Shown here: in pieces, positions 1 through 64,000 of the stretch
Layout of the letters: every line of letters starts with the position of its first letter
Numbering within the stretch: the stretch's first letter is position 1
From: Chamaelirium japonicum
Taxonomy: Eukaryota > Streptophyta > Magnoliopsida > Liliales > Melanthiaceae
Assembly (NCBI GenBank): GCA_947650365.1
Contig: OX393551.1
Span: 94,772,697-94,836,696, forward strand
Direction: 5' to 3'
Length of the DNA: 64,000 nt
The notes under the pieces: generated by a model
What the model saw: the letters and a program-made list of their open reading frames with translations, nothing else
The model's database searches: none
Told to the model about the DNA's origin: nothing
Translations under genes and position numbers: made by a program

Positions 1-2451
1 TGTTATATTTTTTATAATTTTTTAACTAGAAAATTATTTAAATTAAATTATTTTTTAGTTTTAATAAATAATCTATTTAATATATTTCTTTACTAAATAA
101 TTTTTTAAATAGTTAAATAATTTAATAATTATTTAATTATTTCAAAAAATTATATTTTAAATAATTTTTTATATAATTTTCTAATTAATGAAATTTTTAT
201 TTTATAATTATTTAAATAAATAATTATTAAAAAACTTTATTTAAATAGTAATATAATTTATTTATATAATCAAATTTTGAAGTAAGAAGTAATTAAAATT
301 CTAAAACTCCACGTTTCAATAGTATCATCTATACGTTATTATGATTATCATTTTAATGTTTCTATAATTTTTTAATAATAGTAAACATTTATTTAATGAT
401 AAAATAATTTAAATATTTTAATAATTAAATTTTTATTAAAATAATAATTTGATTTAATTATTTAATTATCTAGTTATTTAATGAAAATTTTTATTTTATT
501 TATTTATTAATTATGATATTATGAAATAATCAAATTATATAACTATTTATTGATTTAAAATCTTAAATAAAGAAATAATGATTTAATTATATAATTAATT
601 TATTTTATTAGTTATTTCTTTAGATATTATTATTTTTTAAATTAATTTAATAAATTTATTAAATAATAATTTTTTGAAATAATAAAATAATTAATTATTT
701 CTTTATTTTATTATTCAATAAGTAATTAATAAAAATATTTAATAAATTAACATTAATGAAATAATTATTATAATTTTTATTAAATTATTTTAAAAATTTA
801 TTTATTAAATTAATTATTTATTTAATTAAGAAATAAAATAATATAATAACTAATTACTTATTATATAAAAAAATTATATTAATTAAAAAAATATTTATTG
901 TTTATATGTTTAAATAATTAATTAATTATTTAAATAATAAGTAAATAGTTATTGAATTAATTTTTTATTTAATTACATAATAAAATAATTCAATTATATA
1001 ACTATATAATATTTTAATCAAATAATTTAAGTATTTTATTACTTAAATATTTACGTTATAATTTAAAGTATAAATTAGATTAATTATTAATTATTTAAAA
1101 TAAAAATAAAAGTTAATCAATAATTATATAACAAAATTATTATGTAATAAAATTGTTAGGTAATAATTTCAATAAATTATGAAATAATTATTTATTTATA
1201 TAACTAAAATATTAGAATTTAATTATTTAGATAATTAAATAAATAATTATATATATCATATATTTTTTATATAATTAAATAATTAGTCAATTATTGAAAT
1301 ATTTAAAAACTTAATTAGTGAAGAAATATATCAAATAGATTATTTACTTAAAAAAATAAATATTTTCATTATTAAATAATTATATTATTAAATAAATAAT
1401 AATTTAAATAAAATATTATATAATTTAATAATTAGAAAAATTTATTAAATTGTTAGATATTAATTGAAATAGCTAAAAAAAATGATTATTTAATTAAGTA
1501 ATAAAATAAAACTTTAATTTAATAGCTATTTACTGATTATTTAAATAATTAATAGCAAATTACTTATTATTTAAATAATTAGTTATTTATTTTAATATAT
1601 GAATAATAAAATATTTTTTTAAATAGCTTAATATTTTTTGTAATAATCAAAGAAATATTTATTGATTTTATTATTTAAATTATAAATAATTAGTTTAAAT
1701 AATTTAATGATATATATAATTAAATATTTCTTTAATTATTTAATTTATTTAACTATTTAATTTATTTAACTAAAAAAATTAATTTAATAATATGAAGTAA
1801 AAAAGGAAGATAAGGCAAACCTGAATATTTTGCTTTAAAATATTAGAATTTAATTATTTAGATAATTATTTGATTATATAACTAAAATATTAGAATTTAA
1901 TTATTGAGTTAAACAAATAAATAATTATTTAAATAATTAAATAGTTAGTCAATTATTGAAATATTTAAAAACTTAATTAGTGAAGCAATATATCAAATAG
2001 ATTATTTACTTAAAAAATAAATATTTTTATTAGTAAATAATTTCATAGTTAAATAAATAATAATTTAAATAAAATATTATATAATTAAATAAATATATAA
2101 TTTTATTAAATTATGAGATATTAACTGAAATAACTAAAAAAATAATTATTTAATTAAGTAATAAAATAAAAAAATAATTTAATAACTATATACTTATTAT
2201 TTAAATAATTAGTTAAATATTTTACTGTTTGAATAATAAAATATTTTTTTAAATAGCTTAATATTTTTTTTAATAATCAAAAAAATATTTGTTTATATTA
2301 ATATTTAAATAATAAATAATTAATTTAAATAATTTAATTATATAGATTATTAAATATTTATTTAATTATTTAATTAATTAATTTTTTTAATAATTTAATA
2401 TTTTTTAAAATAATTTATATTTTTCTTTAAAAAAATTTAAAAAATTACAAC
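1..2451 (+). mobile_element. AT-rich internal region of a miniature LTR element, 5' end outside window
   Basis: Almost only A and T, with no coding potential. A degraded leader edge lies at about 272-385 (a ...CTAAAACTCC... stretch followed by a GATTATCAT block), which is where the leader meets the AT core in other copies. The 3' segment marker (GAAGTAAAAAAGGAAGATAA) occurs at 1,793, and the end of the 3' segment at 2,405-2,451 runs into the LTR. I read this as the body of a plus-strand element whose 3' LTR is 2,452-2,619. The A/T sequence is homologous to the cores of other copies, so it is not random low-complexity DNA. Confidence 0.6.
1201..2400 (+). repeat. Direct duplication inside the AT-rich core
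   Basis: The stretch starting at 1,201 (TAACTAAAATATTAGAATTT) recurs at 1,880 and the two stay collinear for about 500 bp. They share landmarks such as ACTTAATTAGTGAAG and AATAGATTATTTACTTAAAA. The spacing is about 680 bp. The 3' segment marker at 1,793 lies between the copies, so one core was duplicated together with part of the 3' segment. Confidence 0.65.
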
Positions 2452-2619
2452 TATTATGAGATCGTTCAATCGGTTGACTATCCATCGTCAGATCTCACCC
2501 ATAGATTAGGGTTTTCTATATTATACTTAGGCCCTAAGTAAGCATACCCAATAAATAATATACGACCCCTTCAGGGTGGGGCACGTTTATGGACTCTCTG
2601 TTTCTCCAATCTTATAATA
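2452..2619 (+). mobile_element. 168-bp LTR of the miniature element, diverged
   Basis: Begins TATTATGAGATCG, a one-base variant of TGTTATGAGAT, and ends CTTATAATA. Contains CCGTCAGATCTC, ATTAGGGTTTTC, the GGCCCTAAGTAAGC block, a TATA region (CCAATAAATAATATACGAC) and a CCCCTTCAGGGTGGGG palindrome. Its length equals the other full LTRs. A degraded PBS (TATTATCAACACGA) follows immediately. Confidence 0.75.
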
Positions 2620-3482
2620 TATTATCAACACGAACATATCGAGCTCAGTCGATCAATCGTAAGAAAACGGAGAGAGAAATAAAGACAAAAGAGAGAGAAG
2701 AAGAGAGATAAGAATGGACAAATAAACGAAGTGAGAAAATGTCCTGCTCTAGTCTATTAGCCACGGGTATATTATTGTAATTATCTCAAAATAGTGTTAT
2801 CTCAACGTAATTATGATTATTATTGTAATGTTTCTATAATTTTTTTAATAATAGTAATCATTTATTTTATTATTCAATAATTTAAATATTTTAAAAATTA
2901 ACTTTTTATTAAAATAATAATTTTATTTAATTATTTATTTATCTAGTAATTAATTGAAATTTATTATTTTATTTAATTATGAATTATTATATTATTAATT
3001 AATCAAACTATGGAACTATTAAATGGTTTAGAATATTAAATGAATAAATAATAATTTAGTTATATAATTAATTTGTTTTATTAGTTAGCTATTTATTTAT
3101 TATAATTTTTTCAATTAATTTAATTAATTTTTAAAATAATAAATTGTTGAAATAATAAAATAATTAATTAATTAAATATTTCATTATTCAATTAGTAATT
3201 AATGAAGATATTTAATTGATTAATATTAATGAAATAATTATTATAATTCTTATTATTTAATTTATAAAATAATTTATTAATTCAATTATTTATTTAACAA
3301 AATAAAAAAATAATATAATAATATATTAACTAAATAATTATTATTTTAAAAAAATAATATTATTAAAAAAAATAGTTTTTTATTAATATGTTCAAATAAT
3401 TAACTAATTAATTAAAAAATAAGGAAATAGTTATTGATTTTAATTTTTTATAATTTAATAAAATAATTTGTTAATTATTTCA
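2620..3482 (+). mobile_element. Degraded PBS, polypurine leader and AT core (plus orientation)
   Basis: The PBS-like start is followed by the leader landmarks in order: ATCGAGCTCAGTCGATCAATCG, the GAGAGAAATAAAGAC purine block, CTGCTCTAGTC and CCACGGGTAT. An AT core then begins at about 2,800 with the GTTATCTCAACG...ATGATTATTAT block. It stops abruptly at 3,482, where a minus-oriented LTR fragment begins, so this copy is truncated by an inverted junction. Confidence 0.6.
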
Positions 3483-4526
3483 GGGGTCGTATATTATTTA
3501 TAAGGTAAGCTTACTTAAGGTCTAAGCAATCTATGGGAAACCCTAATCCATGGGAGAGATCCGACAGTGGACAACCATCCGATCAAATGATCTCATAACA
3601 ATTATAATGTTATAAATTTTTTTAAAGAAAAATATAAATTATTTTTAAAGCAAAAAATTCTGGTGTGCCTCATCTTCCTTCTTTACTTCCTATTATTTAA
3701 TTAATTTAATTAGTTTAATAAATTAAATAGTTAAATAATTAAATAATTAAATAATTAAATATTTTTTAAATTATTCAATTATTTAATTATATTATTGAGA
3801 AGTGGAGTTTTGGAATTTTTATTTCTTTTTACTTCACACCTATACCCATGGCCAATGGACTGGAGTAGGACTTATTCTCTCTTCTATCTTTGTTTATCTC
3901 TCTATTTTCTTCTCTCTTATTATTACTTTTGTCTTCTTTCTCTCTCTATTTTCTTGCGACTGGTCGGCTAGGTTCGACAGTTGTAATGTTTTATAATTAA
4001 ATATTTTTTAAATAATAATTAAATATTTTTTAAATTATTTAAAATTTTTAAATCATTATTTCTTTTTTTAATAATTTAAATAATTAAATAGTTAACTTAT
4101 TTAATTATTAAATAATAATATCATAATAAATAAATAAAATAATAAATTAAATGAAATAACTAGATAATTAAATAATTAAATAAATTAATTATTTTACTAA
4201 AAACTTTATTATTTAATTATTTAAATTAATAAATTATTTAATTTTTTTAATAATTAGATAAATATTTAATTTAATTAAAAAAATTATATTAATATTACTA
4301 TGATAATCATAATAATATTAAGAATATATTATTAAGAAGTGGAGTTTGGGAATTTAGATCCCTTCTTATTTCATACCTATACCCGTGGCCAATGGATTGG
4401 AGTAGGACTTCTTCTCTCTTCTATCTTTGTTTATCTCTTCGTTCTCTTCTCTCCTCTTTTCTCTCTTCTGGCTATATTTTTCTTTTTGTTTTCTTCCATA
4501 CGACTGGTCGGCTTGGCTCAACATGT

Positions 4527-4540
4527 TCGTGCTGATAACG
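4527..4540 (-). promoter_or_regulatory. Primer-binding site complementary to the tRNA-Ile anticodon arm
   Basis: The plus strand reads TCGTGCTGATAACG directly beside the LTR edge at 4,541. From memory, plant tRNA-Ile(AAU) has UCGUGCUAAUAACG in its anticodon arm. The single difference is at A34, which is edited to inosine and would be copied as G. This fits a primer made from the 5' part of a tRNA, as established for Drosophila copia with initiator tRNA-Met. The tRNA assignment is inference. Confidence 0.6.
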
Positions 4541-4708
4541 TATTGTAAGATAGAAGAAAGAGAAAGTCATCAAACGTGTCTCACCATAAAGGGGTCGTAT
4601 ATTATTTATAGGGTAAGCTTACTTAGGGCCTAGGCAATTTATAGGAAACCCTAATCCATGGGAGAGAAATGACAGTGGACAGCCATCCGATTGAATGATC
4701 TCATAACA
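4541..4708 (-). mobile_element. 168-bp LTR shared by two tandem elements
   Basis: Minus-strand ends are TGTTATGAGAT and ATCTTACAATA. Internal landmarks include the TATA box (CTATAAATAAT), the CCCTTTATGG block and ATTAGGGTTTCC. On its left it is the 5' LTR of element 3,483-4,708. On its right it is the 3' LTR of element 4,541-5,986. Shared LTRs of this kind arise by unequal recombination between LTRs. Confidence 0.85.
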
Positions 4709-5818
4709 GTTGTAATTTTTTATATTTTTTTAAAGAAAAATACAAATTATATTTAAAGCAAAAAATTCAGGTGTGCCTTATCTTCCTTCTTTACTTCCTA
4801 TGATTTAATTAATTTAATTAGTTTAATAAATTAAATTGTTAAATAATTAAGTAATTAAATTAATATTTAATTATCTATATAGTTAAATAACAAAATAATT
4901 TAAATAATTTATTTATTATTTAAATATTAAAATAAATATATATTTATTTAATTTTTTTAAAAAATATTATGTTATTTAAATAAATATTTTATTATTTATA
5001 TATTCAAATAATTAACTAATTATTTAAATAATAAGTATATAGTTATTGAATTATTATTTTATTTTATTAGTTAATTAAATAATTAAGTTTTCTTATTTAT
5101 TATAATTAGTATTACAAAATTTTATAAAATAATTTTTTAATTATTTAAATAGATAATAATTTATTTAACTATAAAATCATTTAATAAATAAGTTATTTAT
5201 TTTTTTAAGTAAATAATATTTTAAATATATTTATTCACTAAATAAGTTTATAAATATTTAAATAACTGACTAATTATTTATTTATTTCAAAATAAAGTAA
5301 TAATTAAAGAAATAACTAATAAAATGAATTAATAAACTATTATATAATTTAATCTTTATTTTTTAATTTAGTAATTTAAATAATTAAATTGTTACCTAAT
5401 TTAATTATTTAATAGTATAATAATTATAAATAAATAAAAAAATAGATTTAATTAAATAACTAGATATTTAAATAATTAAATAATTATTTATTTTATAAAA
5501 AACATAATTATTAAAATATTGAAATTAATTAATAATTAAATAAATAATTGATTTAATTAAAAAAATTATAGTAACATTACTATGATAATCATAATAATGT
5601 TGAGATGATACTATTGAGAAGTGGAATTTTGGAATTTAGATTCCTTCTTACTTCACACCTATACCCATGGCAAATGGACTGGAGTAGGTCTTCTTCTCTT
5701 TTCTATCTTTGTTTATCTCTCTGTTCTCTTCTCTCTACTTTTCTCTTTTTTACCTTTGTTTCTTTCTCCGTTTTCTTAGGACTAGTCGGCTGGGCTCGAC
5801 ATGTTCGTGCTAATAACG

Positions 5819-5986
5819 TATTGTAAGATGGGAGAAAGAGAGAGCCGTCAAATATGTCCTGCCCTAAAGGGGTTGTATATTATTTATAGGGTAAGCTAAC
5901 TTAGGGACTAAGCAATCTATGGGAAACCCTAATCCATGATATAGATCCGACGGTGGACAACCATCCGATTGAACGATCTCATAACA
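5819..5986 (-). mobile_element. 168-bp LTR
   Basis: Left edge TATTGTAAGATGGGAG follows the PBS at 5,818. Right edge CGATCTCATAACA matches the inverted LTR terminus. The middle holds CCTAAAGGGGTTGTATATTA, TATTTATAG and AACCCTAATCCATG. It is the same length as the other full LTRs. Confidence 0.85.
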
Positions 5987-7150
5987 ATTATAATGTTTTA
6001 AATTTTTTTAAAGAAAAATGTAAATTATTTTTAAAACAAAAAATTCAGGTGTGCCTTATCTTTCTTCATTACTTCCATTATTGAATTAATTTAATTAGTT
6101 TAATAAATTAAATATTTAAATAATTATATAATTAAATAAATATTTAATTATATATAAAACTAAATAATTTAATTATTTATTTATTATTTAAATTTTAAAA
6201 TAAATAAATACTTATTTGATTATTTTAAAAAATATTAGGTTATTTAAAAAAATATTTTATTATTTATATATTCAAATTATTAACAAATTATTTAAATAAT
6301 AAGGAAATAATTATTGAATTATTATTTTATTTTACTACCTAATAAAATAATTAATTTTTTAATTTATTTCAATTTATATTTTATAATTTAATTAAATAAT
6401 TTTTTAATTATTTAATTATATATGAAAATATTTAAATTATTATTTATTTAACTATGAAATTATTAAATAATTTAATAATTTATTTATTTAAATAAATAAT
6501 ATATTTAATTTATTTATTATCTAAGTAAGTTTTGAAATATTTAAATAATTGACTAATTATTTAATTATTTAAAAATAAAATAATAGTGAAAGAAATAATT
6601 AATAAAATAAATTAATATATTAATTATATAATTTATTTATTATTTCCTTATTGAATAATTTAAATAATTAAATAGTTAACTAATTTAAATATTTAATAAT
6701 ATAATAATAATAAATAGACAACATAATAAATTTTATTAAATAACTAAATAAATAAATAATTAAATAAATTATTTATTTTACCTAAATCATAATTATCTAA
6801 TTATATATAGTTTTATAATTAAATAAAATAATTAAATAATAATTTAATAGAGATGATAATAAATATTCTTAATTTATTAAATTAAATACTTTATTATTAA
6901 GATTGGTTCTTACTTAATGAACTAGAGTAGTACTGCTTCTATCTTATATTATTTAAATTTAAATCTCTTGTATTATTTAAATAATATGTAAATAGTTATT
7001 GAATTATTATTTTAGAATCTAAATCTCTCTTATATTATTAAAATTTAAATCTCTCTTATTATTTAAATAATATATAAATAGTTATTGAATTATTATTTTA
7101 TTTTATTACTTAATTAAATAATTATTTTTTATTGAAAGAGAATAGAGAAG
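5987..7150 (-). mobile_element. 3' segment and AT core of a further minus-oriented copy
   Basis: Positions 5,987-6,080 repeat the conserved segment next to the LTR (TTTAAAGAAAAATGTAAATT, AAAATTCAGGTGTGCCTTATC, TTACTTCC). An AT core follows. Between about 6,930 and 7,100 a short block (AAATCTCT...TTATTATTTAAATAATATNTAAATAG) occurs three times. No genes. Confidence 0.55.
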
Positions 7151-10100
7151 AAACTTCATTTTTGAATTTAGATTCCATCTTACTTCATACCTATATCCAC
7201 GGCCAAAGGACTGGAGCAGGACTTCTTCTCTCTTCTTTCTTCGTTTATTTCTTCATTCTCTTCTCTCTTCCTCTCTCCTGTCACAACACTAATATGAATC
7301 TAATTTAAATTAATATTTATACGACCCCTTTTGGGTAGAGCACATTTGATGCCTCTTTCTTTCTCCCATTTCACAATACTTACCCTATAAAACATATACG
7401 ACCCCTTTAGGATGGGGCACGTTTGACGGCTCTCTCTTTCTCCCATCTTACAACACATTATTAGCATGAACATGTCAAGCCCAGCCGATCAGTCATAAGA
7501 TCAAAAACGGAGAGAGAAATGAAGATATAAGAGAGAGAAGAAGAGAGAAGAAAACGGAGAGAGAAATCCTAAACCATGGGAGAAGAGAGAAGAGAACGGA
7601 GAGATTTAATTATATTATTGAGAAATGGATCGTTCTATCAGATGGCTATCTATCGTCGGATCTCTCTCATGGATTAGGATTGCTTAGGCCCTAAGTAAGC
7701 TTACCATATAAATAATTTTCTTGCTTCATTTATTAGTTATTTCTTTAATTATATTTTTTTTAAATAATTAAATAATTAGTTAATTATTTAATTATTTAAA
7801 AACTTATTTTGTAAAAAAATATATTAAATAGATTATTTACTTAAACAAATAAATAATTCAATTATTAAATGATTTTATAGTTAAACAAATAATAATTGAA
7901 ATAAATTATTATATAATTAAATAATTAAATAATTATTTTATTAAATTATAAAATATTAATTGAAATAAATTAGTTATTTAATTATACCATTTACTATAAT
8001 TTTTTTAATTAAATTAATTATTTATTTAATTATTTAATAATTTAAATAATATAAATTATATCTCCATTCTTTTCTCTCTTCTTCTCTCTCTTCTGTGGAG
8101 TTTTGGAGTTTAGATTCCTTTTTACTTCAAACCTATACCTGTAGCCAATGAAATAGAGTATGACTTCTTCTCTCTTCTCTCTTTATTTATCTCTTATTTC
8201 TTTTCGCTTTTCTTCTTTCTCGTCTGGCTTCGTTTCTCTCTCCATATTCTTGTGACTGGTCGGTTGGGCTCGATATATTCGTATTGATAATGTGTTATGA
8301 GATGGGAAAAAGAAAGACCCGTCAAATATGCTCCATCCTAAAGAGGTCGTATAAATATTGAGAAGCAGAGTTTTGGAATTTAGATTCCTTCGTACTTCAC
8401 ATCTATACCCGTGGCCAATGGACTGGAGCAGGACTTCTTCTTCTCTCTTTATTTACCTCTCCATTCTCTTCTTTCTTCTTCTCTCTTTTGTCTTCATTTC
8501 TCTCTTCGTTCTTTTATGACTGGTCGGCTGGGCTCGACATGTTCATGTTGATAACGTGTGAAGTAAGAAGGAAACTAAATTCCAAAACTCTACTTCTTAA
8601 TAATATAATTAAATCTCTCTATTCTCTTCTCTCTTCTCCAATGGATGAGGGTTTCTGATAGATTGCTTAGGCCCTAAGTAAGCTTACCCTATAAATAATA
8701 TACGACTCTTTTAGGATGGGGCACGTTTGAGGGCTCTCTCTTTCTCTAATCTCACAGCACGTTAAATAACTAGATAATAAATAATTACTTAATTAAATTA
8801 TTTAAATTATTTAATAATTAAATAAATAATTAATTTAATTAAAAATATTATAGTAACATTACTATGATAATCATAATAACATTGAGATAATACTATTGGA
8901 GTTTTGGAATTTAGATTCCTTCTTATTTCACACCTATACATGTGGCCAATGGATAGGAGCAGGACTATTTCTCTCTTTTCTCTTCGTTTATCTCTTCGTT
9001 CTCTTCTCTCTTCTTCTCTTTTTTCTATCATCTCAATGTCAAATATGCCCCACCCTAAAAGGGTCATATATTATTTATAGGGTAAGCTTACTTAGGGCCT
9101 AAGCAATCTGTGGGAAACCCTAATCCATAGGAGAGATCCGACGGTGGACAGCCAACCAATCGAACGAAATCATAACAGTTGTAATGTTTTATAATTAAAT
9201 GAAGAGAGACGAGGGAGAAGAAGAGAGAAGAGAATGGAGAAGAGAGAAGAAGTGGAGTTTTGGAATAACGTGTGAAGTAAGAAGGAATCTAAATTAATTA
9301 ATTTAATAATTAAATAAATAATTAATTTAATTAAATATAAATATATTATAATAATCATAATTTATTGAGATGATACTATTGAGAAGTGGAGTTTTGGAAT
9401 TTAGTATGATAATCATAATAATGTTGAGATGATACTATTGAGAAGTAGAGGTTTGGAATTTAGAGAGAAGAAGTCCTACTCCAGTCCATTCGCCATGGAT
9501 ATAGGTATGAAGTAAGAAAGAATCTAAATTCCAAAACTCCACAGAAGAGAGAGAAGAAGAGAGAAGAGAAGAGAGAAGAGAGAAGAGAGAAGAGAGAAGG
9601 AATCTAAATTGCAAAACTATACAGAAAAGAGAGAAGAGATAAGGAATCTAAATTCCAAAACTCCACAGAAGAGAAAAGAAGACTATTTCTCTCTTCTTTC
9701 TTTATTTATCTCTCTATTCTCTTCTCTCTTATTCTCTCTCTTCTGTAGAGTTTTGGAATTTAGATTCCTTCTTACTTCACACCTATACCTGTAGCTAATA
9801 GACTGGAGCAGGACCTCTTTTCTCTTCTCTCTTTGTTTATCTCTCTGTTCTCTTCTTTTTTATACCTAAATAATTTATTAGATCAGATGGCTGTCCACCG
9901 TCGGATCTCTCCCATGGATTAGGGTTTCCCATAGATTGCTTAGGCCCTAAGTAAGCTTATCCTATAAATAATATATGACCCTTTTAGGGCAGGGCACGCC
10001 TGACGGCTCTCTCTTTCTCCCATCTTATAACATGTTAACAGCACGAACATGTCGAGCCCAGTCGACCAGTCACAAGAAAACAGAGAGAGAAACAAAGAAA

Positions 10101-10426
10101 AAGTGGAGTTTTAGACTTTGGATTCCATCTTACTTCACACCTATACCCGTGGCCAATGGACTGGAGCAGGACCTTTTTTCTCTTCTCTCTTCATTTACCT
10201 TTCTGTTCTCTTCTCTTCTCTCTCTCCTATGGAGTTTTGAAATTTAGATTCCTTTTTACTTCACACCTATACCCGTGGCCAAAGGACTGGAGAAGGACTT
10301 CTTCTATCTTTTCTATTTGTTTATCTCTCAATTCTCTTCTCTCTTCTTCTCTCTCTTCTGTATTCGTTTCTCTCTATGTTTTCTTGTGACTAGTCTGCTG
10401 GGCTCGACATAATCGTGCTGATAACA
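7151..10426. mobile_element. Mosaic of LTR/PBS/leader fragments in both orientations
   Basis: Plus-oriented PBS/leader copies start at about 7,454 and 10,026. Minus-oriented ones end at about 8,300, 8,562 and 10,426. Between them are truncated LTRs (for example 7,395-7,453, 8,640-8,762 and 9,030-9,177) and AT-core pieces (7,720-8,060; 8,765-8,890). Neighbouring fragments often meet inside purine/pyrimidine tracts or in the CCTAAAGGGGTCGTATAAATATTGAG junction (8,340). Small frames here are translations of the leader. Confidence 0.6.
9543..9600 (+). repeat. Purine (GAAGAGA)n simple repeat
   Basis: An uninterrupted GAAGAGAGA-type run, apparently an expansion of the leader's purine tract. It is followed by shorter relatives up to about 9,680, interleaved with AATCTAAATTCCAAAACTCC blocks. 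Confidence 0.8.
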
Positions 10427-10593
10427 TGTTATGAAATGGGAGAAAGAGAGAACTGTCAAACGTGCCCCACCCTAAAAGGGTCATATGTTATTTATAGGGT
10501 AAGCTTACTTAGGGCCAAAGCAATCTATGGGAAACCCTAATCCATGGGAGAGATCCGACGGTGGACCGCTATCGATCGAACGATCGCATAACA
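10427..10593 (-). mobile_element. Nearly full LTR (167 bp)
   Basis: Left edge TGTTATGAAATGGGAG follows a PBS with one change (ATCGTGCTGATAACA). Right edge is CGATCGCATAACA. It contains CCCCACCCTAAAAGGGTCAT, TATTTATAGGGTAAGC and AACCCTAATCCATGGG. Confidence 0.8.
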
Positions 10594-10960
10594 GTTATGA
10601 TGTTTTAATTTTTTTTTAAAAAAAATATAAATTATTTTTAAAGCAAAAAATTCGGGTATGCCTCATCTTACTTCTTTACTTCCTATTATTTAATTAATTT
10701 ATTATTTAATAAATCAAACAGTTAAATAATTAAATAATTAAAAAAATATTTAGTAATCTATATAATTAAATAATTAAAACTTTTTAAATAATTTATTTAT
10801 TATTTAAATATTAAAATAAATAAATATTTATTTGATTATTTAAAAAATATTATTTATTTAAAAAAATATTTTATTGTTTATATATTCAAATAATTAACTA
10901 ATTATTTAAATAATAAGTAAATAGTTATTAAATTTAAATTAATTAGTAAAGAAGAGAGAA
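10594..10960 (-). mobile_element. 3' segment and truncated AT core
   Basis: The conserved 3' segment (10,594-10,690; AAAGCAAAAAATTCGGGTATG, TTACTTCCTATT) is followed by only about 250 bp of A/T core. A plus-oriented purine leader fragment then begins near 10,945. No genes. Confidence 0.55.
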
Positions 10961-11059
10961 GATAACGGAGAGATAAACGAATAGAGAAGAAGTCTTGATA
11001 CAGTCCATTGGCGACGGGTATATATGTAAAGTACGACGGAATCTAAATTCAAAAACTCC

Positions 11060-14000
11060 ACTTCTTAATGATATAATTAAATCTTTCTGTTCGCTTCTCT
11101 CTTCTCCCATAGATTAGAGTTTCCCATAGATTGCTTAGGCTCTAGGTAAGCTTATCCTATAAATAATATACGACCCCTTTAGGGTGGGGCACGTTTAATG
11201 GCTCTACTCCACTTCTCAATAATATAATTAAATCTCTCTGTTCTCTTTTCACTTCTCCCATAGATTAGGGTTTCCCATATATTGCTTAGGACCTAAGTAA
11301 GCATACCCTATGAATAATATACAAACCCATTAGGGTGTGGCACATTTGACGGCTTTGTCTTTCTTCCATCTCACAACACGTTATTAGCACGAACATGTCG
11401 AGCCCAGCTGACTAGTTACAAGAAAACGGAGAGAGAAACGAAGTCAGAAGAGAGAGAAGAAGAGAGAAGAGAATGGAGATATAAACCAAGAGATAAGTAA
11501 GTAGAAGTCCTGCTCCAGTCCATTGGCCACGGGTATAGGTGTAAAGTAAGAAGGAATCTAAATTCCAAAACTCTACTTCCTAATATTTATATGACCCCAT
11601 TAGAGTGGGGCACATTTGATGGCTCTCTCTTTCTCCCATCTCATAACACGTTATCAGCATGAACATATCGATCGCAACGGACTAGTCATAAGAAAACGGA
11701 GAGAGAAATTAATACAGAAGTGGCGTTTTGGAATTTAGATTCCTTCTTACTTCACACCTATACCCGTAGCCAATGGAGTGTAGCAGAACTTCTTCTTTCT
11801 TCTCTCTTTATTTATCTATCCATGCTCTAGTCCATTGCCCACGGGTATAGATGTGAAGTAAGATGGATGGCTATCCACCGTCGTATCTCTCCCATGGATT
11901 AGGGTTTCCTATAGATTGCATAGGCTCTAAGTATGCTTACCCGATAAATAATATGCAACCCCTTTAGGGTAAGGCACATTTAACGGCTCTCCCTTTCTCC
12001 CATCTCATAATACATCATCAGCACGAACATATCGAGCCCAGCCGACCAGTCACAAGAAAACGGAGAGAGAAAAGAAGACAAAAGAGAGAGAAGAAGAGAG
12101 AAGAAAACGGAGACATAAACGAAAGGAGATAAGAAAAGAAGTCCTGCTCCAGTCCATTAGCCACGGGTATAGGTGTGAAGTAAGAAGGATTCTAAATTTT
12201 AAAACTCCACAAAAGAGAGAGAAGAGGAGAGAAGAGATTTCCTGTAGATTGTTTAGACCCTAAGTAAGCTTACCCTATAAATAATATACGACCCTTTTAG
12301 GGTAGGGCACGTATAACGACTCTTTTTTTCTCCCATCCCACAATATGTTATCATCACAAATATATCAAGCCCAGTCGACCAGTCAGAAGAAAATGAAAAA
12401 AAAAGTAAATATAGAAGAGAGAAGAAGAGAGAAAAGAACGGATAAATAAACGAAGAGAAAAAAGAAAAAAAGTCATGCTCCAGTCCATTGGCTATGGGTA
12501 TAGGGTTCAAGTAAGAAGGAATCTAAATTCCAAAACTCCATAGAAGAGTGAGAAGAAGAGACAAGAGAAAGCACAGATAAATAAAGAGAGAAGAAGTCTT
12601 GCTCCAATCCATTGGCCACGGGTATAGATGTGAAGTCAGAAGTAATCTAAATTCAAAAACTCCACAGAAGAGAGAGAAGAAGAGAGAAGAAAACTGAGAG
12701 AGAAACAAAGACAAAAGAAAGAGAAGAAGAGAGAAGAGAACGGAGAGAAAAATAAAGAGAGAAGAGAGAAGAAGTTCTACTCTAGTACATTCGCCACGGG
12801 TATAGCTGTCCATCATCGTGTTGTGAGTAGAGAGAAGAAGAGAGAAGAGAACTGATAGATAAACGAAGAGAGAAGTCCTGCATTAGTCCATTGGCCACGG
12901 GTGTAGGTGTGAAGTAAGAAGGAATCATGCTGATAACGTATTATGAGATAGGAGACATTATATTATTGAGAAGTGGAGTTTTGGAATTTAGATTCCTTCT
13001 TACTTCATACCTATACCCGTCGCCAATGTACTGGAGCAGGACTTATTCTCTCTTTTATCTTCGTTTATGTCTTCGTTCTCTTCTCTCTCATGTCTTCATT
13101 TCTCTCTCCGTTTTCTTATGACTGGTCTGCTGGGCTCGACATTTTCGGGCAGATAATGTAAAGTGAGATAGGAAAAAGAGAGAGCCGTCAAACGTTCCCC
13201 ACCCTAAAGGGGTCATATAAATATTGAGAAGTGGAGTTTTTGAATTTAGATTCCTTCTTACTTCACACCTATACCCGTGGCGATTTGACTGGAGCAGGAC
13301 TTCTTCTCTCTTTTCCCTTTGTTTATCTCTTCGTTCTCTTGTCTCTTTTTCTCTCTTCTCACACGGGTATTGGTGTGAAGTACGAAGGAATCTAAATTTC
13401 AAAACTCCACAGAAGAGAAAGAATAAGAGAGAAAAGAATGGAGAGATAAATGAAGAGAGAAAAGAGAAGAAGTCATGCTCCAATCCCTTCGCCACAAATA
13501 TAGGTGTAAAGTAAGAAGGAATCTAAATTCAAAAACTTTACATCCCAATATTTATACGACCCCTTTAGGGTGGGGCACATTTGACGGCTTTCTCTTTCAC
13601 CCATCTCACAACACGTTATTAGAACAAACATGTTGAGCCCAGCCGACTAGTCATAAGAAAACAAAGAAAGAAACGAATACAAAAGTAAAGTTTTGGAATT
13701 TAGATTCCTTCTTACTTCACATAATTAGTCATAGCCAATGGACTGGATCAAGACTTCTTCCTTGTTCTCTCTTTATTTATTTCTCCGTGCTCCTATCCAT
13801 TGGCCACAGGTATAGGTGTGAAGTAAAAAGGATGGCCGTCCACCATCGAATGTCTCCGTTCTCTTCTCTCTTCTTTTCTTTCTTCTATCTTCGTTTCTCT
13901 TTCTGTTTTCTTGTGACTGGTCGGGTGGGCTCGACATGTTCGTGCTGATAACGTGATGTGAGAAGGAAGAAAGAGAGAGCCGTCAAACATGCCCCACCCT

Positions 14001-17000
14001 AAAGGGGTCGAATATTATTTTTAGGATAAGCTTACTTAGGGCCTAAGCAATCTATAGGAAACCCTAATCTATGGGAGAGGAGAGAAGAGAACAGAGAGAT
14101 TTAATTATATTATTGAGTAGTGGAGTTTTGGAATTTAGATTCCTTCTTACTTCATACCTACACCCGTGTCGAATGGACTGGAGTAGGACTTCTTCTCTTT
14201 CTCTCTTCGTTTATCTCTCCGTTCTCTTCTCTCTTCTTCTCTCTTCTCACACGTGTATAGGTGTGTTGTAAAAAAGAATCTAAATTCCAAAACTCTCTAG
14301 AATAGAGAGAAGAAGAGAGAAGAGAATGGAGAGATAAATAAAGAGAGAAGAAGTTCTGCTCTAATCCATTGGTCACGGATATAGGTGTGAAGTAAGACAG
14401 AATCTAAATTCCAAAACTTTACTTCTCAATATTTATACGACCCCTTTAGGGTGGGGCACGTTTGACGGCTTTATCTTTCTCTCTCTTCTATCTTTGTTTC
14501 TCTCTCTGTTTTTTTATGATTGGTCGGCTGGGCTCGACATGTTCGTGCTGATAATGTATTGTTAGATAGGAGAAAGAGAGAGCAGTCAAATGTGCCCCAC
14601 CCTAAAGGGGTCGTATAGTATTTATTGAATAAACTTACTTAGGGCCTAAGCAATCTATGGAAAACCCTATTCCATGGGAGAAGAGAGAAGATAACGGAGA
14701 GATTTAATTATATTATGGAGAAGTAGATTTTTGGAATTTAGATTCCTTCTTACTTCACATCTATACCCGTGGCCAATGGACTGGAGCAGGACTTGTTCTC
14801 TCTTCTCTTTGTTCTCTCTGTTCTCTTCTCTCTTCTTCTCTCTGTTCTATTTTCGTTTCACTCTCCGTTTTAGTATGACTTGTCGGCTAGGCTAGACATG
14901 TTCGTGCTGATAATGTGTTGTGAGATGGGAGAAAGAGAGAGCCGTCGAACGTGCCTTGCCCTAAAAGGGTCATAAATATTGAGAAATGGAATTTTGGAAT
15001 TTAGATTCCTTCGTACTTCATACCTATATCCCTAGCCAATAGATTGAAGCAGGACTTTTTCTCTCTAAATATTCATCTGATCGTTAAACTCCACCTCACG
15101 AGAAAACGGAGAGAGAAATGAAGACAAAAGAGAGAGAAGAAAAGAGAAAAGAATAGAAAGATAAACGAAGAGAGAAAAGAGAAGAACTCCTGCTCCAGTC
15201 CATTGGCCACGGTTATAGGTGTGAAGTAAGAAGGAATCTAAATTCCAAAACTCTACAAAAGAGAGAGAAGAGAATGGAGAGATAAATGAAGATACTATTG
15301 AGAAGTTGAATTTTGGAATTTAGATTCCTTCTTACTTCACACCTATACCCGTGGGGAATGGACTAGAGAAGGACTTCTTCTCTCTTCTTTCTCAATATTT
15401 ATTTAATTAGCTTACTTTATATTATTTATATTAAAAAATAATTAAATAAGTACATAATTAAACAATTAAAAATATTAAATATTTTACTAAAAACTTAATT
15501 ATTAAATTATTTAAATTATTAAATAATTTAAATGAAGACAGAAGATAGAGAAGAGAGAAGAAGTCCAGCTCCAGTCCATTCTCGACGGGTATAGGTATAA
15601 TGTAAGAAGAAATCTAAATTCCAAAACTCCACTTCTCAATAGTATCATCTCAATGTTATTTTGATTATCATAGTAAATTTTCTTCTCTCTTCGTTTTAAT
15701 TAAATGATTAATTTAATTAAAAAAATTATAGTAATATTACTATGATAATCATAATAACGTTGAGATGATACTATTGAGAAGTGGAGTTTTGGAATTTAGA
15801 TTTCTTCTTACTTCACACCTATACCCGTGGCCATTGGACTTGAGTAGGATTTCTTTTCTCTTCATTTATCTCTCCGTTCTCTTCTCTCTTCTCTCTTCTT
15901 CTCTCTCTTCTGTATTCGTTTCTCTCTCCGTTTTCTTGTGACTGGTCGGCTGGGCTCGATATATTCGTGCTGATAATATATTGTGAGATGGGAGAAAGTG
16001 AGAACCGTCAAATGTCCCCCACCCTAAAGGGGTCGTATATTATTTATAGGGTAAGCTTACTTACGGACTAAGCAATCTATGGAAAACCCTAATCTATGGG
16101 AGAAGAGAGAAGAGAACAGAGATATTTAATATATTTTTGAGAAATGGAGTTTAAGAATTTAGATTCCTTCTTACTTTACACCTATACGCGTGGCCAATGG
16201 ACTAGAACATGACTTCTTCTCTCTTCTATCATCGTTTATCTCTTCGTTCTCTTCTTTTTTCTTCTCTCTCTTCGTTTCTCTCTCCATTTTCTTGTGACTA
16301 GTCGGCTGGGCTCGACATGTTCGTGCAGATAACGTGTTGTGAGATGAGAGATGAAGAAAGAAGAGAACGGAGAGATAAACGAAGAGAGAAGAGAGAAGAA
16401 GTCATGTTTCCGTCTATTCGCTACGGGTATAGGTATAAAGTAAAAGGAAATCTAAATTCCAAAACACCACTTCTTAAAATTTATATGACCCCTTTAGGGT
16501 GGGGCATGTTTGATTGCTCTCTCTTTCTCCCATCTCACAACACATTATTAGCATGAATATGTCGAACCTAGCCGATCAGTCACAAGAAAACGGAGAGAGA
16601 AATATTGATAGAAAAGAGAAGAAGAGAGAAAAGAACAGAGAGATAAATGAAGAGAGAAGATAAGTCCTGCTCCAGTCCATTGGCCACGGGTACATGTGAG
16701 AAGTAAAAAGGAATCTAAATTCTAAAACTCTATTTCTAAATAACATAATTAAATCTCTCCGTTCTCTTCTATTTTCTTCCATGGATTAGGGTTTCCCACA
16801 GATTGCTTAGGCCCTAAGTAAGCTTACCCGATAAATAATATACGATCCATTTAGGGTGGGGCACATTTGACAGGTCTCTCTTTCTACCATCTCATAACAC
16901 TTTATCAGCACGAACATGTCGAGACCAGCCGATCAGTTGCAAGTAAACAGAGAGAGAAACGAAGACAGAAGAGAGAGAAGAAGAGAGAAGAGAATGAAAA

Positions 17001-17110
17001 GATAAACGAAGACAAAAGAGAGAAGAAGTCCAGCTCCAGTCCATTAGCCATGGGTATAGGTGTGAAGTAAGAAGAAATCTAAATTCAAAAACACTATTTT
17101 TGTCTTTGTT
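11060..17110. repeat. Large segmental duplication, copy 1
   Basis: A 6-kb ordered series of LTR/leader fragments that recurs from 18,585 to 24,120. Shared rare junctions include CTCTACTCCACTTCTCAATA (about 11,200 and 18,705), ATAGCTGTCCATCATCGTGT (about 12,801 and 19,403), an isolated short AT core (15,395 and 22,388), the CTCGACGGGTATAGG variant (15,585 and 22,569) and GAGATGAGAGA at an inverted junction (16,343 and 23,340). Offsets drift from about 7,500 to 6,620 to 7,000, so there are several internal indels. PBS copies on the plus strand start near 11,376, 11,644, 12,008, 12,340, 13,608, 16,540 and 16,895. Minus-strand copies end near 13,160, 13,960, 14,562, 14,922, 15,987 and 16,342. Confidence 0.7.
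15556..15860. repeat. Foldback palindrome of about 300 bp
   Basis: The left arm reads CCAGTCCATTCTCGACGGGT ... CCAAAACTCCACTTCTCAAT, then the AGTATCATC and GATTATCATAGTAA blocks. The right arm repeats these in inverse order (TTACTATGATAATC, GATGATACTATTGAGAAGTG, TTTTGGAATTTAG, CCCGTGGCCATTGGACT). The centre is near 15,700 in a short TTTTAATTAAATGATTAATT stretch. It is built from two facing leader ends with almost all of the AT core lost. Confidence 0.7.
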
Positions 17111-18584
17111 TCTCTCTCCTTTTTCTTGTGACTGGTCGGGTAGGCTCGACATGTTCGTACTGATAATGTGTTGGGAGAAGAGAGAAGAGAATTGAGAGAT
17201 AAACAAAGAGAGAATAAGTCCTACTCTAATCCATTCGTTATGGTTATAGGTATGAAGTAAGAAGGAATCTAAATTCCAAAACTCTACTTCTCAATAATGT
17301 AATTAAATCTCTTCGTTCTCTTTCTCCCATCTCATAGCACATTATCAGTACGAACATGTCGAGCCTAGCCGACTAGTCATAAGAAAACGACGAAAGAAAC
17401 GAAGACAGGGGAGAGAGAAGAAGATAGAAGAGAACGGAGAAATAAACGAAGAGAGAAAAGAGAAAAATTCCTACTCCAGTCCATTGGCCTCGGGTATAGG
17501 TGTGAAGTAAAAAGGAATCTAAATTTGAAAACTCCACTTTTCAATATTTATACGATCCCTTTATGGTGGGGCATATTTAATGGCTCTCCCATTCTCCTAT
17601 CTCACAACACGTTATCAATATGACATGTCAAGCCCAACTGATCAGTCATAAGAAAATAGAGAGAGAAACGAAGACCGAAGAGAGAGAAGAAGAGAGAGGA
17701 GAACAGAGAGATAAACAAAGAGAGAAGAGAGAAGAAGTCCTACTCCATTCCATTGGCAAGAAAACAGAGAGAGAAATAAAGACAGAAGTAGAGTTTTAGA
17801 ATATAGATTCCTTCTTACTTCATACCTATACCCGTGGCCAATGGACTGGGCAAGACTTCTTCTCTCTTCTCTCTTCGTTTATCTCTCTATTCCCTTCTCT
17901 CTTCTTCTATCTCTTCTGTCTTTGTTTCTCTCTCCGTTTTGTTACGACTGGTCGGTTGGGCTCGACATGTTAGTACTGGTAACGTGTTATGAGATGGGAG
18001 AAAGAAAGAGCCGTCAAATGTGCCCCACCCTAAAGGGGTCGTATATTATTTATAGGGTAGGCTAACTTAGAGCCTAAGCAATCTATGGAAAACTTTAATC
18101 CATGGGAGAAGAGAGAAGAGAACGGATAGATTAAATTATATTATTGATAAGTAGAGTTTTGGAATTTAAATTCTTTCTTACTTCACACCCATACTCGTGA
18201 CCAATGGACTAGAACAGGACTTCTTCTCTCTTCTCTCTTTATTTATCTCTTCGTTCTCTTCTGTCTAATTCTCTCTCTTCTGTCTTCCTTTCTCTATCCG
18301 TTTTCTTGTGACTGGTCGGTTGGGCTCGACATGTTCGTGCTGATAACGTATTATGAGATAGGAGAAAGGAAGAACCGTCAAATGTGCACCAAAACTCTAC
18401 TTCTTATTAGTTTTATCTCAACTTTATTATGATTATCATAATAATGTTATTAAATCATTAGGGATTAGTGTTTCCCTCCGTTCTCTTCTAGTATCATCTC
18501 AACGTGCAACATAGTAACGTTATTATGATTATCATAGTATCATCTCAACCTACGTTTTTAAATTAAATTAATTATTAAATTAAA
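17111..18584. mobile_element. Mosaic of element fragments between the two duplication copies
   Basis: Plus-oriented PBS copies start near 17,334 and 17,605; minus-oriented ones end near 17,990 and 18,355. The order 16,340-18,430 recurs at about 60,600-62,350. At 18,420-18,560 the GATTATCATAGT/ATCATCTCAACGT block is repeated in short tandem fragments. No genes. Confidence 0.6.
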
Positions 18585-21500
18585 TCTCTCCGTTCTCTTC
18601 TCTTTTCTCCCATAGATTACGTTTTCCATAGATTTCTTAGACGCTAAGTAAGTTTACCCTATAAATAATATACGACCCCTTTAGGGTGGGGCACGTTTGA
18701 TGGCTCTATTCCACTTCTCAATAATATAATTAAATATCTCTGTTCTCTTCTCTCTTATCCCATGGATTAGTGTTACCCATAGATTACTTAGGACCTAAGT
18801 AAGCATACCCTATGAATAATATACGACCCCTTTAGGGCGGGGCACGTTTGACAGCTCTCTCTTTCTCTTATCTCATAACACATTATCAAAACAAACATAT
18901 TGAGCCTAGCCGACCAGTCACAAGAAAACAGAGAGAAAGAAACAAAGACAGAAGAGAGAGAAGAAGAGAGAAGAGAACATTAAGATAAATGAAGAGAGAA
19001 GACCAGTTGACCAGTCGCAAGAAAATGAAGAGAAAAATGAAGATAGAAGAGAGAAGAAACGAGAAGAGAATGGAGATATAAACAAAAAAAGAAGAGAGAA
19101 GAAGTCCTGCTCCAGTCCATTGGCCATGGGTATAGGTGTTAAGTAAGATGGAATCTAAATTCCAAAACTCCACAGAAAAGAGAGAAGAAGAGACAAGAGA
19201 AAGGAAAGATAAATGAAGAGAGAAGAGAGAAGAAGTCCTACTCCAGTCCATTGGCCATGGGTATAGGTGTGAAGTAAAAAGGAATCTAAATTCGAAAACT
19301 CCCCAGAAAAGAGAGAAGAAGAGAGAAGAAAACGGAGAGAGAAATAAAAACAAAAAAGAGAGAAGAAGAGAGACGAACTTCTACTCCAGTCCATTCGCCA
19401 CGAGTATAGCTGTCCATCATCGTGTTGTGAGTAAAGAGAAGAAGAAAGAAGAGAACAGAGAGATAAACAAAGAGAGAAGAGAAAAGAACTCCTGCTCCAG
19501 GCCATTGGCCACGGGTATAGGTATGAAGTAAGAAGGAATCTAAATTCCAAAACTCCACTTCTGTCTTCATTTATCTCTCCATTTTTTTACGACTGGACTC
19601 GACATGTTCGTGCTGATGACGTGTTGTGAGATGGGAGAAATTATATTAGTGAGAAGTGGAGTTTTGGAATTTAGATTCCTTCTTACTTCACAACTATACC
19701 CGTGGCCAATGGACTGGAGCAGGACTTATTCTCTTTTTTATCTTTGTTTAACTCTCCGCTCTCTTCATCTCTCTCTTTTGTCTTCATTTCTCTCTCTGTT
19801 TTCTTGCGATTGGTCGGTTGGGCTTGACATGTTCGTGCTGATAACTGTGGTGAGATAGAAAAAAGAGAGAGCCATCAAACGTGCCCCACCCTAAAGGGGT
19901 TATATAAATATTGAGAAGTGGAGTTTTGGAATTTAGATTCCTTCTTTCTTCACACCTATACCTATGGTGAACAGACTGGAACATGACTTCTTCTCTCTTC
20001 TCTCTTCGTTTATTTCTCCGTTATCTTCTCTCTTCTTACACGGGTATATGTATGAAGTAAGAAGGAATCTAAATTTCAAAACTCCACAGAAGGGAGCAAA
20101 GAAGAAAGAATAGAATGGAGAGATAAATGAAGAGAGAAGAGAGAAGAAGTCCTACTACAGTCCATTGGCCATGGATATAGGTGTGAAGTAAGAAGGAATC
20201 TAAATTCCAAAACTTTACTTCCCAATATTTATACGACCCCTTTAGGGTAGGGCACATTTGATAGCTCTCTCATTCTCCCAACTCACAAAACGTTATCAAC
20301 ACGAATATGTCGAGCCCAGATGACCAGTCATAAGAAAACGGAGAGAAAAACGAATACAGAAGTAGAGTTTTGAATTTTAGATTCCTTCTTACTTCACAAC
20401 TATACCCGTAGCCAATCAACTAGAACATGACTTCTTCTTTCTACTCTCTTCATTTATCTCTCTATGCCCCAGTCTATTGGACACGGGTATAGGTGTGAAA
20501 TAAGAATCCACCGTCGGATCTATCCCATGGATTAGGGTTTCCTTTAGATTGCTTTGGTCCTAAGCAAGCTTACCTTATAAATAATATACGACCCTTTTAG
20601 GGTGGGGCACGTTTAACGGCTCTCTATTTCACCCATCTCATAACATATTATCAGTATGAACATGTTGAGACCAGCCGACCAGTCACAAGAAAACGGAGAG
20701 AGAAACGAAGACAGAAGTGGAGTTTTGAAATTTAGATTCCTTCCTACTTCACACCTATACCCGTGGCGAATAGACTAGAGCAGGACTTCTTTCTACTTTT
20801 TTTATCTCTCTGTTCTCTTTTCTCTTCTTCTCTCTCTTTTATCTTTATTTCTCTCTCCATTTTCTTGTGACTGGTCGGCTGGGCTTGACAAGTTCGTACT
20901 GATAATGTGTTGTGAGATGGAAGAAAAAGAGAGCCGTCAAATATGCCCCACCCTAAAAGGGTCATATAAATATTAAGAAGTGGAGTTTTGGAATTTAGAT
21001 TCCTTCTTACTTCACACCTATACCCGTGTCCAGTGGACTGGAGCATGAGTTCTCTTCTCTCTTTATTTATCTATCTGTTCTCTTCTATCTTTTTCTCTCT
21101 CTTTTATTATTATTTTTCTCTCCGTTTACTTGTGATTGGTCGGCTGGGCTCGATCTGTTCGTGCAGATAACGTGTTATGAGAAGGGAGAAAGAGAGAGCC
21201 ATCAAACGTACCCCACCCTAAAGGGGTCGTATATTATTTATTGGGTAAGCTTACTTAGGGCCTAAACAATCTATGAGAAACCCTAATCCATGGGAAAAGA
21301 GAGAAAAGAATAGAGAGATTTAATTATATTATTGAGAAGTAGAGTTTTAGAATTTAGATTCCTTCTTACTTTATAGCTATACCTGTCGTGAATGGACTGG
21401 AGCTGGACTTCTTCTCTCTTTGTTTATCTCTCTGTTGTCTTCTCTCTTCTTCGGTTTTCTCACACGGGTATCGATATGAAGTAAGAAGGAATCTAAATTC

Positions 21501-24120
21501 CAAAACTCCACTTCTCAATTTTTATACGACCCCTTTAGGGTAGGGCATATTTGACGGCTCTTTCTTTCTCTAACTTCTGTCTTTGTTGCTCTCTCCGTTT
21601 TCTTGTAACTGGTCGACTGGGCTCCATATATTCGTGCTGATAATGTGTTGTGAGATGGGAGAAAGAGAGAGCAGTCAAACATGCCCCACCCTAAAGGGGT
21701 CGTATATTATTTATTGGGTAAACTTACTTAGGGCCTAAGCAATCTATAAAAAACCCTAATCAATGGGAGAAGAGAGAAGAGAACAGGAAGATTTAATTAT
21801 ATTATTAAGAAGTGGAGTTTTGGAATTAAGATTCCTTCTTACTTCACATCTATACCTGTGGCCAATGGACTGGAGCAGGACTTCTTCTCTCTTCTCTATT
21901 CGTTTATCTCTTCATTCTCTTCTCTCTTCTTCTTTCTCTTCTGTCTTTGCTTCTCTCTCTATTTTCTTGTGACTCAGCTGGGCTAGACATAGTCATGCTA
22001 ATAACGTGTTGTGAGACGGGAGAAAGAGAGAGCCGTCAAACTTGCCCCACTATTAAGGGGCAGTATAAATTTTGAGAAGTAGAGTTTTGGAATTTAGATT
22101 CCCTCTTACTTCACACCTATACCCATGGCCAATGGACTGGAACTGGACTTCGAAGTGAGAAAAGAGAAGAAGTCCTGCTCCAGTCCATTAGCCACGGGTA
22201 TAGGTGTGAAGTAAAAAGGAATCTAAATTCCAAAACTCTAAAGAAGAGAGATAAGAAGAGATAAGAGAACGGAAAGATAAATGAAGATACTATTGAGAAG
22301 TGGAGTTTTGGAATTTAGATTCCTTCTTACTTCACACCTATACCCGTAGCGAATGGACTTGAGAAGAACTTCTTCTCTCTTCTCTCTCAATATTTATTTA
22401 ATTAGTTTACTTTATATTATTAATATTAAAAAAATAATTAAATAACTAGATAATTAAATAATTAAATAAATTAATTATTTTACTAAAAACCTAATTATTA
22501 AATTATTTAAATTATTAAATAATTTAAAGAAATATAGAAGAGAGAAGAAGCCCTGCTCCAGTCCATTCTCGACGGGTATAGGTATGAAGTAAGAAGAAAT
22601 ATAAATTCCAAAACTCCACTTCTCAATAGTATCATCTCGTTATTTTGATTATCATAGTAAATTCTCTTCTCTCTTCGTTTTAATTAAATGATTAATTTAA
22701 TTAAAAAATATATAGTAAAATTACTATGATAATCATAATAACTTTAAGATGATACTATTGAGAAGTGGAGTTTTAGAATTTAGATTCCTTCTTACTTCAC
22801 ACCTATACCCGTACGTGGCCATTGGACTCAAGCAGGACTTCCTCTCTCTTTTCTCTTTGTTTATCTCTCCATTCTCTTATATCTTCTCTCTTCTTCTCTC
22901 TCTTCTGTCTTCGTTTCCCTTTCCGTTTTCTTGTGACTGGTTGGATGGGCTCGACATGTTCATGCTGATAACATGTTGTGAGATGGAAGAAAGAGAGCCA
23001 TCAAACGTGCCTACCGTAAAGGGGTCATATATTATTTATAGGGTATGCTTACTTAGGGCCTCAGGAATTTATGGAAAACCCTAATCTATGGGAGGAGAGA
23101 GAAGAGAACGGAGAGATTTAATTATATTATTGAGAAGTGAAGTTTTAGAATTTAGATTCCTTCTTACTTTACACCTATACCCGTGGCCAATGGACTAGAG
23201 CAGGACTTCTTCTCTCTTCTATCATCGTTTATCTATCTGTTCTCTTCTCTCTTCTTCTCTCTCTTCTGTCCTCGTTTCTCTCTCTATTTTTTTGCGACTG
23301 GTCGGCTGGGCTCGACATGTTCATGCTAGTAACGTGTTGTGAGATGAGAGAAGAATAGAGAAAAGAACAGAGAGATAAACGAAGAGAGAAGAGATAAGAA
23401 GTCCTGCTCTTGTCCATTCACCATGGGTATAGATGTAAAGTAAAAAGGAATCTAAATTCCAAAACTCCGCTTCTTAATATTTATACAACCCCTTTAGGGT
23501 GGAGCATATTTGATAGCTCTCTCTTTCTCTCATCTCACAACACATTATCAGCACGTATATGTTGATCCCAGCCGACCAATCACAAGAAAACGGATAAAGA
23601 AACGAAAACAGAACTGAGAGAACAAGAGAGAAGAGAACGGAGAGATAAACAAAGAGAGAAGAGAGAAGAAATCATGCCCGAGTCCATTGGCCATGGGTAC
23701 AGGTAAGAAGTAAGAAGGAATCTAAATTCAAAAACTCTATTTCTAAATAATATAATTAAATCTCTTTGTTCTCTTCTCTTTTCTCCTATGGATTAGGGTT
23801 TCCTATAGATTTCTTAGACCCTAAGTAAGCTTACCCGATAAATAATATACGACTCCTTTAGGGTGGGTCACATTTGACGGCCCTCTATTTCTCCCATCTC
23901 ATAACATATTATTAGCACGAACATGTCGAGACCATATGACCAGTCGCAAGAAAACAGAGGGAGAAATAAAGACAAAAGAGAGAGAAAAAGAGAGAAGAGA
24001 ATGGAGAGATAAACAAAGAGAGAAAAGAGAAGAAGTCCTGCTCAATTCCATTAGCCACGGGTATAGGTGTGAGGTAAGAAAGAATCTAAATTCAAAAACT
24101 CCACTTCTATCTTTGATTCT
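18585..24120. repeat. Large segmental duplication, copy 2
   Basis: Collinear partner of 11,060-17,110. It shares the same unusual junctions and is interrupted by indels. One example is a leader insertion near 18,990-19,080 with a second GACCAGTTGACCAGTCGCAAG block. Plus-oriented PBS copies start near 18,876, 20,286, 20,640, 23,538 and 23,902. Minus-oriented copies end near 19,850, 20,915, 21,180, 21,650, 22,012, 22,980 and 23,343. No coding sequence recognised. Confidence 0.7.
22548..22850. repeat. Foldback palindrome, partner of 15,556-15,860
   Basis: The same arms and centre as the copy at 15,556: CAATAGTATCATCTCGTTAT and GATTATCATAGTAA facing TTACTATGATAATC and GATGATACTATTGAGAAGTG across TTTTAATTAAATGATTAATT. 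The right arm carries a duplicated ACGTG at about 22,810. It is part of the large duplication. Confidence 0.7.
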
Positions 24121-24875
24121 CTCTCTATTTTCTTGTGACTGGTCGGTTGGTCTCGATATGTTCGTGCTGATAACGTATTATAAAATGGGAGAAATAGAGA
24201 GTTACCAAATGTGCCCCACCCAAAAGGAGTCGTATATTATTTATAGGGTAAGCTTACTTAGGGCCTAACCAACCTATGAAAAACCCTAATCTATGGGAGA
24301 AAATAGAAGAGAACGGAGAGATTTAATTATATTATTTAGAAATGGAGGTTTGGAATTTAGATTCCTTTTTACTTCACCCCTATACCCGTGGCCAATGGAC
24401 TGTAGCAGGACTTCTTCTCTCTTCGTTTATCTCTCCGTTCTTTTCTCTCTTCTTCTATCTCTTCTATCTTCGTTTCTCTCTCCGTTTTCTTGCGACTGGT
24501 CGGCTGGGCTCAAATGTTCGTGCTGATAACGTGTTATGAGATGGGAGAAAAAGAGAGCCATCAAAACTCTACTTCTCAATAGTATCATCTCAATGTTATT
24601 ATGATTATCATGGTAATGTTACAATAATTTTTTAATTAAATAAATTATTTATTAAATAATTTAATAATTAAGTTTTTGGTAAAATAATTAATTTATTTAA
24701 TTATTTAATTATCTAGTTATTTAATTAAAATTTATTGTTTTATGTATTTATTATTATTATATTATTTAATAATTAAATTAGGTAACTATTTAATTATTTA
24801 AATTATTAAATAGAGAAATAATGATTTTAAAAAATTAAATAAATTATAAAATATTTAATTATAAAATATTACAAC
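24121..24875. mobile_element. Minus-oriented leaders followed by a plus-oriented AT core
   Basis: Two minus-oriented leader/PBS copies (ending near 24,185 and 24,538). At 24,563 the recurrent GCCATCAAAACTCTACTTCT junction switches to a plus-oriented leader end. An AT core of about 270 bp follows (24,605-24,875) and ends at an LTR start. No genes. Confidence 0.55.
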
Positions 24876-25006
24876 TTTTAATAGATCATTCGATCGGATG
24901 GCTGTCCACCGTCGGATCTCTCCTGTAGATTAGGGTTTTCCATAGATTGCTTAGGCCCTAAGTAATTTTACCCTATAAATAATATACGACCCATTTAGAG
25001 TGGGGC
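24876..25006 (+). mobile_element. LTR truncated at its 3' end
   Basis: Begins TTTTAATAGATCATTCGATC after the ACAAC that precedes other LTRs. Contains GTCCACCGTCGGATCTCTCC, GGCCCTAAGTAA, CCCTATAAATAATATACGAC and GTGGGGCAC. It then jumps to GAACATATCGATCTC inside the leader, so about 45 bp of LTR end and PBS are missing. Confidence 0.7.
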
Positions 25007-25120
25007 ACGAACATATCGATCTCAGTAGGCTTATTCATTGGCCATGGGTATAGGTATAAAGTAAAATAATTAAATTAAAATAACTAATTAATTATTTAAT
25101 AACTAATTAGGGCTGACCAG
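25007..25120 (+). repeat. Short AT spacer shared with the 386-bp unit at 49.4-50.0 kb
   Basis: CCATGGGTATAGGTATAAAG leads into an A/T spacer ending AACTAATTAGGGCTGACCAG. The same spacer, inverted, occurs at 49,388-49,455 and 49,774-49,830. It joins a leader end directly to the LTR start (GACCAGTC|ATTCGATCGG), so it is an amplified deletion derivative. Confidence 0.6.
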
Positions 25121-25205
25121 TCATTCGATCGGATGGCTATCCATCATCGAATCTCTCCCATGGATTAGGGTTTCCCATATATTGCTTAATACCTAAGTAA
25201 GCTTA
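25121..25205 (+). mobile_element. Left half of an LTR split by the CACTA insertion
   Basis: Runs from CATTCGATCGGATGGC to CCTAAGTAAGCTTA and stops. The expected continuation, CCCTATAAATAATATAC, is found at 46,173. Together the halves give 158 bp, which is the 168-bp LTR lacking its first bases. GCTTA is present on both sides (25,201-25,205 and 46,168-46,172). Confidence 0.85.
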
Positions 25206-25238
25206 AGCTACAAAAAAAATAGTTATTACCGACGGACA
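25206..25238 (+). repeat. Left terminal inverted repeat of the CACTA element
   Basis: AGCTACAAAAAAAATAG, then TTATTACCGACGGAC. It aligns to the reverse complement of 46,134-46,165 over CTACAA, AATAG and TTACCGACGGAC, with small indels. It is more degenerate than the right end. Confidence 0.75.
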
Positions 25239-25680
25239 ATATCCGTCGGTAATATTAAAATTCCGTCGGTAATATTTTATAGCGGCGGAAGATATTTCCG
25301 TCGCTGGCTGTCGGGAAAAAAGGTGTCGGGGAAAACATTACGACGGACCAAATATTACCGTCGGTAATAATAATTAATACCGACGGTAATATTAAAGCCG
25401 TCGGTCATATTTAATCAATTAAAAATTAATATAATATATTATTACCGATGAAACTTAATAGTCCGTCGGTAATATATAAGCATTGTACCGACGGTTATGG
25501 TATGTCCCGTCGGTAATACTGTATATATTACCGACGGATATATATGTCCTGTCGGTAATAATATATATATATATATATATATTACCGACGGGTATTATAT
25601 ACCGTCGGCAAATTATTTATAATTTAAAAAAAAATGAAAATATTATTACCGACGGAACAATTAATTTCCGTCGGTAATAA
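25228..25680. repeat. Left subterminal repeats (ACCGACGG/CCGTCGGT pairs)
   Basis: Roughly fifteen copies of ACCGACGG or its reverse complement, mostly in facing pairs separated by 8-25 bp, giving a series of short palindromes. In En/Spm such subterminal motifs bind the element's TnpA-type protein; a matching role here is inference. A (TA)n tract lies at about 25,557-25,583. No gene. Confidence 0.8.
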
Positions 25681-25734
25681 GTATGTTTTTTTTTTAATAA
25701 ATTTTTACCTAAATAATGTTATTTAATTCCTGTG

Positions 25735-25880
25735 ATTTACAACAATACCACAATATATTACCACAATTTATCAAATATTACCACAATTTATAAAATATTA
25801 CCGCAAATTTTAAAATATGACCTAAATTGATAACAAGTTACAGCAAATTATCAAATATTGCCACAGTACCCCACAATTAT
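25735..25880 (+). repeat. 20-bp degenerate tandem repeat
   Basis: Successive units of the form ATTACCACAATTTATCAAAT (for example 25,757, 25,777, 25,797), drifting to ATTACCGCAAATTTTAAAAT and ATTGCCACAGTACC. Five to six units. The rest of 25,681-25,950 is A-rich and holds nothing recognisable. Confidence 0.6.
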
Positions 25881-25951
25881 AGACAAGAACAAAAAATAAC
25901 CATATATTACAAAATAATATTTACACAATCCAAAACTAAGAGATGATACAT

Positions 25952-26076
25952 GCCCTATCTCAACCACCCCCACCCGCCACCAATGCTGGTGCTCTCATCG
26001 ATCCCCTGACGCCGCCCTATCTCAACCACCCCCCACCCGCCACCAATGCTGGTGCTCTCATCGATCCCCTGACGCC
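25952..26076 (-). repeat. 62/63-bp GC-rich tandem duplication
   Basis: Two copies of a block beginning GCCCTATCTCAACCACCCCC and ending CGATCCCCTGACGCC, at 25,952 and 26,014, differing by one C in a homopolymer. Its base composition is quite unlike the surrounding A/T-rich DNA, which suggests former coding sequence. Confidence 0.85.
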
Positions 26077-26085
26077 GCCCTGCTC
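25955..26085 (-). pseudogene. Possible last exon of the second CACTA gene
   Basis: On the minus strand, TTAATTGCAG at 26,095-26,086 is a good plant acceptor. If joined to the donor at 38,048 (CAG|GTACTT, phase 1), the frame stays open for 43 codons to a TAG at 25,957-25,955. It encodes a Gly-rich tail with DESTSIGGGWG repeated twice. The alternative is that the gene ends at the TGA at 38,055-38,053 and this is only untranslated element DNA. Support is limited to phase and composition. Confidence 0.35.
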
Positions 26086-27230
26086 CTGCAATTAACATGT
26101 ATTTGTTAAAAAAATGGTTTATACCAATAACTGAGTCTAAGCGTTAAAAAATGATAAGTTAGCGTGTTTCGGTTTTGAAATAGGTTTGGATTCGATCGGA
26201 TCAGCATCCGATAATTTGAAGTTGGAATTATTCCGTATTTCGGACTTGCGAGCAGGTTCTAATTGGATATTTGACCAATTTACGCTCCGATTCACCGATT
26301 TAGAGTCTAAGTGTTGGAAAATCATAAGTTAGCGTGTTTCAGATATGAAATAGGTTTGGATTCGATCCGATCGTCAACGGATCGGCATCCGATAATTCGA
26401 ACTTGGAATTATTCCATATTTCGGACTTTTGAGCGGGTTCTAATTGGATATTTGACCAATTTACGATCCGATTCACCGATTTAGAGTCTAAGTGTTGGAA
26501 AATCATAAGTTAACGTGTTTCGGATATGAAATAGGTTTGGATTCGATCAGATCGGCAACGGATCAGCATCCGATAATTCAAAGTTGGAATTATTCCGTAT
26601 TTCGGACTTGCGAGCGGGTTCTAATTGGATATTTGACCAATTTACGCTCCGATTCACCGATTTAGAGTCTAAGTGTTGGAAAATCATAAATTAGCGTGTT
26701 TCGGATATGAAATATGTTTGGATTCGATCGGATCGGCAACGGATCGGTATCCGATAATTCGAACTTGGAATTATTCCGTATTTCGGACTTGCGAGCGGGT
26801 TCTAATTGGATATTTGACCAATTTACGCTCCGATTCACCGATTTAGAGTCTAAGTGTTGGAAAATCATAAGTTAGCGTGTTTCGGATATGAAATAGGTTT
26901 GGATTCGATCCGATCGTCAATGGATCGGCATCCGATAATTCGAACTTGGAATTATTCCGTATTTCGGACTTGCGAACGGGTTCTAATTGGATATTTGACC
27001 AATTTACGCTCCGATTCACCGATTTAGAGTCTAAGTGTTGGAAAATCATAAGTTAGCGTGTTTCGGATATGAAATAGGTTTGGATTCGATCCGATCGTCA
27101 TCGGATCGGCATCCGATAATTCGAACTTGGAATTATTCCGTATTTCGGACTTGCGAGCGGGTTCTAATTGGATATTTGACCAATTTACGATCCTATTCAC
27201 CGATTTAGAGTCTAAGTGTTGGAAAATCAT

Positions 27231-30200
27231 AAGTTAACGTGCTTCGGATATGAAATAGGTTTGGATTCGATCGGATCGGCAACGGATCGGCATCCGATAA
27301 TTCGAAGTTGGAATTATTCCGTATTTCGGACTTGCGAGCGGGTTCTAATTGGATATTTGACCAATTTACGCTCCGATTCACCGATTTAGAGTCTAAGTGT
27401 TGGAAAATCATAAGTTAGCATGTTTCGGATATGAAATAGGTTTGGATTCGATCCGATCGTCATCAGATCGGCATCCGATAATTCGAACTTGGAATTATTC
27501 CGTATTTCGGACTTGCGAGCGGGCTCTAATTGGATATTTGACCAATTTACGATTCGATTCACCGATTTAGAGTCTAAGTGTTGGAAAATCATAAGTTAAC
27601 GTGTTTCGGATATGAAATAAGTTTGGATTCGATCGGATCGGCATCCGATAATTCGAACTTGGAATTATTCCGTATTTCGGACTTGCGAGCGAGTTCTAAT
27701 TGGATATTTGACCAATTTACGCTCCGATTCACCGATTTAGAGTCTAAGTGTTGGAAAATCATAAGTTAGCGTGTTTCGGATATGAAATAGGTTTGGATTC
27801 GATCCGATCGTTAATAGATCGGCATCCGATAATTCGAAGTTGGAATTATTCCGTATTTCGGACTTGCGAGCGGGTTCTAATTGGATATTTGACCAATTTA
27901 CGCTCCGATTCACCGATTTAGAGTCTAAATGTTGGAAAATCATAAGTTAGCATGTTTCGGATATGAAATAGGTTTGGATTCGATCCGATCGTCATCAGAT
28001 CGGCATCCGATAATTCAAACTTGGAATTATTCTGTATTTCGGACTTGCGAGCGGGTTCTAATTGGATATTTGACCAATTTACTACGTGTTTCGGATATGA
28101 AATAGGTTTGGATTCGATCGGATCGACTACGGATCGGCATCCGATAATTCGAAGTTGGAATTATTCCGTAATTCAGACTTGCGAGCGGGTTCTAATTGGA
28201 TATTTGACCAATTTACGCTCTGATTCACCGATTTAGAGTCTAAGTGTTGGAAAATCATAAGTTAGCGTGTTTCGGATATGAAATAGGTTTGGATTCGATC
28301 CGATCGTCAACGGATCGGCATCCGATAATTTGAATTTGGAATTATTCCGTATTTCGGACTTACGAGCGGGTTCTAATTGGATATTTGACCAATTTACACT
28401 CCGATTCACCGATTTAGAGTCTAAGTGTTGGAAAATCATAAGTTAGCGTGTTTCGGATATGAAATAGGTTTGGATTCGATCGGATCGGCATCAGATCAGT
28501 ATCCGATAATTCGAACTTGGAATTATTCCGTATTTCGGACTTGCGAGCGGGTTCTAATTGGATATTTGACCAATTTACGCTCCGATTCATCGATTTAGAG
28601 TCTAAGCGTTGAAAAATCATAAGTTAGCGTGTTTCGGATATGAAATAGGTTTGGATTCGATCCGATCGGCAACGAATCGGCATCCAATAATTCGAAGTTG
28701 GAATTATTCCGTATTTCGGACTTGCGAGCGCGTTCTAATTGGATATTTGACCAATTTATGCTCCGATTCACCGATTTAGAGTCTAAGTGTTGGAAAATCA
28801 TAAGTTAGCGTGTTTCGGATATGAAATAGGTTTGGATTCGATCCGATCGTCATCGGATCGGCATCCGATAATTCGAACTTGGAATTATTCCGTATTTCGG
28901 ACTTGCGAGCGGGTTCTAATTGGATATTTGACCAATTTACGCTCCTATTCACCGATTTAGAGTCTAAGTGTTGGAAAATCATAAGTTAGCGTGTTTCGGA
29001 TATGAAATAGGTTTGGATTCGATCCGATCGTCATCAGATCGGCATCCGATAATTTGAACTTGGAATTATTCTATATTTCGGACTTGCGAACGCGTTCTAA
29101 TTGGATATTTGACCAATTTACGCTCCGATTCACCGATTTAGAGTCTAAGTGTTGGAAAATCATTAGTTAGCGTGTTTCAGATATGAAATAGGTTTGGATT
29201 CGATCGGATCGTCATCGGATCGGCATCCGATAATTCGAACTTTGAATTATTCCGTATATCGGACTTGTGAGCGGGTTCTAATTGGATATTTGACAAATTT
29301 ACGATCCGATTCACCGATTTAGAGTCTAAGTGTTGGAAAATCATAAGTTAGCGTGTTTCGGATATGAAATAGGTTTGGATTCGATCGGATCGTCATCGGA
29401 TCGGCATTCGATAATTCGAACTTGGAATTATTCCGTATTTCGGACTTGCGAGCGGGTTCTAATTGGATATTTGACCAATTTACGCTCCGATTCACCGATT
29501 TAGAGTCTAAGTGTTGGAAAATCATAAGTTAGCGTGTTTCGGATATGAAATAGGTTTGGATTCGATCCGATCGTCATCGGATCGGCATCCGATAATTCGA
29601 AGTTGGAATTATTCCGTATTTCGGACTTGCGAGCAGGTTCTAATTAGATATTTGACCAATTTACGATCCGATTCACCGATTTAGAGTCTAAGTATTGGAA
29701 AATCATAAGTTAGCGTGTTTCGGATATGAAATAGGTTTGGATTCGATCGGATCGGCATCCGATAATTCGAACTTGGAATTATTCCGTATTTCGGACTTGC
29801 GCGTGGATTCAAATTGGATATTTGACCAATTTACGCTCTGATTCACCGATTTAGAGTCTAAGTGTTGGAAAATCATAAGTTAGCGTGTTTCGGATATGAA
29901 ATAGGTTTGGAGTCGATCCGATCGTCATCGGATCGGCATCCGATAATTCGAACTTGGAATTATTCCGTATTTTGGACTTGCGAGCGGGTTCTAATTGGAT
30001 ATTTGACCAATTTACGCTCTGATTCACCGATTTAGAGGCTAAGTGTTGGAAAATCATAAGTTAGCGTGTTTCGGATATGAAATAGGTTTGGATTCGATCC
30101 GATCGTCATCGGATCGGCATCCAATAATTTGAAGTTGGAATCATTCCATATTTCGGACTTGCGAGCACGTTCTAATTGGATATTAGACCAATTTACGCTC

Positions 30201-31818
30201 CGATTCACCGATTTAGAGTCTAAGTGTTGGAAAATCATAAGTTAGCGTGTTTCGGATATGAAATAGGTTTTGATTCGATCGAATCGGCAACGGATCGGCA
30301 TCCGATAGTTCGAAGTTGGAATTATTCTGTATTTCGGACTTGCGAGCGCGTTCTAATTGGATATTTGACCAATTTACGCTCCGATTCACCGATTTAGAGT
30401 CTAAGTGTTGGAAAATCATAAGTTAGCGTGTTTCGGATATGAAATAGGTTCATCCGATAATTCGAACTTGGAATTATTCCGTATTTCGGACTTGCGAGCG
30501 GGTTCTAATTGGATATTTGACCAATTTACGCTCCGATTCACCGATTTAGAGTCTAAGTGTTGAAAAATCATAAGTTAGCGTGTTTCGGATATGAAATAGC
30601 TTTGGATTCGATCCGATCGTCATCGGATCGGCATCCGATAATTCGAACTTGGAATTATTCCATATTTCGGACTTACGAGCGGGTTCTAGTTGGATATTTG
30701 ACCAATTAACGCTCCGATTCACCGATTTAGAGTCTAAGTGTTGGAAAATCATAAGTTAGCGTGTTTCGGATATGAAATAGGTTTGGATTCGATCCGATCG
30801 TCATCGGATCGGCATCCGATAATTCGAACTTAGAATTATTCCATAGTACGGACTTGCGAGCGGGTTCTAATTGGATATTTGGCCAATTTACGCTCCGATT
30901 CACCGATTTAGAGTCTAAGTATTGGAAAATCATAAGTTAGCGTGTTTCGGATATGAAATAGGTTTGGATTCGATCGGATCGGTATCGGATCGGCATCCGA
31001 AAATTCGAACTTGGAATTATTCCGTATTTCGGACTTGCGAGCGGGTTCAAATTGGATATTTGACCAATTTACGCTCCGATTCACCAACTTAGAGTCTAAG
31101 TGTTGAAAAATCATAAGTTAGCATGTTTCGGATATGAAATAGGTTTGGATTCGATCGGATCGGCAACGGATCGGAATCCGATAATTCGAAGTTGGAATTA
31201 TTCCGTATTTCGGACTTGCGAGCGCGCTCTAATTGGATATTTGACCTATTTACGCTCCGATTGACCGATTTAGAGTCTAAGTGTTGGAAAATCATAAGCT
31301 AGCATGTTTCGGATATGAAATAGTTTTGGATTCGATCGGATCGGCAACAGATCGGCTTCGAAGTTGGAATTATTCCGTATTTCGGACTTGCGAGCGTGTT
31401 CTAATTGGATATTTGACCAATTTACGCTCCGATTCACCGATTTAGAGTCTAAGTGTTGGAAAATCATAAGTTAGCGTGTTTCGTATATGAAATAGGTTTG
31501 GATTCGATCGGATCGGCATCCAATAATTCGAACTTGGAATTATTCCATATTTCGAACTTGCGAGCGGGTTCTAATTGGATATTTGACCAATTTACGCTCT
31601 GATTCACCGATTTCGAGTCTAAGTGTTGGAAAATCATAAGTTAGCGTGTTTCGGATTTGAAATAGGTTTGGATTCGATCGGATCGGCATCGGATCGGCAT
31701 CCGATAATTCGAACTTGGAATTATTCCGTATTTCGGACTTGCGAGCGCGTTCTAATTGGATATTTGACCAATTTATGCTCCGATTCACCGATTTAGAGTC
31801 TAAGTGTTGGAAAATCAT
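27231..31818 (+). repeat. Higher-order repeat, copy A (about 4.6 kb)
   Basis: About 25 monomers whose private variants recur in the same order in copy B. Examples: GTTAACGTGCTTCGG (27,233), GCGCGTGGATTCAAATTGG (29,799), the truncated AATAGGTTCATCCGATAATT (30,443), GGATCGGCTTCGAAG-type loss (31,355) and TCGTATATGA (31,481). A 47-bp deletion at about 28,083 is unique to this copy. Confidence 0.85.
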
Positions 31819-34800
31819 AAGTTAACGTGCTTCGGAAATGAAATAGGTTTGGATTCGATCGGATCGGCAACGGATCCGCATCCGATAATTCGAAGTTGGA
31901 ATTATTCCGTATTTCGGACTTGCGAGCGGGTTCTAATTGGATATTTGACCAATTTACGCTCCGATTCACCGATTTAGAGTCTAAGTGTTGGAAAAATAAG
32001 TTAGCATGTTTCGGATATGAAATAGGTTTGGATTCGATCCGATCGTCATCGGATCGGCATCCGATAATTCGAACTTGGAATTATTCCGTATTTCGGACTT
32101 GCGAGCGGGCTCTAATTGGATATTTGACCAATTTATGATTCGATTCACCGATTTAGAGTCTAAGTGTTGGAAAATCATAAGTTAACGTGTTTCGGATATG
32201 AAATAAGTTTGGATTCGATAGGATCGGTATCCGATAATTCGAACTTGGAATTATTCCGTATTTCGGACTTGCGAGCGAGTTCTAATTGGATATTTGACCA
32301 ATTTACGCTCCGATTCACCGATTTAGAGTCTAAGTGTTGGAAAATCATAAGTTAGCGTGTTTCGGATATGAAATAGGTTTGGATTCGATCCGATCGTTAA
32401 CAGATCGGCATCCGATAATTCAAAGTTGGAATTATTCTGTATTTCGGACTTGCGAGCGGGTTCTAATTGGATATTTGACCAATTTACGCTCCGATTCACC
32501 GATTTAGAGTCTAAATGTTGGAAAATCATAAGTTAGCATGTTTCGGATATGAAATAGGTTTGGATTCGATCCGATCGTCATCGGATCGGCATCCGATAAT
32601 TCGAACTTAGAATTATTCCGTATTTCGGACTTGCGAGCGGGTTCTAATTGGATTTTTGACCAATTTACGATCCGATTCACCGATTTAGAGTCTAAGTGTT
32701 GGAAAATCATAAGTTAACGTGTTTCGGATATGAAATAGGTTTGGATTCGATCGGATCGGCAACGGATTGGCATCCGATAATTCGAAGTTGGAATTATTCC
32801 GTAATTCAGACTTGCGAGCGTGTTCTAATTGGATATTTGACCAATTTACGCTCTGATTCACCGATTTAGAGTCTAAGTGTTGGAAAATAATAAGTTAGCG
32901 TGTTTCGGATATAAAATAGGTTTGGATTCGATCCGATCGTCAACGGATCGGTATCCGATAATTCGAATTTGGAATTATTCCGTATTTCGGACTTGCGAGC
33001 GGGTTCTAATTGGATATTTGACCAATTTACGCTCCGATTCACCGATTTAGAGTCTAAGTGTTGGAAAATCATAAGTTAGCGTGTTTCGGATATGAAATAG
33101 GTTTGGATTCGATCGGATCGGCATCCGATAATTCGAACTTGGAATTATTCCGTATTTCGGACTTGCGAGCGGGTTCTAATTGGATATTTGACCAATTTAC
33201 GCTCCGATTCACCGATTTAGAGTCTAAGCGTTGAAAAATCATAAGTTAGCGTGTTTCGGATATGAAATAGGTTTGGATTCGATCCGATCGGCAACGGATC
33301 GGCATCCAATAATTCGAAGTTAGAATTATTCTGTATTTCGGACTTGCGAGCGTGTTCTAATTGGATATTTGACCAATTTACGCTCCGATTCACCGATTTA
33401 GAGTCTAATTGTTGGAAAATCATAAGTTAGCGTGTTTCGGATATGAAATTGGTTTGGATTCGATCCGATCATCATCGGATCGGCATCCAATAATTCGAAC
33501 TTGGAATTATTCTGTATTTTGGACTTGCGAGCGGGTTCTAATTGGATATTTGACCAATTTACGCTCCGATTCACCGATTTAGAGTCTAAGTGTTGGAAAA
33601 TCATAAGTTAGCGTGTTTCGGATATGAAATAGGTTTGGATTCGATCCGATCGTTATCGGATCGGCATCCGATAATTTGAACTTGGAATTATTCTGTATTT
33701 CGGACTTGCGAGCACGTTCTAATTTGATATTTGACCAATTTACGCTCCGATTCACCGATTTAGAGTCTAAGTGTTGGAAAATCATTAGTTTGCGTGTTTC
33801 GGATATGAAATAGGTTTGGATTCGATCGGATCGTTATCGGATCGGCATCTGATAATTCGAACTTGGAATTATTCGGTATATTGGACTTGTGAGCGGGTTC
33901 TAATTGGATATTTGACAAATTTACGATCCGATTCACCGATTTAGAGTCTAAGTGTTGGAAAATCATAAGTTAGCGTGTTTCGGATATGAAATTGGTTTGG
34001 ATTCGATCGGATCGTCATCGGATCGGCATTCGATAATTCGAACTTGGAATTATTCCGTATTTCGGACTTGCGAGCGGGTTCTAATTGGATATTTGACCAA
34101 TTTACGCTCCGTTTCACCGATTTAGAGTCTAAGTGTTGGAAAATCATAAGTTAGCGTGTTTCGGATATGAAATAGGTTTGGATTCGATCCGATCGTCATT
34201 GGATCGGCATCCGATAATTCGAAGTTGGAATTATTCCGTATTTCGGACTTGCGAGCAGGTTCTAATTGGATATTTGACCAATTTACGATCCGATTCACCG
34301 ATTTAGAGTCTAAGTATTGGAAAATCATAAGTTAGCGTGTTTTGGATATGAAATAGGTTTGGATTCGATCGGATCAGCATCCGATAATTCGAACTTGGAA
34401 TTATTCCGTATTTCGGACTTGCGCGTGGATTCAAATTGGATATTTGACCAATTTACGCTCTGATTCACCGATTTAGAGTCTAAGTGTTGGAAAATCATAA
34501 GTTAGCGTGTTTCGGATATGAAATAGGTTTGGAGCCGATCCGATCGTCATCGGATCGGCATCCGATAATTCGAACTTGGAATTATTCCGTATTTCGGACT
34601 TGCGAGCGGGTTCTAATTGGATATTTGACCAATTTACGCTCTGATTCACCGATTTAGAGGCTAAGTGTTGGAAAATCATAAGTTAGCGTGTTTCAGATAT
34701 TAAATAGGTTTGGATTCGATCCGATCGTCATCGGATCGGCATCCGATAATTTGAAGTTGGAATTATTCCGTATTTCGGACTTGCGAGCACGTTCTAATTG

Positions 34801-36440
34801 GATATTTGACCAATTTATGCTCCGATTCACCGATTTAGAGTCTAAGTGTTGGAAAATCATAAGTTAGCGTGTTTCGGATATGAAATAGGTTTTGATTCGA
34901 TAGGATCGGCAACGGATCGGCATCCGATAATTCGAAGTTGGAATTATTCTATATTTCGGACTTGCGAGCGCGTTCTAATTGGATATTTGACCAATTTACG
35001 CTCCGATTCACCGATTTAGAGTCTAAGTGTTGGAAAATCATAAGTTAGCATGTTTCGGATATGAAATAGGTTCATCCGATAATTCGAACTTGGAATTATT
35101 CCGTATTTCGGACTTGTGAGTGGGTTCTAATTGGATATTTGACCAATTTACGCTCTGATTCACCGATTTAGAGTCTAAGTGTTGGAAAATCAAAAGTTAG
35201 CGTGTTTCGGATATGAAATAGCTTTGGATTCGATCCGATCGTCATCGGATCGGCATCCGATAATTCGAACTTGGAATTATTCCATATTTTGGACTTACGA
35301 GCGGGTTCTAATTGGATATTTGACCAATTAACGCTCCGATTCACCGATTTAGAGTCTAAGTGTTGGAAAATCATAAGTTAGCGTGTTTCGGATATGAAAT
35401 AGGTTTGGATTCGATCCGATCATCATCGGATCGGCATCCGATAATTCGAACTTAGAATTATTCCATATTACGGACTTGCGAGCGGGTTCTAATTGGATAT
35501 TTTGCCAATTTACGCTCCGATTCACCGATTTAGAGTCTAAGTATTGGAAAATCATAAGTTAGCGTGTTTCGGATATGAAATAGGTTTGGATTCGATCGGA
35601 TCGGCATCGGATCGGCATTCGATATTTCGAACTTGGAATTATTCCGTATTTCGGACTTGCGAGCGGGTTCAAATTGGATATTTGACCAATTTACGCTCCG
35701 ATTCACCAATTTAGAGTCTAAGTGTTGGAAAATCATAAGTTAGCATGTTTCGGATATGAAATAGGTTTGGATTCGATCGGATCGGCAACGGATCGACATC
35801 CGATAATTCGAAGTTGGAATTATTCCTTATTTCGGACTTGCGAGCGCGCTCTAATTGGATATTTGACCTATTTACGCTCCGATTGACCGATTTAGAGTCT
35901 AAGTGTTGGAAAATCATAAGTTAGCATGTTTCGGATATGAAATAGTTTTGGATTCGATCGGATCGGCATCGGATCGGCTTCGAAGTTGGAATTATTCCGT
36001 ATTTCGGACTTGCGAGCGTGTTCTAATTGGATATTTGACCAATTTACGCTTCGATTCACCGATTTAGAGTCTAAGTGTTGGAAAATCGTAAGTTAGCGTG
36101 TTTCGTATATGAAATAGGTTTGGATTCGATCGGATCGGCATCCAATAATTCGAACTTGGAATTATTCCATATTTCAGACTTGTGAGCGGGTTCTAATTGG
36201 ATATTTGACCAATTTACGCTCTGATTCACCGATTTCGAGTCTAAGTGTTGGAAAATCATAAGTTAGCGTGTTTCGGATATGAAATAGGTTTGGATTCGAT
36301 CGGATCAGCATCGGATCGGCATCCGATAATTCAAACTTGGAATTATTCCGTATTTCGGACTTGCGAGCGCGTTCTAATTGGATATTTGACCAATTTACGC
36401 TCCGATTCACCGATTTAGAGTCTAAGTGTTGGAAAATCAT
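31819..36440 (+). repeat. Higher-order repeat, copy B (about 4.6 kb)
   Basis: Adjacent tandem partner of copy A. The private variants appear at a constant offset of 4,622 bp in the right half (GCGTGGATTC at 34,423, truncated monomer at 35,065, TCGTATATGA at 36,103). The offset is about 4,588 bp at the left edge, the difference being due to the 47-bp deletion in copy A and small indels. Monomers left of 27,231 and right of 36,440 do not clearly continue the pattern. Confidence 0.85.
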
Positions 36441-37618
36441 ACGTTAGCGTGTTTCGGATATAAAATAGGTTTGGATTCGATCGGATCGTCATCGGATCGG
36501 CATCCGATAATTCGAACTTGGAATTATTCCGTATTTCAGACTTGCGAGCGGGTTCTAATTGGATATTTGACCAATTTATGATCCGATTCACCGATTTAGA
36601 GTCTAAGTGTTGGAAAATCATAAGTTAGCGTGTTTCGGATATGAAATAGGTTTGGATTCGATCGGATCGGCATCGGATCGGCATCCGATAATTAGAACTT
36701 GGAATTATTCCTTATTTCGGACTTGCGAGCGGGTTCTAATTGGATATTTGACCAATTTACGCTCTGATTCACCGATTTAGAGTCTAAGTGTTGGAAAATC
36801 ATAAGTTATCGTGTTTCAGATATGAAATAGGTTTGGATTCGATCCGATCGTCATCGGATCGGCATCCGATAATTCGAAGTTGGAATTATTCCGTATTTCA
36901 GACTTGCGAGCGAGTTCTAATTGGATATTTGACCAATTTACGCTCCGATTCACCGATTTAGAGTCTAAGTGTTGGAAAATCATAAGTTAGCGTGTTTTGG
37001 ATATGAAATAGGTTTGGATTCAATCGGATCGTCATCGGATTAGCATCCGATAATTCGAAGTTGGAATTATTCCGTATTTCGGACTTGCGAGCGGGTTCTA
37101 ATTGGATATTTGACCAATTTACGATCCGATTCACCGATTTAGAGTCTAAGTATTGGAAAATCATAAGTTAGCGTGTTTCGGATATGAAATAGGTTTGGAT
37201 TCGATCCGATCGTCATCGGATCGGCATCCGATAATTCGAACTTGGAGTTATTCCGTATTTCGGACTTGCGAGCGGGTTCTAATTGGATATTTGACCAATT
37301 TACGCTCCGATTCACCGATTTAGAGTCTAAGTGTTGGAAAATCATAAGTTTGCGTGTTTCGGATATGAAATAGGTTTGGATTTGATCCGATCGTCATCGG
37401 ATCGGCATCCGATAATTCAAAGTTGGAATTATTCCGTATTTCAGACTTGCGAGCGGGTTCTAATTGGATATTTGACCTATTTACGCTCCGATTCACCGAT
37501 TTAGAGTCTAAGTGTTGGAAAATCATAAGTTAGCGTGTTTCAGATATGAAATAGGTTTGGATTCAATCCGATCGTCATCGGATCGGCATCCGATAATTCC
37601 AACTTGGAATTATTCCGT

Positions 37619-37920
37619 ATGTCTTGAATCATTTATGCACATAAATAAATTATTATCCCTAAAAAGTACCAATTGCATGAGTGAATTTAAAATAATTTGC
37701 ACTTACAAAGATTCAGTCAAAGTTTACATGTATGCCAATGTAACTGCAGAGATAGAAATCGAACTCCGTTGGGTGGCATATTGTTGTGTCCACTACAAAT
37801 GTCACATGAGGGAGATATCCCTCTTCCAACGAAGGCACACACCTAGCATGATTAAAAAACAAAATTCGATCATTTAAAATAAAAACAGAGGCTACGTCAT
37901 TACCATGAGAGAGAGAGAGA
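37619..37920. other. Non-satellite interruption at the array's right edge
   Basis: The last monomer stops inside CCGTAT at 37,618. About 300 bp of unrelated, moderately A/T-rich DNA follow and end in a (GA)n tract (37,902-37,920). A monomer fragment then resumes. Neither end shows an obvious TIR, and no gene is recognised. An open frame crossing 37,512-37,877 begins inside the satellite and has no recognisable domain. Confidence 0.6.
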
Positions 37921-37976
37921 GACCATTTACGATCCGATTTACCGATTTAGAGTCTAAGTGTTGGAAAATCATAAGT
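37921..37976 (+). repeat. Detached partial 181-bp monomer
   Basis: GACCATTTACGATCCGATTT ... AGTCTAAGTGTTGGAAAATC ATAAGT matches the 3' third of a monomer. It ends exactly where monomers would continue TTAGCGTG. Beyond it (37,977-38,045) the DNA is ordinary element sequence leading into the second gene. Confidence 0.85.
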
Positions 37977-38052
37977 GTGATAATATGATCTAAACTCAAA
38001 TTAGTAAGATTCATATTTTTTGTTAATATTATAAAGATTAGTAAGTACCTGA

Positions 38053-39557
38053 TCATGAGGATGAGCCACCGCTAGACCGGCTTATGAATTCATAAAATTT
38101 ATGCTCCAGTTCCCTACGAGCTTCTCTTTCCTCATCGAGGGCCTTCTTCTCCGCCTCAACCCTCTGCTCGAGGGCCTGCCTCTGCTCTCGCTCCGCCTAA
38201 ATCCTCTGCTCGAGGGCCTACCTCTGCTCTCACTCCGCGTCTAGCGTAGACTGCAGCTGAGTGATAGCACCGGTCTGGGTGTCCCGTGCCCTCGAGCGCA
38301 TACCCTCTCGTCCAAAGTAGAAGGAGGGCATGACTCCAAGGCCCGTACAGAGGACACGGCCGTGCGTGGCAGGTCTCAGCACAGTATCCATCGCTGAGTC
38401 GACAGATACTGAGCTGGAGAAGGAGCCGGCCTCGCCCGACGGGGTCACCAGAAGTCGCATCCTCTCCTATATAAAAACAACCAATGATATTCAATGATAT
38501 TTTATGGCATATGTATAAGAATATATTAACAGTAATTTAATTACTTACCACTTGCGAGGCAACCCTATCATCCAGAAATGCCCCATCGATACGCCGCCTC
38601 CTAGAGGCCTCAAAAAGGTCAATCCTATTAGGCTCGTGGCCCAAGGACTGTGTCTGTTGGACATATAAAATAAATAGATGAGTTAATATAACATGTATAG
38701 AGCTTTAAATAATAACAATGTTTGTATCATTTACCAGCTGCTGGGCAAGCTGGGGCATGGAGGTCCTCCCCCTCACTGGAGCAGGTATCGTCGAGGCACT
38801 TCTATTCTGCTTGCCTATAGCAGATTTCGCCTGTGTTAATTGATTAAATTTTGAAACATCAATACAAATTTATAGTATAACATTAAAACAAGTACGAATC
38901 AACAAAATTATAATTATACTTGAAAGTGAGGGGTGGCCCAGTGAGCGACCAAAAACTGTAGAACGTGCAGCGGTGGCACGTCTCTCGTCCTGGCCACAGC
39001 CTGTACCTCCTTAGCTGGCTGGCCGACCAGGTAACCGTAGAGCTGGTAGAGCTCGTGACGGTAATCCTTGTACTGCTCACCCATCATCTTCCACAAGTCC
39101 TCCCGATGGGTGTCGGTTTCCATGTTCTCCCATTTAAATTTCTCCTGTAAAATCAATTTAGAAACAAGTCATTTTATCAAATCAAATTATAAAGAAGTAC
39201 GATATTATTCTAAAATGCTTTAATGAAACTAACGTACCAAAAACTGCTGATACATCCTCTCCTTATAGGATGCATCAATGTTCTTCCACTCCCTTAACCC
39301 CACAATCGGGGCATTCCTCTCTTCCCGTACTATAATGCCGACCCACGTGGCGGCGTCAGAAGCGTGGGCGTAGACGCTGTAGCCGAGTGCTAAGCACTGC
39401 TCGAAGCTCCGGAGGCTGCGACCATATCAGGAGCTGGTGTGGAGAGAGGAGCAGCACTACCAGATCCGGACGGCTCAGCCTCGGACCCTGGGGTGGCAGC
39501 CGGAGCGCTCCGAGCTACCCCACCCCTGCCTCTACGAACATATGACCATGATGCCAT
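38053..39557 (-). pseudogene. Second CACTA gene, Transposase_24 (Ptta/En/Spm) type, broken
   Basis: Five exons on the minus strand: 39,557-39,238, 39,144-38,920, 38,830-38,735, 38,653-38,549 and 38,466-38,053. All internal junctions are GT/AG and phase 0. Exon 1 starts with a Ser/Gly/Ala-rich N-terminus (MASWSYVRRGRGGVARS). Its frame breaks near 39,392 (TAG), and the sequence continues in another frame as YAHASDAATWVGIIVREER and REWKNIDASYKERMYQQFL. Exon 2 has KFKWENMETD and EQYKDYRHELYQLYGYL. Exons 3-4 have KQNRSASTIP and EPNRIDLFEASRRRRIDGAFL. Exon 5 has HGRVLCTGLGVMPSFYFGRE, then a Glu/Arg/Gln coiled coil. That coil is cut by TGA 38,232, TAG 38,220 and TAG 38,199, and a final TGA lies at 38,055. 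The intact length would have been about 385 residues. In En/Spm elements the second protein is a DNA-binding partner of the transposase; the same role here is inference. Confidence 0.8.
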
Positions 39558-39559
39558 CT

Positions 39560-39850
39560 GAAACAGTTTAATTTACATATGAAACAGTAAGATTTACATA
39601 TGAAACAATATGAAACAGTTTGATTTACATATGAAACAATAAGATTTACATATGAAACAATATGAAACACTTTGATTTACATATAAAACAGTATGATTTA
39701 TGAAATAATATGAAACAATTTGATTTACATATGAAACGGTATGATTTACATATAAAACAGTATAAATTAATATGATATACATATGAAACAATATGATTTA
39801 TATATGAAACAATTTGATTTAAATATGAAACAATTTGATTTACATACAGT
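39560..39850 (-). repeat. 21-22 bp minisatellite between the two CACTA genes
   Basis: About 12-13 units of the type ATGAAACAATTTGATTTACAT, with variants such as ATGAAACAGTAAGATTTACA and some half units. It fills almost the whole interval between the TNP2 stop (39,851) and the start codon of the second gene (39,557). Open frames through it are translations of the repeat. Confidence 0.85.
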
Positions 39851-42800
39851 CTAGTCATTTTCTGTCTCATCTCTGTCACTCTCATCGCTTCCCTCTTCTA
39901 TGATTTCATCTGCATTCGCTGTCCAGTTTATATTGTCGACATCTTTATTTTCGTCGTGCACTGCATCGACAATGATTATCTCATCATTCTGGTATGCATC
40001 CAAATCATCATCGACGACCCCTGCATCCTTATCTCCCATGTCATAAAAATCTCTGGGTGGTGACCTGACTACAATTTGCCAACCTGGAGAGGTATTATCC
40101 GGTGCATAAAATATCTGTTGCGCTTGAGAGGCAAGAATGAATGGATCTTCATATTGGGTATTCAATCTCTTGCCAGTGTTGATGCTGATAAAACCGTATT
40201 TATCGACATTATAACCAGTCCCACGATTATTAACATCATACGAATCGCATTTGAATAATACAATCTGATTTTGGCCAAGGAATTTAATCTCGAGAATCTC
40301 GTTGAGGACGCCGTAGAAGTCGATATTTTCTAATTCTTCTTGCTCACCGTTGACGACAACCCCACTATTTTGGGTTCTTCGTGATTTTTCACTATCTTTT
40401 GTCCGAAATCTATAATCGTTCACGATATAACCATCGTACGATATTGCGTCTTGCAAAGGACTACAAGATAAGCGCCAGAGATCCTCATTCATCAACGGAT
40501 CGTGGTTGTCGTGCAGCTCTTGTGCCTATAATAACCACATGACATTCATGATATGAACACATAATTATTGTTCGGTAATGGATGTCAATGAAATTCAGTA
40601 ATGATGTGAATACTTACGTATTTCTCGAAAAACGATGGGAATTCACGATCATGAATTTGGGGAGCATTTCGAGTACCCCGATTATTAATGATGGTTTTAT
40701 GCTTCCTGTTTTACAAGTTATGAATTAGATTATAATTAGCACATATACTTAATGATGGACTGAAAGAATGAGTAAATGATCGTAAAATGCTTACTCAATG
40801 AATGGCCGCACTTCATCACATTGGTGCAACACGTACATATGTGCTTGTTGAATCTCATCTACAGACAATCGATGGGTTTTGCCTCCTCCTACAGGTCCAC
40901 CCATTTCGGCAAATATAGACAGACCCCCATCGAAGTCTATTGGACCACCGTCATAGTTCCGCTCTAGTTGATTGAATCGCGTGTCTATACCATGTAGGTA
41001 ATTTGAGCAGAATGTTAGACATTCTTCTGCTAGGTATCCTTCAGCAATTGATCCCTCCGGATGACTTTTATTACGAACATATGATTTCAATGTTCACAAG
41101 TACCTAATTTGAGAAAAATATATTTGGATGAATATATCAAGAACGATTAAATACATTGTGCGAATGAGACGAGACGATTACCTCTCGATAAAATACATCC
41201 AGCGGTAATGAACTGGGCCGCCGAGTTTGGCCTCATTTGCCAAGTGAACGGTCAAATGCACCATGACATCAAAGAAGGAAGGTGGAAATATCATCTCTAG
41301 CTTGCACAATGTGAGTGCAATATCCCTCTCCATCTGTTCAAGTTGGTCCACTCTAAGTACCTTCGAGCACAACTATCTGAAAAAAGTGCTGAGCTCAATT
41401 AACAGACCGGACACCTGTTCCGTTAAATTCCCACGTATAACAAGAGATAACAATCGCTGCATAAGAACATGACAATCGTGGCTCTTTAATCCAGACAACT
41501 TCCGACCGTTCTCTTGCACGCATCGTGCGATATTCGAAGAATAACCGTCTGGCGTTTTCACAGACCGTAGGAACGCACATAAGGCTGCCTTTTGCTGTGA
41601 GCTCATGGTGTAGCATGCAACTGGCAACACATACTTATCCCCAATCTCTTGGGGATGAAGTGGTTTTCGGATACCCAACTCCTTAAGATCGAGACGAGAT
41701 TTAAGATTATCCTTCGTCTTATCGTCGAGATTCAGCAGTGTTCCTATAATGTTGTCACACACATTTTTCTCGATATGCATGACATCCAAGTTATGCCGCA
41801 AGAGTAGGCTGCTCCAGTACGGTAGTTTAAAGAAAATACTCTTCTTCTTCCAGTTATGCTCACGCGTAGAATCTTCATGCGTTCTCTTCTTTTTACCTTT
41901 CCCAAGTGCCACGGTATCAAGCTGATCCAATTCGCACAAGACTTCTACCCCCGAAAGCTGCTCCGGGGCCTTTGCAAGTTCCTTCTTGCCGTTGAAAGCT
42001 CTTTTGTTCTGCCTCCACTTATGGCCGTCAATAAGGAATCTTCGATGGCCCATATAACAGAACTTGCCTCCGTTCTTCAACCGTAATGAATCTGTCTCCT
42101 TATTGCATGTAGGGCACGCCAATTTTCCTTTAGTACTCCACCCGGATAAGTTAGCATATGCAGGAAAATCGTTGATGGTCCATAGAAGTGCCGCATGTAT
42201 CCGAAAATTCTAGTGCAACGAGGCATCATACGTATCGGCTCCAACTTCCCATAACTCGTTCAACTCCTCAATCAACGGCTGCAAGTAAACGTCAATATCA
42301 TTACCAGGCGACCTGGGTCCGAGAATGAGCAAGGAGAGCATTGTGTATGGCTTTTTTAAGCACATCCAGGGAGGCAAATTATATGGAACTAGGACAACTG
42401 GCCAAATACTGTACGACACACTCATATTCCCAAAGGGATTGAAGCCATCGCTAGCAAGCCCTAACCTGACATTGTGAACTTCACATGCGAATTCAGGATA
42501 GGTATGATCAAAATCTTTCCACGTCAGAGAATCGGCCGGATGTCTCATAATCCCGTCATCTGTACGTTCTCGTGCATGCCACCTCATGTGCTCAGTAGTC
42601 TTCGATGACATAAACAACCTCTGAAGCTTGTCCCTAAGCGGGAAGTATAGGAGAACCTTTTCAGATATATTTTTCTTCCTTCGACTGGTACTAGACTCGG
42701 CATCCGTCTCTTTATATCTCGTTGCTCCGCATATGTGGCATGACCGTGCATGTTCGTACTCTTTCCGGTACAATATACAATCGTTCACGCATGCATCAAT

Positions 42801-43451
42801 TTTCTCATAACCCAGACCGAGATCTTTAATTGTCTTCTTCACCTCGTAGAATGATTTCGGTACTATCTTACCCATAGGAAAAGCTTCTTTCAGCAACTCT
42901 ACCAACATATTAAATGACTTATTACTCCAACAATTGAGGCACTTCAAATGAAGAAGCTTTACAGTGAAAGAGAGTTTTGAAAATTTCTCACACCCCGGGT
43001 ATAGAGGTTGTTCGGCATCTTTAAGCAATCTGTAGAACTTGTCCGCTTCGATATTGGGCTGATCACCTGATGGTGCTTCCGTGCCTATTCCACCTTGCAA
43101 ATCATGTATCATACCCTGCATGTCATCGTCATCGTCTGTATTAATATTATCATCAGCGATCACTGTGTTTGAAGTTTCACCATGAGCTGCCATGGGGACT
43201 ATATCTAGCTCCTCACCGTGCGAGAACTAACGGGTATAGCTAATGTCAATGCCACGCATTACCAGATCAACCTCATATTCCTCTCGAACCTTCCTAATCA
43301 CCCTTCCGCAGTCTATACAGGGACACACAATTTTTCCATCAAGCGGTGCAAGACGCTCAAATGCAAAATCCAGAAATTTCCTGACTCCTTCTCTGTACTC
43401 TTGGCTCATACGATTCGAATTACGCATCCAACTCTTATCGATCGAAGACAT
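39851..43451 (-). pseudogene. TNP2-like CACTA transposase with four in-frame stops
   Basis: Exons 43,451-41,182, 41,103-40,795, 40,705-40,618 and 40,525-39,851 join at GT/AG sites and total 3,342 nt, one frame of 1,113 residues. Domains in order: transposase-associated N-terminus (DKSWM, EYREGVRKFLDFAF, CPCIDCG); Transposase_21/TNP2 core (HICGATRYK, MRWHARER, LGLASDGFNPFG with Asp at about 335, PGNDIDVYLQPLIEEL with Asp at 385/387, WTINDFPAYANLSGWSTKGK, CPTCNK, LDVMHIEKNVCDN); DUF4218 (FPPSFFDVMVHLTVHL, SYVRNKSHPEGSIAEGYLAE); DUF4216 (DFYGVLNEILEIKF, FKCDSYD); and an acidic tail. Stops lie at 43,229-43,227 (TAG, Trp expected), 42,212-42,210 (TAG), 41,375-41,373 (TAG) and 41,096-41,094 (TGA). 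No frameshift is visible. The enzyme would cut and move the element; this copy cannot make it whole. Confidence 0.92.
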
Positions 43452-43520
43452 CTTCGTCTATCTGGCTATACAACACCTGAAGTAATTTCAAACAATGTTA
43501 TAAGACTACGCACAAATTCG

Positions 43521-43556
43521 GTTTCGGTTCCCGGGTATGGAACACGGAACCGAAAC
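43521..43556. repeat. Perfect 11-bp stem-loop
   Basis: GTTTCGGTTCC at 43,521-43,531 and its exact complement GGAACCGAAAC at 43,546-43,556, with a 14-nt spacer. It lies 70 bp upstream of the TNP2 start codon. Function unknown. Confidence 0.85.
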
Positions 43557-44338
43557 ATCTACAGGCCTTTAAAACTCAAGGATAAACACAAGACAGTAAT
43601 AATACTCGCAATTCTATATCAATGGATAAGACCTAAGAATACCATGGAAAATTAGAATGAGAGAATTGATCGCGATTCTCTAGGTCATTCTAAAAGAACC
43701 CCAAATATTACCAAGAAGAGTAGGAAAAGATGGACTATACTTAGGGCAATAATTGCCCAATAGTGAAGTAGTTAAGTAGTGATTACTTCACGACTTCTTG
43801 CATGCTTTATAGGAACTATAAGTCATGTTTTAATCGCGACTAATTCAGGAATAGAAAGATTAAAGTAGATTGTTGATAGCTTAAATAATTTTTATAAAGT
43901 TAAAAGTTTAGAAGCAAAACAAGAATAGAAATATTAGAAAAATAATCATGCTGGTTTTCTTGTTTCTTAGCCTACTTGATCAAATTTCCTTTTTTCCGCT
44001 TAAACCAATTGGAAAAGAGCATGGGTTGAGATATTTGTGGTTTAACTTAGTTTACGTATGTAATATGTATTGATCCAGCAATTTCTTCATTGCCCATTTG
44101 TCAAGGTGATTGATTTCCTATCTTACAAATGTGTATATGCTTCAGGAATTCTTCCCATTGGTAAAGAAGGATTTCTTGCGTCAAATGTTGCATCTTATGA
44201 TTTGTATGTTCATGTGACACTACCAGCACAATAAGGACATTGTCTATATTCTTCATAGATCTCTTTACAATATTCTCTATATAACTATATTCTTTCTTTA
44301 CAACATTCTCTCTCTACAGTACAAAGCTAAACATAATC

Positions 44339-44346
44339 CTAATACC
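44339..44346 (+). repeat. Left 8-bp target-site duplication of the hAT element
   Basis: CTAATACC, identical to 45,228-45,235. An 8-bp duplication is the hallmark of hAT insertion. Confidence 0.9.
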
Positions 44347-45227
44347 CATGGACGGATCTAGGTAAGGCCCAGGGGGGGCAGCTGCCCCCCTGGAATTTGG
44401 GTTTCATTATAGATAGTCCTGTGTGGGATTTTCTTTCCCTCTTTTATGGCCTTGTGTGCTCTCTCCTTGCCCCCCTTGAGACACTAGAGCACCATCCGAG
44501 AGGTTGCAGTAGCAGTCGGGTGTGATTAACCTATTGGATCTTCACCCGCACATTTGAATGAACCGTTTGACAAGTATGGAATGAACATTATTTGGCTCCA
44601 ATAGCTGCTGAGCAACGAGCTCCAACAGATGATGTGGGGTCCATATTATTATTTTAAACTCAAAGCTTTTTTATAATGATTTATCTTATGATAGTGGAGT
44701 AAGGTCCAATCACGAGATCTTGGATCAAGGAGAAGCGCCACCCATATTGATCTCTCCGACGGACAGAGCAGACAAACCTAATGGGAAAAAAAAAACCCCT
44801 TACCCAGCTCATAATGTTGCATAAATTTGCTAATTTGCCAAGGTCAGTAAATAGTAATTGTAAATATGAAATTAGTCTATAAAGAAGGAGCACAATTATA
44901 AAATAAATTTATATTTTATTGAATAAATTGGTAGGGGTCCATGCCAAACCCTCCTCCACTGAAGATTGATTTCTCAAAAGAAGAAAAAAAATACAGCACC
45001 ATTATAACAATATTTTTAAAAATATTATTGTATAAGATAAAGAAAAAACCAAATCATTTATTCTCGAGTCCTTACAGCAGCCAACATGAGCACTTTAGAA
45101 CACATTTTGTCATTTATATCACAGATAAGTATAAAAAAATATTAAAAATATTAGTTGATTATCACTTGAGAATTCATCTAATTTTACACTTTGCCCCCCC
45201 TATGAAAAATTTCTGGCTCCGCCACTG
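44347..45227. mobile_element. Non-autonomous hAT element, 881 bp
   Basis: The left end is CATGGACGGATCTAGG. The right end, reverse-complemented, is CAGTGGCGGAGCCAGA. Both lead into G-runs (AGGGGGGGCAGCTG; the right inner end is TAGGGGGGGCAAAG). Termini of the CAGTGGCGGAGCCAG...GGGGGGGC form are familiar in plant hAT elements. Perfect 8-bp CTAATACC duplications flank it. The inside has no transposase domain that I recognise and no long frame. It sits in the CACTA element between the TNP2 gene and the 5' terminus, so it inserted after that element was assembled. Confidence 0.85.
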
Positions 45228-45235
45228 CTAATACC
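45228..45235 (+). repeat. Right 8-bp target-site duplication of the hAT element
   Basis: CTAATACC, an exact match to 44,339-44,346. Confidence 0.9.
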
Positions 45236-45507
45236 TAAGATCTACATGCCATGGGAGGAGGAGGAGCTCACCGGGGGGAGGAGGAGGAGGAGGATCTCAC
45301 CGGCCGGAGCCCACGAGGAGGAGGAGAAGCTTGCCGCCGATCGATCGGTCGGCCGGAGGGACGCGACGCGAGGGAGGCCGGGGAGGGGGGGAGGGAGGCC
45401 GGGGACGGGGGGAGATTGAGAGAGAGAGAGAGAGAGAGAGGGGCGGGGAGGGGATTAGATCGAAACAGAACTAGGGGGGGGATCGCTGAATCTAATTTAA
45501 CACAGGG
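45236..45507. other. GC-rich purine stretch with (GA)n, CACTA 5' region
   Basis: GGAGGAGGAG, GGCCGGGGAGGGGGGGAGGG and a (GA)n tract at about 45,417-45,441 make this the most GC-rich part of the window. An open plus-strand frame through it (45,251-45,676) is low-complexity Gly/Arg/Glu running into the subterminal repeats, and I do not treat it as a gene. It may be the 5' untranslated region of the transposase transcript. Confidence 0.4.
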
Positions 45508-46150
45508 TTTTTACCGACGGAACTTTTTACTTCCGTCAGTAAAAATAATTTTTACCGACGGTACCATAACGTCCGTCGGTACAAAGCGACGACGATTCAC
45601 AGGGTTCCATTTTTTTTCCAGAGACTCGGTTTTTACCCTGAGTTTCGTCGTGGCCTTTGTACCGACGGATATTTAATTTCCGTCAGCATAATGGATTTAT
45701 ACCGACGGATAAATAAAGTCCGTCGGTACAAAGCAACGACGAAACACAGGGTTCCATTTTTTCCAGAGACTCGGTTTTTACCCTGAGTTTCGTCGTGACC
45801 TTTTTACCGATGGACTTTATTTATCCGTCGGTAGAAAGACATTATGCCGATGATATTAAATTTCCGTCGGTACAATGTACCGACGGAAATATATTCGTCG
45901 GTATAAAGTAATGTCTTGACTTTATACCGACAGACAATATTTTCCTATCGGTATAAATTCATTTTACCGACGGAATTTATAATTCCGTCGGTATAAACCA
46001 TTGTGCCGACGAATTATATTTGACCGTCGGTAATAAATGTGCATAAAGAATTAAAAAAATCGAAGTTATAATACCGACGGAAATTATTTACACCATCGGT
46101 AAAAAGTATATTATTACTGACGGTAGTTAAAATGTCCGTCGGTAAAGAAC
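45508..46150. repeat. Right subterminal repeats (ACCGACGG/CCGTCGGT pairs)
   Basis: About 20-25 copies of ACCGACGG, CCGTCGGT or one-base variants in alternating orientation, forming palindromes such as ACCGACGGAATTTATAATTC. They are the counterpart of 25,228-25,680 and are denser than it. Spacing is 15-45 bp. Confidence 0.85.
45587..45800. repeat. Duplicated hairpin block inside the right subterminal region
   Basis: A block of about 70 bp at 45,587 (CGACGATTCACAGGGTTCCA ... GAGTTTCGTCGTGGCC) recurs at about 45,730 (CGACGAAACACAGGGTTCCA ... GAGTTTCGTCGTGACC). Each has complementary ends (CGACGAAAC...GTTTCGTCG, with AGGGT...ACCCT inside) and could fold as a stem. The two are about 143 bp apart. 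Confidence 0.8.
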
Positions 46151-46167
46151 CTATTTCTTGTAGTCGC
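46134..46167 (-). repeat. Right terminal inverted repeat of the CACTA element
   Basis: The reverse complement reads GCGACTACAAGAAATAGG, then TTCTTTACCGACGGAC. It matches the usual CACTACAAGAAA start apart from the first bases, and is better preserved than the left end. Confidence 0.8.
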
Positions 46168-46245
46168 GCTTACCCTATAAATAATATACAGCCCTTTTAG
46201 GTTATGGCACATTTGAAGGCTCTCTCTTTCTCCCATCTCATAACA
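46168..46245 (+). mobile_element. Right half of the LTR split by the CACTA insertion
   Basis: Starts with the repeated GCTTA, continues CCCTATAAATAATATACAGC and ends CATCTCATAACA at 46,245. It is followed by the PBS CGTTATCAGCACAA at 46,246-46,259. It completes the left half at 25,121-25,205. Confidence 0.85.
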
Positions 46246-47569
46246 CGTTATCAGCACAAACATGTCGAGTCCAGCCAACCAGTCACAAGAAAACGAAGAA
46301 CGAAACGAAGACAGAAGAGAGAGAAGAAGAGTGAAGAGAACAAAGAGATAAACAAAAAGAGAAGAAAGAAGAAGTCTTGTTCCAGTTCATTGGCCACATG
46401 TATAGGTGTGAAGTAAGAAGGAATCTATATTCCAAAACTCTACTTCTTAATATTTATATGACCCCTTTAGGGTAGGGCACGTTTGACGGCTCTCCCTTTC
46501 TCCCATCTCACAACTAGTTATCAACACGAACATATCAGCCCAGCCCACCAGTCATAAGAAAACGGAGAGAGAAACGAAGACATAAGAGAGAGAAGAGAAC
46601 GGAGAGATAAATGAAGAGAGAAGAAGTCCTACTTCAATCCATTCGCCACGGGTATAGGTGTGAAGTAAGAATGGAGCTAAATTCTAAAACACCACTTCTC
46701 AATAGTTTCATATCAAATTTATTATGATTATCATAGTAATATTAATATAATTTTTTTATTTAAATTATTATTTATTTAATTATTATATAATTTAATAATT
46801 AAGTTTTTAGTAAAATAATTAATTTATTTAATTATTTAATTATCTATTTATTTAAATAATTTTTTTATAATATTTATTTATTATGATTATATTATTATAT
46901 AATTAAATATGGTAACTATTTAATTATTTAAATTTTAAAATAAATAAATAATGATTTTATTATATAATTAATTTATTTTATTATTTAGTTTTTAAAATAA
47001 TATTTTATTTTGAAATAATTAAATAATTAGTTAATTATTTAAATATTTAAAAACTTATTTAGTGAATAAATATATTAAATATATTATTTTGTTAAACAAA
47101 AAAATAATTAAATTAATAAATAATTTCATAGTTAAATAAATAATAATTTAAATAAATTATTATATAATTAAATAATTAAAGAAATATTTTATTAAATTTT
47201 GAAATATTAATTAAACTAAATAAAAAAATTTATTATTTAATTAAATAAAAAAATAAAATAATAATTCAATAATTATTTACTTATTATTTAAATAATTAGT
47301 TAATAAATTTATAAATATCTTAATATTTTTTTAAATTATCAAATAAATATTTTTTTTTTTCATATTTAAATAATAAAAAATTATTTAATTAATTTAATTA
47401 TTTATTTATATAGATAATTAAATATTTATTTAATTATTAATTATTTAACTATTTAATTTATTAAATTAATTGGATAATAGGAATTAAAAAAGGAAGATGA
47501 GACACACCCAAATTTTTTACTTTAAAAATAATTTGCATTTTTCTTTAAAAAAATTTAAAACATTACAAC
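46246..47569 (+). mobile_element. Internal region of the interrupted element
   Basis: PBS and leader (46,246-46,440), then the recurrent TTCTTAATATTTATATGACC junction to a partial LTR and a second PBS/leader (46,510-46,720). An AT core (46,735-47,465) and the conserved 3' segment (47,478-47,569, TAAAAAAGGAAGATGAGACA) follow. With the LTR halves and LTR 47,570-47,737 this was one element into which the CACTA transposon jumped. Confidence 0.7.
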
Positions 47570-47737
47570 TGTTATGAGATCTTTCGATCGGATGGCTATC
47601 TATCGTCAGATCTCTCCCATGGATTAGAGTTTTCTATAGATTGCTTAGTCCCTAAGTAAGCTTACCCTATAAATAATATACGACCCATTTAGGATGGAGC
47701 ATGTTTGACAGCTCTCTTTTTCTCCCATCTCATAACA
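47570..47737 (+). mobile_element. 168-bp LTR, best preserved ends
   Basis: Starts TGTTATGAGAT and ends ATCTCATAACA, a perfect 11-bp inverted pair. It contains the TATA box (CCCTATAAATAATATACGAC) about 100 bp from the start and GGAGCATGTTTGACAGCTCT downstream. A PBS (CGTTATCAGTACGG) follows, so this LTR is the 3' LTR of one element and the 5' LTR of the next. Confidence 0.88.
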
Positions 47738-49387
47738 CGTTATCAGTACGGACATATCGAGCCCAGCCAACCAGTCACAAGAAAACGAAGAAAGAAACAC
47801 AGAGAGAAGAGAACGAAGAGATAAACGATAAGAGAAAAGAGAAGTCCTACTCCAGTCCATTGGCCATGGGTATCGGTGTGAAGTGAGAAGGAATCTAATT
47901 AGGGTGGGGCATATTTGACGGATCTCCTTTCTTTTATCTCACAATACGTTATTAGTACAAACATATCAAGCCCAACCTACCAGTCACAAGAAAACAGAAA
48001 GAGAAACGAAGACAGAAGAGAGAGAAGAAGAGAGAATAGAACAGAGAAATAAACAAAGAAAGAAGAGAGAATATGGAGAGATAAACAAAGAAAGAAGAGA
48101 GAAGAAGTCCTACAGTCAATTGGCCATGGGTATAGGTATGAAGTAAGAAGGAATCTAAATTCCAAAACTCTACAGAAGAAAAAAAAGAAGAGAGGAGAAC
48201 AAAGAGATAAATGAAGAAAGAAGAGAGAAGAAGTCCTGCTCCATCCCATTGGCCACTGTTATAGGTGTAAAGTAAGAAGGAATCTAAATTCCAAAACTTT
48301 ACTTTTGTCTTCGTTTCTTTCTCTATTTTCTTGCGACTGGTTGGCTGGGCTAAACATGTTCATGTTGATAATGTGTTGTGAGATAGGCGAAAGAGATATC
48401 CGTCAAACATGCCCTACCCTAAAGGGGTCGTATAGTATTTATAAGTTAAGATTACTTAGGGCCTAAGCAATCTATGGGAAACCTTACTCCATAGGAGAAG
48501 AGAGAAGAGAATGGAGAGATTTAATTATATTATTGAGAAAGGGAGTTTTGGAATTTAGATTCCTTCTTACTTCACACCTATACCCATGGCAAATGGACTA
48601 AAGCAGGACTTCTTCTTTCTTCTCTATTCGTTTATCTCTCCGTTCTCTTCTCTCTTCTTCTCTCTCTTTTGTTTTTGTTTCTGTCTCCGTTTTCTTGTGA
48701 CTGGTCGGCTAGGCTCGATATATTTGTGCTAATAACGTATAGTGATATGGGATAAAAAGAGAAAAGAAAATGGATACATAAACAAAGAGACAAGAAAGAA
48801 GAAGTCTTGCTTCAGTCCATTGGCCACAGGTATAGGTATGAAGTAAGAAGGAATCTAAATTTCAAAACTCTACTTCTGTCTTTGTTTTTTAGTTCGTTTT
48901 CTTGCTACTGGTCGGCTGGGCTCGATATATTCGTACTGATAACGTGTTATGAGATGGAAGAAAGATGGAGCCATCAAACATGCCCGAACCTAAAGGGTTT
49001 GTATATTATTTATAGTGTAAGCTTACTTAAGGCCTAATCAATCTATAGGAAACCCTAATCTATATGAGAAAAGAGAAGAGAACAGAGAGATTTAATTATA
49101 AATATTAAAAAGTGGAGTTTTGGAATTTAGATTCTTTTTTACTTTACATTTATACCCTTGGCCAATGGACTGGAGTAGGACTTCTCTTCTCTCTTTGTTT
49201 ATCTCTCCGTTCTCTTATGTCTTCTTCTCTCTCTTCTATCTTCATTTTTCTCTCCGTCAAATATGCCGTACCCTAAAGGGGTTGTATATTATTTATAAGG
49301 TAAGCTTACTTAGGGCCTAAGCAATCAATGGGAAACCCTAATCTATAGGAGAGATCCAACGGTGGACAGCCATCCAATCGAATGATT
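47738..49387. mobile_element. Mosaic of plus and minus leader/LTR fragments
   Basis: Plus-oriented PBS copies at 47,738 and about 47,942; minus-oriented ones ending near 48,380, 48,740 and 48,950. Inverted junctions CCAAAACTTTACTTTTGTCT (48,291) and TCAAAACTCTACTTCTGTCT (48,862) join a plus leader end to a minus leader middle. No genes. Confidence 0.6.
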
Positions 49388-50166
49388 GGTCGGCCCTAAT
49401 TAGGTATTAAATAATTAATTAGTTATTTTAATTTAATTATTTTACTTTATACCTGTACCTGTGGCCAATGGACTGGAGTAGGACTTCTTCTCTCTTATAT
49501 TTTTGTTTATCTCTCTGTTCTCTTCTTTCTTCTTCTCTCTCTTTTGTCTTTGTTTCTTTCTTTGTTTTTTTTGTGACTGGTTGGCCGGGCTCGATATATT
49601 CGTATTGATAATGAATTGTGAGATGGGAGAAAGAAAGAGCCGACAAATATGCGCCACCTTAAAATGGTCGTATATTATTTATAGGGTAAGCTTACTTTGG
49701 TCCTAAGCAATCTATGGGAAACCTAAATCCATGGGAGAGATACGACGGTAGATAGCCATTCGATCAAACGACTAGTCAGCCCGAATTAGTTATTAAATAA
49801 TTAATTAGTTATTTTAATTTAATTATTTTATTTCACACCAATACCCTTGGCCAATGGACTGGAGTATGACTTCCTCTTTTTAATATCTTTGTTTATCTCT
49901 CCGTTCCCTACTCTCTTCTTCTCTCTCTTCTGTCCTTGTTTCTCTCTTTGTTTTCTTATAATTAGTCGGCTGGGCTCGATATATTCCTGTTGATAATATT
50001 TTGTGAGATAGAAGAAAAAGAGAGTCGTCAAACATGCCCCACCCTAAAGGGGTCGTATATTATTTATAGTGTAAGTTTACTTAGGGCCTAAGCAATCTAT
50101 GGGAAACCCTAATCTATGGGGGAGATTTGACGGTAGACAGCCATATGATCGAACGATCTCATAACA
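49388..50166 (-). repeat. Two tandem units of a 386-bp deletion derivative
   Basis: Each unit has the AT spacer (GGTCGGCCCTAATTAGGTAT at 49,388; AGTCAGCCCGAATTAGTTAT at 49,774), a minus-oriented leader, a PBS and an LTR. The second unit ends in a full LTR, 49,999-50,166. The AT core of the parent element is reduced to about 60 bp. Confidence 0.7.
49999..50166 (-). mobile_element. 168-bp LTR
   Basis: Left edge TTTTGTGAGATAGAAG beside a diverged PBS; right edge ACGATCTCATAACA. It holds CCCCACCCTAAAGGGGTCGT and AACCCTAATCTATGGG. The length is again exactly 168 bp. Confidence 0.82.
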
Positions 50167-51650
50167 GTTATAATATTTTAAATTTATAACTATTTTAATT
50201 AATATTTATACGACCACTTTAGAGTGGGCCATGTTTGATGGCTCTTTGTTTCTCCCATCTCACAACATGTTATCAGCACGAACATATCGAGCCCAGCTGA
50301 CCAGTCAAAAACAAACAGAAAGAGAAACAAATACAAAAGGGAGAAAAGAGGAGAGAAGAGAACGGATAGATAAATGAAGAGAGAAAAGAAAAGAAGTCCT
50401 GCTCTAGTCCAATGGCCACGGGTATATGTACGAAGTAAGAAGGAAACTAAATTCCAAAACTTAACTTTTCTCTTCGTTTCTCTCACTGTTTTCTTGTGAC
50501 TGGTTAGCTGGGCTCGACATGTTCATGCTGATAATGTGTTGTGAGATGGGAGAAAGGGAGAGCCATCAAATGTGCCCCACCTTAAGGGGGTCGTATGTTA
50601 TTTATAGGGTAAGTTTACTTAGGGCCTAAGCAATCTATGGGAAACCCTAATCTATGGGTGAGAAGAAAAGAGAATTGAGTTATTTAATTATATTATTGAG
50701 AAATAGAATTTTGGAATTTAGATTCCTTCTTACTTCACACCTATACCCGTGGCAAATAGACTGGAGTAGGACTTCTTCTCTCTTCTCTCTTCGTTTATCT
50801 CTCTGTTCTTTTCTCTTTTCTTCTCTCTTCTCACAACACATTATCAGCATGAACATGTTGAGCCCAACCGACTAGTCACAATAAAACAAAGAAAGAAACG
50901 AAAACAGAAAAAAGAGAGAGAAGAGAACGGAGAGATAAATGAAGAGAGAAGAGAGAAGAAGCCCTACTCCAGTCCATTGGCCATTGGTATAGGTGTGAAG
51001 TAAGAATAAATCTAAATTCCAAAACTCCACTTCTCAATATTATCATCTCAACGTTATTATGATAATCATATTAATATTACTATAATTTCTTTAATTAAAT
51101 TAATTATTTATTTAATTAGTAATAAATTAAATAATTTAATAATTAATTTTTTAGTAAATATTTAAATTAAGTAACTATTTTATTATTTATATTATTAAAT
51201 AAAAAATTAATTATTTAATTATTTATTTTATTTTATTTTATTAGTTTTTTATTTAATTATTATTTTAGTTTTAATTAAAAAAAATAATTAATAAATTATT
51301 TAAATATTTAAAAACTTATTTACTGAAGATATATATAAAATAGTTCATTTACTTAAACAAAAATATAATTTAATTAAATTTTTTTTATTTATAATCATAA
51401 TAATGTTGAGATGACTTAAATAACTAATTAGTTAATAAATTGAATAAATATTTAAATAAATAAATAAATAAATAATAATTATCATAAAAATGTTATTATA
51501 ATTTTAATAATTTAATAATTAAGTTTTTAGTAAAATAATTAATTAATTTAATTATTTAATTAACTGGTTATTTAATTAAATTTATTATTTTATTTATTTA
51601 TTATTATTATATTATTAAATAATTAAATTAGTTAACTATTTAATTGTTTA
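50167..51650. mobile_element. Mosaic followed by AT cores
   Basis: Plus PBS copies near 50,262 and 50,826 and a minus copy ending near 50,540. From 51,010 the leader end passes through the CAATATTATCATCTCAACGT block into A/T DNA (51,050-51,650), with a second, inverted piece of the same block at 51,395-51,415. No genes. Confidence 0.55.
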
Positions 51651-51810
51651 ACCGTCAAACGTGCCCCACCCTAAAGGGATTATATATTATTTATTGGGCA
51701 ACCTTACTTAGGACTTAAGCAATCTATAAGAAACCCTAATCTATGGGAGAGATCCGCTGGTAGATAAAATCCGACAGTGGACAGCTATCCGATCGAACGA
51801 TCTTATAACA
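51651..51810 (-). mobile_element. LTR fragment with internal duplication
   Basis: Runs from ACCGTCAAACGTGCCCCACC to GATCTTATAACA. The segment GATCCGCTGGTAGATAAAATCCGACAGTGG repeats the AGATCCGACNGTGG block, so a short tandem duplication is present. The first bases of this end are missing. Confidence 0.7.
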
Positions 51811-54800
51811 ATTGTAATGTTTTATAATTAAATATTTAAATAATAACATTGAGATGATACTATTTAAATATTTAATAAAACAATATACTTTATAATATTT
51901 AAAGAAATATTAATTAAAATAAATAAAATAAATAAGCAATCCCATCTCACAAAACGTTATCAGCACGAACATACGAGCCCAACAGACCAGTCTCAAGAAA
52001 ACGAAGAGAGAAACAAAGATATAAGTGGAGTTTTGGAATTTAGATTTCTTCTTACTTCATAACTATACCCGTGGCCAATGGACTGGAGCATAACTTCTTC
52101 TCTCTTCGTTTATCTCTCCGTTATCTTCTTTCTTCTTCTGTCTTCGTTTCTCTCTCCCTTTTTTGTGATTGGTCGGCAGGGCTCGATATGTTCGTGCTGA
52201 TAACATGTTGTGAGATGGGAGAAAAAGAGAGCCATCAAATTAAATAATAAATAGTTAAGAAGAGAGAAGAAGAAAGAAGAGAACGGAGAGATAAATGAAG
52301 AGAGAACAGAGAACAGAGAAGGAGTCCTCCTCCAGTCCCATAGATTATTTAATAAGTTAGAAGTTGAGTTCTTCTCTCAATAGTTTCAATCTCTTCGATT
52401 TTCTATATTATTTATAGGGTAAGCTTACTTAGGGCCTAAGCAATCTATGGGAAACCCTAATCCATGGGAGAAGAGAGAAGAGAACAGAGAGGTTTAATTA
52501 TATTTTTGAGAACTAGCATTTTGGAATTTAGAATCCTTCTAACTTCACACCTATACCCGTGGCCAACGTACTGGAGTAGGACTTCTTCTCTCTTCTCTCT
52601 TCATTTATCTCCCCGTTCTATTCTCTTTTCTTCTTTCTCTTATGTCTTCGTTTCTCTCTCCATTTCCTTATGACTAGTGGGCTGGGCTCGACTTGTTTGT
52701 GCTGATAACGTGTTGTAAGATGGAAGAAAGGGAGAACCGTTAAACGTGCCCCACCCTAAAGGGGTCGTATAAATATTAAGAAGTTGAGTTTTGGAATTTA
52801 CATTCCTTCTTACTTCACACCTATACCCGTGGCTAATGGACTGGAGCAGGACTTCATTTCTCTTCTCTCATCGTTTATCTCTTCGTTCTCTTCTTATTTC
52901 TTCTTCTCTCTCTTCTGTCTTTGTTTCTATCCATTTTCTTATGACTGGTCGGCTGGGCTTGACATATTTGTGCTGATAACATGTTGTGAGATGGGAGAAA
53001 GAAAGAGCTGTCAAATATTCCCCACCCTAATAGGATTGTATAAAATTTATTAATATTTAAATAATTATTTAACTATATTAATATATTGAGAGCAGAACTT
53101 CTTCTCTCTTTATTCACTCTCTTCTATCTTTGGTTAATTAGAGAGAAGAAGTCATGCACCAGTCCGTTGTTTTATAATTAATTAAAATAAAATAAATAAG
53201 CAATCTCTCATCTTACAACCCATGGCCAATGGACTGGAGCAAGACTTCTTCTCTCTTCTTTTAAATATTTAATTAAATCTCCCCGTTCTCTTCTCTCTTC
53301 TCCCATAGATTAGGGTTTCCCATAGATTGCTTAAGCCCTATATAAGCTTACCCTATAAATAATATACGACCTCTTTATGGTGGGACACGTTTGATGGCTC
53401 ACTCTTTCTCCAATCTCATAACACGTTATCAGCACGAACATGTCGAGCCCAACTGACCCGTCACAAGAAAACAGAGAGAGAAACAAAGACAGAAGAGAGA
53501 GAAGATGAGAGAAGAGAACAGAGAGATAAATGAAGATAGAATAGAGAAGAAGTCCTGCTCCAGTCCATTACCATCCGATCGAATGATCTTATAATAGTTG
53601 TAATGGATTAGGGTATCCTATAGATTGCTTAGGCCCTAAATAAGCTTAACCTATTAATAATATACGACCCCTTTAGGGTGGGGCACGGTTGACGACTCTC
53701 TCTTTCTCTCATCTCACAACACGTTATCAGCACGGACATGTCGAGCCATAGAAGAAAAAGAAGATAACGGAGAGATAAACAAAGATAGAAGAGAGAAAAA
53801 TTCCTGCTGCAGTTCATTGCCATCTAATCGAACGATCTCATAATAGTTGTAATGGATTAGGGTTTCCCATAGATTTCTTAGGCCCTAAGTAAGATCACCA
53901 ATAAATAATATACGACCCCTTTAGGGTGGGACACGTTTGACGATTCTCTCTTTCTCCCATCTCATAATACATTATCAGTACGAACATATCGAGCCCAGCT
54001 AACCAGTCGTAAGAAAACGGAGAGAGAAACGAAGACAAAAGAGAGAGAAGAAGAGAGAAGAGAACGAAGAGATAAACAAAGATAGACGAGAGAAGAAGTC
54101 CTATTCCAGTCTATTTGCCATGGATATAGGTGTGAAGTAAGATAGAATCTAAATTCCAAAACTTCACTTCTCAATAATATAATTAAATCTCTCCATTCTC
54201 TTCTCTCTTCTCTCATAGATTAGGGTTTGTTATAAATTGCTTAGGCTCTAAGTAACTTACCCTATAAATAATATATGACCCATTTAGGGAGGGGCACGTT
54301 TGATGGCTCTCTCTTTCTCCCATCTCACAACACGTTATCAGCACGAACATGTCAAGTCCAGCCGACCAATTACAAGAAAACGGAGGGAGAAACGAAGACA
54401 GAGAAGAAGGAAAAAGAGAGAAGAGAACGGATAAATAAATGAAGATAGAAAAGAGATGAAGTCCTGCTCCAGTCTATGGTCACAGGTATAGGTATAAAGT
54501 AAGAAGGAATATAAATTCCAAAACTCTACTTCTCAATAATATAATTAAATCTCACCATTCTCTTCTCTCTTCTCCCATGGATTAGGGTTTCCCATAGATT
54601 GCTTAGACCCTAAATAAGCTTACCCTATAAATAATATACGACGTCTTTAGTATGGGGAACGTTTGACGGCTCTCTCTTTCTCCCATCTCACAATCATTAT
54701 CAGCACGAACATGTCGAACCCAGTCGACCAGTCGTAATAATACGGAGAGAGAAACAAAGATAGAAGTGGAGTTTTGGAATTTATTTTACTAGTAGGCTGG

Positions 54801-55910
54801 GCTCGACATGTTCGTACCGATAACGTGTCGTGAGATGGGAGAAAAAGAGAGCCGTCAAACATGCCCTACCATAAAGGGGTCGTATATTATTTATAGGGTA
54901 AACTTACTTAGGACCTAAGCAATCTATGTGAAACCCTAATCAATGGGAGAAGAGAGAAGAGAACAGAAAGATTTAATTATATTATTGAGAAGTAGTGTTT
55001 TGGAATTTAGATTTCTTCTTACTTCATACATGTACCTGTGGTGAATGGACTGAAGCACTTCACACCTATACCCATGGCCAATGGACTGGAGCAGGACTTT
55101 TTTCTCTTCTCTTTTTATTTATCTCTTCGTTCTCTTCTCTCCTCTTCTTTCTCTCCTGTCTTCGTTTCTCTCTCTGTTTTCTTGTGACTGGTCGGTTGGG
55201 CTCGATATGTTCATGCTGATAACGTGTTATGAGATAGGAGAAAGGGAGAGCCATTAAACATGCCCCATGCTAAAGGGGTCCTATATTATTTATAGGGTAA
55301 GCTTACGTAGGGCCTAAGCATTCTATAGGAAACCCTAATCCCTGGGAGAAGGGAGAAGAGAACGGAGAGATTTAAATATATTATTAAAAAGTAGAGTTTT
55401 GGAATTTAGATTTTTTCTGACTTCACACCTATACCTATGGCCAATGCACTAAAGCAGGACTTATTCTCTTTTCGTTTATCTCTTCTTCTCAATCTTCTGT
55501 CTTCGTTTCTTTCGCCATTTTCTTACAACGTGTTGGCTGGGCTCGACATATTCGTGCTGATAACTTGTTGTGAGATGCGAGAAAGAGAGAGCCATAAAAC
55601 ATGCCCCACCCTAAAGGGTTCATATATTATTTATATGGTAAGCTTACTTAGGGTCTAAGTAATCTATGGGAAACCCTAATCTATTAAATAAGAAAGAGAA
55701 ACGAAGATTGAAGAGAGAGAAGTAAACGAAGAGAGAAACGAAGACAGAAGAGGGAAGACGTCTTCTTTCTTTATTTATCTCTCTATTCTCTTCTCTCTCT
55801 TCTATCTTCGTTTATCTCTCTGTTCTCTTCTCTTTTCTGTCTTCGTTTCTCTTTCTGTTTTCTTGTGCTTGGTCAGCTGGGCTCGACAAATTCGTGTTGA
55901 TAATTATAAA
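51811..55910. mobile_element. Dense mosaic of leaders and partial LTRs
   Basis: Plus-oriented PBS copies start near 51,950, 53,428, 53,718, 53,967, 54,330 and 54,690. Minus-oriented ones end near 52,212, 52,716, 52,985, 54,830, 55,230 and 55,570. Between 53,300 and 54,620 four plus units follow head to tail at about 250-380 bp spacing, most of them with an AATAATATAATTAAATCTC join between leader and truncated LTR. No coding sequence recognised. Confidence 0.6.
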
Positions 55911-56410
55911 AACTCTACTTCTCAATAATTTTAAATAATATTTTATAATTTATAAAATAAATTTTTAATTATTTAAATACATAATAATATATTTAAATTA
56001 TTATTTATTTAACTATTAAATTATTTAATAAATATATTATTTATTTTTTTAAATAAATAATCTATTTAATATATTTCATCACTAAATAAGTTTTTAAATA
56101 TTTAAATAATTGACTAATTATTTAATTATTTAAAAATAAACTAATAATTAAAGAAATAACTAATAAAATAAATTAAATTATTATTTCTTTATTTCATTAT
56201 TTAAATAATTAAATAGTTACCTAATTTTATTATTATATAATATAATAATAATAAATAAATAAATAAATAAATTTAATTTAATAACTAGATAATTAAATAA
56301 TTAAATAAATTAATTATCATACTAAAAACTTAATTATTAAATTATTTAAATTATTTATTAATGAAATAAATAATTAATTTAATTAAAAAAATTATAGCAA
56401 ATTACTATGA
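55911..56410 (-). mobile_element. AT core
   Basis: A/T DNA homologous to other cores (landmarks AATAATCTATTTAATATATT, TTTAAATATTTAAATAATTG). It ends in ATTACTATGATAATCATAAT AACGTTAAGATGA, the minus-oriented boundary with the leader. No genes. Confidence 0.6.
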
Positions 56411-57404
56411 TAATCATAATAACGTTAAGATGAACTTTTGCTATGGCAAACCCTAATCCATTAAAGAAAAGAGAAGAGAACAGGGAGATTTAATTATATT
56501 ATTAAGAAGTGTTGTTTTGGAATTTAGATTCTTTCTTACTTCACACCTATACCCATGACAATGGACTGGAGCTGAACTTTTTCTCTCTTCTCTCTTCGTT
56601 TATATCTCTGTTTTCTTTTTTCTTCTTCTTTCTCTTCTGTCTTTATTTCTCTTTCCATTTTCTTGTGACTGGTCGGCTGGGCTCGATATGTTCGTGCTGC
56701 TAACGTATTATGAGATAGGAGAAAGAGAGAGCCGTCAAATATGCCCCACCCTAAAGGGTTTGTATAAATATTGAGAAGTAGAGTTTTGGAATTTAAATTC
56801 CTTCTTACTTTACACCTATACCCATAGCCAATGGACTAGAGTAGGACTTTTTCCCTCTTCTCTCTTCGTTTATCTCTTTGTTTTCTTCTCTTTTCTTCTC
56901 TCTTGTCTGTCTTTGTTTCTTTCTCTGTTTTCTTATTATTGGTCGGATGGGCTCGATATATTCATGCTGATAACATGTTGTGAGAAGAGAGAAGAAGTCC
57001 TACTCCAGTCCATTGGCCACGGGTATAGGTGTGAAGTAAGAAGGAATCTAAATTCCAAAACTCTGCTTCTTAATATTTATACGACCCTTTAGGGTGGGGC
57101 ACATTTGACATCTTTCTATTTCTCCCATCTCACAACATGTTATCAGCATGAATATATAGACCCAGCCGACTAGTCATAAGAAAACGGAGAGAGAAACAAA
57201 GACAGAAGAGAGAGAAGAAGAGAGAAGAGAATATAAAGATAAACGAATAGAGAAGAGAGAAGAAGTCCTGCTCTAATCCATTGGCCACGGGTATAGGCGT
57301 GAAGTATGAAGAAATTTAAATTTCAAAACTCCATTTCTCAATAATATAATTAAATCTCTCCATTCTCTTCTCTCTTCTCCCTTGGATTAGGACTTGTTCT
57401 CTCT
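56411..57404. mobile_element. Mosaic of two minus leaders and one plus leader
   Basis: Minus-oriented PBS copies end near 56,710 and 56,980. At 56,980 an inverted junction (GTTGTGAGAAGAGAGAAGAAG) changes to plus orientation, with a PBS near 57,132. No genes. Confidence 0.55.
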
Positions 57405-57780
57405 TCAATCTGAATAATTATTTAATTAGTTTACTTTATATTATTAATATTAAAAAAATAATTAAATAACTAGATAATTAAATAATTAAATTAATTAATT
57501 ATTTTACTAAAAAATTAATTATTAAATAATTAAATAATTTAAATGAAGACAAGAGAGAGAGAAGAGAGAAAAAGTCTTATTCTAGTCCATTCGCCATGGG
57601 TATAGGTATAAAGTAAGAAGGAATCTAAATTACAAAATTCCACTTCTCAATAGTATCATCTTAATATTATTATGATTATCATAGTAAATTCTTTTCTCTC
57701 TTGGTTTTAATTAAATGATTAATTTACATGAAAAAATTATAGTAACAAACTCTACTTAATTATCATAGTAGTAAAATATA
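57405..57780. repeat. Third copy of the short-core/foldback block
   Basis: Matches 15,395-15,730 and 22,388-22,720: TTTAATTAGTTTACTTTATA, an A/T stretch, the leader end, GTATCATCTTAATATTATTA and TTTTAATTAAATGATTAATT. The right arm is lost after ATTATAGTAACA. Confidence 0.7.
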
Positions 57781-57953
57781 TAAAGATAAGAGAAGATAAT
57801 TAAATATTTATTTAATTTTTTAAATATTTAATTTATTAAACTAATTAAATTAATTAAATAATAGGAAGTAAAAAAGGAAGATAAAGTATACCCGTATTTT
57901 TTGCTTTAAAAATAATTTATATTTTTCTTTTAAAAAATTAAAAACATTACAAC
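57781..57953 (+). mobile_element. AT core end and conserved 3' segment
   Basis: TAGGAAGTAAAAAAGGAAGA at 57,863 begins the segment that precedes LTRs. It ends AAAACATTACAAC at 57,953, directly before the LTR. Confidence 0.7.
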
Positions 57954-58121
57954 TGTTATGAGATTATTCGATCGAATGGCTATCCACCGTTGGATCTCTC
58001 CCATGGATTAGGAATTTCCATAGATTGCTTAGGCCCTAAATAAGCTTAGCCTATAAATAATATATGACCTATTTAGGGTGGGGCACGTTTGACAGCTCTC
58101 TCTTTCTTCTATCTCACAACA
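57954..58121 (+). mobile_element. 168-bp LTR
   Basis: Starts TGTTATGAGAT, ends ATCTCACAACA and is followed by the PBS CGTTATTAGCACGA. Contains GGCCCTAAATAAGC, CCTATAAATAATATATGACC and TTAGGGTGGGGCACG. Same length as the other full LTRs. Confidence 0.87.
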
Positions 58122-59090
58122 CGTTATTAGCACGAACATGTCGAGCTCAGCCGACCAGTCGTAAGAAAACAGAGAGAGAAATGAAGATAGAAGAGAGAAA
58201 AGAAGAAAGAAGAGAACATAAAGATAAATGAAGATAGAAGAGAGAAGAAATCCTATATTAGTCCATTGGCCATTGGTATAAATGTGAAGTAAGAAGGAAT
58301 CTAAATTCCAAAATTTCACTTTTCAATAGTATCATCTTAACATTTTATGATTATCATAGTAATATTACTATAAATTTTTTAATTAAATTAATAATTTATT
58401 TAATTATTAAATAATTTAAATAAATTAATAATTAAGTTTTTAGTAAAATAATAAATTTATTTAATTATGTAATTATCTAGGTATTTAATTAAGTTTATTA
58501 TTTTATTTATTTATTAATAAATTATTAAATTAGGTCATTATTTAATTATTTAAATTATTAAATAAGGAAATAATGATTTAATTATATAATTAATTTATTA
58601 GTTTATTTTATTAGTTATTTCTTAAATTATTATATTATTTTTAATTAATTAAATAATTAGTTAATTATTTAAATATATTAAAATTTATTTATAGAAGAAA
58701 TATATTAAATAAATTATTTACTTAAACAAATAAATTATTTAATTATTAAAAGATTTTATAGAGTAATAAATAATAATTAAAATAAATTATTATGTAATTA
58801 AATAAATAAAAATTATTTTATTAAATTATGAAATTTTAATTAAAATAAATAAAAAAATTAATTATTTAATTAATTAATAAAATAAAATAATAATTCAATA
58901 ACTATTTACTTATTATTTAAATAATTAGTTAATTATTTGAATATATAAATAATAAAATATTAATTTAAATAACTTAATATTTTCTTAAATAATTAAATAA
59001 ATATTTATTTATTTTAATATTTAAATAATATAGAATAAATTAAAATAATTTAATTTTAATAAATATAATAAATAAACATTGAGAAGTAGA
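58122..59090 (+). mobile_element. PBS, leader and AT core following the LTR
   Basis: An orderly plus-oriented copy: PBS 58,122-58,135, leader to about 58,318, boundary block AATAGTATCATCTTAACATT, then a long A/T core to about 59,080. It is broken off by fragments of leader end (GAGAAGTAGAGTTTTAGAAT). The 3' segment and 3' LTR are missing. Confidence 0.65.
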
Positions 59091-62000
59091 GTTTTAGAAT
59101 AATTTATAGGTATGAAGTAAATTTAAATTTTGGAAATAAATTTATTTAATTAATTTATAATTAAATAACACGTTATCAGCACGAACATATCGAGCCCAGC
59201 CGACCAGTAACAAGAAAGTGGAGAAAGAAACGAAGGCAGAAGTGGTGTTTTGGAATTTAGATTCATTATTACTTCACACCTATACACGTGGCCAATGGAC
59301 TGGAGCAGGACTTCTCTCTTTTCTCTTCATTTATTTCTCCGTTCTGTTCTCTCTTCTTCTCTCTCTTCTGTCTTTGTTTCTTTCTTAGCTTTCTTGTGAT
59401 TAGTCGGCTGGGCTCGACATATTCGTGCTGATAACGTGTTGTGAGATGGGAGAAAGAGAGAGTCATCAAATGTGTCCTACCCTAAAGGGGTCGTATAAAT
59501 ATTGAGAAGTGGAGTTTTAAATACTCACTTCTCAACACGTTATAAATAAATTTAAATTATTTAAGTTGTGATATAACAATCTTTGGGAAACCCTAATCCA
59601 TGAGAGAAGAAAAAAGAGAATAGAGAGAGAAATGAAGATAGAAGAGAGAAAATAACAAAGAGATTTAGTAATTTTTCTTTTGACTGGTCAGCTTATTATT
59701 TAAAAATTTAATTATAAATAATTTTTAAATAATTAAATCTCTCCGTTCTCTTCTCTTTTTGTTTATCTTTTTGTTCTCTTCTCTGTTTATTTTTTTCTTC
59801 ATTTTTTTGTGACTGGTCGGCTGGACTCGACATGTTCGTGCTGATAAAATATTGTGAGAAGATAGAAGAAGAGAGAAAAGAACGGAGAGATAAATGAAGA
59901 AAGAAGAGAGAAGAAGTCCTGCTCTAGTCCATTAGCCACAGGTATAGGTGTGAAGTAAGAAGGCGGGCACGTTTGATGGCTCTCTCTTTCTCCCATCTCA
60001 CAACACGTTATCAGCACGAACATGTCGAGCCCAACCGACCAGTCATAAGAAAACAGAGAGAAAAACAAAGACAGAAGTAGAGTTTTGGAATTTAGATTCA
60101 TTTTTACTTCACACCTATAACCATAGCTAATGAATTAGAACATGACTTCTTCTCTCTTCTATCTTTGTTTATCTCTCCGTTCTTTTCTCTCTTCTTCTCT
60201 CTCTTCTGTCTTCGTTTCTCTCTCCGTTTTCTTGCGACTGGTCGACTGGGCTTGACATGTTCGTGTTAATAACGTGTTATGAGATGGGAGAAAGAGAGCT
60301 GTCAAATATGCTCCACCCTAAAGGAGTAGTATTTTATTTATAGGTTAAGCTTAGTTAGGGACTAAGCCATCTATGGGAAACCCTAATCCATAGGAGAAGA
60401 GAGAAGAGAACGAAGAGATTTAATTATATTATTGAGAATTAGAGTTTTAGAATTAAGATTCCTACTGAATTAAACTAGACATATTATCAGTATGAATAGG
60501 ATTTCTTCTCTCGTCTCTCTTTGTTTATCTCTTCGTTCACTTCTATCTTCTTCTGTCTTCATATCTCTCCCTGTTTTCTTATGACTGGTCGACTGGGATT
60601 GACATATTCATACTGATAATGTGTTGTGAGATAAGAGAAGAATAGAGAAGAGAACAAAAAGATAAACAAATAGAGAAGAAAGAAGAAGTCTTGCTCTCTA
60701 TTTCTCCTATCTCACAACACATTATCAGCACGAACATGTCTAGACCAGCCGACCAGTTGCAAGAAAATAGAGAGAGAAACGAAAACAGAAGAGAGAGAAG
60801 AAGAGAGAAGGGAACGGAGAGATAAACGAAGAGAGAAGAAATCCTGCTCCAGTCCATTGGCCACGAGTATAGGTGTAAAGTAAGAAGGTATATAAATTCA
60901 AAAACTCCAGTTCTATCTTTATTTCTCTCTCTATATTCTTATGATTGGTCAGTTGGGCTCAACATGTTCATGTAGATAACGTGTTATGAGAAGAAAGAAG
61001 AGAACGGAGAGATAAACATAGAGAGAAGAGAGGATAAGTCCGGCTCCAGTCCATTCGCTATAGGTATAGGTATGAAGTAAGAAGGAAGCTAAAGTTAAAA
61101 ACTCTACTTCTCAATAATATAATTAAATCTCTCCGTTCTCTTCTCTCTTCTCCCATGGATTAGGGTTTCCCATAGACTGATTAGGCCCTAAGTAAGTTGA
61201 CCCTATAAATAATATACGACCCCTTTAGCTAGGGGCATATTTGATGGCTCTCTCTTTGTCCCATCTCACAACACGTTATCAGCACGAACATGTCGAGCCC
61301 AGCCGACCAGTCATAAGAAAAGGGAGAGAGAAACGAAGATAGAAGAAGAGAGAAGAGAACGAACAGATAAATATGTAGAGAAAAAAAATGAAGTCCTGCT
61401 CTAGTCCATTGGCCATGGGTATAGGTGTGAATTAAGAAGGAATCTAAATTCCAAAACTACACTTCTTAATATTTATACGACCCTTTAGGGTGGGGCATAT
61501 TTGATGGCTCTCACTTTCTCCCATCTTACAATACGTTATCGGTATGAACATGTCGAGCCCAGTTGAACAGTCATAAGAAAACGGAGAGAGAAATAACGAC
61601 ATAAGAGATAGAAAAAGAGAGAAGAAAATAAAGAGATAAATAAAGAGAGAAGAGAGAAGAAGTCCTACTCCTGTCCATTGGGAAGAAAATAGAGAGAGAA
61701 ATGAAGGCAGAAGTGGAGTTTTGAAATTTAGATTCCTTCTTAATTCACACCTATACCAGTCGCCAATGGACTAGAGCAAGACTTCTTCTCTCTTCTCTCT
61801 TCGTTTATCTCTCCGTTCTCTTCTCCTCTCTTTTATATCTTCTGTCTTCGTTTCTCTCTTCGTTTTCTTGCGACTGGTCGGCTGGGCTTGACATATTGGT
61901 GCTGATAACGTGTTGTGAGATAGGAGAAAGAGAGAGCCGTCAAATATGCACCACACTAAAGGGGCCATATATATTTATAGGGTCAGTTTACTTAGGGCCT

Positions 62001-62307
62001 AAGCAATCTATGGAAAATCCAAATCTATAGGAGAAGAGAGAAGAGAACAGAGAGATTTAATTATATTATTGAGAAGTAGAGTTTTGGAATTTAAATGCTT
62101 TCTTACTTCACACCTATACCCGTGGCCAATGGACTGAAACATGACTTCTTCTCTCTTTATTTATCTCTCCGTTCTCTTCTCTCTTATTCTCTCTCTTCTG
62201 TCTTCGTTTCTCTCTCCGTTTTCTTGTGACTGGTCGGTTGGGCTCGACATGTTCGTACTGATAACGTATTATGAGTTGGGAGAAAGAGAGAGACGTCAAA
62301 CGTGCCC
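59091..62307. mobile_element. Mosaic including a third copy of the 16.3-18.4 kb segment
   Basis: The part from about 60,600 to 62,350 repeats 16,340-18,430 in order. Landmarks are GAGATAAGAGAAGAATAGAG (60,630), the plus-to-minus join CTCCAGTTCTATC (60,905), GTGTTATGAGAAGAAAGAAG (60,981), CCATTGGGAAGAAAATAGAG (61,676) and the final CCCCAAAACTCTACTTCTTA (62,305). Perfect 14-nt PBS copies occur at 59,423-59,436 (minus) and 61,274-61,287 (plus). No genes. Confidence 0.65.
61274..61287 (+). promoter_or_regulatory. Perfect primer-binding site copy
   Basis: CGTTATCAGCACGA directly after an LTR ending ATCTCACAACA at 61,273. The exact 14-mer is the commonest form among the copies and is the one compared with tRNA-Ile. 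Confidence 0.65.
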
Positions 62308-62560
62308 CAAAACTCTACTTCTTAATAGTATCATCTCAATGTTATTATGATTATTATAGTAATATTACTATAAATTTTTAATTAAATTAATCATTAATTT
62401 AATTATTAAATAATTTAAATAATTTCATAATTTAAATAATTTAATAATTTAAATTAATCCTTAATAATTAAATAAATAATTATTTTAAATAAAAAAATTA
62501 TAATAATATTACTATGATAATCATAATAACATTGAGATGATACTATTGAGAAGTAGAGTT
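62308..62560. repeat. Foldback (MITE-like) AT-rich palindrome of about 250 bp
   Basis: The left arm is AACTCTACTTCTTAATAGTA, then TCATCTCAATGTTATTATGA and TATTACTATAAATTTTTAAT. The right arm is its inverse (AATATTACTATGATAATCAT, AACATTGAGATGATACTATT, GAGAAGTAGAGTT). Arms of about 60 bp flank about 120 bp of A/T core. It is a complete, strongly shortened core with both leader ends facing inwards. Confidence 0.75.
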
Positions 62561-64000
62561 TTAGGGCACGTTTGATGACTCTCTCTTTCTCCCACCTAAT
62601 AATACGTTATCAGCACGAACATGTCGAGCCCAACCGACCAGTCACAAGAAAATGGAGAGAGAAACGAAGATATAAGAGAGAGAATAAATAGAAGGGAACA
62701 TAGAGATAAATAAAGAGAGAAGAAGTCCTACTCCAGCCCATTGGCCAATGGTATAAGTGTGAAGTAAGAAGGAATTTAAATTCCAAAACTCTACTTCTCA
62801 ATAATATAATTAAATCTCTCCGTTCTGTTCTCTTTTTTCTCTTCTCCCATAGATTAGGGTTTTCCATAGATTGCTTAGGCCCTAAGTAAGCTTACTCTAT
62901 AAATAATATAAGACCCTTTTAGGGTAGGGCACATTTGACGGCTCTCTTCTTCTTCCATCTCACAACACGTTACCAGTATGAATATGTCGAGCCCAACCGA
63001 CCAGTCACAAGAAAACAAAGAGAGAAACAAAGATAGAAAATATATAAAAAAAAAGAAGAGAATGGAGACATAAATAAAGTGAGAAGAGAGAAGTCCTGCT
63101 CCAGTCGATTGGCTATGGGTATAGGTGTGAAGTAAGAAGGAATCTAAATTCCAAAACTCCACTTCTGCCTTCGTTTCTCTCTCTGTTTTTTCCCCAATGG
63201 ACTGGAGTAGGACTTCTCTCTTCTCTCTACGTTTATCTCTCCGTTCTCTTCTCTCTTATTCTCTCTCTTCTTTCTTCAATTCTATCTCTGTTTTCTTTTG
63301 GCTGGTTGACTGGGCTCGACAAGTTCATACTGATAACGTATTATGAGATAGGAGAAAGAGAGAGCCATCAAATATTCCCCACCCTAAAGGGTCGTATAAA
63401 TATTAAAAAGTGGAGTTTTGGAATTTAGATTCCTTCTTACTTCACACCTATACCCATGGCCAATAGACTTGAGCAGGAGTTCATCTTTTTTCTCTCCTTA
63501 TTAATTTCTTTATTCTCTTCTCTCTTCTTCTCTCTCTTCTGTCTTCGTTTCTCTCTGTTTTCTTATAACTGGTCGGCTGGGCTCGATATGTTTGTGCTGA
63601 TAATGTGTTATGAGATGGGAGAAAGAGAGAGCCATCAAATGTGCCCAGGCTAAAGGGGTCGTATATTTTTTATAGGGTCAACTTACTTAGGGCCTAATCA
63701 GTCTATGGGAAACCCTAATCTATGGGAGAAGAGAAAAGAGAACGGAGAGATTTAATTATATTATTGAAAAGTGGAGTTTTGGAATTTATATTCATTCTCA
63801 CTTTATACCTATAACCATGGCGAATGGACTGGAGCCGGACTTATCCTCTCTTCTCTCTTCGTTTATCTCTCCGTTCTCTTCTTTCTTCTCACTACACATT
63901 ATCTGCACGAACATGTGGAGCCCAACCGACCAGTCATAAGAAAGTAGAGAGAGAAATAAAGATAGAAGTGGAGTTTTTGAATTTAGATTCATTCTTACTT
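62561..64000. mobile_element. Mosaic of leaders and partial LTRs to the window end
   Basis: Plus-oriented PBS copies near 62,600, 62,968 and 63,894; minus-oriented ones ending near 63,345 and 63,610. Partial LTRs lie at about 62,845-62,970 and 63,611-63,730. At 63,155 a plus leader end runs straight into a minus leader middle (CTCCACTTCTGCCTTCGTTT). No genes. Confidence 0.6.

Follow-up and report, generated by a model that had tools for sequence, protein, structure and literature searches.

Structure of the element and its array

The window, by which we mean the whole 64,000-nt stretch analysed (C3:94,772,697-94,836,696 in a 1.52-Gb assembly), contains a CACTA (En/Spm-type) element whose coding strand is the minus strand, with the 5' end at 46,167 and the 3' end at 25,206 (Table 1). 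An array of 181-bp repeats, positioned 3' of the transposase gene, accounts for 55% of the element's 20,962 bp. By direct reading the left end at 25,206 begins with AGCTACAAAA... and the right end at 46,167 finishes with ...TTCTTGTAGTCGC, and the subterminal repeats TACCGACGG/CCGTCGGTA are found in both orientations at both ends of the element. The outermost bases of the window copy are altered (AGCTAC/GTAGTC), its first bases being AGCTACAA in place of CACTACAA. The CACTA (En/Spm) features present are TIRs starting with CACTA and a 3-bp TSD (both in the dispersed copies), subterminal repeats and a TnpD-type transposase.

An earlier interpretation of this DNA, made without database searches (the sequence-only reading), had assigned two transposase genes to the element. 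The first of these matches Transposase_21, its frame in the window copy being broken by an in-frame stop at 42,210-42,212; the second stays a prediction, neither of two frames tested in the region at 38.05-39.6 kb having matched Pfam. The same reading had the array bounded on both sides by one CACTA element, and on this point the termini, the subterminal repeats, Transposase_21 and the element-free relatives of the site all agree.

Table 1. Features of the CACTA element and its insertion site, in window positions
Feature	Position	Strand	Evidence or remark
Left copy of duplicated target GCTTA	25,201..25,205	.	Single in three element-free relatives
CACTA (En/Spm-type) element, 20,962 bp	25,206..46,167	-	Termini, subterminal repeats, Transposase_21; element-free relatives of the site
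Left (3') terminus with subterminal TACCGACGG/CCGTCGGTA repeats	25,206..25,680	.	Direct reading
Non-coding spacer, 3' terminus to array	25,681..26,110	.	Present in other copies
181-bp tandem array	26,111..37,618	+	62 anchors; internal duplication at 4,622-bp offset
Short variable stretch adjoining the array	37,619..37,659	.	About 1 kb of unrelated DNA here in C169 and C10
Conserved spacer, array side to genes	37,660..37,920	.	96-97% in C169 and C10
Relict partial monomer past the conserved spacer	37,921..37,976	+	94.7% identity to monomer over 57 bp; shared with C169 and C10
Probable second CACTA gene (TnpA-like)	38,053..39,600	-	Position only
Frame with DUF4216	39,851..40,525	-	E 7.7e-21
Frame with DUF4218	40,791..41,093	-	E 3.8e-19
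Transposase_21 (tnp2/TnpD) coding region	41,373..43,226	-	E 3.5e-57 and 9.5e-36 on two halves (Pfam)
Right (5') subterminal repeats and terminus ...TTCTTGTAGTC	45,504..46,167	.	Direct reading
Right copy of duplicated target GCTTA	46,168..46,172	.	Single in three element-free relatives

The tandem periodicity of the window array is far beyond chance. Autocorrelation over 26,111-37,620 gave a peak at 181 bp with 0.80 identical positions, and a 33-bp anchor, with up to five substitutions tolerated, matched 63 times in the window, 62 times within the array and once in the relict, at 37,944. Exactly 181 bp separates the anchors in 48 of 62 spacings, the others being 152, 170, 172, 315, 360 and 446 bp. 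Mean pairwise identity across the 49 full 181-bp units is 94.2%, rising to 96.5% for units 26 apart; since a fingerprint of short units also recurs at an offset of 4,622 bp, the array contains an internal multi-unit duplication. Apart from the relict at 37,921-37,976, the monomer matches nothing in the rest of the window element, and its derivation from coding sequence was rejected for lack of any match in the coding part. A protein-coding role for the array was likewise rejected, as 181 is not divisible by three and stops occur in every one of the six frames of the tripled consensus monomer. The monomer had been called centromere-like, a term that refers only to its length.

The insertion site of the window copy

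The site was read in three relatives, two of them on C37 and the third on C2; in all of them the window flanks are joined, with GCTTA present once and the element absent. The insertion site can thus be rebuilt, as had been claimed, and these relatives, together with the element order in six of six other places, contradict the notion that the left block belongs to a separate CACTA copy. The duplication made by the window copy is 5 bp (GCTTA), against the canonical 3 bp. Together with the altered termini, this longer duplication counts against the explanation preferred below.

Filled and empty sites were also compared by the distance between two flank markers, at window positions 9,900 and 46,168. 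Fifteen places have 98-100% right-flank identity, and the left marker was also found in 11 of them, 31.3-36.6 kb away in nine and 58 kb away in two. Among 18 paralogs of 91-94% identity both markers were found in 16, of which 14 have a separation of 15.1-16.7 kb and the remaining pair separations of 11.2 and 26.0 kb; a window from which the element is subtracted would give 15.3 kb. Sequence proved three sites empty, the 26.0-kb place on C2 among them. Right-flank rows entered this comparison in 33 of 40 cases, the seven at 84% identity being set aside, and left-marker rows in 30 of 40, the ten at 84-86% being set aside; places on C15, where an empty-site guess met AT-rich DNA, were scored as neither empty nor filled.

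Copies sharing the window insertion

Copies that carry both the altered start and the left flank of the window element were grouped as class A. Window flank and element occur together in at least 15 places, the window included (on C1, C2, C3, C7, C10 and C59), and wherever a class A junction was read the insertion point is identical to that of the window. The six other places fetched as 30-kb stretches all belong to this class and all show the order left end, array, gene part. Their 904-bp left parts are 97-98.6% identical to the window, and the gene parts mostly 97-98.7%, with one piece at 95.2%. Their flanks follow the window colinearly at 97-99%; to the left, this colinearity reaches window position 11.8-13.9 kb in four copies, 18.5 kb in the C1 copy and 21.2 kb in the C7 copy, where it ends at an inverted further copy of the element, and on the right it was followed past the element end in two copies, to 46.3 kb (C1) and 47.4 kb (C2). 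The common insertion point and the colinear flanks imply that class A derives from one insertion copied with its surroundings, and, the flanks being shared, the idea that the window copy transposed independently of its nearest relatives was rejected.

Eleven of the 15 class A right flanks are accompanied by a marker from window position 61 kb, which lies 14.7-14.8 kb beyond the right flank in ten places and 21.8 kb beyond it at C59. Taken with the 9.9-kb marker this means that the duplicated unit spans at least 9.9-61 kb of the window in several places, and such a shared unit fits the flank markers at all three positions, 9.9, 46.2 and 61 kb. These markers put the size of the duplicated unit within which the window copy was multiplied at about 50 kb or more. 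The claim that array and element form one 21-kb unit therefore holds in so far as they are a single CACTA element, but not in the sense of a unit that was recently separate, as the window copy has been multiplied within a larger duplicated one. Nine of the 15 filled places have, among the matches listed, an inverted paralog (91-92% identity) that stands 54-158 kb away and, by marker spacing, lacks the element, so the insertion probably came after the inverted duplication.

Array length, taken from the array start to the start of the right part, is 4.4, 6.6, 8.9, 11.7, 11.7 and 11.8 kb in the six class A copies. Such a range at one insertion point indicates that array length also changes without transposition. 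In the two nearest copies the monomers keep the order of the window array, with 97.9% identity on one diagonal against 94% overall.

Dispersed copies at unrelated sites

The left-junction query was covered essentially whole in all 40 scored matches (the best 40 of 2156 crude candidates). Of 20 left ends taken from this search five are class A, one has no terminus in the stretch examined and 14 lie at other sites (class B). With eight termini selected through the array and two elements read at both ends, the class B flanks number 24, the array in the 14 left-junction copies being represented by the 90 bp of array included in the query. Distinct insertion-site flanks thus make up 24 of the 29 left ends compared, the other five carrying the window's flank. 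An all-against-all comparison of the 24 found no two at the same insertion site; two short matches in inverted orientation (58 and 65 bp, 78-83%) come from local repeats. The CACTA start is present in 21 of the 24 dispersed left ends and absent from three.

Two dispersed copies were tested at both ends, and both have 3-bp target duplications. The C169 element is about 15.0 kb long, with an AGA/AGA duplication and ends CACTGC/GTAGTG, and the C10 element about 12.8 kb, with GTC/GTC and CACTAC/GTAGTG. They hold 23 and nine array anchors, respectively, not counting the relict. The proposal that a DNA transposon could move the array is supported by the occurrence of the same family, with its array, at 24 distinct flanks and by these duplications, and the searches recovered CACTA copies with arrays of differing length.

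The two elements differ from the window copy beside the array. Where the window has about 40 bp before the spacer starting at 37,660, the C169 and C10 elements have about 1 kb each, and these stretches resemble neither each other nor the window; a single longer spacer common to dispersed copies was therefore rejected. Past the variable stretch both elements share with the window the conserved spacer and, after it, the relict monomer. In the right-junction search 16 of 40 matches (the best 40 of 2270 candidates) cover the whole query and 24 only the part from 37,660 on, the pattern to be expected if copies differ in this stretch. These observations suggest that foreign DNA can be acquired by the element beside the array; unrelated DNA that differs between copies is what would be expected if gaps were repaired there.

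Association of the satellite with the CACTA family

In each search the best 40 crude candidates were scored, out of 1390 for the monomer, 2156 and 2270 for the left and right junctions and 1629 for the transposase. The monomer matches listed fall in at least 35 distinct array places, 18 of which have a junction match within 20 kb. Twelve of the other 17 were fetched: a CACTA side stands at the array edge in ten of them (eight with a complete terminus, two partial) and two are still array at 4 kb, one of these having a transposase match about 6 kb away on the expected side. In total, 29 of the 35 listed places are tied to CACTA, 18 by a junction match within 20 kb and one by the transposase match at about 6 kb, so that a tie is not always read-through sequence; of the remaining six, one is still array at 4 kb and five lie outside the fetched set. 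It had been suggested that the element could seed independent satellite loci; such seeding stays a proposal, no array free of CACTA having been seen among the 35 listed places, 29 of them tied, with the proviso that scoring the best 40 candidates could miss rare free arrays.

The converse approach gave a similar picture. Among eight places hand-picked from the best 40 of the 1629 transposase candidates, an array stands at the predicted position in six; one of the others (L078) has the element's left end at that spot, with a short array or none, and the other (L074) has unrelated DNA there. Taken together, the 29 of 35 array places and the six of eight transposase places indicate that the satellite is the usual cargo of a multi-copy CACTA family.

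Monomers of other elements average 94-96% identity to those of the window, except in L062 (mean 88%). Identity within arrays is 94-96% in most elements, 98.3% in C10 (eight units) and 87% in L062; for the most part it equals the identity between elements or exceeds it by at most about 1.5 points (by 2.5 in C10). The arrays thus draw for the most part on a single old pool of units and were not made afresh in each copy.

Discussion

We consider it highly probable that a multi-copy, recently mobile CACTA family normally carries the 181-bp array as one of its internal parts, on the 3' side of the transposase gene, in a genome that is by every indication a plant's. In the mechanism we propose, the CACTA transposase would move the whole element by cut-and-paste, array included, giving rise to the class B copies; slippage or unequal exchange may lengthen or shorten the array at a given site; and segmental duplication would spread the window's version as class A.

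Chance, misassembly and two unrelated CACTA halves can be rejected as explanations. Tandem arrays are common points of misassembly, and the window could in principle join two halves of different copies, or hold a satellite contig wrongly placed between them, but the three site relatives without the element, the same element order in six of six places, the matching TSDs of two dispersed elements and the fit of the marker distances to filled and empty sites leave this reading a negligible probability. A further view is that the array-bearing CACTA no longer moves itself and that its copies are only passengers of larger duplicated blocks. For the window's own subset, with its common insertion point and colinear flanks, this is an apt description, and the in-frame stop in the window transposase would accord with it; for the dispersed copies it is contradicted by 24 distinct insertion-site flanks and two canonical 3-bp duplications, and as an account of the family it is very improbable.

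As for the origin of the array, expansion within the element is more likely than capture from an existing satellite block, and we lean to such growth because no free array was seen. Capture, in which a satellite first existed independently and a piece of it was taken up by one CACTA element and then spread, is nonetheless a realistic if lesser possibility. Save for the relict, the monomer resembles nothing else in the element, the authors of the quinoa study discussed below argue for capture in their own case (PMC8978399), and the roughly 1 kb of unrelated DNA beside the array in two copies, where uptake of foreign DNA seems to happen, somewhat favours capture and slightly raised our estimate of it. 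Against it stands the finding that none of the 35 listed places, 29 of them tied, was shown to be free, a weak argument given that it draws on the best 40 candidates.

Growth inside the element can be extended to a stronger proposal: that this satellite exists in the genome solely as CACTA cargo, having originated in the element, been retained by most members at lengths that vary and been scattered by transposition, and that the unit multiplying the window copy is in its turn a repeated block of very large size, at least about 50 kb and possibly, counting inverted arms, more than 150 kb, which spreads between chromosomes. We regard this combined proposal as rather unlikely.

The family offers a well-supported case of a DNA transposon dispersing long satellite arrays. 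One genome supplies filled and empty relatives of a single site, TSDs and length variants at the same site, which allows two usually confused processes, movement of a whole array and its growth or shrinkage in place, to be separated.

An array making up more than half of a CACTA element had been thought unusual. It is less so in light of the CACTA-like element Jozin of Chenopodium quinoa, which has the same architecture: as described in PMC8978399, it is 16,523 bp long with almost complete ends and holds, close to its 3' end, a satDNA array of 171 bp x 32.5 (5,550 bp) that was read as captured, the same satellite being found in elements on three other scaffolds. Both systems combine an array of centromere-length monomers inside a CACTA element, 3' of the coding region, with several copies. 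Compared with what PMC8978399 reports, the monomer here is unrelated, the array reaches 11.8 kb and takes up 55% of the window's element, six of eight transposase-picked members carry an array and one filled site has been multiplied further. The architecture was therefore already known from quinoa and is larger and apparently more pervasive here. Kinship of the satellites was rejected, as the printed quinoa monomer shows no similarity to the 181-bp monomer.

Satellite arrays tied to CACTA elements are also known from CficCl-61-40, a satDNA generated from tnp2 of Jozin, and from the Arabidopsis Atenspm case cited alongside it (both from PMC7320549). Unlike CficCl-61-40, whose monomer according to that paper comes from transposase sequence, the present monomer has no match in the coding part. 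Outside the CACTA group, Helentron/Helitron elements with central tandem repeats, such as CgHINE of oyster, are likewise Class II elements dispersing satellite-like repeats; in the account of them given in the review PMC9659126, they move by a rolling-circle mechanism and make no target duplications, whereas the element described here is a TIR element with TSDs.

Organisation of the flanking sequence

The flanks of the CACTA element within the window (8,000-25,200 and 46,173-64,000) are a mosaic of non-coding repeats in both orientations, with a mutual similarity of about 76-87%, and the extremely AT-rich DNA at the left edge of the window contains short degenerate A/T repeats in large number. 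Matches to the insertion-site motif number 47 in the 64-kb window when up to 4 edits are allowed.

Among the matches listed, 9 of the 15 filled places (those carrying the window's flank and the element, the window included) are accompanied by an inverted paralog of the flank, 54-158 kb away and 91-92% identical. As judged by the spacing of the flank markers at 9,900 and 46,168, these paralogs are without the element.

A marker from the window flank near 61 kb was found 10 times, among the genome matches listed, at 131-260-kb spacing between 1.73 and 3.24 Mb of contig C15. On C3, the window's own contig, the listed matches are paired (94.69/94.83 and 96.20/96.34 Mb), with 142-148 kb between partners. 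This spacing and pairing give the appearance of a giant tandem or macrosatellite unit.

Features of the window and inverted flank paralogs
Feature	Location	Remarks
Extremely AT-rich DNA	1-8,000	G+C 8% in first 2 kb, 17-20% in following 6 kb
Nested insertion	44,347-45,227	881 bp; within CACTA 5' region; read by eye
Filled place/inverted paralog (Mb)	C7: 79.83/79.97, 81.02/81.16, 82.74/82.59	
	C3: 97.70/97.59	
	C1: 117.46/117.32	
	C10: 58.51/58.65, 60.36/60.31	
	C59: 1.07/1.22	
	C2: 109.00/109.12	

Variation within element copies

The stretch between the array and the conserved spacer (37,619-37,659) is wholly unlike between the window and two dispersed copies, L053 (C169) and L054 (C10), being ∼40 bp long in the window, whereas the others each have ∼1 kb of DNA there, with no relation to one another or to the window. 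This DNA was perhaps taken up during gap repair.

The nested insertion, which appears hAT-like, is bracketed by an 8-bp duplication, CTAATACC (44,339-44,346 and 45,228-45,235), and has a CAGTGGCGGAGCC end, both identified by eye.

On C7, a second, inverted element copy with its own array (80.984-80.993 Mb) adjoins a copy sharing the window's insertion point; its left end is more diverged (85-91%).
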